Shown piece by piece: positions 1-64,000 of a stretch of 64,000 bases of DNA (position 1 is the first letter of the stretch; each line of letters starts with the position of its first letter). The notes under the pieces were generated by a model. It ran no database searches, was not told the origin of the DNA, and saw only the letters and a program-made list of their open reading frames with translations. Source of the stretch: Stenocarpella maydis. Its lineage: Eukaryota > Ascomycota > Sordariomycetes > Diaporthales > Diaporthaceae. Made by a program: the position numbers and the translations under genes. The DNA lies in the NCBI GenBank assembly GCA_002270565.1, contig NQMI01000010.1, positions 679,791 to 743,790 on the forward strand, read 5' to 3'.

Positions 1-2520
1 GGGGCAGCAGAAATATCCTTAAAGGCATCTTCTTCAGAGTTATTATTATTATTACTAGCTATAGCAGCCGCTCCAGCTATAATGCGGGGGTTATTATTAG
101 CAACCTTAACTATGGTAACCTAATTACTGAGATTACTGTTCTTAGTGAACTGGGATAGCCTCCTAAAGTTAATCTTAAGATCTTGGTAATAGGGGTTATT
201 AGTAATAAGAAATTAAAGCTACTACTTAATAATATAGCGCTAGGTATAAACTTCCTTCTTAAAAACTACAAGCCGATGAGGATCCTTCCTTAAGCTTGCT
301 GGCCGCAGGACCACAATATTACACTCAGACAGCAGGCGGGGCAGCTAGTTATAGAAGGTAGCAACATCCTGGAGGAAGCTGATGCAGTAGCGGCTATACC
401 TATACTGCTAATTACAAACCAACTTAACATCAATAAAGACATAAACTCTACTAATATATTGCTCCTTAACCTATATAAGCTTTAAAAGGTTAGGAATACT
501 ACCTAAGTTCATATTATTAGCAGTAGAGAAGAAGAATAGCTTGCTGGGTAGCTTTATATTATCCTTTCGGTAGCAGTCCTTACAGATACCATCCTGGAGC
601 TTTAGGTTAAACTAGGTATGGTTGCAGCGGGGATAGTACTCCTTAATAGAAGCTGAGGCAAGGCAGTTGTTAAAGTTCATAATAAGCTGCTTCTCATCAT
701 TACTGATAGATGGGTCTTGCAGGTTACTATAGAACTCAGGATTACCTTCATTAAGGAACTCCAAGCAAGCTGGATCCTCCTCTATAGGCTGGGACTGCCG
801 CTGAGAAGAGCAGCGTGGGCGTGGGCCATAGATACTGCCCTTGCTGGAACCACAGCGGCAGCAGCTACCACCCTAAGAAGACTGGGTTGATAATATCTAG
901 GACTAAGGTAGGAAACCATTATTACTATTATCTTGCTTACCCTTATCTTAAGTACTCTGGGTAAGTTAATGAATGCACTTATAGTAGTAATTAATAGGAT
1001 CCTTATTAGCTATAGGGTGGAACTCAGTAAGAGGAAACTTATAAAGGCAACTAATATAAATCAACTTAAACTAGTTATCCTAGGGGGTTAGCTGCTCTTT
1101 ATTATTAATGTTATTACAGTAGATACAGATCTCCAGGTAAGTGCTGCTTTATAACTAAGGGCGGTAGCAAATGCTATAGGTTGAATACTCAAACCAGTCG
1201 TTATGGTTATTACCACCTGGAGCACCTATAGCAGCTTGCTGCTGGCTGAGAAAGGACTGGGTTGGTTATATAGGGTCTGGGATCTTACTATAGTAACGCT
1301 AGTGCTGGTGCTCACGCTGCTTAGCGAGACAATAATCATAAGCATGCTACTCAGCCTTAGTATATCCTTTAATGCATCTACAATAGTGGAAGAGCTCTAA
1401 GAGCCTATAATATATACTAGTCTAGCCTTTAAAAATCTCAAAAGTAGGCCTATTACAACCAATAATAGAACTTAATATACTTTAGCTTAAGAGGATCAAC
1501 CTATATTAGGGAAGTTAGCTATAGGTTAGCAAAGTGCTATAACTGTACTTCTGCTGCCTAATTAGGGACTCTATCTTAACCTCACTACTAGTAGGTTAGC
1601 TTAATAGCGGGGCAACTTTGATAACTTCCTATATGGCTCGGGTAATTAGATAATACCTAGAAGCAGCAAGCTCTTTAGGCTAACTGGGTTATATGGTGAG
1701 ACTCAGCAGCTTAAGTGGTGCTAGGCGAGAGGGCTTAAGACGAGCTAGGCGTTAGGATTATTAACATTTAGCAGGGTTAGCTCCCTTAGAAGAGGATATT
1801 GATTCTGCAGCTGCCTAATAATAAGGCAATAATAGAGCGGAAAGAGCCCAGCGAATAGTAGATTCTTAAGACTATAGACTGGTTAGCAGAAAGCTTTATA
1901 GATAAGTGTAAGTAGTCTTGCCTATATAGCCTGTTGGGCGGACCAACAGGTAAAGCAGTTCTTCACTAGCTGCTTGCTGCACTTTAGGGCAAACTATATG
2001 AGGGATTTGATATTCTAGCAGCTGTAATACTGCTTAGTAACGCCCTTAATCTTATAATTATAGATCTTACTATCATTGCAAGCATTACGTTTATAGGGTT
2101 TAAAAGGGTCCTTACTACTACCCAGCGGGTTGGGAGGAGGAGGGCCAGCAGTAGCCAATATACTAAGCATAGCTGTAAAGACTGCAGGAGGATATTTTGG
2201 TAATAGGAATTACTTCTAATAATGGGAATTAGTTAATAAGGAAAGAATTAAATATAGGTTAGAAGAAAAAAGTTAAGATTAATAATTGATATTAGTAGGA
2301 ATAGTAGTATACAGGAAGCAAACCGTCTATAGCAGGCACTAGCAGCTGCAGCCCTAGCTGACTAAGCAACCTAAGCACGCTCTACACCTAATATTAATTA
2401 CACCTCTTCATCATTAACACTATAGAAACTGCTAAATGATATAAATTAATTATTTTAAAGCAACTTAGTAATAGATTCAGTTTATTCTGAAGGCGTTCTC
2501 TTATTATTTCTAGGGGGGAA
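1..2520 (-). mobile_element. RIP-decayed Helitron (N-terminal part; runs off left edge)
   Basis: This AT-rich stretch has no intact ORF. Read on the minus strand it gives a broken translation resembling the N-terminal region (DUF6570-type) of fungal Helitron Rep/helicase proteins. Around 555-640 there is a Cys/His-rich piece containing FNLKLQDGICKDC. Around 299-345 there is LPRLLSECNIVVLRP, followed leftwards by a VVFKKEVY segment and one resembling the family's NPYYQDL motif. In-frame stops are mostly TAG where the family has CAG, as expected of RIP. The Rep and helicase domains would lie to the left, outside the window. The right boundary near 2510-2530 is a guess from the composition change; no Helitron terminus is proven. 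Family assignment rests on remembered motifs. Confidence 0.75.
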
Positions 2521-3341
2521 CCCCTTAGGACCCCCTGCCTGCGGTACTGAGCTTGTGGCACCTGACTATACCCCCTTTCGGCCCACGCCCCCTTCCGGCT
2601 CGCGCCTTCCTCTTTAATAATGGACTATAATTTTCAACAATATATCTTCTTAATAATTTCCTCTCAGCTAAATACTTCCAGAGGTATATCATCATTAACC
2701 AATCTACATTTGAGGATTCGCAACGGACCAATCCACGTTGAGATAACTTTCGGGTATTTAAATATAGTAATAATGCTACGCGGGCCGCATATCTCGCAAG
2801 CTCGATCCACGTCCCGCTCCGCTGAATCAATTGTGAAATGCTAATGACTTTGATATCTGTTGGAATAGTGGTCTGCCCACGCCCAGAGGGCATTGTGCCA
2901 GGGCTCTGAGCACGGGGCACTTTGTGGCCCGTGCGCCAGCCTCAGGCAACCATCCATGGATTCTCAACTACGTAGGTCCTCTCCCAAGCGTGGACCCTTT
3001 CGAACTCACCCAAGTCCGAATCACCCGGACATTACAATTTACAATTTCACAAAGTCTGCAAGGACAATATCTAAACCATTTCCGATGATCAAAAGGGGTA
3101 TCGATTATTCATTCATCATGCCACCGTCAGTTCCCTTCCAAGCCGCAACGCCAGAATCAAAAGTATAAACAAGGACAAGACAACGACCGGCGAATGTCTA
3201 AAAAGGACCTCATCTACCCGGGCAAAAAGAAAAAAGACAACCAAACTATCGTGACTGTCCCTGTTGCCTCCGGTTGCTTATCTACAGGCAGCCCCATGAA
3301 CCATCCACCGAAAGAGACCTGTCTAGACCCGCACGCCCATA
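2521..3341. other. intergenic, no supported gene
   Basis: Composition returns to normal GC here. A 131-codon reading frame on the minus strand (2525-2920) shows no family I recognise and overlaps frames on the other strand. The right end is probably the 3' UTR of the LPMO gene. Confidence 0.5.
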
Positions 3342-4829
3342 TTACAGGCCTCGGGTGACCCATCGCTTGCCATTCCAGCGCAGCTTGCGCGAGCGGCTAG
3401 GGCGAGCGGCGGCGTCACGAGCCCACAAGTTCTGCGACTCGCCTTGCTGGCAGGTGGTGCCGCCAGGGAGGGCGCGCATCTCGGTCCAGGCGCCCGACGC
3501 ACACTGCTGGTACTGCGTGCCGACGCAGTTGAACATGCCCTCGTCGGTGCAGGGCCCCGTCTTGCCGGAGGATGAGCCGCCGGCCGAGCCGGTCGAGTTG
3601 CCCGAGCCCGAGCCCGAGCCTCCGGCGCCGCCGGTGGGGGACAGGGTGGGGGACGGGGTGGCCTGGGTTGCGGAGGGCGCGGAAGTCGTCGCGGAGGTGC
3701 TGGCCGGGGTGGTCGCAGCCGCCGAGGAGGAAGCCGAGCCGGTCGCAGACGGAGAAGCAGCGGCGGATCCGTTCGAAGAGGGCGTCACGGGGATAACGTA
3801 GACGGAACTCGCCTGCGACGGCGAGGTACTGCTGGTTGCCAGCGTTGTGGGAGAGGGCGCGCTACCCGCGCCGGTGCCACTGCCGGTGGGCGCGAAGACG
3901 CCGCCCTGCGAGGGGGACCCGGCAGCCGGGCTGGAGCTCTGCTGGTCGGCGGAGGCAGAGGACGAGGACGAGGACGCAGCCGCACTCGCGCTCGCGCTGG
4001 AGCTGGCGCTGGCCGCGGCGGTTCCGGCGGCAGCGCCGCCCGCGACGCCAGCGGTGGCAACAGGCAGGGGGCCATTGGTGGCCTGCTGGTTCTTTGGGAC
4101 GCAGTTGGTGCCAGAGATGGGGGCAAAGTTGGGAGTCTTCTCCAGCAGCTTCTCGATTCTCGGTCCCGGGTCGGGGTACTCGGGGTCCGTGCCTGGTGTG
4201 GACTTGCAAGAGTTGATGTCGGCGAGGTTGCCCACGAAGAGTTGGGGCCACGAGTCATCGCGGGGGAGCAGGTCGTTTGAAGCGGCCTCGTCGCGCTTTG
4301 TCTTTGGGGCGGTGACGGTGATGGGGGCACAGTTCATGTAGTACTCGGGCTGACCTGCCAGCTTTGAGATCCAGGTCCAGGCGAGGCTGTACTGGCCCGG
4401 CGTCACGTCCGTAGGGATGGCGAAGTCGTAGGTGCTAGGGTTGGTGCCGTCCTTGGTGGGACAGCCAGACTCGATGCTCAGGAAGACCCTCCAAGAAGTC
4501 TCCTCATTCGGCTGCATGTCGGAAGAGAGGGCCAGCTGGCACGAGCCTCCGCCGTGGACTGCAGAGCCTTTGAAGGACAGGGTCTGGTTCTCACCAGCCA
4601 CCATGGTGTTGGCGTCAATGATGCCCTCGGTCTTGTAGAAGGTGGCCGGGTCGCTGGTGACCTTGCAGGGGTAGTTGGTCAGGGTCAGAGGGGAGTTGTC
4701 GATGATGCCGAAGCCGTAGGGCTTGGGAGTGGCCATGATCATGTGGGGCTCCACGAGGGCGGCCATGGTGGCGACCAAGAGGGCGATCATTGTGGCAGAG
4801 CCGCGGCGGCTGGAGGAAGGAGACGACAT
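3342..4829 (-). CDS. AA11-type lytic polysaccharide monooxygenase with C-terminal X278-like module
   Basis: Predicted secreted copper enzyme of 495 residues, no intron. The family oxidatively cleaves chitin. The start at 4829 (MSSPSSSRRG) was chosen because it puts a hydrophobic signal segment (about residues 12-26) just before the expected mature N-terminal histidine, H29 of PHMIMATPKPYG; an in-frame ATG 52 codons upstream would add an implausible leader. AA11 hallmarks are H29 and H92 (AVHGGGSCQ) as the histidine brace, Y163/Y164 in EYYMNCAP near the axial site, and the NSPL motif. A long Ser/Ala/Gly/Pro linker follows. The C-terminus holds a Cys module (CTDEGMFNCVGTQYQQC...GTTC) like the X278 chitin-binding-type domain of AA11 proteins. 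Oddity: the residue before H29 is proline (VEP-H), unusual for signal peptidase. Family assignment is strong; chitin as substrate is inferred. Confidence 0.88.
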   Translation of the reverse strand: MSSPSSSRRGSATMIALLVATMAALVEPHMIMATPKPYGFGIIDNSPLTLTNYPCKVTSDPATFYKTEGIIDANTMVAGENQTLSFKGSAVHGGGSCQLALSSDMQPNEETSWRVFLSIESGCPTKDGTNPSTYDFAIPTDVTPGQYSLAWTWISKLAGQPEYYMNCAPITVTAPKTKRDEAASNDLLPRDDSWPQLFVGNLADINSCKSTPGTDPEYPDPGPRIEKLLEKTPNFAPISGTNCVPKNQQATNGPLPVATAGVAGGAAAGTAAASASSSASASAAASSSSSSASADQQSSSPAAGSPSQGGVFAPTGSGTGAGSAPSPTTLATSSTSPSQASSVYVIPVTPSSNGSAAASPSATGSASSSAAATTPASTSATTSAPSATQATPSPTLSPTGGAGGSGSGSGNSTGSAGGSSSGKTGPCTDEGMFNCVGTQYQQCASGAWTEMRALPGGTTCQQGESQNLWARDAAARPSRSRKLRWNGKRWVTRGL

Positions 4830-7259
4830 TTCTGAGGGTTGGAAGAGAGCGTCACTGTCGCAAGAGAAGAGAAGAATGGGGAAACAAGAGAGAAGGGGAT
4901 ATGGACAAGGAGGAGCCTTGGTGAAGAGAGGAGAGTTCCAGACTCTTTGGCAGCGGGTTGCCGATGTTGACGATGAAAAACGCAAACGAAAAGAAAGCCG
5001 AGCTACGGAGCCCAGTGTTGAGAGAGGCAGCAGCTGTGGCTGATGTTATGTCTTGACGATCAACGAGCGACGAGGAAATGCCAAGAGATGGGCGAGAGGG
5101 AATGGATTAAATATGGGGACCAAGAATCCAGACCAGAGTGAGTGGGTGAATGGGACACGAACAAAGAGCGACGCCAGCCCCATGCAAGAAGCACAAACAA
5201 TGGGCTGTGGATGCACAATGCACGAGATTGCCTTGTCGTCGACGGTGTGTGTCTAAGGCCGAGGCCATCGCCAGCGGTTGGTTGGCTCAGAAGCTCCCGG
5301 AGCCGCCAGCAGCCAGCAGCGTGGCAGGGGTGCTGGGTGCGGGTGGGGCGGGTGCGTGTCAAACAAGACAAACACCACAACTCATTGGTTCCCCACAGGC
5401 TGTCACCGTGTTTCAATCTTGTCCTCCCCTTGCACTAGCGTACGTTCTACACTACTGTGTAGTGTGCACTAGTCCAGTCCAGGAAGGACAGCCCAGCTGC
5501 CCAGCTGGCCCTCGAGCTGCTGCGGGCACTGCAAGCATTGTGCTGGCCAGCCCGCCCCCCATGACGCGGCCCAAGTCGCGTGTTTGATCAAGCGACGACT
5601 GCCACCTTCCTGCCCAGATATCAACCACGTCTCCTTGTTATTACTACGCCGTGTGCCGACCACAGGGCGGTGTCGACGCCGCCGTCTGGCACCCAATGGC
5701 CGCCCAGTCGTCCCATCCGCTCCCTTGCCCAGCTCCCCTGCCGTTATCACCACTGGTACAACCCTGGCCCGAGCAGGGAGTTTGTGCCGTCGTGTTGTCC
5801 ATCTGACCACGGCTCGTGGACCGATGCCCAACATGCCCGCAACCCATCCGACGGGCATGCTCTATTCACAGCATCCGAGACTCACGATAAGAGGCTTGAC
5901 GCTCGTATGCCTCTTATGTGACACTATGAGTCTCACAGTTGGGAGGCTCAACAGGACTTTACTAGTTGTGGATGCTCTTTTGTTTTCTTCCCACTTATTC
6001 TTTCGAGATCAGCGCCAGTGAGTCCGACTCAGTACGACACGGTCAGAAGCGAGTAGGTGGCCTCATCGGGGTTCATTACAATCGGGAGCTGCTTGCGTAT
6101 TCCAGCACTGACTGCATTCACCTAGCCAGATAGCTCTAGGTTTGCCATCAACTCGGGCGAGCACAGCGTTGCCCCCGCGCAATCCATCTTCGTTAAAAGT
6201 GTAACTCCGGCCGTTTTGATGTTCGAGACATGACTACACCATACAGGCGGCTCTGAAGAATATAACAAAGGGAGAAGAAAACTTTAAGTCAAGCACATCC
6301 ATCCCCGAAGCCTTGGGTAGTTGTGGATTATGCTTCCTTCCAGTCCCTCGCACAAGTCATTCGCTTCCGTGGCATTTGCACGGCGGTTTTCAATGGCACC
6401 ACGAGCCTGTCCTGTGGCTCACACTAGATGAGCTCTAGTCTTAAGGCTGGTAGAGCAAGCTGCCAAGAAACACCATCATCAAGACGTGTGAGTGTGTTAA
6501 AAATGGCAGTGATTCCTGGTTCGAAGAGTAGGTGCTAGTAATCGCTTCCTTTCTGCGGGACCGTGTGCTCTTTTCTGCATACCGAGGGTCTAATAACGAC
6601 CGATCGCATGCAGCTCTAAGCCAAAAAGGGTCCTGGAATATGATACATCATGAGGAGAACACCGCATCTGACCGAGACGCCGTGATTGTCTCAGTCTGCA
6701 GCCGTTCTCTCATTTTCCCCACAGCACGCCGGAGAAATTGACCGCTGCTTCTTGTTCTCCTCTAACTTGCACTGATGCATGCTTGGGACCCAGCACTGAC
6801 TTCACCTCGCTCAGCCACAATCGTGGGCCTATGACATGATGAGAGTCGGACTTGGTGTGGAACTTCTGAGCGTCCAGATTGGGGAGGAAAAATAGAGCCA
6901 GCACATTCTGATATCAACACCAGTATGTGCATCTTGGTATGGTGCATGTGCTTTTGTTCTCCGAGATATCCATATTTTTCCGGTGTCAGTGCATATTCAT
7001 CAACCTCTCATTTGTTGGAGCGCGGCGCTCCGCTTGATCAAAAAACACCCTGAGGTGACTGTGGCCTGATCCACACCCACATGTGCGATCGGCATGTGGA
7101 GCCAGCCGGAATGACAGACCTTGTCCACCCCGTCGGACCCCCAGCACGATGCCCTGAGGCTCAAAGCTCGGTAGACTCCTATAAACTGGCAATTGCTTGT
7201 CACTTACTGTTCCCCATACAGCTCTATTGCTCACGCATCTAGACTACCACGCCTTCTTC
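4830..7259. other. intergenic, about 2.4 kb, no supported gene
   Basis: The left part (4830-5500) is probably the leader and promoter of the LPMO gene and the right part the promoter of the monooxygenase gene. Several overlapping frames of 60-150 codons on both strands (5050-6020, 6700-7230) have no recognisable domain and look like chance frames. Confidence 0.5.
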
Positions 7260-8733
7260 ATGTCGGGCTTTAAGGTCGTCATCATAGGCGCAGGCCCCAC
7301 GGGCTTGTCGGCCGCCCATGCCCTGTCAAAGGCAGGGATTGACTTTGTCGTGCTGGAGCGGCGGCCCCAGGTTGTTCAAGATGTTGGAGCTTCTCTTGTA
7401 CTTTTCCCACACAGTCTTCGCGTTTTAGCCCAATTTGGGCTCCTTGGAAGGCTGCAGAAAATAGGGCACGAGGTTCTGCGCTGTGCAGACTATACAACCC
7501 TGGGCTTGTACATGGAGAGCTGGTACCCTCACACCATAAGAGAGAAGTGTGTCCCCGCCTCCCCAGAGATGGACCACAAGCATCGACTAACGAGAAACTT
7601 CCAGCCATGGCTCGTACTCATTCATGTTTCATCGAGCAGAGCTTATTGAAGCCATCTATGATGGTCTCGGTGAGGAGGACAAGGGGAGAGTTCACACGGA
7701 CAAGAAACTCGAGAGCATTGAGGAGGCCGAAGGCGGTGTAGTCGTCACATGCGCCAATGGGTCGACTTACGAAGGGTCCATCGTCCTCGGTGCGGACGGT
7801 GTGCACAGCCGGACCAGGGAGCTCATGAGGGAGCTGTCTCTGAGGAGATCTCCAGACACCCCAGTCAACGACGTTATACCCTTCCAGCATTCGTACAAGA
7901 CCATGTGGTGCTCGTTCCCGAGGCGTTGGGAGTTTGCACCCGGCGACCACTGCATCACCCACGGCAACGGGGCCTCGCTTCAGATGCTGAACGCCCACAA
8001 CCGCGCGTGGCTCTTCGTATACGAGAAGCTCGAAACGCCGACCACGGAGCGTGTGAAGTTCACCGAGGAGGACATGGAGAAATTCGCCGCCAAGCACGCC
8101 GGCATGAAGATCGGCGACTGCCTGAGGGTCAAGGACGTTTTCCCTCACAGGACGTCAGGCGGCATGGCGAACCTCGAGGAGGGGATACTGGAGCACTGGA
8201 GCGGAGGCCGGGTTGTCCTCGCCGGAGACGCCTGCCACCAGTTTACCCCAAACGCCGGGCTCGGGTTCAACAATGCCCTGCAAGACGTCGTCGCGCTCGT
8301 CAACGAGCTCCACCGCCTGCTAGAGCCGGGCGACAAGGATGTCGCGCCCAGTGAGGGCGATTTAGGCGCGCTGTTCTACCGGTACCAAGATGCCCGGAGG
8401 GAAGGGGTGCTGGACGACTACAAATTCTCGAGGCACAAAACCAGGTTGTGCGCCTGGCCCAACACAGCATACTGGCTCGTTGACCAATATGTGATCCCCG
8501 CTATTCCCAGTTTCGACAAGCTCATGCTCAAGGTCAAGGGCTCCCCTGCAATTAGCAAGACGCTGTGTCTGGACTTTGTGGAGGGAGAGGAGCCGTTCGA
8601 AGGCAAGATACCGTGGGTGCACAGGATTAAAAGGCCAGTGAACCAGCAAGGAGTTCGAATGACCGGTCACTCAGCAGTGGTGAAAGGCAACCTGGACGTG
8701 AAGCCCCAAAGGAAGTACATGTGCCCTTGGTAG
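7260..8733 (+). CDS. FAD-dependent monooxygenase (PaxM/PHBH-like)
   Basis: Predicted 471-residue flavin monooxygenase: exons 7260-7546 and 7605-8733, intron 7547-7604 (58 nt, donor GTGTGT, branch GACTAAC, acceptor CAG). The start at MSGFKVVIIGAG was preferred to an in-frame ATG 21 codons earlier because family members begin just before the Rossmann fold. FAD motifs: GAGPTG (residues 10-15) ending in an acidic LER; DG motif GADGVHSR (D160); GD motif AGDACHQFTPNAG (D304). The splice restores HGSYSFMFHRAEL, the family's usual Arg/His-containing segment. The family hydroxylates or epoxidises small aromatic or terpenoid substrates with NAD(P)H and O2 and often sits in secondary-metabolite clusters, but no backbone synthase is visible nearby. 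Substrate unknown. It is convergent with the next gene, 74 bp away. Confidence 0.85.
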
Positions 8734-8807
8734 AGAGCGCTGTAATTAAGCAATTGCAAAGACTGGGGCTCAAGTCATTACTAGGTGTCACGGCCACACC
8801 CGTCTGA

Positions 8808-10145
8808 TCAGCCGTCCCTTTTATCGCTGTGTATCCAAGTCTTCACCGATTGCCCCTGCCCCAGGCCCAACTCCGCCGGGTTATCATCCGCGAGCGCTAT
8901 ATTATAGCCGGCTCCTGGCCTGGCCCCAGACTCACTAGGCCCGTATATCATCTCGTCGATGGTGCTGTGCACCAGCTCGTCCGAACTATCATTCGGCCCC
9001 GAGACCACCGTCCTCATAGTTTTCCTCCGGGATGTTGTGGTAAGTTCCAACGCATGGCTTTTTGAGTTTTGCTTTGACGGGTTGTTGGGGTCGCCGCCTG
9101 TGATTGTCTTCCTGCTGCCGCGACCGGACGCCTTGAAAACCAGGGGTCTCAGTACCGGCAGACTGGAACACAGGATGGCGAGATTGATCTCGGTCAGTGT
9201 CCAAAGGCCGGCTGCGACGTTGTCCCATGTTGGGTCTGCTGCCATCGACGCTGCTCGAAGGGTAGGAATGCGAATTATCGAGACGATGCATACACTGTTC
9301 AAGGTATGAGACTTCATAATAGAACTCAAAAACAAGAGTCTCTGGTTACTCACAAGAATCCGAGGCCGAAAATTGAAAAAAGTAATATCCTCTGTCGTGG
9401 GGCTATCGGCAGCTTCCATATACTCGGCGCTGGGAGTAGAAAGATAGCAAAGTCGGTGATGAGACCCACGACCGACGTGAACTCCCATATCGTGAGGGTG
9501 TCGAGACACCACGATGCTGTACTAGGCTGGAGTTCTGACAGAGGAATGCAAGTTACGGAAAGGAGGACTCCTTGGATGACTGTCCAAATTCCAATGAACC
9601 CTAGACCCCAGAGGCAGACGATACGAAGGGTGCGACTCGGGAAAATGCGGCGGTATTGCAACAAAAAGGAAACCTTGATGATGTTCATGCCGATATTATA
9701 GCTGAGTATAGTAGCAAAGAGACACTGCATGCAAGTCGTTAGCCAAAGATAATGTGAATACGGGAAGCACTAGACATCTAGTTCCTTACACTAAGAGCTC
9801 CGTGAATATTTTCCTTGCTTAGTGTTGCTATGTGGCGACCGAGACCATAATGCGCCTCTGAGTGTCTCATTAGACCCGCTCGTGAACCACAGAACTTGAA
9901 GATGTGGCTCCCGTACCAAGAATAGTTGAGATTCCTGCCGCTATGCTCATGAGTTGAGCGAGGGCCATGGTCCAGTCATCTGCACCGGCCGTTTTGAGGA
10001 TGAATTGGCGCGTGTAAAGCCTCAGCAGAACCACAATAGTCGACAGACCGGTGAGAATTGCGGAGACGATCATCACCATGCCGCTCTGAGACTCGTTGGA
10101 GAGGGCGTCCGAGCCATCCGGGGCGCTGGATGAGCTTGCCGACAT
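8808..10145 (-). CDS. SAT4/PTH11-like rhodopsin-domain integral membrane protein
   Basis: Predicted 384-residue multi-pass protein. Exons on the minus strand: 10145-9917, 9857-9790, 9724-9354, 9294-8808; introns of 59, 65 and 59 nt, all GT-AG, phases consistent. Typical motifs of the fungal rhodopsin-like domain: LRLYTRQFILKTAGADDW, HYGLGRHIATL, SFLLQYRRIF, CLDTLTIWEF, ITDFAIFLLPAPSIWKL and LGFFVCIVSIIRI. The C-terminal about 110 residues are hydrophilic and Ser/Thr/Gly-rich, a probable cytosolic tail. The start at 10145 (MSASSSSAPDGSD) is the first ATG before TM1; the frame extends a little upstream without ATG. Members resemble the PTH11 family of fungal receptors, but most are uncharacterised; ligand and role are unknown. 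Confidence 0.85.
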
Positions 10146-12258
10146 GTTAACGACATCTGCGAACGACAACGAGGCCGTAACCAGGGGGGAAGAAGATCAC
10201 GAACTACTGCACATAAAAGTGGGTGCTGTGGGAGGTTCGAGATGATCTAGAAAGAATGAAGGCTCGCCAGGTTATAACCAAAACGGTCCAACCTATACCT
10301 GACATGCAACCGGGACCTCTGCTTCTGCCCACAGAGTTCGTCGTACACCGCTGGCGCAATCCGGACCCAAAGGCCAAGGATCCCCCTGGTGATGTAGCAT
10401 TCCACGCACCGTTGGATTGGGACCCTGCAGTACCAAACTTAATCTTATGGGCATCAACCTTGCCCATGTATTACAAGGCGCTGGCCAGAATGCCCCAGAC
10501 AGCGCCAACCCCGCAATCGCACGGCCAGCCCTGACACGCTCCGTCTGACGGCTCTAGTCGTTCCTTGCAAGCCGACCAAATAGCTCCTAAGCCACGGGGA
10601 ACCTTGCCTTACTTAATTAGTGTTAGGCAAGGTGTTCACTGTGACATGGGACCTTCAAAACCGGGGCAGCTACAGCTGATACGTTGTGGATTTGATGTTG
10701 CTACCCTGAGAACAGGATCACAAACACTCGGCCCAAGCCCCACTACCTAGGTGCATTGTGCTCATGGTATGTTTAGCAAACACTTGTGCAAAACCCCAAC
10801 TTGAATTGAGTGCATCAACTGCGCACAGAACGGCTGGAAGGGCAGCGCCAGAAGCATGAGGTCAATGTCACGAGTCAGTACGGCTAGCCAGTCCATCGTC
10901 CGTGCTGATGTTATCAAACGGCCTATCGAATTAGGATTCGAAAATTGAGGGTTAATGACAGCCACGCCCCAGCTGAGGCCAGGGGATCTATAGCTTCAGG
11001 GGCTACAGGGAGAGGTGACAGTGACGCCTAGCTTCCCCTCACATTCGACCGCATCGATCTAGTGTAGTGCACACGAGGCGTCAAGATGGGGAAGCTCGAT
11101 ACATGGCATGCGGGTGCATTCGGGAGCCGGCGAGGATAACTCCGAACAATTCATCTGGCAACTGCGAGGCCAGCACGTGGGAGAAACAGCCTCAGACTTT
11201 TATTGACATCTGGTCAAGCAAAACGTGCTATTGAGTTTTTAAGGTTTACATCTTTGTTGAAGGATCTGCAGCCCGGACCAAGTCAGACACTGGCCAGACG
11301 CGCGGCCGCGGTACCCGGCCTTTACCCGGCAAGGCATGCCCACGTAGTATCTGCAACGGTGGCACGGCCGGAAGCCAAAATCCCTTGGCTGTGCTCGCTG
11401 GATTGTCGAAAAATCTCGATTGGCGGTTACATCTGCAGGTGGCTGGCTGCTCTCCTGGACCTCTAAACTTCTTGCCCAAAAGGATTCGCTGCAGCCTGGA
11501 GCGCGAAGGATGAGAGGGAAAATATAGAAGCAAGCGGGTGGTTGTAAATGTTGCATGCTTCGCACACAGCCGTCGACGAGTCTTTGCATCATGTCATTCA
11601 TGGTGGTTGTGTCCGCGGGCGACTTTTATGCCCTACGCGAGCACAGCACAAGGTCAGGATGTTCGTCACAATTCGTGGATTTGAGGGCAAAGAGGTAAAA
11701 CACGGCCCTGATAAACGATGTATGTGATGCAACCCTGAGACTTCGAATCAATGTTTGGGGTAGTATTCTCTTTCTATATACATGCATAGAACACCTGCCA
11801 ACAGGAGCCATCGTCCTCAATCGTTCCAACACTGGTTGCCAGGTCCGATCCAAGCTCTCCATACCGACGGAATATACGGAGCACATTTTCCTACAGGCCG
11901 CTTGCAATAAACAGTACAGGCTTTTGCAGAAAGCAGGCTCATGGTCGTCGGTACTAATAGGGGCATTCGAGACAGCCCACTTACTAGTGTACGCAGTAGT
12001 CTTTTCTCTCCGAGTCATGATCCCACCAAGGGAGGAACAGACGGTGACAGCAACACCGATTCTCAGCGGGCAACTTCGGGGAAGGCTTCCATGTGCACAT
12101 ATAATGCAGAGAATGTGTCGAGAACGTTGGCATGGGCAGACGGATCAAGCGAGACAGATGCCTAGGTACTCCGGACACAGTGCATACCAAGACAATCACG
12201 TTTACTTTCTCCTCCATGGCCTCTCTTCGCTCTCTTGCACAGCTCGCCTAATAATCCG
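10146..12258. other. intergenic, about 2.1 kb, no supported gene
   Basis: Normal-GC sequence with short overlapping frames on both strands and no recognisable domain. It ends at the target-site duplication of copia element A. Decayed gene remnants cannot be excluded. Confidence 0.45.
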
Positions 12259-12720
12259 CATATTGTTGGATGGGTCACGTATTGCAATACGAGTGGGGTG
12301 TTGTTCTTGTATTTCTCTCTGTCTTTCGAGTAGTGGGTGCAGTGGGCATAGCCCGCCAGCTATCTCGGGTCTATATAGTGGGTGATAGTTGCTTAGTAAG
12401 CAACTACGCCCTCTAGCTATAGTACGGTGGCTATAGCAATAGCCCACCAATATACTATTGCACACTACTATTACCNCTCTTGCACAGCTCGCCTAATAAT
12501 CCGCATATTGTTGGATGGGTCACGTATTGCAATACGAGTGGGGTGTTGTTCTTGTATTTCTCTCTGTCTTTCGAGTAGTGGGTGCAGTGGGCATAGCCCG
12601 CCAGCTATCTCGGGTCTATATAGTGGGTGATAGTTGCTTAGTAAGCAACTACGCCCTCTAGCTATAGTACGGTGGCTATAGCAATAGCCCACCAATATAC
12701 TATTGCACACTACTATTACC
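12232..12720. repeat. exact 244-bp direct duplicate flanking a one-base gap (likely assembly artefact)
   Basis: 12232-12475 and 12477-12720 read identically and are separated by a single N at 12476. Each copy contains the host flank, the CATAT target site and all but the last 3 bases of an LTR. The most economical reading is two overlapping contig ends not merged at a scaffold join, not a real tandem LTR. Confidence 0.85.
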
Positions 12721-12723
12721 ACA
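12509..12723 (-). repeat. 3' LTR of copia element A
   Basis: 215 bp, TGTTGG...CCACA; matches 18822-19036 apart from about 14 transitions. A truncated duplicate lies at 12264-12475 before the N. Confidence 0.85.
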
Positions 12724-12761
12724 CTAGTAGTCTTTTCTTTTAAAAATCATAGTACAAAAAA

Positions 12762-12910
12762 ATCCCAGGCGTGGGGTTGAACCCATGCTCTCGCTATTAT
12801 AATAAGAACAAAAGAATTACCGTATTCATCATCAGAATCCCTATATTGCCGTTACTTTTAGTTATAGCAGCCCCTTTGCTAAGTTCATTAAATATACCAT
12901 TATACTAAGT
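12762..12910 (-). other. tRNA-like module (A-box, B-box, oligo-T) in the 3' region of element A
   Basis: On the minus strand an A-box-like TTAGTATAATGG (12897-12908) is followed about 110 nt later by a B-box-like GGGTTCAACCC (12774-12784). Next come an acceptor-like CCACGCCTGGGA and seven T residues, a possible Pol III terminator. The same module occurs in element B. It lies just upstream of the polypurine tract. The A-to-B distance is long for a tRNA unless it holds an insertion. It could be a captured tRNA or SINE-like piece. Confidence 0.5.
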
Positions 12911-14079
12911 ACCCATTAAATACAGGCACCCGGAGAGGCCTAGCATATCATGGCGGTCCCTACTTCCTCTACAAGCTAGGAGCCCATAATTATACAGTCT
13001 GGCATAATATAGTACTTTCCCTATGCAAAATATCCGCTTCCATTAATATATATTGCCCATTTATTATCTTTAGTACTTAAGGGTTTTAAAAGAAATACGC
13101 GATAAGAACTCATACTTCCTTCGCCTACAGGCTATAAATTAAATAAGGATTTACTTAGAGCTAGAATAATAATTGCTTGGACTCCCTAAAACTAGAATAA
13201 TAACTATCTGGCCTTCCAGACCCCTTCTCTCTCTTTATTGAGTATTAATAATTAACTAAATTAAGTATAGTCCAGATCAACTATTAATCTAATGGCAGAT
13301 ATTAATAACAAGTTTCAATAACAACTCGATCTATAAAAGCCCTCTTCGCCCGAGGCCATTTAGAGGAAGAACACTCAGTAAAGCCCTTTCCATTAGAGGC
13401 CAATAGCAAGAGTTAATAGGTGTGGATGAGGTAGTAGTTGGGTTAGGTAGGGATTATAGCAGACGGTAATAAATAGCATATTGGAGCCAACTTATCAACA
13501 AAATATATAGTAAAGCATGCAATATCCGATGCTGCTCTTGGTAAGTATATAAAATATATGTTAAGCAGGAGTTAATACTGTGAAATCTTAACTGGGGACA
13601 CTTAATACGTATAGCTGGCAACTTAAGTGCCTGTAGGATAGTGGTAACCCTTATCACCTAAACACTTAGGATGTAGGCACCACTATAAAAATCTTGGCTA
13701 CAAGGTCTCGCCCTTGGGATAGATTTAAACCATATACTGGCTAACTATATAGCTCCTTAGGGTAAGATGCAGGTAACTAGTTGATGGGGATCTGAAGTTT
13801 TGCTGGTTGTTGATACTGTGTGATCCCTTTTTATGTCTTAAGGTACTTGTTGACTTCTATCCGGGGCTTAAGGTGCTGGGAAGTGGTGATTCTTCCTTTA
13901 TGTAGGGTAGCGTTGATGTTGCGTTGGTGTATTGCTGACTAAGTTGCGTTGGTTAGTTAATTGCTATTGAGTATGCTTTTGCTGGGCAAGTTAGCATATA
14001 GCTATTCTTGCAGTAATTATTGTGATCTCTTGTATGGTATTTAGGTAGAGGAAGGGGTTGTTACTAACTGGCTATAGTC

Positions 14080-14350
14080 TATATATCCTTCCACCTTAAT
14101 AATGAGGGTATTGTTGTTAATGAGGCGTTCTAGCGCCTTATTTAGTATACTCTTTGTAAAGGCATCTGCTGGGTTATAGTCCCTAGTAATCTACTGGATC
14201 TTATGGATCTTATGCTTCTTATATAACTGCCTTAACGCTATTATATTGATTATCAGGCGTTTCTCTTTTATTATCCCTAGCTTAACCAGACACTTATATA
14301 ATGAGTATAAGTCTATATAGATGATAAGAGGGATCTCTAGTAGACTTAGG
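14080..14350 (-). pseudogene. copia RNase H domain remnant (element A)
   Basis: Minus-strand translation gives a decayed copia RNase H, including RDYNPADAFTK and KALERLINNNTL, interrupted by stops. It aligns with the better copy in element B at 22750-23040. RIP-type stops make it non-functional. Confidence 0.7.
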
Positions 14351-15894
14351 CGTTTAATAACCTAGTGTAAAGTGGCTAATATTATAATCCCTATATTAAA
14401 GCCATTAACCATGCTGTAAATCTTAGAAGCAAGTATGCTGCATATAACCCTCTTATACTTTATTAATAACTAATAGAGGATATTTCCAGTAATCTTCTAT
14501 ATAGATAGTTGCTTGATTTGCTTTTTATTTACTAGGGTAATTATATAGCTAATTTAGAAACTAAGGTCCTTGTTGTTAGCAAAAGACCCATCCATAAAGA
14601 TCATCAACTTAGCTGCTGCAAGGTCTAGAGGAATATAGTTAAGGCTATAGTTAAGGTGGTCTGGTTGCTACTTTAGCTGCCTATTCAACTTAGCACAATC
14701 CTCTTCTTTGGAGTCTTAAATTTATACCGCAATAGAGAGATTAGATGCTGCTTCCGGATAGCAAATAGAAGCTAGATATACTCCTTATGCGCATTATTCC
14801 ATATATTATTAAATGCGATCTATAGCTATGTAGTTAATTGGCTGTATTTTTGCCCCTTAGCCCTTCTATCTGAGATGCATAATGCTATTATGTAACATTA
14901 TGATCTTCATGCTATTAAAGTCTAGTAATCTCTCAGGGGTTAATCTATCCTTTAGCTTGCAGCAGATCTCCTCCTTCTTGATCTTTTGCTCCTTAAGTTC
15001 TGAGAAAGCCGGGGTATAGAGGGTAAGGGTATTATCAGTCTATATAATAGTGATACCAAAGATATCCTCACTACTATAATCAGCTATCAAGAGGCACGGG
15101 TCATATACAGACACAATCATCCCTAGCTTCTCAATATAGTATTTATAGTATGTAGCCCACTAGTATATACTGGCTTCAGCAACACTATATAAAGGCTTAA
15201 TTACCCTCATAATCATGCCAGCCGGGTATTTACCCCTTATTTTAGGAGGAAGGTAGCATAAGATAGGCCTCTTGAGTATGGATTTTAACTATAGATAGGC
15301 CTGGGTAATATTATGGAGTTCAAGATATAGTCCCTTAATCATCAAAGAAGGCGTAAGGGCAAGAAGGAGTTGATAACTTGTATATTATACTATTAGTAAT
15401 TATATAAGGATCTTATATTTTATAAGATCCCTAAAGCTAGCTATAACTAGGTGGGACTTCTTATATAGCTTCTTGGTTTTGCCCTTGATCTCCCTAATAA
15501 TGTAAGACTTAAAGATCTGTATTTCTTTGTGTTTCCTCTCATTAAACTGCTTAAACTGGAATACTCTTTGGCTGATTAGCTTGGATACTTCCTTATTATC
15601 TGACTCCTTAAAGGGGTTGCCCGGGGTAGTGATAATGCTATTCTAGCGGAGCTTTAAAGCAAGTTTATAGTTCTTAATTTCACATTAGGTGAGGAATATA
15701 TGGGCGATAATCTTATCTTCTACCTTATTGTTATTATTATTAGCAGTAGGGCTGTTATTATCGTTATCTGTAGTAATGACTGCCTTCTGCTTGCTCTTGG
15801 TTCCCTGTGGCTGTCCTCATCATCAAGGGATTACCGGGTTAGGAATAGCTGATATAGGGTCTGGCTCAAAATATACTAGCTCCTTAGGGATATT

Positions 15895-16175
15895 CTGATG
15901 AATTTGTGCTATAGAATAGCATTCAGTTCAGCGTGTGTGTGTTTCGGCAGGGTCGCAGTATGGTGCTCTGAGGCGAATTGGGACGATTGACAATGGTCTG
16001 GACAACTTTATATTGAATTAAGTTGGGCTTCTGTAAGCCCTCCTTATATACCCTCCGACNAAAGTTGTCCAGACCATTGTCAATCGTCCCAATTCGCCTC
16101 AGAGCACCATACTGCGACCCTGCCGAAACACACACACGCTGAACTGAATGCTATTCTATAGCACAAATTCATCAG
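15895..16175. repeat. 115-bp perfect palindrome around a one-base gap, LTR-like
   Basis: 15895-16009 is the exact reverse complement of 16061-16175, with 50 bp and an N (16060) between. Read on the minus strand, 16059 to about 15897 begins GTCGGAGGG, has a TATATAAGG box about 10 bp in and ends CATCA, resembling a short gypsy-type LTR. The inverted arrangement at a gap suggests a foldback or misjoined contig ends inside a nested insertion. Confidence 0.75.
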
Positions 16176-18821
16176 AGGTATAAAGGAAAGCTTAGTCTAC
16201 CAGCCATATATAGTTTTCTTGGGCTTTAATATTGCTAATAAACATACTAATACTCTCCTAATTGTTGCCCTCATAGTTGATACCCTTATTGTTGAATGGC
16301 CTTTGCCATATGGCTGTTGGTACGTACGTACAGTGGTTGTCGAACTGGTTCTGTTATTCGATGATCTATCTAGGTTCTGAAACGAGGGAGGGGAAGCACA
16401 CGGTAGGGGCTTAAGGCCTCCGTGCGGTACCTAGGTGGCTGACTAAGCCACCTCGTCCCCATACTGATGTGCGACCCTAAGTGCTATTCCAACACTTATA
16501 GTTAATAAGGAATGCATGAAATTCATCATCTAAAGGGGGTTAGTCCATAGCGCTATACATATTTATATATATACCTTTAGCCCTCTAGCACTCTTTAAAA
16601 GAGTAATTTAATAACTAGCATCCTTCCTTCTAGTAAATAAAGCATTTCTTCTTATATAGGGGATTGTTTCCATTATTCCTTCTATAGGAGCGATTGCATT
16701 CTCTAAAGAGCGGCTGGAAGTTGCCTTAGGGATAATAATTGCCTTATCCTGGGAAATATTACCCACATATAGAGTTCCTCAGGTAGTTACCTCCATATCA
16801 CCAGTTATTATTATACTAGCGGTTACTAGCGGTTCAGATAGAACTAATCACTATTAAGGTACTGCTCATTATCTTATTCTTTATCCTCATTATAGTTACC
16901 ATCCTATCCATTATTATTACCTTGCCCTATAGTATATAACTGGGAGGGGCATTAAGGCCCTAATAATGCAGCACAACAACGGAGCATATTACATACTTCA
17001 TTAGCAGTAGCTGGAGCCATCAGCTTAATAAATTAGAACTCAGATATACTGCATATAGCACGTATAAGGTTGTTATATAGTGGTTTGTCTCCCAGTACTT
17101 CTTTGTAGCTAAGTATTTAAGAGTATTACTTTATATTTTTAATCAAGATTTCCACTATTTCTAATGAGGTTTTGCCCTTATTCTTCTGCTATATTAATGC
17201 AAAAGTAGTAGTATTTTATGTTATTAAATATACTTATTATCTGCTATCTGTATTAAATTATTACTTAAGTTTAGCATATACTATAGTAAAGGTATCCTTA
17301 TTTATAATTAACTATATATAAAAATCCTTAGCTTTATCCTTTAATATCACAAGTAATACTACCTAGAAGTGAGTTAGGTATAGGTAGTTATTTTTATGGA
17401 TATTATAAAAGAGATGGATTTTATTATTAAATACTTTATCCATTGCTCTAGTAAATTTCTTATCATCTGAGTAGTATTTAGCTATATTAGCAGATATACC
17501 CTTCTCTAGTGGTATAGTATATAGCTGTTGCAAAGGGATTATAGCATACTTCTCATAGGCAGCTTGGAATTCCTCCCACTTGAGTGGTGATCTATAGCCA
17601 TTAGAAGTCTTATAGTTATATATGCCCTATAGTTAACAAAATGGGGACTGAGATCTAGGTATAACTGGGGCAGTAGGTTGTAATATAGGTCCATAGGTAC
17701 TTAGGCCTATCCCTCTATTGCTACTTAGTGCTAGTTAGCATTCCTTAAATGATAGACTATTATCATAGGGGATATAGTTATGATATCTCTTTAACTATAT
17801 TATCTATTAGTGCTAATATTATGCGGATGCTAGGGCTTTTAATAGAGAATTTATCTCCAATAGTTCTACAAAGGCCTTTATATTATTATTAACCTATAGG
17901 TATATTCCCTTACTTCATAGTATCTTCTTAAGGGCAGTAAGGATATTATAATGGATTACTCTAAATGTTTACTTTTTTTAATCCCTAAAGTCATCCTTAA
18001 AGTTAATATAGACTTCCTAACCGGTGTGCCTTACGTATACTTAATAGCGTACTTATATATAGGTATTAAGATGGATTATATATAGTCTTGGGTTACTTAG
18101 AGCATCTAGATCTGGGTCTACCCCCTATAGACTAGGGTTAAGGCTCATCTTAGCAGTAGCCTCCCTGAGTAATATATCCTCAATCATATCCAACAAGTTG
18201 ATAGGGTCAAGACTAGTAGTAACTGTTAGTATAGCTATTAATACTGATAGCATAGGGGTATTATCTTCATTATAAGGGTTTGCTATTATAATATGCAGAT
18301 CATATAGTTAATATATAGTATTATAGTAAAGAATAAGGGTGTACTGGGGCAAAGTAGGGGTAAAAAAGATAGTAACAAGGGATAGTAAGTATATAGGGGT
18401 AAGCTATTAGCAGGGGTAGTAAAGATGTGCCGGCTGGTAAGGTTAACCTTGGCTGGTGTAGCTGATTGCTAAGGGGATTGCTGGGGTAGTTGCCGATGGG
18501 TGCTGAAGTAGTAATATCTCTAGCATTATCTTTAAGAGTAGCTATAGGTTGGCAATATTATGCAGCCTTATGCATTCTGCGGTTGCTTTCTAATGATACT
18601 TAGGGTGTAGTAAACGCGTATAGAATAAAGGTAGAGTATAGCATCATGCATATAGAGCCCTCTTCTTCTTACAATAGGTAGTAATGATATCGCTAAAGAC
18701 TACTGGAGTGTCTTTAAGGAGTGATACCGTTAGTACCATTAGCATAGCCACTATTAAAGCAGTAATGATCTATCTCTTCAATCCTTGCTAATCTATAGTC
18801 GCCCTTGCAACCACTAATTAG

Positions 18822-19036
18822 TGTTGGATGGGTCATGTATTGCAATATGAGTGGGGTGTTGTTCTTGTATTTCTCTCTGTCTTTCGAGTAGTGGGTGCAG
18901 TAGGCGTAGCCCGCTAGCTATCTCGGGTCTATATAGTGGGTGGTAGTTGCTTAGTAAGCAACTACGCCCTCTGGCTACAGTACGGTGGCTGTAGCGATAG
19001 CCCACCAATGTGCTGTTGCACACTACTATTGCCACA
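18822..19036 (-). repeat. 5' LTR of copia element A
   Basis: 215 bp, TGTTGG...CCACA, immediately followed by the CATAT target duplication at 19037-19041. Less RIP-mutated than the left LTR. The sequence inside it (minus strand, from 18821 leftward) should hold the primer-binding site, but I could not match it to a specific tRNA. Confidence 0.85.
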
Positions 19037-19041
19037 CATAT

Positions 19042-20340
19042 GCCATCATGCTGCACCTGGCCTGAGTACCTGGTGTCTCGTTTCATCATGCAATCCCATG
19101 TGTACTGCGGCCGACAGATTTGGTAACCGGCCGGACCGTTCTCCAACTCCGCTCCCTTTCCACCCTCTCCCCTAACTGTATCCCACGCCCTGCAGGTCTA
19201 GGGATCACACCAACCACGTCGAGATGAGAAGCTATCGGATGCACCAACTGCCGTGATTGCAAGACGAATACTATTTTGCCAGGGAAGGGCTCATGTTGCC
19301 TGTCGGCGATCATTAATGAGACGAACATGCCGAAGGTATGAATAGGGTGACTGCCTGCACTTCCCGCATTGCCACCAGATCCCTCATCCACCGTTGTGCA
19401 AACCTTGGAATGTACCCCGCGGGTGAGGATGATCAGACCGGGCACCGTGCCACTTGCCGAAGGGATTATCTAGCCCGGGGGCCTGGGGCCTACCTCATTA
19501 AGGGTAATCTCTGCGGCCGCGTAGTAGATGGCACCCATGCACATACTATGCAACGTATTAGCCAGGCCGGGCGGTCTGTTGTGACATCGCTCTCGGTGGA
19601 CGGCTGCATCGGGGTCGCGAGGGTCGTGTTCCTTTAATAAGCCCCGGTCGAGGAGTCTGCCTTGCATATCGAGCTTGCAACATGCCACTTAAGTTTCAGT
19701 CATTTGTGTGTGGGCGCTCGGAAGACGATGATTTTAAGTGCTGCATGCGAGTAGAGGCCCCCTAAGAAACACTGCATATGTTTGGAGAAACGGAGATAAA
19801 GGACGAAAAATACTTGAGGAGACTAATTACTAGTCGTGCCGGAAGAGACATGGCCATGATCATTGCCTCGACAGGACCAAGTAAATAGTATGGTCCTAAG
19901 AAGCTCCACCTCTTGGAGTAAACAGAAGTATCGATGGGATGTCTGACACCCACTCCTACAACACCTACCGCAAGAACATAGGTTCTTACGATGTCTATAA
20001 GCCGCCTATGCTAACTTAGCAATGAATGTATGGACCTGCGAATTGTCATCTCCGTCAATTTTAAAGCCTAAACCGAGTTTTGGAGACTGTTTGAGGATGT
20101 GTCTTAGGATATAGGTGATGCATTGGTGCCCCTGCCCTCCGCTTTCCCCGTGCAAATCTCCGCATTCCAAAATACAGGGGGATGACCCCAGTAATATCAC
20201 ATCTTCTACATAGGGGCTGGCAGGGGGGCAGGGTTGGGGTGGCGGATATAGCGGCAGCCACCTCAGCTTACTTCAGCAGCATACATAGGCCAGCCAGGAC
20301 ATATTAGCCAGGCACATCCCCTAAGGCGCATTAAATATAA
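19042..20340. other. normal-GC island between transposon blocks, no supported gene
   Basis: About 1.3 kb of ordinary composition. Short frames (for example 19086-19445 and 19762-19953, minus strand) show no family I recognise. It may be the original flank of element A or a decayed gene. Confidence 0.4.
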
Positions 20341-20638
20341 GGAGAAGGCAGTAGTAGTAATAGAAATAATAATAATAAAATATTAACTAACCTATACTTA
20401 ATTACTTATAAACTAGTTATATTCTTAAAGTTTCTCTTTTTATTTAAAATAAATAATAAATATCCTTGAGAAATAAAAAGTTAGTTCAATTAAATTATAA
20501 ATAATATAAGATACCAAAAAGTAGCTGGGACCAGAGTTATGACTATATTATTACTAAACTATATAACTATATAACTATATAACTATATAACTATATAACT
20601 ATATAACTATATAACTATATAATTATACAACTATACAA

Positions 20639-20677
<39 letters not shown>

Positions 20678-21149
20678 TATAGCTATATAGTTACTATATA
20701 CCTATAATATAGGGTACTAGGAAGTAGCTAGGACCAGGAAGTGGCCACCCTACTTTACTATAAAAAAACGTCTATACACAGCCTGCTAAAACCATTAAAC
20801 TAGGCCCAAAATTAATCATATTTTCAGTATTTAAGTGTAAGTATATAAATAAGCTATAATAATATTTTTCAGGAATTTAAGAATTGTTTTACTNCTTACC
20901 ACTGTCACTACTGGCCATTTATCTACTATAGTGACTACTACTGGGAACCAGCCGTATTCACCTATAGTTGTGACTATTGCCTACTGTAGCTGTTGCCTAG
21001 TATTCTTATACTAATAGTCTTTTCTTTTATTATATATCCTTTCTTCTTCAAAAGTTTCCTTAAAAAAATCCCTTATAAGTAAAGTTAAACCCTTAATCTT
21101 ATAGTTATATAAATCATCTTAAAATTATTCAAATTATACCTAAATTACT
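20341..21149. other. AT-rich RIP-type sequence with a one-base gap at 20894
   Basis: Very AT-rich, no coding signal. It contains the octamer microsatellite at 20557-20690 and an N at 20894 that probably marks a contig join. It ends at the target-site duplication of element B. Confidence 0.6.
20557..20690. repeat. (AACTATAT)8 microsatellite followed by (AT)n
   Basis: 20557-20620 is eight exact copies of AACTATAT. Degenerate copies and a run of AT dinucleotides (about 20645-20671) follow, then the inverse-type TAGTTATATAGC. Confidence 0.9.
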
Positions 21150-21154
21150 ATAAT

Positions 21155-21365
21155 TGTTGGCTGGGTCACGTATTGCAATACGATTAGGGGTTATGGTTAA
21201 AATTCTCTATATAGGAGTAGTGGGTGTAGTGGGCGTAGCCCGCCAGCTATCTCGGGCTTATATAGAGGGTAGTGGTTGCTGAGTAAGCAACTACGCCCTC
21301 TGGCTACAGTATGGTGGCTGTAGCGCTAGCCCACCAGTGTGCTGTTGTACACTGCTATTGCCATA
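21155..21365 (-). repeat. 3' LTR of copia element B
   Basis: 211 bp, TGTTGGCTGGG...; the terminal CA reads TA, consistent with a RIP transition. Nearly identical to 28844-29054. Confidence 0.85.
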
Positions 21366-21420
21366 CTGGCAGTCTTTTTCTTTTGCCAGCGACTGTCTCC
21401 TCTAAAAACATAAAAAAAAG

Positions 21421-21567
21421 TCCCAGGCGTGGGGTTGAACTCACACTCTTACCATTTTAAGGAAAAATAAAAGAAATTACTGTATTCATTACTAAATCCC
21501 TATACTACTGCTGCTTTTGGCTATGCCAGTCCCTTTATTAAGTTTATTGTGTATACCGTTGTGCTAA
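21421..21567 (-). other. tRNA-like module (A-box, B-box, oligo-T) in the 3' region of element B
   Basis: On the minus strand the A-box match TTAGCACAACGG (21556-21567) is closer to consensus than in element A. The B-box region (21432-21442) reads GAGTTCAACCC, a likely RIP change. CCACGCCTGGGA and a T-run follow. Conservation between the two elements implies the module predates their divergence. Confidence 0.5.
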
Positions 21568-22749
21568 ATGCTTATGAAATATAGGCACCCGGAAAGACCT
21601 AGCGTGTTATAGCAGTCTCTGCTTCCTCTGGAAGCTGAGAGCATATAATTGTATGGTTTGGTATAATATAGTGCTATTTCCATATAAAATGTCTGCTCTT
21701 AATAATTTATACCGCTTATTTATTGTCTCTAGTACTTAAGGGTTGTAAAAGAAATGCATAATAAAGACTTATAATTCCTTCACTTATAGGCTATAGGTTG
21801 AATAAGGATTTGCTTGGAACTAGAATAATAATTATTTGGATACCCTGGAACTGGAATAATAACTATCTAGCCTCCTGGACCTGGATCTCTGGACCCCCTC
21901 TCCCCCTAATTAAGTGTTGATAATTAGCTAAATTGGGTATAGTATAGATTAACTGTCTTCTAGCGGCAGATATTAGTAATAGAGTTTGATAATAACTTAA
22001 TTAGTAAAAGCTCTCTCCATCTAAGGCTATTTAAGTAAAGAACATTTAGTAAAAGCCCTCTCTGTTAGAGGCTAATATCAAGAGTTAGTGGGGGTGGAGG
22101 AAGTAGTAGTTGGGTTAGGTAGGGATTATAGTAAATAGCAATGAATGGCATATTGGAGCCAACTTCTCAGCAAATGCGTAGTAGAGCATATACTATCTGA
22201 TGCTGCTCTGGGTAAGTATGTAAAACATATGTTGAGTAGGAGTTGAGATCGTGAAATCTCGATTGGGGATACTTAATATAATATAGCTGGTAACTTAAGT
22301 GCCCGTAGGATAGTGGTAACCCTTGTTACCTAAACCCTTAGTATGTAGGCACTATTGTAAAAATCTTGGCTATAAGGTCTTGCCCTTGGGATGGATTTGA
22401 ATTATAGATTGGCTAACTATGTAGCTCCTTAGGGTAAGATGCAGGTAACTAATTGATGGGGATCTGAAGTTTTGCTGGTTGCCGGTACTGTGTGATCCCT
22501 TTTTATATCTTAGGGTACTTGCTGACTGCTATCTGGGGCTTAGGGTGGTGATGGTTGGTGGTCCTCCCCCTTGGGGTAGGGCGGCATTGGTATACATGGC
22601 TTTTGCCGACCAAGTTACATTGGTCAGTCAACTGCCATAGGTTGTATTCTTGCTGGGCAAGTTAATGTGGAGCTGTTCTTACAGCAATTGTTGTAATCCT
22701 TTATATGGTGTTTAGGTAGAGGAAGGGGTTATCGCCAGCTAGCTATAGT

Positions 22750-23040
22750 TTATATATCCTTTTACCTTAATGATGAGGGTATTATTGTTAATAAGGCGCC
22801 CTAGCGCCTTATTTGGAGTACTCTTTGTAAAGGCATCTGCTGGGTTATAGTCCCTAATAATCCACTGGATCTTGTGGATCTTATGCTTCTTATATAACTG
22901 CCTTAATGCTATTATATTAATTATAAAGCGCTTCTATTTTATCATCCCTAGCTTAACCAGATACTTATATAAAGAGTAGGAATCTATATAGATGATAAGA
23001 GGGATCTCTAGCAGGTTTAAGCGCATGGTAATTTAGTGGA
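22750..23040 (-). pseudogene. copia RNase H domain remnant (element B)
   Basis: Minus-strand frame reads IPLIIYIDSYSLYKYLVKLG, then one in-frame stop, then IIALRQLYKKHKIHKIQWI, RDYNPADAFTKS and KALGRLINNNTLIIK. This is the Ty1/copia RNase H with its catalytic Asp and the conserved ADAFTK segment. The stop is TAG where CAG or AAG is expected. Confidence 0.8.
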
Positions 23041-26000
23041 GAGTAGTAGCTATTATGATCCCTATATTAAAGCTATTAATTATGCTATAGATCTTGGAAG
23101 CAAGTATGCTATGTGTAACCCTCTTGCACTTAGTTAATAACTAATAGAGGATGTTCCTGGTGATCTCTTATATAGATGGTTGCTTAGTTTACTTTTCATT
23201 TACTAGGGCAATTATATAGCTAATTTAAGAACTAAGGTCCTTATTATTAGTAAAAGAGCCGTTTATAAAGATTATCAACTTAGCTGCCGTAAGGTCTAGA
23301 GGAATATAGTTAAGGCTATAGCTAAGGTAATCTGCTTGCCACTTTAGCCGCTTGTTTAATTTGGTGCAGTCTTTTTCTTTAGGGTCTTAAATTTAAGCCG
23401 TAATAGAGAGGTTAAATGCTGCTTCCGGGTGGCAAATAGAAGCTAGATATGCTCCTCTTATATGCTGCTTTATGTACTGTTGAATGCGGTCCTTAGCTGT
23501 ATAGTTAACTGGCTGTATCTTTGCCCCTTGGCCCTTCTGTCTGAGATATATGATGCCATTGTGTGATATCATGATTCTTATGCTATTGAAGTCCAGTGAT
23601 TTCTTAGGAGTCAGCCTGTCCTTTAGCTTGTAGCGGATCTCCTCCTCCTTAATCTTTTATTCTTTAAGCTCTAAAAAGGCTGGGGTATAGAGGGTAAGAG
23701 TATTATCAGTCTGTATAGCGGTAATACCAAAGATATCCTTACTGCCATGGTTAGCTATTAAGAGGCACAGGTCGTATGCAGATATAATTATCCCCAGCTT
23801 CTCGATATAGTATTTGTAGTATGTAGCCTACTAGTGTATACCGGCTTCTGTAATGCTATATAAGGGTTTAATTACCCTTATAATTATGCTGGCTGGGTAT
23901 TTGCCCCTTATTTTAGGAGGAAGGTAGTATAAAATGGGCCTCTTGAGTATAGATTTTAACTATAGATAGGCCTGGGTAATATTATGGAGCTTAAGATATA
24001 GTCCCTTAGTTATTAATATAAGCATAAGAGCAATAAGAAGTTAATAAGTTGCATGTTATACTATTAGTGATTGTATAAGGATCTTATGCTTTATAAGGTT
24101 ACTAAATCCAGTAATAATAAGGCGGGACTTCTTATATGGCTTCTTAGTTTTGCTCTTAATCTCCCTAATAATGTGAGATTTAAAGATTTGGATTCCTTTA
24201 TACTTCTGCTTATTGAATCGCTTAAACTAGAATACTCCTTAGCTAATTAGCTTGAATACTTCCTTATTATCTGACTCTTCAAAGGGGTTGCCTGGGGTGG
24301 TAATGATGCTATCCCAGCAGAGCTTTAGAGCAAGCTTGTAGTTGTTGACTTCGCATAGGGTAAGGAATACATAAGCAGTAATCTCATCTTTCACATTATT
24401 AATAGTAGCAGCGCTATTATTATTATCATCCATAACGACAACTGCCTTCTTCTTGCTCTTAGCCCCCCGTGGCCGTCCTTATTATTAAGGGACTACCGGG
24501 TTAGGAATAGTTAGTATGGGGTCTAGCTTGAAGCATACTGGCTCCTCTAGGGTATTATTAGGGTCCGGCAGATTAAGAGGTTCTTCTTCATTACGATAGT
24601 ATGGCTATATAAGGGTTGACTGGAAGATAACTGGTCTATTGGGGAGGTCAAGTGTTATATCGTGGCTGCTGATAGAGAGTAGTTTGTATGGGCCTTGCTA
24701 CCCAATCTTTTCTCTCTATATATAGACTTCGCTCTAAAGTGGTAGGCTTGAGACTTCTAATATAACTGGGCCGTTCCTTACGCGTAATACTTTGCTGATT
24801 TTGCATATAGTGCTAATTCTCCTAATCTCCTTTATTGCCTTTTATATTGCCTTAGCTCTCTTTAGAGTAGATAGTATAGGGGCTGAGTCTTCTATTATAT
24901 ATGGGTATGCTCCAAATATAAGGAGAGTTGGTATAAGACTGTCTGGGCCAACTGTGTTGTTGACCGCACTAAAGCTTGCCTATAGTATAGCTTCTTTAGT
25001 AAACATGGTTAATAACTTGGTATATAATATATTAAAAGCCCTGTATAAAGGAGCGTGATATCGCTCTACTTTATTGATTAACTAGTATGCTTCTGCAGGT
25101 ATTTGTTTATATATAATTTCTATAATGCATATAGTGCTCTTAAACTCGCTGGAAGTAAAGTTAGTCCCCGCATTAAATATAAGGCGGTCTAGGGGACCTA
25201 TATATGTATCAATCTAGCAGCTCTATAGGGCTTCCCATGTATCTTTGGTGGAAAGAGAAGCCAAGAATTGTCTAGCTTGGAAGGAGGTGGCTAAGTTAAT
25301 AATATGTAGTATAGGGAGCCCTATTAAATACATTATATCCACGATAACTTTATAGTTAAAGTCAACATCATCACGGAGGTTAAACTTGAATCTCTAGGGC
25401 GCGGGAGAGTGCATTTGGTAATGGTGGCAGAACTTGGTAATAGCCTCTAGTGCTGAGGAATCAATATTATAGTTAGCGCCCGCTAGTAGCTGAGAGAGCC
25501 TCTCAACTGATGGGTGCCCAAATCGTTTGTATAATTGCTGTAACTCGGTCTCCGTGAGGAAGAGAATGGGGGTGTTACTACCCTTATTAATATCCGTAAG
25601 AAACCATGGATGTCCCTACTTTTAAGTAATAGGAAACATCCTCTTATGCTGCTAATTTAGCTTATATTATACAACTTTATTGGTTGTGTTCTATATAAAG
25701 AGTGAGTGCGTATTTATATCTTATATATATAAGAGGAAGGGGGTTAGCGTTTTTATTATGTGGAACGTTAAGTTGCTGGCTGCTATATTAACTATAGTTG
25801 CCCCTATTGACTGTAGTAGTTCTCCTAGCCTAAAGCGGACTGTTGCTTCTCCTGCATAAGATGTATCAAGAGTGATAGGTACAAGTTGCTGCAGCACAGT
25901 GTATTGGTTGTACCTAATAGTGGAGTAGTTGGCTGCGCTAGTATTTGGGAGAATTCCTTGGAAATGCTGATGTAAGTAGTTGTTTATTGTAAAGACCTCC

Positions 26001-26219
26001 TTGATACTACTGGCTCCTTTATTGGTCTTAGTATTGCTAGTATTGATATTATTCCCGCTAGTTATAGGGCTGGGGTTATCTTGGTTTTTTTTGCTGTTGC
26101 TATTTCTGGAGCCGGGGCTGTCCTGGTTACCTCTGCTGTTGATGTCCTTAGGGCTGGGACTATCCTGGTCCTCCTTATTGTTGTTAATACTAAAAGTATG
26201 GAGGAAGGCTTGATCTACT

Positions 26220-26565
26220 AATTATGTATAGTTTCTATAGCTTTTAGTACTGCTAATAAACATACTAGTGCTTTCTTAATTATTGCTCTTATAGTTAATG
26301 CCCTTATAATTAATAAGAAACAAGTAGAATTCCTTATCTAAGCCGCTATATATGTATATATATGNNNNNNNNNNNNNNNNNNNNNNNNNNNNNNNNNNNN
26401 NNNNNNNNNNNNNNNNNNNNAATTATGTATAGTTTCTATAGCTTTTAGTACTGCTAATAAACATACTAGTGCTTTCTTAATTATTGCTCTTATAGTTAAT
26501 GCCCTTATAATTAATAAGAAACAAGTAGAATTCCTTATCTAAGCCGCTATATATGTATATATATG
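26220..26565. repeat. exact 145-bp direct duplicate flanking a 56-N gap (assembly artefact)
   Basis: 26220-26364 equals 26421-26565. The copies lie either side of the run of N at 26365-26420, so the two contigs most likely overlap and the real distance is negative. Confidence 0.9.
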
Positions 26566-26589
26566 TGCCCTTAGCCCTCTAGCGCTCTT

Positions 26590-26650
26590 CGAAAGAGTGA
26601 TTTGATGACTAATACCCCTCCTTCTGGTAGATATAGTACCTCTTTTTGTC
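26590..26650 (-). pseudogene. copia gag zinc knuckle with mutated cysteines
   Basis: Minus-strand reading gives RYYIYQKEGVLVIKSL in one frame and, in the gag frame, Y..Y...G.WSSNH. Fungal copia gag proteins have CYVC.KEGCWS..H here. The Cys codons TGT read TAT (Tyr), as RIP would produce. Confidence 0.55.
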
Positions 26651-27277
26651 TGGGGGGTTGTCTCTCCTGCGCCTTCCGTATGGGTAGTTGTCCCCTTTAG
26701 GGGGTGGTTGGAAGTTGCCCTAGGGGCAGTAGTTGCTTTGGGGACGGTAGTTGCCTTATCCCAGGAGGTATCGCCTATGTGTAGAGCCTTGTGAGTAGTT
26801 GCCCCTATATCATTAGTTATTATTATACCGGCGGTTGAGGTAGTACTAGTCATTGTCGGGGTGCTCAGAGTAATAAAATTAGTTATCACCAGGGTAGTTA
26901 AAGTGCTCGTTATTGCCCTAGTCTTTCTCATTATTATAGTTGCCATCTAGCCAATCATTATTGCCTTGCTCTATAGTATATTGCTAGGAGGGGCGCTGAG
27001 GTCCTGATGATACAGCATAATGATGGAGCATGTCATATGCTTCGTTAGTAGTAGCTGGGGCTGTTACCTTAATATAGTAGAACTCAGGTATACTATATAT
27101 TGTGCATATGAGGTTATTATGTAGTGGTTTGTCTTTAAGTGCTCCTTTATAGCTAAGTATTTAGGTATATTACTTTATATTTTTGATTAGAATCTCTACT
27201 ATTTCTGATGGGGTTTTATTCCTATTCTTTTGCTGTATTAATGCAAAAGTAGTGGTATTTTATGCGGTTAAATATAC

Positions 27278-27607
27278 TTATTGTTTGCTATTTATATTAA
27301 ATCGTTGCTTGAGTTTGGCATATGCTATAGTGAAGGTATCTCTATCTGTAATTAATTGGATATAAAAGTCCTTAGCCTTACCCTTTAATATTGCGGGTAA
27401 TGCTGCCTGGAAGTAGGTAGGGTATAGGTGGTTGTTCTTGTAGATATTATAAAAGAGATGAATCTTATTGTTAAGCACTTTATCCATTGCTTTAGTGAAC
27501 TTCTTATTATCTGAGTAATATTTAGCTAGGTTGGCAGATATCTCTTTCTCCAATGGTATGCCACTTAGCGGCACTGGAGGGATTGTTGCATACTTCTTAT
27601 AGGACAC
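27278..27607 (-). pseudogene. copia gag fragment (element B)
   Basis: An open stretch of 109 residues on the minus strand including NNKIHLFYNIYKNNHLYP, FQAALPAILKGKAKDFYI and AYAKLKQRFN. It resembles the central gag region of fungal copia elements (KL.IFYD.C...G.P...Y..AF..MLKG.A.DYY). It is a surviving part of a decayed gag. The homologous stretch in element A (about 17.2-17.6 kb) has lost its frame. Confidence 0.7.
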
Positions 27608-28843
27608 TTGGAATTCTTCCTACTTAGCTAATAACTTGTAGCTATTGGAGGTCTTAAAGGTATAGATGCCGTGTAGCTGCTGGGATAGTGGCAGAGGTTT
27701 GGGTATATCTGGGGCAGTAGGTTGCTATATGGGTCCCTAAGTACTTAGGCCTGTTCCCTGGTTGCTGCTTGGTGCTAGTGCGTATCCCTCAAACGATCTG
27801 CTATTGTTAAAAAGGATGTAGTTATAATGTCTCTTTAACTAAATCATCTGTTAGTGCTGGTATTATATAGATGCTGGGGCCTTTAGTAGGGATTCTAACT
27901 CCAATAGTTCTATAAAGGCCTTTATATTGTTGTTAAGCCAGATATGTATCCCCTTGCTTAGTAGTATCTTCTTAAGGGTAATAAGGATATTATAGTGGAT
28001 TGCCCTAAATGTTGGCTCTATCTATCTTATAAAGTTGTCTTTAAAGTTGATATAGAGCTTGTGAGTAGTAAGCCTTGCGTATGCTTGGTAGCGATATTAT
28101 ATGTAGGTATTAAGGAGAAGTATGTGTGCTTTTGGGTTGCTTAAAGCCTCTAGGTCCGCATCTACTCCCTATAAACTAGGGTTAAGATTTGTCTTTATAG
28201 TGGACTCCTTAAGTAGTATATCCTTAATTATATCCCATATATTAAGAGGGTTAAGACTAGTAGCGCCTATTAGTGTGATTATTAATGCTGATAGGATAGG
28301 GGTATTATCCTTATTATAAGGGTTTGCTATTATAATATGTGGGTTATATGGTTAATAATAGGGATATGCTGAGGTAGAGTAGGGGTTAAATAAATGGTAA
28401 TAAGGAGTAATGAGTATATAGGGGTAAGCTTATTAGCAGGGGGTAGTAAAGATGTGCCAGCTAGTGGAGTTAACCTTAGTTGGAGTAGCCGTTACCAAGG
28501 GAGTTGCCAGACTGTTGCTAATGTGTATTAAAGTGGTAATATCTTTAGCGTTATCTTCAAGAGTAGCCATAGGTTAATAATGTTGTGCAGCTAGCGCATT
28601 CCATAGTTGCTTTCTAATGTTACTCAGGGCGTGATAGACGCGCGTTCGATGAAGAAGGACTATAGCGTGCCGTATATAGAGCCTCTTCACGTCACGATGG
28701 GTAGTAATGATGTTATCAAACCAGCTAGTGCGTCCTCAAGAAATAATTATCATTAGTACTATTAGCATAGCTACTATTATAGCAGTAATGAACTGTCTCT
28801 TTAACCTTGCTAATCTGTGGTTGCCCTTGCAACTACTGATTAG

Positions 28844-29054
28844 TGTTGGCTGGGTTACGTATTGCAATACGATTGGGGGTTATGGTTAAAATTCTCTATA
28901 TAGGAGTAGTGGGTGTAGTGGGCGTAGCCCGCCAGCTATCTCGGGCTTATATAGAGGGTAGTGGTTGCTGAGTAAGCAACTACGCCCTCTGGCTACAGTA
29001 TGGTGGCTGTAGCGCTAGCCCACCAGTGTGCTGTTGCACACTGCTATTGCCACA
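28844..29054 (-). repeat. 5' LTR of copia element B
   Basis: 211 bp, TGTTGGCTGGG...GCCACA, followed by the ATAAT target duplication at 29055-29059. Confidence 0.87.
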
Positions 29055-29103
29055 ATAATTATTATTGTTAAACGGAACCGCTCAGTAGGGCGTTGGCACT
29101 TCG

Positions 29104-29150
29104 TGCAAGGAGTTACCCTAGACTTCTTGCAAGGAGTTACCCTAGACTTG
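29104..29150. repeat. 24-bp tandem duplication
   Basis: The unit TGCAAGGAGTTACCCTAGAC plus four bases occurs at 29104-29127 and again at 29128-29150. It lies about 50 bp outside element B. Confidence 0.85.
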
Positions 29151-29553
29151 CGAGTCAGGCGATTTTCGCTAAGTACGCCTAGTGCGTGCGTGACGCAAGA
29201 TGAGTTTGGTGGCCGTGAGTCGATTATTTTAGCCTGCATTTGCACCTTAATTCAGACCTCTGCATTACCCTTATTTCTTACCCAAAAAGTATATAACTTA
29301 GTGCATTGGATAGCTTGATTTCTGAAGTTNATAAAGGGTTCTATATATAATATTACTTAAAGTCTATATAGTAATATATAAATAAGAGTTATTAAAATAT
29401 AATAATTAGAGGGTTTCTAAATATATTAAACCTAAAAGATTAAGGGTTTATATTTAGAATATATTATTAGGTAGTTATTAAGTAATATTATTAGCTAATA
29501 ATAATTACTAGTTATAAGGCTATCTAATACTAGGATTAAATACTTAGATTGAT

Positions 29554-29629
29554 AACTGAAGAGTCTGTTCTATGAAAGCTATCTACTGTGGTGATGACTA
29601 TGTTCTTATATGTTCCTGACTCTTCAGTT
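29554..29629. repeat. 12-bp perfect terminal inverted repeat around 52 bp
   Basis: AACTGAAGAGTC at 29554-29565 and its exact reverse complement at 29618-29629. The inner TGAAGAGTC...GACTCTTCA has TG/CA ends. It could be a tiny solo LTR or a MITE; no clear target duplication is seen. Confidence 0.6.
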
Positions 29630-30578
29630 GCTTGTTGCTGCTTATTGATTTTGGATGAGCACTTGCAGTCATTGGGTCTGCAGCCCTAACCCTGGGTCTT
29701 TGGGTTAGGCCGTGCTGACTTAGCGGCTGGGGTCCTGCGGGGTTGTGTCGTGGTGTTTGTTTTGGATGCCTGGGTCCTCAAATGGGTCCCTGGGGTGCCA
29801 TTTGTGTTGGCTCATAACACGTATGCGGGGGGGGGGGGGCTGGAACAGGGGGGGGCCGAATGTGGGCCACCCACGTTAGAACACCTAGGATACATACCTA
29901 CGGCACCTACACCCATGAAATACGACTAAGCATCCACACCCAACTTGAACAATCACCGAATACAAAGAAGCGAATGATGTACCAGTGGACCCTCAATTCT
30001 TACAGGTGTAGTTAAACACCGGATTTACGAGCAAAACCTGGGACGAGGATGCATCCACGAATTTGTTGAAGGGGCGTTGATGATTATTTACACTGACCAG
30101 GTCACTCACGCTGTCCGATTCCCATGTATTTGGGTAGCGGAAGTTGGGCTACAAGGTCAGCGTCTTTCAGACGTGTTATGTTGATAAATGATGGATGGCG
30201 TGCATAAACTTTGAGAGTCTGGCTGGAGGTTACAACAGCTTCCCTATGAGGCGGCCACTGCCATCCGGCCTAGATACACTTGCGTGAGAGTCCCGACGAG
30301 ACTCCTGAGTGGCAGGCCGAAGGGCTTGACGCTCGGGGTTCACGGAACGACTCGTCTGATCTTGGCTGCCCTGCAACGCCAGGTGCTGGCCCTTGGCATA
30401 ACGTCAGCCGGTTGACATAACTTCGAAACTCAACTTTATTCAACCTTTCGCTGAAATCTACAAGCCTCGACTGACAGCTCCAGACGACACATAGCTACTC
30501 CCTACCAGGCGCATCCGCGAGACCCTGCACATGCAGGACAGCCTTTCGGCACTGCCATCACAAAAAGTTTGAGCTGCC

Positions 30579-32068
30579 ATGTCAAACCGGCCGATATGCG
30601 GCACAGACACGCCTGACCCGTGGATCGTCGAGGCTCACGGCAAGTTCTACCTCACATTCACGTTGGGCAACCGCGTCGAGATCTGGCAGTCTCCACACCT
30701 GGAGAAATTCTACGAATGCAAAAAAAGCGTCATCTGGGTGCGTCTTGTCATATAGGGTTCTCTCCATGATACCTTGTACATTGATCCACGCAAAGCTTGT
30801 TCTTGCCATGATTGGCTCGGCCAGGTGCGGTCACCACATCACATGGCATCTTGGTGTGCAACGTTGTGCTGGGAATCGCTCTCTCCTGATTGTCACAAAA
30901 GCTAACTCCCACTTCGGAGCAGCAACCACCACCTGGCTCGGCCTGGTCCGCCGACATCTGTAAGTGTTTCCTGAGAACTCGTCACCTCCTTTTATACTAC
31001 GTAAACATGAGCCTTACTTACTGAACAATCTCCAGGGGCACCCGAGCTTCATTACCTCAAAGGAGCATGGTATATCTACACGTGCGCTGCTCCTCCAGGG
31101 GTGGGGAACCCGGGGCACCGTACTGTGCTTCTAAAATCCTCCAAGCCTGATCCAATGGATCCCAGCGGTTGGCGGTTCCTCGGCCCACTCAAGGGAATGC
31201 CCGATCACTGGTCCATTGATGCGACGGTCTTCTCGGTCAGCGGCCACGACCTGTACTGCTGTTGGTCCGGATGGCCGCTTGGGGACCACAGTGACACCCA
31301 GCAGGATCTTTTTCTTATCAAGATGGCATCACCCGAGGAGGCCCTGCGGGATACCCTCGTCTGTATCTCGAAAGCGGACCAGCCTTGGGAGCGACCCGAT
31401 GACGGCCGGCGAGGTGTTAATGAAGGTCCGACGTGGGTCAACTTTTCCGGCTTCCGAGGTATTGTCTACTCTGCCCACGGCAGCTGGACCAGTGATTACA
31501 AGCTCGCGCTGCTGGCACTGGTCAGTCAGAACCCCCTGCGGCCTGAGAGCTGGACAAAGAGGCAGGCGCCGCTCTTGGTCAGCGATCGGCACCGAGGCGG
31601 TCCGTTTGGGCCGGGCCATGCGAGCTTCGTACCGAGTCCGTACAACGACGGACGGGTGTTCTGCGTTTACCACGCAACTGAGAAGGAAGGAGAGGGCTGG
31701 TAAGTAATACCCTACCCTGGAGCAGTTTCGCCGGATGTGTAATGAGAGCATGTCTCGGGATGTTGCATCACAGCATGCAGCCGGAACATGGCAATGTGCA
31801 CTGGGCCATGCATGAATCGGTCCTGCTAATAATATGAGATAGGAACAACAGAAAAGCCCGGGTCATGAACCTCGGCCCAGAGTGTTTCGCGCCCAATGCT
31901 TCGCCCGTCTGCTGCGCTTACCAGGGCGCTTACCCGGGTATTGGCCCTGTCGGTGGCAACACCCGCGACAAGGTTGAGGATACGATCGGCAAGACCGTGG
32001 ACAAGGCACCCGGGCCGGTCAGAGGTCAGCTGCAGGGAATTTTCGGGAAGGCGAAGAAGTTCTTCTAG
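30579..32068 (+). CDS. glycoside hydrolase family 43 (arabinofuranosidase/xylosidase-like)
   Basis: Predicted 361-residue five-bladed propeller hydrolase: exons 30579-30737, 30923-30959 (only 37 nt), 31036-31699 and 31843-32068, all GT-AG. Catalytic triad of the family visible: D13 in TPDPWIVE (base), D127 in WSIDATVF (pKa modulator), E195 in NEGPTW (acid). Splicing restores SADIWAPELHYLKGAWYIY and EGWNNRKARV, both standard GH43 blocks. The family acts on arabinan or xylan side chains; exact specificity unknown. No signal peptide follows from this start, so the product is predicted intracellular unless an upstream exon was missed. The last about 45 residues (after NASPVCCAYQG) are a charged, helix-like tail not usual for the family. 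Intron 1 (185 nt) is the least certain junction. Confidence 0.82.
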
Positions 32069-32249
32069 TCGTCGACGGAGGGTGCAAGAGGGCAGTGGGC
32101 AGAAGCAGTAAAGATCGTTGTTTATCATGCAGTCATAACTCGTGATGTCATGAAACAAGAAATAACGAATTTGACCGGACAGATAACGCTCGACGTGGTG
32201 GCCTAGATGCCAACTCACGCAGTCTGAACTCTCAACAAACACCCAACTC

Positions 32250-34392
32250 TCAAATCCTCTTTGACTTCATAGGCCTCCATTCTCCGAACCATGGGAATTC
32301 GGACCAGAACTTGCGAATCGCCCTCCTCCACTTGGCAACGCTGAAGATGCCAACTACAATCATGATCGTCAGCCCACTAGGCACCGCTACAATCGCCCAC
32401 AGACGGGTGACCGGCCCAAGTTGCTCGATGGGGTCGGTCGTCATCGATAGCAGGGTTGCAACAAAGCTGAGCGGGATGAAAAATGTCGCGAGCCAGGTTA
32501 GCCATTCTTTAGAATGTTAGTTTCGACGGTTATCAAATCCAGTTTGCGTCCTCCAAACCCCTCCTGTGTCTTTGAACAAGAGGAGTAGAGCTGAATTACT
32601 GGACGAGATGACTCACGTAGATTCTTGTTATCCTTGTAACCCCTGCGTGAATCACCCATGTTAATCACCGCGGTGACGACATCTGTTAACCGATCGATTC
32701 TGCTCTGGAACTCCTCCATGTACCCCAATATAAGTATAAAGTCGTGATGGTACGCATTTATACACTTAGTGTCCATCAATGGACCCAGGACACTGGAGTG
32801 TTTGGGCGATGGCTCGTTTATGTTGCGGCCCGGGTTCATCCTCTGCGGATGGGCCGACTCCCGGAACACGCGCAGGAATGTCTCGGCGATCATCTCGCGG
32901 TAGAGAGGGACGACCCGCCTCCAGTGGTGCAGCTTGGTCAGATGCTCGTCAATCTGTTCCTCCTTCTCGAGGAAGTCGTCTGGGAAAGCGATTCCCCAGT
33001 CCACCTGGTTCAGGCGCGTCTTGATGTAGTCCACCATGGTAAGCCACTCCGTGCAGACAAGATGCAGGAGAACCTGTACTGGGACGCAGACCGGGGAGGA
33101 GGAGTTTCCGGAGCCCTCGAAGTTGAACGTTTCGGGCTTTTTCGCCCAGTATATGAAGTCGTCGAAGAAATTATCGCTCGGAGGCGCTGAGCCACTTGGT
33201 GGAGATTCTCCCACTGGCGGAGTCTGTTCCCAATTCCTATATTTGAGCCATAGAGGGTTTCCAGCCTTGACGGTAGGGTCCACCAAGAGTATACCGTATG
33301 TAATGCCGTCCTCCTTCTCGGACTGCTGTATCAAACACGTTGCTCTGCTTCGATTGAGCCCGACTTGGGCTTCTTCCTTGTCATGTTTGTCCCAGAAGTT
33401 GTTACTATTGAAATCACGATCCATTCGGCGGAAGACATTAAATTGTTTGGATTCTTCGACGCCTTCTCTGAACAGCGTGCTGTCGAGGAAGTTCCTTGCC
33501 CGCACAAATCGAAGTTGAAACCAGTTTTGGCGTCTGGAAACTATGTCGAGATTAGGGGGGTCACGCCACCAGTCGCCTTTTACACACCACGTTAACGAAT
33601 ATCTGTAGAAACAGGAAAGCAGCGTGTGTTTGATGGGTTATAGGCCACTTACTGGTGTTATACCAAGCGTAGTCAACTATGTGCTCTCGGAAAAAGGACG
33701 GGTCAATTTTGAAGTGGGAGCCGAGAACCTCGATGACGTTGCGAGACAAGTCTTCTACCACGTATAGCCTCATTTTGATCGCCTCATTTTCCGACATCTT
33801 AGAGAGGCAGTTTTCGAGTTCGCCAGAGTCACTGAAATGCTTTTCCTCGATGCCAGTCCCTTCTTTTGGATACTCCAGAAGACACACTCTCGTCCTCTCC
33901 ATGCGTTCTTGTTTGCACTTGGCTGCAAAGCAAAGTCAGCTAAACCCATAGGCAGTGGCGATGGAGGTTGACCATGAAAGAGAGTCTCCTTGCTTTGATG
34001 CTCTGTTGTGTTACGTGTAAGGGCAGTTTCTTCTTACCTGCCTCGGAAGCATCCTTGGGATATCCACCTGGAGCTTGCGGATTCCACCTGATGGGATGCG
34101 TGCCAACATCCATGAAGTCGGCCAGCAGTTGCAAGTGCGGCCATTGTTTCGCCAATGATTTGATATGGGTCAAGTATGGTCCCCTATAGTAAAGCCATGT
34201 CAGAGCACTTGTTAAGTCGCAATGAGTAGAGTGAAATTCTCACGCCTTAGGAGCCGCATCTACCCAGCCCTTTCTCCAATCGTCCAGTTGTTCGTGCCGG
34301 TTGACGTCGCCGTGCGAATAGGCTGTCAGCCACTCCCTGACAGGAAATGGGCCCGGCCCGAGCCTAGGGCCTTTCAAATTTGGTCTTGGCAT
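32250..34392 (-). CDS. CorA-like (MIT superfamily) membrane protein
   Basis: Predicted 593 residues. Exons on the minus strand: 34392-34244, 34183-34038, 33922-33653, 33576-32617, 32506-32250; introns of 60, 115, 76 and 110 nt. The long N-terminal cytosolic part contains DYAWYNTSDWWRDPPNLD, a block seen in fungal CorA-like proteins. Two C-terminal TM helices lie at about 510-530 (WLTWLATFFIPLSFVATLLS) and 544-566. True CorA channels have Gly-Met-Asn after TM1; here it reads LSMTTDP, so Mg2+ transport is doubtful. Many fungal relatives lack GMN and their function is unknown. The third intron uses an AAAG acceptor; the nearer CAG would break the frame. Confidence 0.78.
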
Positions 34393-36333
34393 ATTGCGAC
34401 GAGACTGGCATGGTGGGTGGTCTTTCTGGGACGGTTGAGAAAAGGCCCTCAGAAAACAGCACAGCAACGAGGCTCTGCGGGTGAGGAGAAGGGGGGGAAA
34501 AGGGCCTGCTGGTAACGGCTCTCACGGGTTGCACTGCAGAAAGCCATTCCACTTTGGTCGGTGAATGGCTGGGCTAGTCCCACCGAGCTGAACTGCTCGA
34601 TGCAACCCCAGGACCCATGCATCGGTTCGTGGCTGAATCCCGCGCAAACCAGAGTCGCAGCCGAAACCGCCACAGAGGCCACTTAGTGGGCCCCGGCGGT
34701 AAAATGTCGATCAACTGGGGAGAGCGAATCCGACATATCAAAATCAACACAGCGTAACCCATAATTTGGCTCGTGCCGTGAACAGTCGAGACAGATGTAG
34801 CGGATAATTCAGTCCCAAATGAACATTCGACAGCCTATATATGAGCCATGAGCTCACTGTAAATGGTTATAGGCAACAAGGGACAAACCGGGGTACTAAA
34901 AGGTGTGGTCATAAGGGTGCCAATCCAGTCTGAGTCCTGTGACGGAGCAAATATCTGTCTAGGCAGTAACTGGCATTTGATAACAAGATTTATCTGCACA
35001 GCCACCACATAGATATGAACCAGTACACCTATGCCAACATTAAACAGGATCATTATATCCTACATAATAGCTCTAGTTTTAGCATTTACTAAACTTAGTA
35101 CTAGGTAAAGAGATTAAAGAGATTACAAATTATACTCTTTTTATAAACAATATCTTCATATTAATTTACTAATATAAACTCTATAAGTTACTTATTAAAC
35201 CTTATAATAGTTTCATACAATCATTATATTATAAATATAATATTTAGTAAGATTTAAAACAACTAATAATAAAATTTTCAAAATATAGTAATAATTAATA
35301 AAATAATACTACCCTTATAATAAGGCTAATTAAGATTAACTTTAGGCTAACTAAACTTTTTGAAATATTAAATTTAAGGAGTTTTATATTAAATTATAAA
35401 TAAACTCTTTTCACTTTTAAAGAAACTATAAAATGAAACTCTTTTTAAAGTAAATAATATATATAAGTTTATAATTCTTACCTTATAGTTTAATATTTAA
35501 CTTATATTAATTTTCAATTTTATTCATATGATTAATAAATAATTCTAATTAATATAATTTAATAATTAGCTAATTATATCTCCTAGGTAAATTACCTAAC
35601 CTTTTATGACCTTAGGACTTATTAAAATTAATTACTTTTAATTACTTGTTCTTCACTTATTAAATTAATTAGAAACAAGTAATTAGAAGCATTTAGTATT
35701 GATTAATACTAATTTTAATTAATCTTATAATATCTTATAAGTGCTATAGATAGTAAAAGTTAGGTAATTTACTAAAATTCATTAGCTAACTAGTAGACTA
35801 TATTAATAAATATAATAAAGAAAACTCAGAATTTAAAAATTAAGAAATAAAGATTACTATATATTAAAAGTAAAATTATATATATAGCCATTACTGGGTT
35901 CCTGTAGAGGCTCTAAAGGGAGGAGTTAGGAACTATAGTAGATAGTAGCTATGTAATATATTGAATGCAGCTGAAGCTAGACTAATCAGAATGCAAAGAT
36001 TAACTGGCCTCTGATTGGACTAGTTTTTTGAACTGTCTGGCGTGTATGTGTATCAAGATCCCGTTTATAGACTATTCTGGATGAATAGCATACACTTAAA
36101 TCTTTAAACTGGGTAGGTTAATGTTAAAAGTTAGGTAGGTAGTCTTGAAAAGCTGGGTAGGCGGACGTTAACTGGGGGAACTAGCAGCAGATCTTATCCC
36201 AATCTCTATCCGCCCAAACATAGAATCCTTCCGGCACAACCTCCTCCGTGCTGACATCCACCCCCCGGCTTCAGTGATTCATCTCAACTGAGACCCATCA
36301 CTTCCCCAAACCTTTTCCTTTTCATCGCACAAT
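34393..36333. other. intergenic with AT-rich island 35050-35900
   Basis: 34393-35050 is ordinary sequence and probably holds the CorA-like gene promoter. From about 35050 to 35900 the DNA becomes extremely AT-rich with no coding signal, resembling RIP-exhausted repeat remnants; no LTR or inverted termini were found. 36180-36333 is probably the leader of the amidohydrolase gene. Confidence 0.6.
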
Positions 36334-37899
36334 ATGACCCGGCGAGCAGCGGAATCATACAATCAAGACTCCTCCACCGCAGTCCCAGTAGTCACTGGCA
36401 CTGCCAGTGATGGATATCATGCGGGCTACGACGACAGCACCACGGAAATGCCACTGCGCACCGCTCATTCTATCTCAGAGACACATCGCTTTCCCAAGCA
36501 GCTGTTTTCAATGGCGTATGGAATGACGATCCGAGCGCCCGGCCAAAGCCAAAGTACCGTCACCATCGCTGCCACTAAAAAGAAGTCATTCACCATAATC
36601 AGAGCCGGCCTTCTGATCCCAGGAGATGGCGAGCCCTTCAGCGATGCCGCACTGGTCATAGAAAACAAGATCATTGCATGGGTCGGCCAACGATCCGACA
36701 TTCCAGACAGGTACGCCTCGGCACCACATCTCTCCTACAGCGTTCCATACGTCATGCCAGGGCTCTGGGATGTCCACGTCCACTTCGGCGGCGGCAGCCT
36801 CTTGGGCGAAGATGGCCCTGGGTATATGGGCTTTATCACGATGCATCCTGCCTCCGGCGGCGCGCGGCTCGCCCGCGGGTGCTGGGAGGCCATTCAGCGC
36901 GGATACACGAGTATGCGCGACGTGGGTGGCTACGGGTGCGAGGTAGCGAAAGCCATTGCCGAGGGCGAGATCGTGGGGCCCAATATTTACTCAGCCGGCG
37001 CCTGCCTGTCTCAAACGGCTGGGCATGGGGACGTCTTCAACCTGCCTGCTGGAGTCGTGTACGAGAACCTAGGAGTGATGAAGGTCGGCCCGGGACATTT
37101 TGGGGAGACTTTCAGCTGCATCGTTGATGGTGTGGACGAGTGCCGCCGCGCCGTGAGGTTGCAGATCCGCAGGGGCGCGAAGTGCATCAAGGTACTGGCA
37201 TCTGGCGGGGTTATGTCCAGAGACGATGAAGTGCAGTACGCACAGTTTAGCGAGGAAGAGCTGAAGGTCATCGTCGAAGAGGCAGCAAGGCAAGGCCGTT
37301 CTGTGGCAGCGCATGTCCACGCAAAGGCAGGTATACTGGCAGCAGTTAAGGCTGGAGTGAAGACGGTGGAGCACGTGTCATTCGCCGATCAGGAGTGCGT
37401 TGACCTCGTCAAGAAGACTGGAACTATTTACGTGGCCACCAGGCTCGTTACAGAGTATCTGCTCTCCACCGGGGGAGAAGGACTGGACCCATCAACATGG
37501 GAGAAAGCGAAGGTCTGCGGTGCTCATCATCTGGCGGCTTACAAGTTGGCAATCGACGCAGGCTGCACATTTGCTCTGGGGACTGACACGCCGCCTGGTG
37601 TCAACATGGCATTGGAGCTTGAATATGCTGTGAAGGCTGGTCTCACAAATCTAGAGGCTATTAAGGCGGCCACGGCCAACGGTCCCCTCACAATAGGCGC
37701 CCAAGCGCCGAAGACCGGGCAACTCAAGGCCGGCTATGAGGCGGATATACTTGGCCTTACAGCAAATCCGGTAGAAGACGTGCGTGTTCTACAAGACAAG
37801 ACCAATATCAAGCTTGTCTGGAAGGGAGGCAAGATATTCAAAGGCCCCGGTATAGGCCCGTGGGGAGAAGACAAATGGTGGGGAGACGACTGGAGCTGA
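36334..37899 (+). CDS. metal-dependent amidohydrolase, ochratoxinase-like
   Basis: Intronless, 521 residues. TIM-barrel amidohydrolase with the full binuclear metal site: H148 and H150 (GLWDVHVHFGG), K286 as probable carboxylated lysine (KCIKVLASGG), H327 (AAHVHA), H347 (VEHVSFAD) and D418 (LGTDTPPG). The spacings 41, 20 and 71 from K to D match what I recall for Aspergillus niger ochratoxinase. The family hydrolyses amide or peptide-like bonds (prolidase/imidazolonepropionase-like), so a detoxifying or carboxypeptidase-like role is plausible but the substrate is not shown. The first about 80 residues are a low-complexity extension; M60 or M64 (MAYGM) could be an alternative start. No signal peptide is evident. 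Confidence 0.85.
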   Translation: MTRRAAESYNQDSSTAVPVVTGTASDGYHAGYDDSTTEMPLRTAHSISETHRFPKQLFSMAYGMTIRAPGQSQSTVTIAATKKKSFTIIRAGLLIPGDGEPFSDAALVIENKIIAWVGQRSDIPDRYASAPHLSYSVPYVMPGLWDVHVHFGGGSLLGEDGPGYMGFITMHPASGGARLARGCWEAIQRGYTSMRDVGGYGCEVAKAIAEGEIVGPNIYSAGACLSQTAGHGDVFNLPAGVVYENLGVMKVGPGHFGETFSCIVDGVDECRRAVRLQIRRGAKCIKVLASGGVMSRDDEVQYAQFSEEELKVIVEEAARQGRSVAAHVHAKAGILAAVKAGVKTVEHVSFADQECVDLVKKTGTIYVATRLVTEYLLSTGGEGLDPSTWEKAKVCGAHHLAAYKLAIDAGCTFALGTDTPPGVNMALELEYAVKAGLTNLEAIKAATANGPLTIGAQAPKTGQLKAGYEADILGLTANPVEDVRVLQDKTNIKLVWKGGKIFKGPGIGPWGEDKWWGDDWS

Positions 37900-38113
37900 T
37901 TCATGTTGCTCTCAAAGGGCAAGATCTAGTATTGAAGGATTCCGTTGTACTAAACAGAGCATCTATAGGTGTAGAGCAATGGGAACTATGAGGGATACCA
38001 TCCATAAACTGTTCACCATGACACAACAAGCACCATCTGAGCCTCACCAAGGCCATTATGAAGTATTCAAGGAGATCCACTCGCAGCATCCAAACTCCAA
38101 ATCTTATAAGCCT

Positions 38114-38780
38114 TCAAACACATTCCACTACTAAATTAGCTAGGGAGTTAATCTCTACAGGAGTAGCATATGCACCTGTGTTTGCACAAGTGCTGTTGAT
38201 AGCATTGCTATCAAGGACACCAGCCGGGCTGACCATTTCGGATTTGAGCTCCAGGATCTGAACAGCAAGGTCCTCAGACGTGTGCCAAGCGATGTGACAA
38301 TGCAGTAGCCAGTCAAAGACGTATTTATTTGTCAGCACATGTGTTACCAGAACCTGTTGAGGAGGAAAGCTCCTTTGGGGAGACTCACGCCAGGATTGTC
38401 AATTTTGGAACCAATAACCAGGTAGCCAGTCGCGAGCAACATCTCTATATCTCCCCGGGAAGAATTCTCAAGAACAAAGTTGGTCGACTTATTGTTCCAC
38501 GTGCCGAAGCTTGATCCATGATCCAGAAGTCGTGGGCGTGCAGGTGGAATGGGTGATCCGCAGCGAAGACGGACAAGATGGTCATGTACACCCATTGGTC
38601 AGCCTCAGGGAGGCTGGAATACGTGCAGCTTCTCGGTCCACGTATCGTTTCCATCAAGAGCTTGGAGATCGGTGGGATAATCCTACCCGTTGTAGAAAGG
38701 GTCCCGGCCCATGGTCAAAATCAAGGCATTCTCTGTGACCTGGACACCAGCATCTTGGTACTCCTAAAGAACTTCTCCAT
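38114..38780 (-). pseudogene. multicopper oxidase (laccase-like) C-terminal fragment
   Basis: Minus strand carries the C-terminal copper motifs of a laccase-like oxidase: HPFHLHAHDFW (family HPxHLHGH), then LATGYLVIGSKIDNPG and WLLHCHIAWHTSEDLAVQI (family HCHIxWH). The order is right but the frame shifts near 38505-38525. The intron after DNPG has a GTGAGT donor (about 38389) but no AG before the WLLHCH exon (about 38314). The N-terminal two cupredoxin domains are absent. The remnant cannot encode a working enzyme. It lies just downstream of the permease pseudogene, so this stretch is a gene graveyard. Confidence 0.8.
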
Positions 38781-38834
38781 AGCACTATAGGTATATGATC
38801 GTTATTTACCTTGTGTACCTATGTATGGATGTTC

Positions 38835-40840
38835 TCAATTTAATTTTCTCACATACTCAACCGGACCAACGTATCGATGTCTTCCCTTCAAAAAATAGTA
38901 CATAATCGAGCCAACAACCACGACACCATATATAAGAACGTTCCAGTTCATAACGTCGGCACTAGGGCTTGGAGACATAGGGAAGAAAGCGAAGATGAAT
39001 GAAGAGATCAAGAAAGCCTCAGAAGTGATGTTCACAAACAATCCCCAGCGACCCAGACGGAAGTGGCTCGGAAGAAGCGGAGCACCAGTCCATCGGCGCC
39101 ATATCATGCAGCCAATTGAGCATATATAGCTTGAGAGGAGTGCATTGGTGGAAAGCGACGTGGTAGAGTTAAGAGCTGTGGTCGAGCCGATGTTGATGAG
39201 AGACAGGAGGGCAGATGTAACGAATGTAACAACAATCGCATTCATCGGAAGTCTATTTCGCGAAACTCTTGCGAACCACGGTGAGAATGGCAGGCCCTCA
39301 TCTCTGGCAAAGGCGAGAAGAGTTGCCTCGAGGCCGTGGCCACGATAGCCAGGTTGGAGCTAATCAGCATAAGGAGGATGAATATGGACATGATTGTTGC
39401 TGAGACAGTGGACTTTGTGGAGCTGTAGAAGAGCGCCATGAATGGATAACCTGTCGGTGATGCCAGGGTGTCTTCGACATTGGGTCCGACGCAGAAGGCA
39501 AACGTGATAATCATGACCCACCCTAGTAGGCCATTAACTGCCGTCGTGAGTATCATTGATCGGGGAATCGTCTTGCTGGCTTCTTGTAATTCTTCAGACT
39601 GTATGATATTGTCAGTGACTATGTTTTGAATTCACATCTTCATGCGTATCTGTGAACCTAGATGACCTCATCACTGAGCTCCATGTTCTAAGGGTCAAGT
39701 GTCAGGGTCTTCCAGGACACGTGGGGACTTCTCGCTCATCAAGGAAAGACTGTCTAGCAGCCCATACTATTCAAGCGAAAGCAAAGAAATAATTTAGCAG
39801 GAGTTGAATCGTACCATGTGTGCTGCGGCATCAGCGCCCAACAAAGGCAAGATGCCTGACGTGATCCCCGCAAGAGTAGAGACCCCCAGGCTGTTCCAGC
39901 CTCCGCCATCATTGAATCGAGTGAAGACGCTGGCTCGGATATATGTGGTGACATGGTCCAGAGTGTTACAAGGATGCCGATAAATGCCAGGAAGTGGATC
40001 GCTAGCAAACCAGACTCGATTGCGGGGAGGTGCCTTGCAAGGAATGTGTTGAAAAAGACCGAGAAGGCAGCAACTGCTATCGTAAGTAATGTGCCGTGCC
40101 ATCCTTCGGGAACATATGTATCCGGATGGTTGAGTGCGATGAGACCCTGGACCATAGTACCAGCCAAAAAAGAAGAGCTGGCACAACCGCCTTGCCAACC
40201 AAGAACGCAAAGCCAACCCATGAGGTAACTGAGGAATTTTTGGTATTTCCTTGGAGAAAACTCAGATATCCAGTGGTACTGGCCGCCAGTTGTCGGAGCC
40301 GTAACCGCGATGAGCAAACACTCCGGGGTCAGTAACGTAGGGTGCCAAACACGGGTTTTTGGAGCATTCACTTACATCGATGCCATCTCCGCCATTGACG
40401 TATTAACAAGCATGAATCCCACCCAGCAGATGAAGAAGATCCAGATATACCCAGCGGTTCCGCCGTTGATGAGACTGATGCTAGCGAGCCTGTACATCAC
40501 ATAGTGAATTTCAGCGACGTTCGTAGATTAAGCTAGCCTGCTCTTCGGTCTAGACTTCCGGCGGACTTACACCAGGGAGCATTCCCAAGATGCCACCAAG
40601 ATCATAGAAAATGCCCATATAGACGGGAAACAAAAGTTTCGCTATGAAAGTTTGAGCCATTAATGATGAGGTCGTCGTTGAGGAGTTAGAATATACCCTG
40701 AGTTTTTGGACTTTGCCCATGCGAAACATATCAGCCCGATCCGCAGCAGTTCCAGTCTTCTCGTCTACATTTTTGCTGCCGGAATCTTGATTAATTGACT
40801 GAACCTTGTCAGTGCTGATTCCTTTCTCTTGTTTGTCCAT
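38835..40840 (-). pseudogene. amino acid/GABA permease (APC family), inactivated
   Basis: Minus-strand exons of a fungal APC amino-acid permease, about 500 residues if intact. It starts MDKQEKGIST at 40840 and reads RNFCFPSIWAFSMILVASWE, SLINGGTAGYIWIFFICWVG, APTTGGQYHW, YLMGWLCVLGWQGGCASS and a C-terminal block ending at 38835. Three lesions are visible. (1) The 75-nt intron 40375-40301 has a GTAAGT donor but AC where the acceptor AG should be (40302-40301). (2) A frameshift lies at about 39925-39945, between the WTMSPHIS block and the FTRFNDGGGWNS block. (3) Another frameshift lies at about 39306-39325, between ASRQLF and AFARDEGLPFS. The lesions are not RIP-like transitions. Sequencing error could explain one of them but hardly all three. 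Confidence 0.8.
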
Positions 40841-42080
40841 AGTCGCGAGAGTGATACTATTCCGTCGATACTGATGTTTGTTTTGTGTTGTAGATTTTGG
40901 AAAATTGGAGGAACGGTGAGGAAGCAAGGTCCCAAGGTTCTCGGAGGACATCACACAGCGGCTGAAGAAATATTGGCAGAGAACAACTGGTGCGCAAAAT
41001 CGTGCTACTGCAGTGCAACGGTTATCTCACCAAGGGGGATTACTATCATAGCAGCATAGTTGCATCTGATCATGCAAGGAAATCTACGTGTGTCACATTC
41101 AATTCGATCCCACCAATTAGCCTATCTTGTCTGGATGGAGAACCGCAGCACGAATACTGTTCGCAGTTTTGCCACAGCACTAATATCTGACATGCTTAAA
41201 GGCCCCAAATTCTCGCTCACTGATTGTTTGATTTTTATATCGATGCGAGCTAATCCAGTCGCCATTTTGAATTTAAACGCAGTACCGACAAAGAAACGGA
41301 AGCCAAATGATTGGGTCGTTGATGATAAAAGGATCCCGAGACAGCGCACTCCTGTCCAACACCTGGCCAGGCGGTCAAGTTTCGACTGTGTTGGCTCGAG
41401 CTCTTGTTGCAGCGTGACCCCCACGGCCGATCCACGTGGTCGGGATCCAATATCGGGGAACAGAGTAATGCAAGCCGGATTCAAGTGCCCTAGCTATGCT
41501 TCTGAATTGTAGAGACTAGGCATGGGGGACCGAAGTCCAGCCGGGCCCGACTCGAACTGCCGCAGGCCAAGGATTCCGCCAGAGGTTCGAGTGGCTCGGC
41601 CTCAACACAAAGATGAGCTCTGCTATGACATACCAACATTGAACCTCGGTGTGAAGCGGTGCTCGATGCCGCCACTAAGGCCCGCAGGCACCACCCAGGT
41701 TTCGCGTTATCTGTTGTGATTGGACCATTCACATTGCTCTGGAGAGCCTATCTATCTGGGGTGCAGTCTGGGGAGGCCTGGTGGTCGGCCTTGGTATTGC
41801 GGGGGAGAGTCCGGGGTAACATGATACTTCTAATAGGTGCACGATAGTATAGTTCTGCGCCATCCACGTAAAACCAAGACATCCCAAGCCGCGATACCGG
41901 TTAAGTACCTCAAGATGGGTAGTTGCGTCTTGGCAAGGCTTGGAAAGCTGGTCAAGGCTGTACGGAGGCGGTCGACCAATACTTTATAAGAGACCCTGAC
42001 GAGTCTGCTCAACATCCACTCTATGCACTACCGTGATCTATCACAGCAACTTCCCCTGTTACTTTGTGCTGTCAGGAACC
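40841..42080. other. intergenic, no supported gene
   Basis: About 1.2 kb of divergent promoter space between the permease pseudogene and the MFS gene. Short frames on both strands at 41060-41510 are not recognisable. Confidence 0.5.
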
Positions 42081-43860
42081 ATGGCTTACATTGATTCTGT
42101 CCCGGCGGATGGCAAAGTAACCGCGAATGAAGAGAAAGGCATCTCAGATTCAAACTATGTCGAACGTGTCGAAACGCATGACAATGGTATCCCTATCGAA
42201 AAGGTCCAGATGGACGCGAAGCTAGACGAATTCGGAGCTCGCAGCAAGACGAACCCAGCGGAAATTGCTCTGGTGAAGAAACTTGACCGCACCATTCTCG
42301 TATGTCCCTAGAAATTTAACAACCCAATCTTGATCGCTAACTCGAATATTAACAGCCTCAACTCTGGATCATGTACTTGTAAGGGGTCTGCCAAGTTATT
42401 TTCTCCACGGAGACAAGTCGGCTGACCAGTATTACAGCTTCAATTTCCTCGACCGCAATGCCCTCGTCAACGCGAAACTCAATTCCCTAGACGATGACCT
42501 CGGCCTTCGAGGTACGGAATACAACACGCTGATCTCCATCCTTTTCGTTGGGTACATCGCGGGACAGATACCCTCAAACATGATCTTGAATCGTGTTAGG
42601 CCTTCGTGGTATCTGGGCGGTGAGTTCGACCCTCCTTCTACTCTACACGAGCTAACGTGTGGCAGGCTTCTGCATGTCTTGGTCGGTTGTCTGTCTCCTG
42701 ACTTTCTTGGCCAAGGACTTCCGGAGCATGCTGGCGTGCCGCTTCCTGCTCGGTGTTACTGAGGCTCCTGTGAGAAGCTTCCGCTGCCCATGATAGTTGG
42801 TGACATATTGGCTGATAAGAAAAGTTTTACCCGGGCGCTCTCTTCCTCCTCTCGCTCTTCTACACCAAGAAGGAGATTGCGACTAGGATGGCCATCTTCT
42901 ACACTGGTAATATGATTGCTTCGAGTTTCGCTGGTTTGATTGCCGCCGGTGTCTTTGCTGGGCTCGACGGTGCCCAGGGCCTTGCTGGATGGCGCTGGTA
43001 TGTTGGCATTGCCTACCTGGGTATTTTGTTGCCGGCCAGACCACTGACAGATGTGACCCAGGCTCTTCGTTATTCAGGGTGCACTATCCATCGGCGTCGC
43101 GGCCGTCTCCTTCTACATGCTCCCAGACCATCCCCTGCAGACTCGCTGGCTCAACGAAATGGAAAGACAGCTGGCCCATACGCGCATCGCCGCCGACACG
43201 ACACAGCGCGAGGAAGCCACCAGCGTGTGGATCGGCCTTCGCCAGGCCCTGGCCGACTGGCGCACCTGGGTTTTCTGCCTGATGTACAACACACACATCT
43301 CGTCGGTCAGCTTCCAGAGCTTCCTGCCCACGGTGGTCCGGACTCTTGGGTACAACACCACGACTACGCTCGCCCTGACCTGCCCACCATATCTCCTCGC
43401 GGCGGTCATGGCAATAGTAATGTCCTACACCTCTGGCCGCTACAACGAGCGCACCTGGCACATTACCATCTGCAAGGGCATAATTATTGCCGGCTTCATC
43501 ATCCCGGCGGCCACAACCAACATCGCAGCCCGCTTCGTCGCAATATTCATATTCGTCACCTTCTCATTTGGCATCAACAACATCATGCTGGGCTGGACCA
43601 GTGTGACGCTTGGCCAGACGCCTGAGAAGAAGGCAGTCGCACTGGCGCTGTGCAATTCACTGGGGAACATGTCGAGTATATACACGCCGTATCTATGGCC
43701 CAGCACGGACAATCCAAGGTTCTTGAAGGCGTGGATGGCGAGCATCTCGTTCTCGGCGGTGGCTGTGATGGCGGTGTGGGTCATGCGGCTGAGCCTGCAG
43801 CACAAGAACAAGAAGCTGAGGCGGACGGCTCCAGAGACCATGGTCTTTTATGTGTATTAG
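42081..43860 (+). CDS. MFS transporter, anion:cation symporter (Dal5/allantoate permease-like)
   Basis: Predicted 499 residues, about 12 TM helices. Exons: 42081-42299, 42356-42378 (23 nt), 42438-42619, 42666-42769, 42825-42997, 43062-43860; all introns GT-AG, 46-64 nt. Family blocks: MYFFNFLDRNAL in TM1, GYIAGQIPSNMILNRVRPSWYLG, ACRFLLGVTEAPFYPGALFLL, KKEIATRMAIFYTGN and GWRWLFVIQGALSI. These mark the fungal ACS family, whose members import allantoate, nicotinate, pantothenate or similar acids; the substrate here is unknown. The C-terminus is cytosolic and basic (HKNKKLRR). Unlike the neighbouring permease, its frame and junctions are intact. Confidence 0.87.
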
Positions 43861-44860
43861 AAGCGTGCGCCGTGGGGGACGCAGGCACCCATGTAGAGAT
43901 GGGCGAAGATCTTCAGGACAGGCTCGGAGATACCTACCTAGGTACGACTGGGCGATGTAGATCATATCGACTTCTTTTCCTACCTGGGTACTGCACCTAG
44001 ATGTTGTGGTCAGCAGCAGCCTGGCGGGTTCGGTGGCGTGTGACCGACTACTTACACAGTAGGTACCCAAGGTACTTGGGAGTCCCGACTGGCTGCCCCC
44101 TAATAAACTCTGAAAGTGCCCCATGGAGCCGAGCGAAATGGCAATGTCGCGTGAGGCAGCGGCCAAGCCGGTGATAGCTCGCGGTACGTCATGTCAGATC
44201 AACATCGCCAGTGCCCATTGGGCGCTACGCCCGAGGCGACTTTTGCGAGATGCGCAGCCAGGGCGATTGGCGCCTCTGATTGCTCAGCGTCAAGTGGCCG
44301 GCCTGGCCAATGGCGTGCATCTGCGACGGGCCAAATCTCGTGGGGCCACATGCGAGGGCGGCGCGTAGGAGCCCCATTGGACAGGGGCGGTGGTGACCAC
44401 TCTACACTGCAGCCCTCGCAGCCCCTGTACGGTCCCCTGGGCCAGGCTGGCCCATGTTAGGTATTCTACCATGGTTAGTTGTGCGCAGCCGGCCTCCCGT
44501 GCGGCCGTCTTGTTTTGTTTGATCATGTTTCTTTTTATATCGCAGGGCAGCTCTGGTGCCACCCGGGGCGAGCCTGCCCAATCTCGACTTCATGTTTCTG
44601 TCTCCCTCTGGAATTGCCCTATCCTTGCGTCTCGTCCCAACTGTTTCTTTCGCGTGGCATTTGTTTCTCTGTTCTTAATATTCCAAGCTCCTCAACCGCT
44701 GGTGTATACTCGGCGCCTGCCTGCATGCATCACCCCTTGTATATGTTGCTTTTCTAAATAACATCCATCCGTCCACCCGAGCACTCCTCACACCGCAGGC
44801 TGTTCAACCGGCGGCTACGAAGCGCTGCCCCATTCATGACATACTGCCTGCCGTGCAGAC
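43861..44860. other. intergenic, no supported gene
   Basis: About 1 kb. Contains a CCTACCTAGGTAC palindrome at 43933-43945. From about 44480 the plus strand becomes pyrimidine-rich, as in leaders of fungal genes, suggesting the promoter and 5' UTR of the C2H2 gene. Confidence 0.5.
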
Positions 44861-47376
44861 ATGGATCTCCGATCTCTATACGCGGGATCCCCTCGCTCTT
44901 TGTCACACAACACCGCGACGAAAACAGGCCAGAGACAAAGGCCACACGCTATCCCGGATAATTCCTACCCGGAGTCCATGACATGTTCGGTATCTACGAT
45001 ATCGTCTCATTCAGCCAGCCCCGCTCCCTCCCTGGACGGCTCGACGTCCCCTGTGTTTGATACTGCAGACTATAGCGACCCGTCCTTTGTCACCTCGGAT
45101 ATCATGTCCAATACCGAGGCACTTCTGGGAGCCCAATACCAAACCCACCCAGAGAAACCGTCTGGAAATAAAACCAGCCTGGCTCAACTAGCTGCAGTGA
45201 GACCACAGAGCCTTGGCCTCCCCCTTCGGATGCGGGACGAGGGTACCGGGCCGGACATAAAGAAGACCCTCAAAAGGTCGACTACCCACCCTGTAAGGGC
45301 ATCATCAGTCAGCTCGAGACAGGCCCACCGGGCCTTTGAGTGAGTGACCCTACCACACCCCTTATTTCCTTGCCCCATGCGCGCGACAGTGCATTGACAG
45401 CCACATGCACAATCAGCCTGATGGCTCCGCCACCCGGGAGAAGAAAGAGTGGTTTGGCTAAGACGGACCTCCTGAGGGATAGCTACCCCCGAGATACGGT
45501 CGACGCCGACCCCAGCGCAGCGCTTACCTCAAGGATTGCAGCTTCCATCCTCCGTGAGGGCTATGGGGTCAGGGCAGCAAAGACCACCGTGCCACTGAAG
45601 GTTCAGGATGCCGTCCAGAGGTGCCTCCAGGAGGTGTCGACTACTGTGCACAAAGAGCATCCGCCATGGGCTCTACCGCAGTACCCGAAGAGGGCATCAA
45701 AGCCGTACGCAGCGGACTCGGATACGCAATCCAGGACATCCGAACAGCTCTCAGAACCCGAAATTCCTAGCAGGTATGCCAGGCATGGCGTCAGCAGCGG
45801 TGAAGACGAGGACCCATTCGCGTACGACAACTCCAAGGAGACCTACCAGAAGCTTTATGGGTTTGTAAACGGCGGCCGTGGGGTGAGAGGGGGGCTTCAT
45901 GGTACATCGAGGCTGTATCCGTGTCCGTTCAGGAAGAGAAACCCGGTAATGTTCAACATTCGCGACCACGAGCACTGTGCCAAGAGGCCTTTCTTTGGCA
46001 TACAGGAGCTCAAGTACGTCATACATTGGCTCGTAGGCACGGGGGCTCAAGACTGACTTGGATACAGGCGCCATATTAGAACTTACCACAGAGCATCTAC
46101 ACCGCCGCACTCTTGCCCACGATGCAAGGCGGGCTTCCAGAGCTCGTCTGACTTGTCTGAGCATCTGATGGTGCCGGTAGAACAGATGTGCGAGCCTAAC
46201 CCCACCGCCTCGGATATGGTAGAGGATGGGATCACCGAGGAGATGGACCGGGTCCTTGCCGACCAGACGCCTAGACGAAGCCTACAGTCCTGGGATCAGA
46301 TCTGGAAGCTGCTGTTCCCACAGGATGCGTCCGCTTTGGATTCCGGTGAGTCCGCGTTAATGGGCTTCAGATGTCCTTTATACACAGCCGGCCAGCTGAC
46401 ACGATGCCTAGAATATCTCCCGGTGGTCGAGATGGTCGAGATGGAGCAGGAGCTGGACGACAGCCAGGCGGAGCTCAGGGCGGACCTGAGCGAAAGTCTA
46501 CGGAAACTCATCCCAGACCAGCCCGAGGACGTGTGCTTCTTCTTAGCCGGCCAGTTCCAGCTCGTCTTCGACCAGCACAGAGCAAAGGTCAACAGGAAAT
46601 GCCGGGTCAGCGCCAGTGGGGCCAGCGTTCCGACCGGCGCGCCCGAGAAGAGCAGGAGCGATTCCTCACGCATGTCACGGTTCTCGATGCGCCCCAGCTT
46701 TGACGGGGCCGCCCTGAGGGGATCCACCACCCACGGCAGGAGTGTAAGCCAGCTATCATCACCGAGGGGACGGGGCCGGCGGCAGTCTCAGGCTCAGGCG
46801 CAGGCACAGCAGGCCCCGCCAAGGACGACTGTCTCGCCGGCCAGGACGTCATCGTCAGCGTACTCACAGGACCCAGTGCCCCCGCCCTCAAACAGGTCCA
46901 GGACAACAACTCGCTCGAGCATCTTCAGCATGAGCGCCATGCAGGTCGAGAGCCCTCGGCTCCCGTTCAAGGACTGGGTCCAGGGCGTCAAGTTCAACGC
47001 CACCAGCACCGACGACAAGAACTACCAGCGCGACTCCGGGCTAGCCATGGAACATTGCGAGGCCTGCCAGATGGAGACCTGCCAGTGCGAGGGCTACAAT
47101 GGCTATGCGGACCAGCTATCCGCATTCATGACCCCGGCGACCAATGCTCAGCAACCTCCCTCTGACCGGGCACCTTACTCGGCAGTGGACCAGGCAGGCG
47201 AAGGCGGGGAGGCGGACTGGGCTGCACGGTATGGGAACCAGTCACTGGCCCCCGGCGAGCCGGCGCCTGGACCGAAGCTGCAGATGAAGGGCAGCAGGAT
47301 GGACCTTAATTTCGAAAGTGCACAGGCAGACAGGCTGCCACCGGCGGCCGGGCAGGCCCAGCAGGGATTTATTTAA
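44861..47376 (+). CDS. fungal C2H2-type zinc-finger protein
   Basis: Predicted 781 residues (803 if the last intron is retained). Exons: 44861-45339, 45390-46013, 46068-46345, 46412-47376. The third intron (46346-46411, 66 nt, GTGAGT, CTGAC, TAG) is a multiple of three without a stop, so both forms are possible. The N-terminal about 330 residues are Ser/Pro-rich and disordered. The finger region has C338-X17-C356-X13-H370-X4-H375 (YPCPFRKRNP...RHIRTYH), followed by C384-X2-C387-X12-H400. This wide-spaced fungal finger type occurs in many uncharacterised ascomycete proteins. A short conserved block (WDQIWKLLFP, YLPVVE) follows, then a Gln/Ser/Pro-rich tail with another Cys pair cluster (CEACQMETCQC). 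Nuclear DNA binding is possible but not shown. Confidence 0.75.
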
Positions 47377-47722
47377 TCACACTAGCTCGACAGAGAGCCT
47401 CTTAATGTACTTGATCATACATAGCCAGCATAGTTGTTTCACCATATAGGTCGGCCTCCTGTGGCTCGGAGAGTCTGGGAATGGTATCTGGGAACACTAG
47501 ACGGCGTTAGCAGCGAGACATTGTGCCTTTCATTGGCATATGAGACCATGCCGGTCTCTGGTACATAATCTTGAATATAAAATGGGCTACCGGTCACGTG
47601 AGCCCCTCGTCCCTCATTGCAATCAGTCCAAGACCGCCCGATCTGGACAGATGGACTGTATCCGGATTCCTCTTCCTCTTGATGTATCATCCGCACAAAC
47701 CTATGTGCCGAACCCGACCTCC

Positions 47723-48496
47723 TCATCCTCCACCGCCTATCCACCGCCGCAATCCCGAAGCGACCCGCGGAGGCCTAGAGACGCCCGCATGGACAGTCTG
47801 CACGAGCATCAAGGTGTCCTTGATCCCCCATCCTGCCAGCCCAATCATCCCAAAGTCCAATAGGAAGGACTTCAAACCGCGTCGATGCTCGTCCGTGCGC
47901 ATTCCACCGGCCCGCTGAGTCCGTTCAAGCTGCAGGAGCTTTGTTCGGAGTTCAGCCATCCGCTCCTCGCAGGTGTGTACAACCTCCGCGCTTGTGTGCC
48001 GCAGCTCGACTTCCAACCTCCTCAATCTGATCCTTGCCTTCCGCTCCTTGTGGGCGCTGGCGCGTCTCTCTCTTCTGTCGATCCTCTCCCGCTCAAGAAG
48101 ACCGAATCTTGTCTTCCTGAGCTTGTATCTCATTCTTGCCAGACCCATCTCATGCTGTCTCTGATACTTGGAAGCCGAGATCTCCAAGCCCTTCATCTCC
48201 TCCCTCTTGAGCCTTGCCGCATACTTTCCCACGACATTGGATCCAGACGCCATTGCGTCCTCAGGACTCGGGGCGCTCTCTCGTGGATATCGCTGTGGAA
48301 GATCAAACCCATGCCGTGGGAACGATAGTTTTAGTTTTCTCTCTGGTGCTATTTCTGCGCTGGGCGGTCTTGGATAGGAGGCCAAGGGACTGCTGAGAGA
48401 ACTGCGTCTGGAGGATGGTGCCGTAGACAATTCGACGGTATAGCCCGGAGTTGAGGGCAGCGCGTCATCTGCGTGATATGCACCTTGTGCGTCGGC
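47723..48496 (-). CDS. hypothetical basic coiled-coil protein (5' exon unresolved)
   Basis: I recognise no family. The open frame ends at 47723; it is coding-like from a CAG acceptor at 48496 (reading ADAQGAYHADDALP), so an upstream exon probably exists but I could not place it. If translation starts inside this exon, the first ATG is at 48253 (MASGSNVVGK), giving 176 residues. Visible parts: a Ser/Pro-rich N-terminal segment; a very basic, Arg/Glu/Lys-rich helix of about 100 residues likely to form a coiled coil (RKTRFGLLERERIDRRERRA); and a mildly hydrophobic C-terminal segment (FLLDFGMIGLAGWGIKDTLM) before a Gly-rich end. It lies tail-to-tail with the C2H2 gene. Function unknown. Confidence 0.55.
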   Translation of the reverse strand, partial: ADAQGAYHADDALPSTPGYTVELSTAPSSRRSSLSSPLASYPRPPSAEIAPERKLKLSFPRHGFDLPQRYPRESAPSPEDAMASGSNVVGKYAARLKREEMKGLEISASKYQRQHEMGLARMRYKLRKTRFGLLERERIDRRERRASAHKERKARIRLRRLEVELRHTSAEVVHTCEERMAELRTKLLQLERTQRAGGMRTDEHRRGLKSFLLDFGMIGLAGWGIKDTLMLVQTVHAGVSRPPRVASGLRRWIGGGG

Positions 48497-48499
48497 CTG

Positions 48500-50177
48500 T
48501 ATTGGATTAAAAAAGAACAGCCAGCAAGAGGACCAAGCTGGTAAGTCAAATCAGCTCGCCCGGCGGCTCCCAAGACTCGCCTGCTGCCATCAAACAAAGA
48601 GAGGTCTTGCGAGCGCTCGGCAGGCCGATTAGGTTGCCTCAGCACCAGGCCCCGCTGCTCCACAGGCGCCTGCAGCACGGCCATTAGGTATCCCTCGAGC
48701 AGATCCTGGAGATAGGGACATCTCATACGCTCCTGCAGTTGAGCATCTGAGGTGCCCGGACCCTCTTGAATTCGTCCGCACTACGCCCCAGCAGTAAGGA
48801 CGCAGGATCTCGGGCCTCGCGCGCGAAACAAGGACGCGCAACGAAGCTGCTGCTGCACCTGTGAGGTAGATAGGCGGAAATGCTTGGCATACTATCCGAC
48901 GACCAACAACCCAGTTCGCCACCGTCGCCTGCTTCGAAATCACCGAAGACTTGTCCACAGGAGAGCCCGCCCGCAACCCAAAGTCGGGGCGTTTTGGTAT
49001 AGCAGGGCTGCTTATTTCCTGCCTGGGTGGCGGCGGCGAGACCCCTGCGATTGTCGACCACTCCCTCGAGGGTACCGTGACAACTCCATCGTGGCACATC
49101 CCCCAAGGGACTTGCTTGCGTCCACCGTTTTCCGTCGGTCGGGAAGGCGACAGGGGGAGCGGCCCCGGACGAGCTGGTTCTGGGGCAGAAACAGAGAGGA
49201 GACTGGACTTGTCCTTGTGTTGGATATGATGCTGGCATCCTTGGATGGGGTCTCGCTGGGGCTGGGAAGGTACCCAGTAGTTTCGATGCTCTGTCGAATG
49301 CGAGGCATTCTGGGCAGTCGAAATGGTCACTTGAAAGACAAAGAAGTCGCAGGCGTCTTGGTGGGCTCTTGGAGAAAGGAAAGCGACGAGGAGAAGTAGT
49401 TTTGATGTGATGGAATGGCGACAGGGCGCCCGAGGCAAAACAAAGAGAGAAGATTGAAGGGTAAGATTGGTATTGGGAGGTGGTAGGTTGCATAGTTTTC
49501 AGGAACCCGAGCTGGGGGGCGTCCTAGGTATTTATGCTACTGTTGTCGAAAGTGGAATCCAAAGCCTAGAGGCCTGGCTGGATCACATTAGTTATTCATA
49601 TTCAATGGAGCAACGGGTGACTATTAGCGTTTGTTGCACACCCGCCCAAACTGGTGTTAACCCCTCCCGAGATGTCCGGGTAAGTGAAGTCTTCGTGGCC
49701 GCATGGCCCATTTTCACTGATAGAGCCAATAAAATAGGTGAGACGGCCTGGTGACATCGACACTAAATCATTTCCAGTTGAGAGCGCATATGAGTGAATT
49801 CATTTTGGCGTTTCCTCAACCCATCTCACCCGATACCAGCCCACCAGTCGCAAAGATTGGCAATACCTAGGTACGCCTTGGGTGTACAGCAAGGACCTTG
49901 GAACTCTCACTTATGCGTCAAATCTATCTGGGTCTTACCTAGCTAAGTATGCTTTATCCCTCCTAGGGCCAGGAACCAATCATTATACGCATGAGCATAT
50001 CAAACGGGGCGGCCGTGGTACGCCCCAGCTGCAGCCATAAACAGGTGACCGCACTCAGTACATGAGGGTGGCAGAGGCCTCAAGTGCTCCAGGCAGCGGA
50101 GCAGGTACCACAGAGTTGCGCCCGAGCAGTACCCAGCCATCTACTTTATTTTGATCCAAAATGTCTCCGTTCCGCCA
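48500..50177. other. intergenic or unresolved 5' exons of the coiled-coil gene
   Basis: GC-rich sequence with long overlapping frames in all three minus-strand phases and on the plus strand, so frame length means little. The minus strand is pyrimidine-rich near 49310-49450, followed by ATG at 49308 (MPRIRQSIETTGY) in good context, and a stretch reading MRCPYLQDLLEGYLMAVLQ lies at about 48726. Either could be an exon of the downstream gene, but no consistent splice path was found. A TACCTAGGTA palindrome is at 49864. Confidence 0.4.
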
Positions 50178-51389
50178 CTAGTCCGATAACTGTAGGACGG
50201 CATCCGGCGCTTCGTATCCGTATTCATCAGCAAACTGGGCGTAGAAAGCACAGATACCGCGGTGAATATGCCCAGAGTCCTTGTAGTCAGCCCCTTGGAA
50301 GTCCACGCCCTCCATCTCCCAGAAGTAGGCCTCATTGATCTCGAACAAGCGCTCAACCACAGGAACTGGCGGCTTCTGGTTGTTCTTGAAGAAGACTATT
50401 GCGACTGCAAGCTTGAGGATCGCGGCGCCGCCCTTCTTCTTGACCCTCTTCAGCCCAGGGGGGTGCTCCAGGTCTATTGTCTCCGACGACGTCATCTGGG
50501 ACCACGTCCCATGGGAGCTCAGCAATTGCGCATTTGGCGTCTGCGAGCCTTTCGCCTGTGGCTCTGCCCTGTGGGGCTCCACTGGTTTCTTCTCAGACGC
50601 CGGCGGAGGGGAGAACAGATGAGCAAGCTTCTCTGCATAAGCGGGATGGCCTAATAGCTGGTAGTCGTAAAGTCGCAACAAGTCCTCGAAGCGCTCCATT
50701 ATGATGGGGACAGGGAGGCGTTGGAGGCGAATGCTCTCAGTGACAGCCTCCCGGTATGAGGCCATCTTACTGAGGGCCTCGTCCAAGGGGAGGCCCTGCG
50801 GCTTGATTATCGTCTCGTAGTATTTCCGCTGCATGTATGCGATCACGACAGCGACTGAGCGTGATCTCCCAGACTTGCAGTGGACTAGAATGTTGCGGCC
50901 TTCCTTCATATTTGTTGCAAGGAAGTCGTTAGTCTGGTCAAAGTATTCCATGAGGTCGGCGTTTTTTCGGTCCTCCAATCCAATCATGAGGTGCTTCTTG
51001 ACTGAGCATGGAGAGTTTAGGTCCGAGAAGCGCCGGAGCGCATACGACGTATCGGTGGGATGCCATGCGAGCAGATCCTTGGGGTGAATACTGATTGCAG
51101 CAGAGATGTCAAGTTCCTGTAGGATGTCATCCCTGAGGGCGTGGCTCATACCCCCGAGGAAAACTCGACCTGGACCGTCCAGGTCTTCATGGCTGATCAG
51201 AGACAACGAGTCGTTATTGTTTGCAACCCATGTCCTGATCTCCGCCCATATGAGATCCTTCAGGAAGCTGAGGCTCGGGGCACTATCGAGTGTGTCGAGG
51301 GCGTCATAACTCTTGAAGCACGACTCGGCATCTGGGACATCGCCCTTCGCGAATAGGTCAAGCCAGGCGGTGGAGACGGACCCTGACAT
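50178..51389 (-). CDS. dual-specificity protein phosphatase
   Basis: Intronless, 403 residues from ATG 51389; the frame is open further upstream but has no earlier ATG. The signature HCKSGRSRS (H170, C171, R177: HCX5R loop) is preceded by RVFLGGMSHALRDDILQELD, the usual DSP start block, and by IGLEDRKNADL, which should carry the general acid. Members dephosphorylate Tyr and Ser/Thr residues, often on MAP kinases, through a phosphocysteine intermediate. The N-terminal about 75 residues and the C-terminal about 140 are extensions; the latter has a Lys-rich stretch (GLKRVKKKGGAA) that could be a nuclear signal. Substrate unknown. Confidence 0.85.
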   Translation of the reverse strand: MSGSVSTAWLDLFAKGDVPDAESCFKSYDALDTLDSAPSLSFLKDLIWAEIRTWVANNNDSLSLISHEDLDGPGRVFLGGMSHALRDDILQELDISAAISIHPKDLLAWHPTDTSYALRRFSDLNSPCSVKKHLMIGLEDRKNADLMEYFDQTNDFLATNMKEGRNILVHCKSGRSRSVAVVIAYMQRKYYETIIKPQGLPLDEALSKMASYREAVTESIRLQRLPVPIIMERFEDLLRLYDYQLLGHPAYAEKLAHLFSPPPASEKKPVEPHRAEPQAKGSQTPNAQLLSSHGTWSQMTSSETIDLEHPPGLKRVKKKGGAAILKLAVAIVFFKNNQKPPVPVVERLFEINEAYFWEMEGVDFQGADYKDSGHIHRGICAFYAQFADEYGYEAPDAVLQLSD

Positions 51390-52835
51390 CTTGGACGGTG
51401 GACTTGGGTATGTTGTCCCGAGGTCAGGCTCTTGTGCGCCGCGGGTCCCGAAGTCTTGCGAAGAGTCGAACGTGACTCCTCCTGAGGTCGTTGGCTGCCT
51501 TGGGCTCTGCAAAAATAAGCTGGCGTTGGCTGAGACAGTGAAACTGCCCCGGTCTAACCGAATCAGGCAGACGACCCTGGTCGATCTCGCTTATGGGTAT
51601 CCTAGCAAGGTTGACTTCGCGCAACACCAACAGCAGAGGACCCCTCCTCGGAAAGTAGGACAACTGCATGCTATTACCAGAATCCGAGTTCCGAGTAGGA
51701 ATGCCGAGCCGAGCGGCCTGCTATCACAACAAACACACGTTGCTGTATGGCGAGAACGCCCCAAGGAGTCGTTCCAGGCATGATTACAAGCTCAAGACAG
51801 ACGTGCCATCGTCCAACAGTCCTGAAATACAAATCCTCTTGCGCGACAGCAGCCTGGCTCATTTCAGCAGCTTTCAGGGTGTCTCGCCGGGATGACAGCA
51901 TGTCGGATTCCACCAGGACCTGTAGGCGACGGCACTATCAGGTTCATGGCAGCAACATGTGGCCGTTATCACCTGAAGGCTTGATAGAAACCTGGGGTAA
52001 CATTTGCTGCGCGCCAAGATAGCCAAGACCACAGATATTGACCTGCGCGTCTAGAACGCAGAATTACAACCAGTCGCAACCTGCATATGCCAGATGATGA
52101 TGGCCAGGATAGGCAGGAAGATTGCATATCCTATCTTTGCGATCAGAGCCCGGGTTGTGAGCAGTGCTAGCCTAAGACCGCCTCCTGCTAGTGCTAGTAG
52201 TCTCAACTGCCGTTAGCCACAACATCCACCTGCACGATGGGACTCCCCGCTGACAACGCCTTCACACCCTCCTGCTCTGCCTTGGGCATGGAGGTTGCTG
52301 ACTCGGAATTATCGTCGCAGATGCTATTCGGCATTTCTGGGCATTCTCGTTATCTATTCGTTTGCGGGAGCCGACTATGCAAGGTGGTGGGCCTCGCCCG
52401 TGGTACCTACTGACATAGGTAGACTTAGATATGCAATGTGACTATATTCTAGAGTTCAGATATCGTCTGCGAGAGTTGCATTCTCCCGGCTTCCAAGAGA
52501 AGCGATAAGACGCTTGCAGGCGAACTTGTCGATCCTCCTTCCCGTTGCATCTATGGCGCAGCTCGTGACTCCTGGTGCCCATGACAGCAGATGGCGCGAT
52601 TGTACGGTGTTCTCTCTAAAGGGAAGGAGAGTGAACGACTGATACCTTGGGAAGTCTTTTTAGTAGTTGAAGATCTCTATAAAAAGGATCTCGAGCGCCA
52701 GGATAATTATTTCAGTATTCGAGAGCTCACCTCCACACCACTCCTCATCCCGACGACATTTTTGGAGAGACACAGATCAGCTCAGCCGTTTCGATACCTA
52801 GGTGCTACTTCAGTTCCCAATAATCCCGGACCAAG
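51390..52835. other. intergenic, no supported gene
   Basis: About 1.4 kb of divergent promoter space between the phosphatase and the protease. A TACCTAGGTG copy of the recurrent palindrome lies at 52795, about 40 bp before the protease ATG. Confidence 0.5.
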
Positions 52836-54266
<1,431 letters not shown>

Positions 54267-55947
54267 GCATGTAATACGTATGGTCTGCTCGAGCGGAACT
54301 AGAGGTCTAGGGCTTGGTGTTCAACAGAGCATGGGTGTGGTGGAGTGATGGGAGATCTCTTTCCAAAGTTCCTGGTGCTGAGATTGACTCAATGAGGCAG
54401 TCAGAACTTGTATATTGGAAGTCCCCAGGGATCCAATATAAAGATCCATAGAACGCAGAAATCAATGCGATGCGCAATTTGTTGTCAAGCGCTATCATCT
54501 AGAATACTGCTATTGCTACAAAAGGGAACAGATGCCTCCCATTGATATTGAAGTTGACTAGTCACATAAATTACCTCGTGCACCACCTAAGTTCTATCAA
54601 CTACCGCATACCACAGCCTCCCTCTAGAGTAAATAACATTCAGATCTGCTAGCCAGGCACTAGTAGTACACTCACATATAAGTACAGCGCTAAGGCGGGC
54701 GCCGGCAAATAATGGAACTTGTGTGGAGGCTAGCTTGGCTCCATCAGCAATACCGGAAGCTGATTGCTACTTAAGTAGCGGTCGATCTAACTACCTATGT
54801 ATTAGTTATAGATGTTACAGTTGATGCCAGCAATTGAAGGAGATTCAATCATGGGTCGTAGTGTGAGTGGGCGTATATATAGCAGTGCGGTTATATCAAC
54901 GCTATATACCTAGGTACCTAGGTATACTAATTTCGGTGGCAGGTGTATGTACTGGTGGTGAACTTGAGGTGTTCTAGTGTAGCTGTGAACCATCAGTTCT
55001 ATTCCATGCGAATATCCATCCTATCATGTACTTATTCTATCCTTACATGGGTGTCCAATTTCAATGGCAATTCGTCCGCCCCCACATTTGAAGTGTTGAA
55101 TAGAGACGGTTTGCCGTTAAGCAAAACCGTCACAACAACGGGCCCATGGTACGGCCTTCAAATGTTTGGGTTCTAGGTTTTGCGTAGCTCTAACTGGAGG
55201 TCTCGCTCCATTAAGGCTGCCACTTGACAAATAGTTTGTCAAAGTTAGTGTACTGGTAACGGTTAGTGAACTCGACCCCGCCGAGCTCCTCAGGCATGTG
55301 GATATACCATTTAAGATAGCCTTGCTGCTCAACGAGTTAGTCATGTCAGGCCCTGAATCGGCATCGCCATTCGGGAAAGATCCTGGTCTGCAAATTCTGT
55401 GACTAGCAGCCGAGGACTGCCTAATCCATGAAAAGCAGCCGCTGCATGCATGATGCCTAGGTCTTCCGCTAGGGTGGCGTTGCTTTCAATCATTGCAGGA
55501 TCTCCGCGGCTCTTAAACTCGAACTTTGTTATTGCCAGTGCCTAAGGTGCCAACGGCAATTGACACTACGTTCCAGATTAGGTCATGAAGCTTCTCCTTA
55601 ATTTATAATTGCCAGTTCCCATACGGCTGGAACATTATGTACTCAAGTGCTAATTCAAGTTTCCCTAGTCGATGACCTCAGGCTTTTTGAGAAACATAAC
55701 AACGCCTGACCGCACTCCTCGGCGTTGGTGCATCATTGTTGCTCTGTAGTAGTAAAACGTGCACTTCATGGGTGTTGGATTGAGTTAAGATTGGTTATTA
55801 TGAATGCCTACCGGGCATGTGAAGAGTACGAGAGCATGATTGAAGTTATAAGAACTGATGATATACGACAACTGCCAGGTACTTCTTCGTTATCCTGTTT
55901 CACAATGCGAGCATAAATGCCACGCAGCTAAATAGCCTGTGAAATCA
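54267..55947. other. intergenic, about 1.7 kb, no supported gene
   Basis: Convergent space between the protease and the sugar transporter. Contains a doubled palindrome TACCTAGGTACCTAGGTA at 54907-54924. No coding signal recognised. Confidence 0.5.
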
Positions 55948-57826
55948 TCAGACCTTCTCTGCACCCCTCTCAGCATGATCTGCCTGAGGCTGCCCAGCCT
56001 CCTCAGCCTTCTCATTGTAAGCCGCATCGAGCTGATCGGCATCCTTGTTGCCGTACAGCCCGATTTTGTACCAGGGTAGGGCAAACAGGCGGTCCATGCT
56101 CTCGAGGGTCCGACCGGACGTTTCTGGGACGAAGCACCAAACCCAGGCTCCACCGACTATGGTCACAGCTGCGAAACACCAGAACGTGCCGGCCGGGGAG
56201 ATGCCGCCCTTCTCTACGGGTAGCAGCATGTTGGGCACGGCGCGGGAGTTGCCGTACTGGTTGGCAAAATGCGCGGTCATGGCGATAGACGTGGCCAAGG
56301 CACGAATGCGCAGCGGGAATAACTCTGCGGTTAAGAGATACTGCATAGAGTTCCAGCCTAAAGGTTTTTTTTTTTGGTAATGTTAGCAAAGCTCACATGA
56401 GCAACAATTGGCCATGACGTTCCGTTCTCCAGGTGTATTTCTAGCTTTTGACTTCAAAGACTGGGCTACGGTTGTGTGAGAAAAGCAAAAAAGGACAAAA
56501 ATCGCATACCTAGGGCCCAGCCGAAGCCAGAGAGATAAATCATGAAGATGGCGCCCTTTGACGGGCCCGTCTCGCTGGGGCTCAGTGTGTAGCCGTCGAC
56601 CTGGCCAAGCTCAGGAACAGCCGTCAGGAAGCCTGCCACGTAGACCATCGCGGTGGCCTGCAGGGCGATGCCGAGGAGCAGCGAGCGCTTTCTTCCTATG
56701 ACATCTACGAGGCAAAGCGCGCAAAGCAAGGCGGCAACGAGCTTGACAATGCCAAAGACGGCGGTGACTAGCAAGGACTCGTTGGTGCCGGTGATACCCA
56801 TGAGTGCAAATAGGTCTGGTGCGTAGAGCGTGATAGAACCGGCGCCGCTCCACTGACTCATGAGCTGTGCGCCAATGGCCAGGTAGAACCTGTAGAGGTT
56901 TGACGGGATAAAGAGCAGCTCCTTGATCATGCCCCAGAAGGCGGTGCCCTTGGTGGCCTCCATCTCCTCGTGGTGCTGAATGGTAATGGCAGCAATCTCC
57001 TCGGCGACGTAAGGGTGGTCTGGGGGAAGACGGCGAAGTTTTGACATGTTGTGGAGAGCCTGCTCGCCCTTGTTCTGCTTGATGAGGAAGCGGGGCGACT
57101 CGTATTGGAGAAATGTGAGGACGAAGATGAGGCCGGCGAAGATGATGTGCAAGCTGGTCGGGACCAGCCAGCGGGCGTGAGTGGTGTCGCCGATATTGAT
57201 CTCGCACCCGTAGTTTGCAAAGTAGGCGAGGACGATGCCCAGGTAAACAAAGCCCGTGAAGATACACGTGCACAGACCTCTGATCGGGGCGGGAGCGATC
57301 TCAGCGATGTAGACCGGTCCGACGACTGGCGTCTGGCCGACGCCCAAGCCTGCGATGAAGCGGCCAGCATAGATGAGGCCCAGGCTTCCGTTGTTGCCCA
57401 TGAACATGGCGATTCCGACCACCCAGAAGGTGCAGAGGACACGGGTAGCCCAGATGCGGCCGATGCGATCCGCGATGGAGAATGAAATAAGAGCTCCGGC
57501 GACAGAACCAATCTGGACCATTGCCGAGACATTGGCCTTGATGTTGGCCTGTGCGACCTCGCCATAGGAATCATAGTGGATCGTGGCCTGGAAATCCTTC
57601 GAGTTGAAGCAGCCGCTGATCAGTCCCTCATCGACTCCTTTTTCCCCCTCAAGTTAGAACAGGGCTGAGGTTTATGAGGGCTTTGGACGTGAACAATACC
57701 TCGGGCTGCGCCCAGTAGGCCAAAGGAGAAGACGGAGAACCACAGGCGCCAGTTGAAAACCTCCTTGGGCAACCCGAGGTTCTTCAGACGGAAAATGTTG
57801 ACGGGCTTCTTGACGCCGCCAGCCAT
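55948..57826 (-). CDS. MFS sugar transporter (hexose/quinate permease-like)
   Basis: Predicted 553 residues, 12 TM helices. Exons on the minus strand: 57826-57700, 57634-56510, 56357-55948; introns of 65 and 152 nt, GT-AG. Sugar-porter signatures: GVDEGLISGCFNSKDF after TM1, ADRIGR between TM2 and TM3, YESPRFLI after TM6, VDVIGRKRS in the second half and PETSGRTLE after TM12. The start MAGGVKKPVNIFRLKN is typical of fungal members. It should move a hexose, pentose or quinate across the plasma membrane by proton symport; the substrate cannot be told from sequence. A nine-base minisatellite lies in its leader. Confidence 0.9.
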
Positions 57827-57934
57827 TTTGACGTCTCGTAGCCCAGCCTGTCGCCCAGAGTGTGGCGTGCGTGTAGGTTGACTTGGCGAGACGGCTAAGA
57901 AACTTGGAAGGCGGGAGGGGGCGCGGGAGCAAAT

Positions 57935-57979
57935 GCTTGAGGAGCTTGAGGAGCTTGAGGAGCTTGAGGAGCTTGAGGA
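57935..57979. repeat. 9-bp minisatellite (GCTTGAGGA)5
   Basis: Five perfect copies, then imperfect GCTTGGAGA-type copies to about 58000. It lies 109-153 bp upstream of the sugar-transporter ATG, probably in its 5' UTR or core promoter. Confidence 0.9.
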
Positions 57980-57999
57980 GCTTGGAGAACTTGGAGAGC

Positions 58000-60314
58000 T
58001 TGTAGCACGTCGGCTCGAGGGACTGGAGCATCTTATATTCCCTTGGCCTCACTGTGCAACCAAGGGAGCCGCTTCAACTGAGGGGTAGGCGGATATGTAC
58101 CCCGTGGATTTACACTACAAGAAACCCCGTGTCAAAAGTCGAGTCCAATGTTATGGCGCGTTGGGATACGCGAGGATCCAAGTAAGTACCTAGGTAGGCA
58201 CCTAGGTACTTAGGTATGGATGGAACGAACCATTTCACATTGCGCCACCAGCCCAGAAGGCCAAGCGCCCAGCTCAGCAAAACCATCCAGAAGCGGGCTA
58301 CCCCGTCTTCTCCCCTCTTACGCCGAGAAAGATGGACGTCTTGGACTTATCCACATATCTGTCATTGCGGAGGTCCCGCGGTACTCCTACCCCCCATCGT
58401 GTTCACGCCCCCCCGCCCCCCAGCTAGGTGGCCAGAAGCATCCGGCACGGCTTCATTCACATGTACACTAGTCCTGTCGAGGGGCTTGGGCGACGGATAT
58501 TAATCCGTTGGATTACCAGAAAGGGTCGACCCTGCCGAGGCAAGCACAGCTGCCACGTCGAGAACTTCGCGAAGAGATGCCCACCTCCTGCGCCGGGATG
58601 CAGGACGTCGGAAGAGGGTGGTAACCTCAGGCCATTTCCAAGCCTCCCCCGCATTAGTACCCCAGGCAATAACACCCTATGGGATCCTATCAACCGGTCG
58701 TAAACGGCTGCTAAGAACTCAGAGGACAGGTCCACTACCACGCAGCAAGGATCTGGCCGCGGCAGTGCCGGAGGGCGGCATGGCGGGTGGCCTCGTCGTG
58801 GCGATCAAAAGCGGCGATAAATATGCCAATTAGATCTTATGCAGGGCCTCCTACTCCTATTTGTACTTAGAGCCGGGCCGGATAACAAGTAAGCCTGCGT
58901 CTGCGCGAATGGCATTGTATATCGAGCAACATATGTCGTCCCAGCATGCTGTTCGAGAGTTGCAACGATGTCGAGCGTCGTTGCATTCGCGTGGCAGGCG
59001 ACGCAGCAGACTGGATCCTGGCCAAGCAGAACTGACTCCACGTCCCGGTTCAACTGGAGTCGTGCTGTGTCCATGAGGCCAGGGCCCCGTCCTCATTGGC
59101 CTAGGCGCTCAGGTCAGTCGCACCCAACTCCTCGGGTCGCTTGCGGGGTCCCCAGACTGACATGCTCACTCGGACTTTCCTGGCCACGCAGCCAAGAAAT
59201 AGTCAAGACCGGCATCCTGACAAAGCAGTAAAAGTCAACTGTGATTGTTTCCCGACGGCTGCGCTGCCCGAGGTCGCTCTGGTTGAGGTCAACATCCGAG
59301 CGGCACATACATCATGCTTTCAGGTCGCGATAAGCTGCGGGATAAATCTCAGCCACTATCCTGCCAGCCTTGGAGCCTGGATTATTATTAATAATCCAAC
59401 CGCTCCTCCTCTCCGTGGGGGTTAGACGCTCGCTGGAGCTGGGGGTTGCAACAGGCGGGCCCAGGCAAACACGAGTGGGCACCCTTGGCACAATGTGTAT
59501 CAGTAGCCCCACGGGGGAAAAGGCCTTCGACTGCCAAGCAACAGGGAGTGGATAACAAACAACATCACGAGCTTCGTCTGCTAATCCGACAGGGGGAATA
59601 CCGGGTCTGACGCGAGCCGATCGGAAGGCAGAGTCCTGTCGCGTAAGAAGCTCTCCTCGGTATTACCTCACCGAAACTGCTATGGTGCGTTGGCTCTCTC
59701 TGAAGTTGCTTCGCGGCGGGGACATCATCCCCAGGCTGCCTACCTACCATATTGCGTGTCGTACTTACAGCCGCATGCTCAGGAGGTCACAGGCAACACG
59801 GTCATGTGTGCTGGCTTATCGTGTGGCCTTTGCTTTTACGTTTTCGGACGATGACTCAGGCGAGTAATGTTATGTGGCCCGAAAGTCCAAGGTTTGAAGT
59901 TCGGTTACGGCCAACTTTCGAGCAGTCAACGCTTGTTCACCGGCCTGCCCCGGGGCGAGCGGTTGTACAGCCTGACCGAGCCGGCATCCCCAGACTCCCA
60001 CACAGAATAGGCTCTCGATTCTGAGTTCACTTGAAGTTTATCATGTCCAATTCCTTCGTGTGAAAATTCAAGCCAACCGACCAGCGGTATCCTAGGCATA
60101 AGTTTTATTGATTACACCTAGGTAGTTGCGTGATGGATTTCGGAATGAGGTCAATAAACATGCTGGCAGTGCTGGGAGGCGTCGAGGATTAACGACCTCG
60201 GTGACAGGCGATACCTAGGTACCTAAGCTCAAGAGTCCGCCCGCCCAGCTACTTATATACCCTCAATTACAACGGGCCCTCCACCACGGTTTCAATAAAT
60301 GCTCCTGGTCTGGT
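58000..60314. other. intergenic, about 2.3 kb, no supported gene
   Basis: Contains TACCTAGGTA copies at 58187 and 58200 and near 60115 and 60212. Many frames of 60-95 codons exist on both strands; none is recognisable. Confidence 0.5.
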
Positions 60315-60457
60315 GGTCTGGTGGTCTAGTGGTATGATTCGCGCTTAGGGTACACCCTGAAGTTTGATTGCGCGAGGGTAAGTCAACTCAGTTCCACTTG
60401 CAAAAATTTTAATAGCTAACAGACATCCAGTCCCGGGTTCAATCCCCGGCCAGACCC
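60315..60457 (+). tRNA. tRNA-Pro (anticodon AGG) with two introns, one of spliceosomal type
   Basis: Acceptor stem GGTCTGG (60315-60321) pairs fully with CCAGACC (60450-60456), discriminator C. A-box TGGTCTAGTGG (60322-60332). Anticodon stem CGCGC/GCGCG, loop TTAGGGT with anticodon AGG at 60347-60349. Intron 1, 60351-60368 (18 nt), is at the canonical position 37/38. After AGG of the variable loop, a second insert of 53 nt (60378-60430) begins GTAAGT, has GCTAAC near its end and finishes CAG. Without it the variable loop is AGGTC, followed by the T-arm CCGGG-TTCAATC-CCCGG (B-box 60436-60446). With both inserts removed the cloverleaf is complete and mismatch-free in the acceptor, anticodon and T stems. 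A tRNA pseudogene is the alternative, but the perfect stems argue against it. Confidence 0.85.
60378..60430 (+). other. GT-AG intron-like insert in the tRNA-Pro variable loop
   Basis: 53 nt with donor GTAAGT, branch-site match GCTAAC (60415-60420), short 3' spacer and CAG acceptor, like the mRNA introns of the protein genes in this window. Its excision restores a five-base variable loop. tRNA endonuclease normally needs a bulge-helix-bulge at 37/38, which this site does not offer. Confidence 0.75.
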
Positions 60458-60478
60458 GTCTACAATTGACCCTCTTCG

Positions 60479-60488
60479 TTTTTTTTTT
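60479..60488 (+). terminator. RNA polymerase III terminator of the tRNA-Pro gene
   Basis: A run of ten T residues begins 22 bp after the discriminator base, as expected for Pol III termination. Confidence 0.8.
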
Positions 60489-61744
60489 CTTTTTAATATA
60501 CACGGTACTTGACGTGCTGCCGTCATGCTCTGAGTATGTTATCCAAAGGCCTTAACTGTGTGTAGCACATGTAAACAACACTACCGCTCCTATTTTGCTC
60601 CAACGTCATGACAAATTCATATATTTCGACGAATATTACAGGTGCCACTCTGTGGTGTTAATTTATGTTACCCTGTGCTCCAAAGCAGGAAGTACGAGCT
60701 CGTGCCCATAAACGCCAACCATGTACGAGTATTGCGGTCAAGAGATGCCGAAATTTGAGGTTGGCTGCTGGTCTCAGTTTCAGTGCAAGACTTGTCAACT
60801 AATCAGCTCACAAAGCACGTAATTACGAGTCGACGTGCACTAGTCCCACCAAGCAGTAAACAACAAGCAGCAAGAGTTTCAGCCGCAACGCTGGGACAAC
60901 GAGGCAAAAGCCGTCCGTCCCTCTTTGCGGCTATAGTTCGTGCACGGTGCGCGCGTCTTTGGAAATGCATGAGCTGGTCGGTCCGGAGTCCCTAATGCAG
61001 GTGCTCGGCAGTGGTGACTGCTATACTCCTATGTAGTCTGCAATTATGATCTGACGATCTAATAGCTGACAGCTGGAGTCTAACCAGAACGCGCTTGTGA
61101 AAGACACCCAATGAATCCACAAACCGTGCAGCCCCAATAGGAGCTTCCCACAGTGGGAACATGCCGTGAAAGCTTGCGCGGTCATTTGAGCCTCTCATGT
61201 CCGATATAGCCAGAGGCGTAACCTTTCTTGGCACCACCTCCGATCATTATCGACAATAGCGCCTCGGAACCATGCCGTATTAGGGCAGGAAATGACCTCT
61301 TCACGCTTGCTAGACCCCTATATTCTACGAAGAAATGGGATGAATGCCCGGTTTCCAATTTCTATACTTCCTGGACGTTACATAGATATCGCGGGGTCAT
61401 CGGCCGTTTCCAGTTTTTAACGTGGTCAAGTGAGTGCTTTCATTCGCGGCCAACTTACAACGTCCCCTGTCGGGATGCACGGAGACAAGGTACACCGGCA
61501 CGCACGGCACTCGAATTGATGTGCGATCTACCCACATAATACCCCGTCAGTGCATGGGGTAAAGGCCCATGATGCTGGTTGCGGCAGCATCGCGAGCCAT
61601 GCTATGGCTCTACTTAAAGCACGGTCTCCTCCTCCTCCTTCTACAAACATGCGCATGGAGATGTTGGTTTTGGACTTCATAACTGGTGTTTACAATTCCA
61701 GCTGAACGGCAAACCAAGAAATTCCTGCGAAGGGCGATATCATA
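60489..61744. other. intergenic, no supported gene
   Basis: About 1.25 kb with no recognisable frame. The right end is the promoter and leader of the NLP gene. Confidence 0.5.
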
Positions 61745-62590
61745 ATGGCTTTTCGGTCACTTCTGACAGCTGCCCTCGCCGGCACTACTGCCCTCTGCCA
61801 GCCCACCATCCTCAAAGAACGCGCTGTCATCGACGATGATGCGGTAGTTGGGTTTGCGGAGGCTGTTCCAGACAACAGCGAAGGGGACTTGATGCTGGCA
61901 TACAAGCCATACCTCAAGGTCTTCAACGGCTGCGTACCCTTCCCTGCGGTGGATGCGGAAGGCAATACCTCGTGAGTGCTCAGCGAACCTTGAAAGGGTA
62001 TCTCAGGAATATGGCGAAGGGTCCTGACCGACTCCGTCTAGTGGTGGACTTAAGCCCAGTGGAGGCTCAAGCTCCGGGTGCTCAAAGAGCACCGGGCAGG
62101 TATACGCCCGAGCTTCCGTGTACGAGGAGTACTTTGCCATCATGTACAGCTGGTGAGTCTAAGGAAACTTCCCGTATCACTGATTATTCAGACTCATATG
62201 TGATATACTAGGTATATGCCAAAGGACGAGCCATCGACTGGCATCGGGCACCGGCATGACTGGGAGAATGCAGTCGTCTTCCTCTCGGCGAATTCGTCTG
62301 ATGCCACCTTCGTGGCCATGGTAGTGAGTGAGCACGGGGGCTACGTGAGCGGGACTGCCACCTTTGATGGCACCCATCCCTACGTCGGATACATCAGCTA
62401 CTGGCCTTTGGATCACACCCTGATCTTCACAACGACTGAAGGTGGCACGCAGCCGTTGATCGCTTGGGAGGAGCTTACGGATGCGGCTCGTGAGGCGCTG
62501 GATACGACCGACTTCGGTGACGCGACCGCATCTTTCAAGGACTCTGACTTCCAGTCATATCTGGCAGACGCGTACTCCAAAGCCTTCTAA
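61745..62590 (+). CDS. necrosis- and ethylene-inducing-like protein (NLP, NPP1 family)
   Basis: Predicted secreted protein of 238 residues; exons 61745-61971, 62042-62152 and 62212-62590, introns of 70 and 59 nt with GTGAGT donors. An N-terminal signal segment covers about residues 1-18. The family heptapeptide GHRHDWE is intact in exon 3, as is the YMP block just before it. Two cysteines, in the NGCVPFP and SGCSK regions, fit type 1 NLPs. Cytolytic family members bind plant sphingolipids at membranes; many fungal paralogues are non-cytolytic, and sequence alone does not tell which this is. No break or missing key residue was seen. It lies about 300 bp from a small cysteine-rich secreted-protein gene. 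Confidence 0.9.
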
Positions 62591-62900
62591 CTTTCTTCGG
62601 ATATGGGCTTTTTGACAGACACCCCACATGCTTCTTGGTATCCGATTATTTGATCTTGGAACAAGTCGTAATCCGAATATTTCTACCCCAGCATATATTT
62701 GGCTTTACTTCTAGTATTAATTTAAATATCTATGTAAAGACATATCCCTGATGCACGCAAAGGCCGAGGACCCGTTACCATTTCCGCTGCGGCGGTTAAG
62801 CGCAGTCACTCTCTAACGAGACCACCATCAGTCCTGCCCTTGGCATTTGTGTTAGCACGGTTTGGGTCAAATGTTGAGAATTTTAGGCGAAGTTTTACCA

Positions 62901-63086
62901 TCAGCCAGTGCTACATGTGCAGCCTTGTCGGAGTGCCGGATCTGTTGAAGGGTATGGTGCACAGATTGCGCCTCCTCTACAGACCGCTCCAGATGCGCCG
63001 CAATTGGTCTTGGTGCATGGTCCAGTGTATTGTGCCGAGGCAGCAAGGGCGAGAGAGAGGAGGGCAAAGAGCTGGAAGGACCTCAT
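62901..63086 (-). CDS. small secreted cysteine-rich protein
   Basis: 61 residues, intronless. Start ATG 63086 (MRSFQLFALLSLALAASA) gives a textbook signal peptide of 18 residues. An ATG 7 codons upstream would add a polar extension and is less likely. The mature part is about 43 residues with six cysteines (GPCTKTNCG, VCRGGAICAP, GCTCSTG), enough for three disulfides. No family is recognised. It is convergent with the NLP gene. Candidate roles are effector, antimicrobial peptide or cell-wall peptide; this is inference only. Confidence 0.65.
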   Translation of the reverse strand: MRSFQLFALLSLALAASAQYTGPCTKTNCGASGAVCRGGAICAPYPSTDPALRQGCTCSTG

Positions 63087-64000
63087 GATGGATTCTGAAC
63101 GGGCCAAATTACTTTTAAGATGAGTTGACCGAGGGTTCTCTGCTGTTGTTTTGCTGTGGTACCGCTAGATTAATGAAGGAATTGTTGACAAGAGTGGCCG
63201 TGGGACGTTCAAATCCCCACCCGAGTAGAGACTTTATGGATGGTTCTACTAAAAATGAGGGACCAATTCCCTCTTTTCGTTTCGCGGACTTGGGTTTATT
63301 TTAAGTTCATGTCGGACCTGTTCGTCCCCAACCAACGTGCGCCTAGGCGCGGCATGCAGGACCTATATAAGTACTCCGACGTTCAACGACTCATTGCCAA
63401 TAACAATTCTGTGTAGCCGCAGAGGTGCGAATTATAAATAGTTACTACCATGTCATTTCTCGCATTGGCAAGCAGGCTACGGTCTCATCTATATCGAATG
63501 ACGACATCGGATCTCTAGGCCAAGTCGGCCAAGCAACCGCGCCCCGTGCCGTCAAATTGTTTAATCGCATCCCGGGTTCATAACCAATGTTTCTTACAGC
63601 TTTCTGAGGTGGGAGGTCAAAGCGTGCATGGTGTTTTGGCAGCTGACGCTCACTAGACAAGTACAGCTTTGCCTGATCCTTCACCCTGGGCAGGTAACTA
63701 GTTCGTGATTGGTGTGGTTATAGTCCGATCTTCGCGGATTTTAACAGCTTCGGGAAACACTGCCAGGTTCATCTGCATGTTTGATTGTTTCACAGTCTGG
63801 TGCACAGTCGTCGTTCAGCTACTCTCGGTCAAGATGATGCCTATGGTCTCGGGCCAAGTCTGATGGCTGACGGCAGATAGTGGCGTGACCTCCGGCTTAT
63901 GTTACTCAGTTACACCAAAAAAAAGGTGGGTGCTGGAAATTCCGCGTGCACAGACAAGGTCAAGGACAATTGTTCTTGGCTAATTTCCGAGTTAATACCT
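63087..64000. other. window end, no supported gene
   Basis: About 0.9 kb. The left part is the promoter of the small secreted-protein gene. A B-box-like GTTCAAATCCCC at 63207-63218 lacks a partner A-box. No coding region is recognised. Confidence 0.45.

Follow-up and report, generated by a model that had tools for sequence, protein, structure and literature searches.

The window analysed here is a stretch of 64,000 nucleotides (G000:C2:679791-743790) from a fungal genome of 53.5 Mb in 312 contigs, and this one assembly underlies all of the counts given below. On its forward strand lies a tRNA-Pro(AGG) gene that is interrupted twice. The parts of this gene and the elements around it are listed here.

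60315..60457, + strand: tRNA-Pro(AGG) gene, whole precursor, position 1 to 73 (from the sequence, ARAGORN and the alignment with five other loci)
60315..60350, + strand: exon 1, with the acceptor 5' strand, the D arm and the anticodon up to position 37 (ARAGORN on the GT-AG-removed sequence, coordinates recomputed)
60351..60368, + strand: canonical 37/38 tRNA intron, 18 nt, equivalent under a one-base shift (ARAGORN on the GT-AG-removed sequence)
60369..60377, + strand: exon 2, with the anticodon stem 3' strand and variable-loop AGG, ending at position 46
60378..60430, + strand: GT-AG insert, 53 nt, at variable-loop positions 46/47, with a GTAAGT donor, a branch-like GCTAAC and a CAG acceptor
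60415..60420, + strand: GCTAAC inside the 53-nt insert, with the branch-site-like word CTAAC at 60416..60420
60431..60457, + strand: exon 3, with variable-loop TC, the T arm, the acceptor 3' strand and discriminator C
60323..60336, + strand: A box region, GGTCTAGTGGTATG (from the sequence)
60436..60446, + strand: B box, GGTTCAATCCC, 3' of the insert and uninterrupted by it (from the sequence)
60479..60488, + strand: run of ten T, Pol III terminator-like (from the sequence)
60253..60259, + strand: TTATATA, an upstream TATA-like element (from the sequence)
60307..60314, + strand: 8-nt direct repeat, GGTCTGGT, of the bases with which the tRNA starts, immediately 5' of the mature 5' end

Direct reading of the letters bears out the original prediction that this gene contains two inserts, one of 18 nt and one of 53 nt marked by GTAAGT, GCTAAC and CAG. 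The shorter is a canonical nuclear intron at 37/38 (for the tRNA-Pro(AGG) of Aspergillus niger, Table 1 of PMC6108506 gives 91 bp with a 19-nt intron). The longer differs from such introns in its position at 46/47 and in its spliceosomal signals. With default settings, ARAGORN and an Rfam scan found nothing in the window, and when long introns were allowed ARAGORN miscalled the precursor as 'tRNA-Stop'. With the GT..AG stretch taken out, the same program reads a tRNA-Pro(agg) with an 18-nt intron. None of the six unspliced tRNA-Pro precursors described below was read correctly by ARAGORN, which serves as a warning that tRNA finders miss or misname genes interrupted in this way. The 8-nt duplication is peculiar to the window copy, being found in none of the five other Pro loci in the alignment; because of it, two 5' ends would in principle be open to RNase P.

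Insert-bearing tRNA genes elsewhere in the genome

A DNA search with the window gene found six loci in all, each matching over nearly the full length, and a search with the 5' half of the tRNA, allowing one mismatch, returned the same six together with two places that by eye are not tRNAs. Five of the six loci are AGG and one is CGG, and all carry an insert, of 53 to 57 nt. No difference was seen between contigs C56 and C100 in stretches sampled over about 41 kb, and their loci were for this reason counted as one, so that there are five distinct Pro loci (4 AGG and 1 CGG). On C56 the likeness begins at about 2300 and reaches at least as far as 43000; on C100 it starts at about 438000. The four stretches sampled were identical or nearly so, which may reflect a recent duplication or a redundant assembly. 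This pair apart, the flanks of the Pro loci are unrelated beyond about 50 bp. The original prediction had proposed a check for tRNA-Pro(AGG) copies without the insert, and neither the whole-gene nor the 5'-half DNA search found an insert-free AGG or CGG copy in this assembly. A pseudogene assignment for the Pro loci was rejected on these grounds and because their exons are intact. A tRNA-Pro(TGG) gene on C279 has no intron at all. In two genes of the window, CCC and CCT make up 16 of the 37 Pro codons.

Alignment of the Pro loci shows near-identical exons, and the invariant columns of the insert are GTAAG, CTAAC and the final AG. The donor is GTAAGT or GTAAGC at all six loci, and the spacing from the branch A to the AG is equal in the five distinct ones. 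The insert interiors were no closer to one another than shuffles in 8 of the 10 pairs of Pro loci, with p below 0.05, uncorrected, in the other two. TATA-like words occur within 70 nt upstream in 6/6 Pro loci, 0/2 Lys loci and 18/39 other nuclear tRNA genes, and T runs lie within 40 nt downstream in all of the eight loci with an insert that were tested (6 Pro and 2 Lys) and in 37/39 other nuclear tRNA genes.

The original prediction dealt with a single gene. Its case holds for the window gene, but this gene is not alone, as similar inserts were found in tRNA-Lys(CTT) and in one tRNA-Arg(TCG). A DNA search found six tRNA-Lys(CTT) loci, of which five have a GT-AG insert inside the anticodon, the sixth (on C292) having the canonical intron alone. 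These anticodon inserts are 55 to 57 nt long, occur in three phases (CTC^, CTCT^ and CTCTT^) and have the donors GTATGT, GTAAGT, GTACGT, GTTAGT and GTAAGT. Removal of GT..AG leaves CTCTTA and a canonical intron in each of the five; for C276 the acceptor used is the later CAG in CAGCAG. Between C278 and C258 the inserts can still be aligned, and the pattern thus looks like the sliding of one old intron.

A more elaborate Lys copy is present on C44 (G000:C44:53700-53831, minus strand, and downstream), where two GT-AG inserts accompany the canonical intron. The second of these, of 63 nt with the donor GTGAGA, falls between positions 53/54, inside the B box, the core of which takes its G from the AG acceptor. 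When 33 nt from the 3' end of this insert, out of 63, were searched against the genome together with the flank, this partial query matched only itself. This copy is without one C in the T stem, so that it may be dead or misread, and it may be a pseudogene.

The tRNA-Arg(TCG) gene in question (G000:C250:258647-258807, minus strand) has a 57-nt GT..AG insert after position 68 (68/69), in the 3' acceptor strand, and its paralogue on C6 is insert-free, one of two Arg(TCG) loci thus being interrupted. Removal of the insert gives a fully paired acceptor stem, with one G-U pair, and the same bases as in the C6 paralogue. The donor is GTAGGC, CTAAC is present and the acceptor is a weak AAG; in a MAFFT alignment of the C250 copy the gap was not at the predicted splice junction. 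This Arg copy sits in AT-rich sequence.

How widely such inserts are distributed was approached in several ways. A search with RF00005, in which 63 of 1343 candidates were scored, gave 57 matches, 15 on C312, which we take to be mitochondrial because of its dense set of tRNAs, and 42 elsewhere. Among these 42 are two tRNA-Lys(CTT) and one tRNA-Arg(TCG) with a GT-AG insert. The tRNA set is thus incomplete, and the number of affected tRNA genes is a lower bound. A survey with a B-box pattern gave 432 matches, against 469 for a control pattern. One hundred were listed, of which 81 were read in 80 stretches, 9 were already known or in the window and 10 were unread. Among 35 B-box places with at least 4 T-stem pairs, within the matches listed, ARAGORN found 15 further tRNA genes. 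An automatic GT-AG scan of 236 segments flagged seven, namely six of ten known cases put in and the Arg copy. Inserts of the Lys anticodon type escape the scan (4 segments, with their duplicates from the RF00005 set); in C44 it finds the T-arm insert only, and in C93 it gives a tie with a second donor. It rescued none of the 15 genes from the B-box survey, and with a sensitivity of 6/10 this is a weak negative. Other tRNA genes with long inserts, L108 and L168 among them, were rejected as GT-AG cases, because inspection by eye showed inserts that suit 37/38. C15 and C245 gave 3 matches against 3 and 3 in the control, that is, the control level; two scans of fungal contigs in a viral collection gave no match, and the one SRP RNA gene found has no large insert.

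Splice signals and the position of the boundaries

Removal of the GT..AG stretch yields a good tRNA, but the original claim that only removal of both inserts gives a perfect cloverleaf was too strong. When 2400 intervals per locus were given to ARAGORN at nine loci (C56 and C44 being left out), many equalled or beat GT..AG removal. Since the program accepts so many intervals, the cloverleaf alone was rejected as a means of placing the boundary. Rarity of the motif alone was likewise rejected as evidence, because the window has no more copies of the loose motif GTAAG-CTAAC-AG than chance would give (3 observed, 3.66 expected). It is comparison between loci, not the cloverleaf alone, that fixes the predicted boundaries of the insert.

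This comparison turns on the Pro locus of C93. In the other four distinct Pro loci the junctions read GAGG^GTAAG...AG^TCCCGGG, at 46/47. In C93 the junction is 2 nt further on, GAGGTC^GTAAGT...CAG^CCGGG, at 48/49, and GT-AG removal there gives the same mature tRNA as at the other Pro loci. When retained lengths of 0 to 8 nt were tried, the loci shared a mature product solely at 0, 1 and 2 nt. The product with 2 nt retained has the standard variable loop of 5 nt and corresponds to GT..AG removal in all five distinct loci; given a 5-nt variable loop, the GT..AG product is the sole mature sequence common to the five. A comparable calculation covered nine loci, five Pro and four Lys, with C56 (a duplicate) and the C44 Lys copy omitted. 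The splice motif restored the expected tRNA in 9/9; for 60 random motif sets the figure was 0.10 loci on average and never above 1. At C310 and C200 there are, respectively, 2 and 4 intervals that fit the splice motif and restore the tRNA.

The signals themselves are those of U2-type introns. A GT donor of fungal consensus stands at the exact junction in the Pro, Lys, C44 T-arm and Arg inserts. CTAAC, which conforms to the branch sequence CTRAY, is present in the 6 Pro, the 5 Lys anticodon, the C44 T-arm and the Arg inserts. The acceptor is CAG or TAG, and so YAG, in all of these except Arg, where it is AAG. Removal leaves an intact mature RNA also from shifted boundaries, C44 with its T stem one base short being the exception. 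RCTAAC occurs in 9 of the 10 distinct Pro and Lys anticodon inserts, which measure 53 to 57 nt; both the word and the length agree with the fungal intron consensus as given in PMC5832005. The putative pre-mRNA intron of a quinate permease-like gene in the window, lying in the gap between its first two tblastn blocks, also has CTAAC, together with GTATTG, and pre-mRNA introns thus probably use the same branch word.

Other classes of insert fit less well. Introns of the canonical tRNA-endonuclease class lie at 37/38, and these inserts are at 46/47 (48/49 in C93), at 34-37 in Lys, at 53/54 and at 68/69. The bulge-helix-bulge (BHB) class requires two 3-nt bulges and a 4-bp helix; at the junction ±1 base, all four central pairs could be formed in 0/8 loci and at most three of four at the best (the pairing of anticodon and intron in the canonical introns was also looked at, but by criteria too loose to make it a positive control for BHB). 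Group I and group II introns were rejected because the inserts are 53 to 63 nt long and the window has no such Rfam match at the gathering score. A class II tRNA with a long variable arm was also rejected, since the interiors are near-random and by eye share no common stem in predicted folds.

Precedents, proposed processing and alternatives

The original prediction had cited U6 snRNA as a precedent for spliceosomal introns in Pol III genes, and GT-AG introns are indeed present in U6 genes of this same genome. RF00026 gave six matches, of which two, on C1 and C167, exceed the cut-off; the match on C263 was rejected as unlike U6. The C1 gene is intronless. The U6-like genes of C167, C301 and C68, the last with a degenerate 5' part, have one GT-AG intron each, after GAGAGGAT or GAGAAGAT, at a GAT^TAGC site. 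The U6 gene on C21 (match 61408-61478, minus strand) has three GT-AG introns of 52, 58 and 56 nt, and its exon pieces agree with the U6 consensus. B-box-like words (AGTTCAACTC, AGTTCGATTC and AGTTCGATCC) are found in the introns of three U6-like genes (L092, L093 and L096). The U6 intron of S. pombe holds a B box. These words suggest that here, too, a promoter element for Pol III may lie in the intron.

Fungal U6 genes, including those of Schizosaccharomyces pombe, are described in PMC10484740 as having mRNA-type introns that are thought to arise by reverse splicing; the tRNA inserts resemble these as GT-AG introns in a Pol III transcript with mRNA-type splicing. They differ in that tRNAs are no component of the spliceosome and in that these precursors also need tRNA endonuclease. 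As U6 is a spliceosome component, insertion there has a ready explanation. Fungal U3 snoRNA genes have normal spliceosomal introns with RCTRAC branch sites and YAG acceptors, a second likeness of spliceosomal signals in a small structured RNA; according to that 2017 paper, frequent interruption is known among small structured RNAs for U3 and U6 only, and tRNA is not listed (PMC5832005). For the rDNA of lichen fungi an ectopic spliceosomal intron of 57 bp, also removed from yeast rDNA, is reported in PMC8527467; this too is a spliceosomal intron in a non-Pol II transcript, but one made by Pol I and belonging to rRNA. A search of literature outside subscription journals and preprints found no published spliceosomal intron in a tRNA gene, and in two tRNA gene reviews that treat algal and nucleomorph exceptions (PMC4090602, PMC4033280) the word stem 'spliceosom' is absent from the portions of text examined. 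That spliceosomal introns occur in Pol III RNAs is known; what would be new is their presence in tRNA genes.

The reading that we favor, with a probability of about 0.86, is that of a U2-type spliceosomal intron lying within a Pol III tRNA gene and predicted to be removed by the spliceosome, in addition to a 37/38 intron that would be removed by tRNA endonuclease. This is the reading that the original prediction had put forward, and it fits the observations best: the anatomy of the gene, the recurrence of the insert, its conserved signals, the shifts that preserve the product and the want of an insert-free Pro(AGG/CGG) copy, from which we infer that splicing takes place. Pol III, with the A and B boxes and the T run, would make the tRNA-Pro precursor. 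The spliceosome would excise the GT-AG intron as a lariat branched at CTAAC and so join position 46 to 47; the 18-nt intron would be handled by the usual tRNA endonuclease and ligase. With regard to the order of these steps, the Lys insert splits the anticodon beside the canonical intron, so that in this tRNA the first step is most likely that of the spliceosome, with the endonuclease following. It is very likely that the insert is removed in vivo, since all of the AGG/CGG loci found are interrupted and CCC and CCT codons are used. To our knowledge the spliceosome is the only agent that reads such signals. The introns may have been gained by reverse splicing or a similar process, with gene duplication following.

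Four other explanations may be considered. The loci may be dead or degenerate tRNA copies that gained an insert, the cell living on other tRNAs. The tRNA-Pro(TGG) gene lacks the insert, and an AGG tRNA might be dispensable to a cell whose TGG tRNA is permissive. The 8-nt duplication in the window copy, the missing T-stem base of the C44 Lys copy and the AT-rich surroundings of the C250 Arg copy also point in this direction. However, all six AGG/CGG loci found are interrupted and yet keep near-identical exons, the T runs persist, the CCC and CCT codons are used in window genes, and splice signals would not survive alone in dead copies. We consider this explanation improbable.

Slightly less probable is that the tRNA splicing endonuclease cuts the insert at BHB-like sites, the insert being a non-canonical tRNA intron and the GT and AG coincidental. 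The gene already relies on this enzyme for its 37/38 intron, and eukaryotic tRNA introns outside 37/38 are known in algae and nucleomorphs, where, according to a review, certain splicing endonucleases are inferred to recognise them (PMC4090602). The resemblance to the tRNA introns of archaea, Cyanidioschyzon and nucleomorphs lies in extra introns outside 37/38, several per gene; the archaeal ones are of BHB type and the nucleomorph ones 3 to 24 nt long, again as given in PMC4090602, and BHB is absent here, the 4-bp central helix being lacking in 8/8 loci tested. An endonuclease would, moreover, leave unexplained both the invariant GTAAG, CTAAC and AG within diverged inserts and the retention of GT-AG in the shifted copies.

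A self-splicing or mobile insert, either a group I/II intron or an introner-like DNA element, is very unlikely. Several tRNA families and sites are hit within one genome, as would suit a mobile element, but the interiors are near-random between the Pro loci and the partial query from the C44 T-arm insert found no second copy. Self-splicing is opposed by lengths of 53 to 63 nt, which are far below group I/II size, and by the Rfam result in the window. Finally, the identity of C56 and C100 over the sampled stretches leaves room for assembly redundancy, but five distinct Pro loci with unrelated flanks, five Lys loci and one Arg locus, with splice sites that preserve the product, cannot all be artefacts of assembly or of chance.

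If the inserts are spliceosomal introns, then, judging from these genes, the spliceosome is probably obligatory in this fungal lineage, in turn with the tRNA endonuclease, for all tRNA-Pro(AGG/CGG) and most tRNA-Lys(CTT) precursors, the Lys anticodon being made by spliceosomal ligation, and introns have probably been gained repeatedly in Pol III genes, at four sites in tRNA and several in U6. The introns of tRNA and of mRNA are taught as two systems, each with its own enzymes. In these genes a single small RNA would require the two together, in a testable order, and translation would be directly dependent on the spliceosome for its tRNA-Pro and tRNA-Lys. Some copies have the intron shifted, others lack it and others have perhaps gained it recently; together they also provide a natural set for the study of intron gain and sliding outside protein-coding genes.

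Some other features of the window deserve mention. From 12001 to 28000 it is AT-rich, with a GC content of 0.37-0.41 in 4-kb steps compared with 0.44-0.59 elsewhere, and this part is possibly repeat-rich and RIP-affected. Two of its proteins have their closest named sources in Diaporthe. For the quinate permease-like transporter this is D. ampelina, at 90%. A single-exon amidohydrolase gene at 36334-37899 gives a strong match to the solved ochratoxinase 4c5y (E 1.6e-175), and its ochratoxinase-like product has D. amygdali as the closest named source, at 82%, and reaches 88% to other assemblies.
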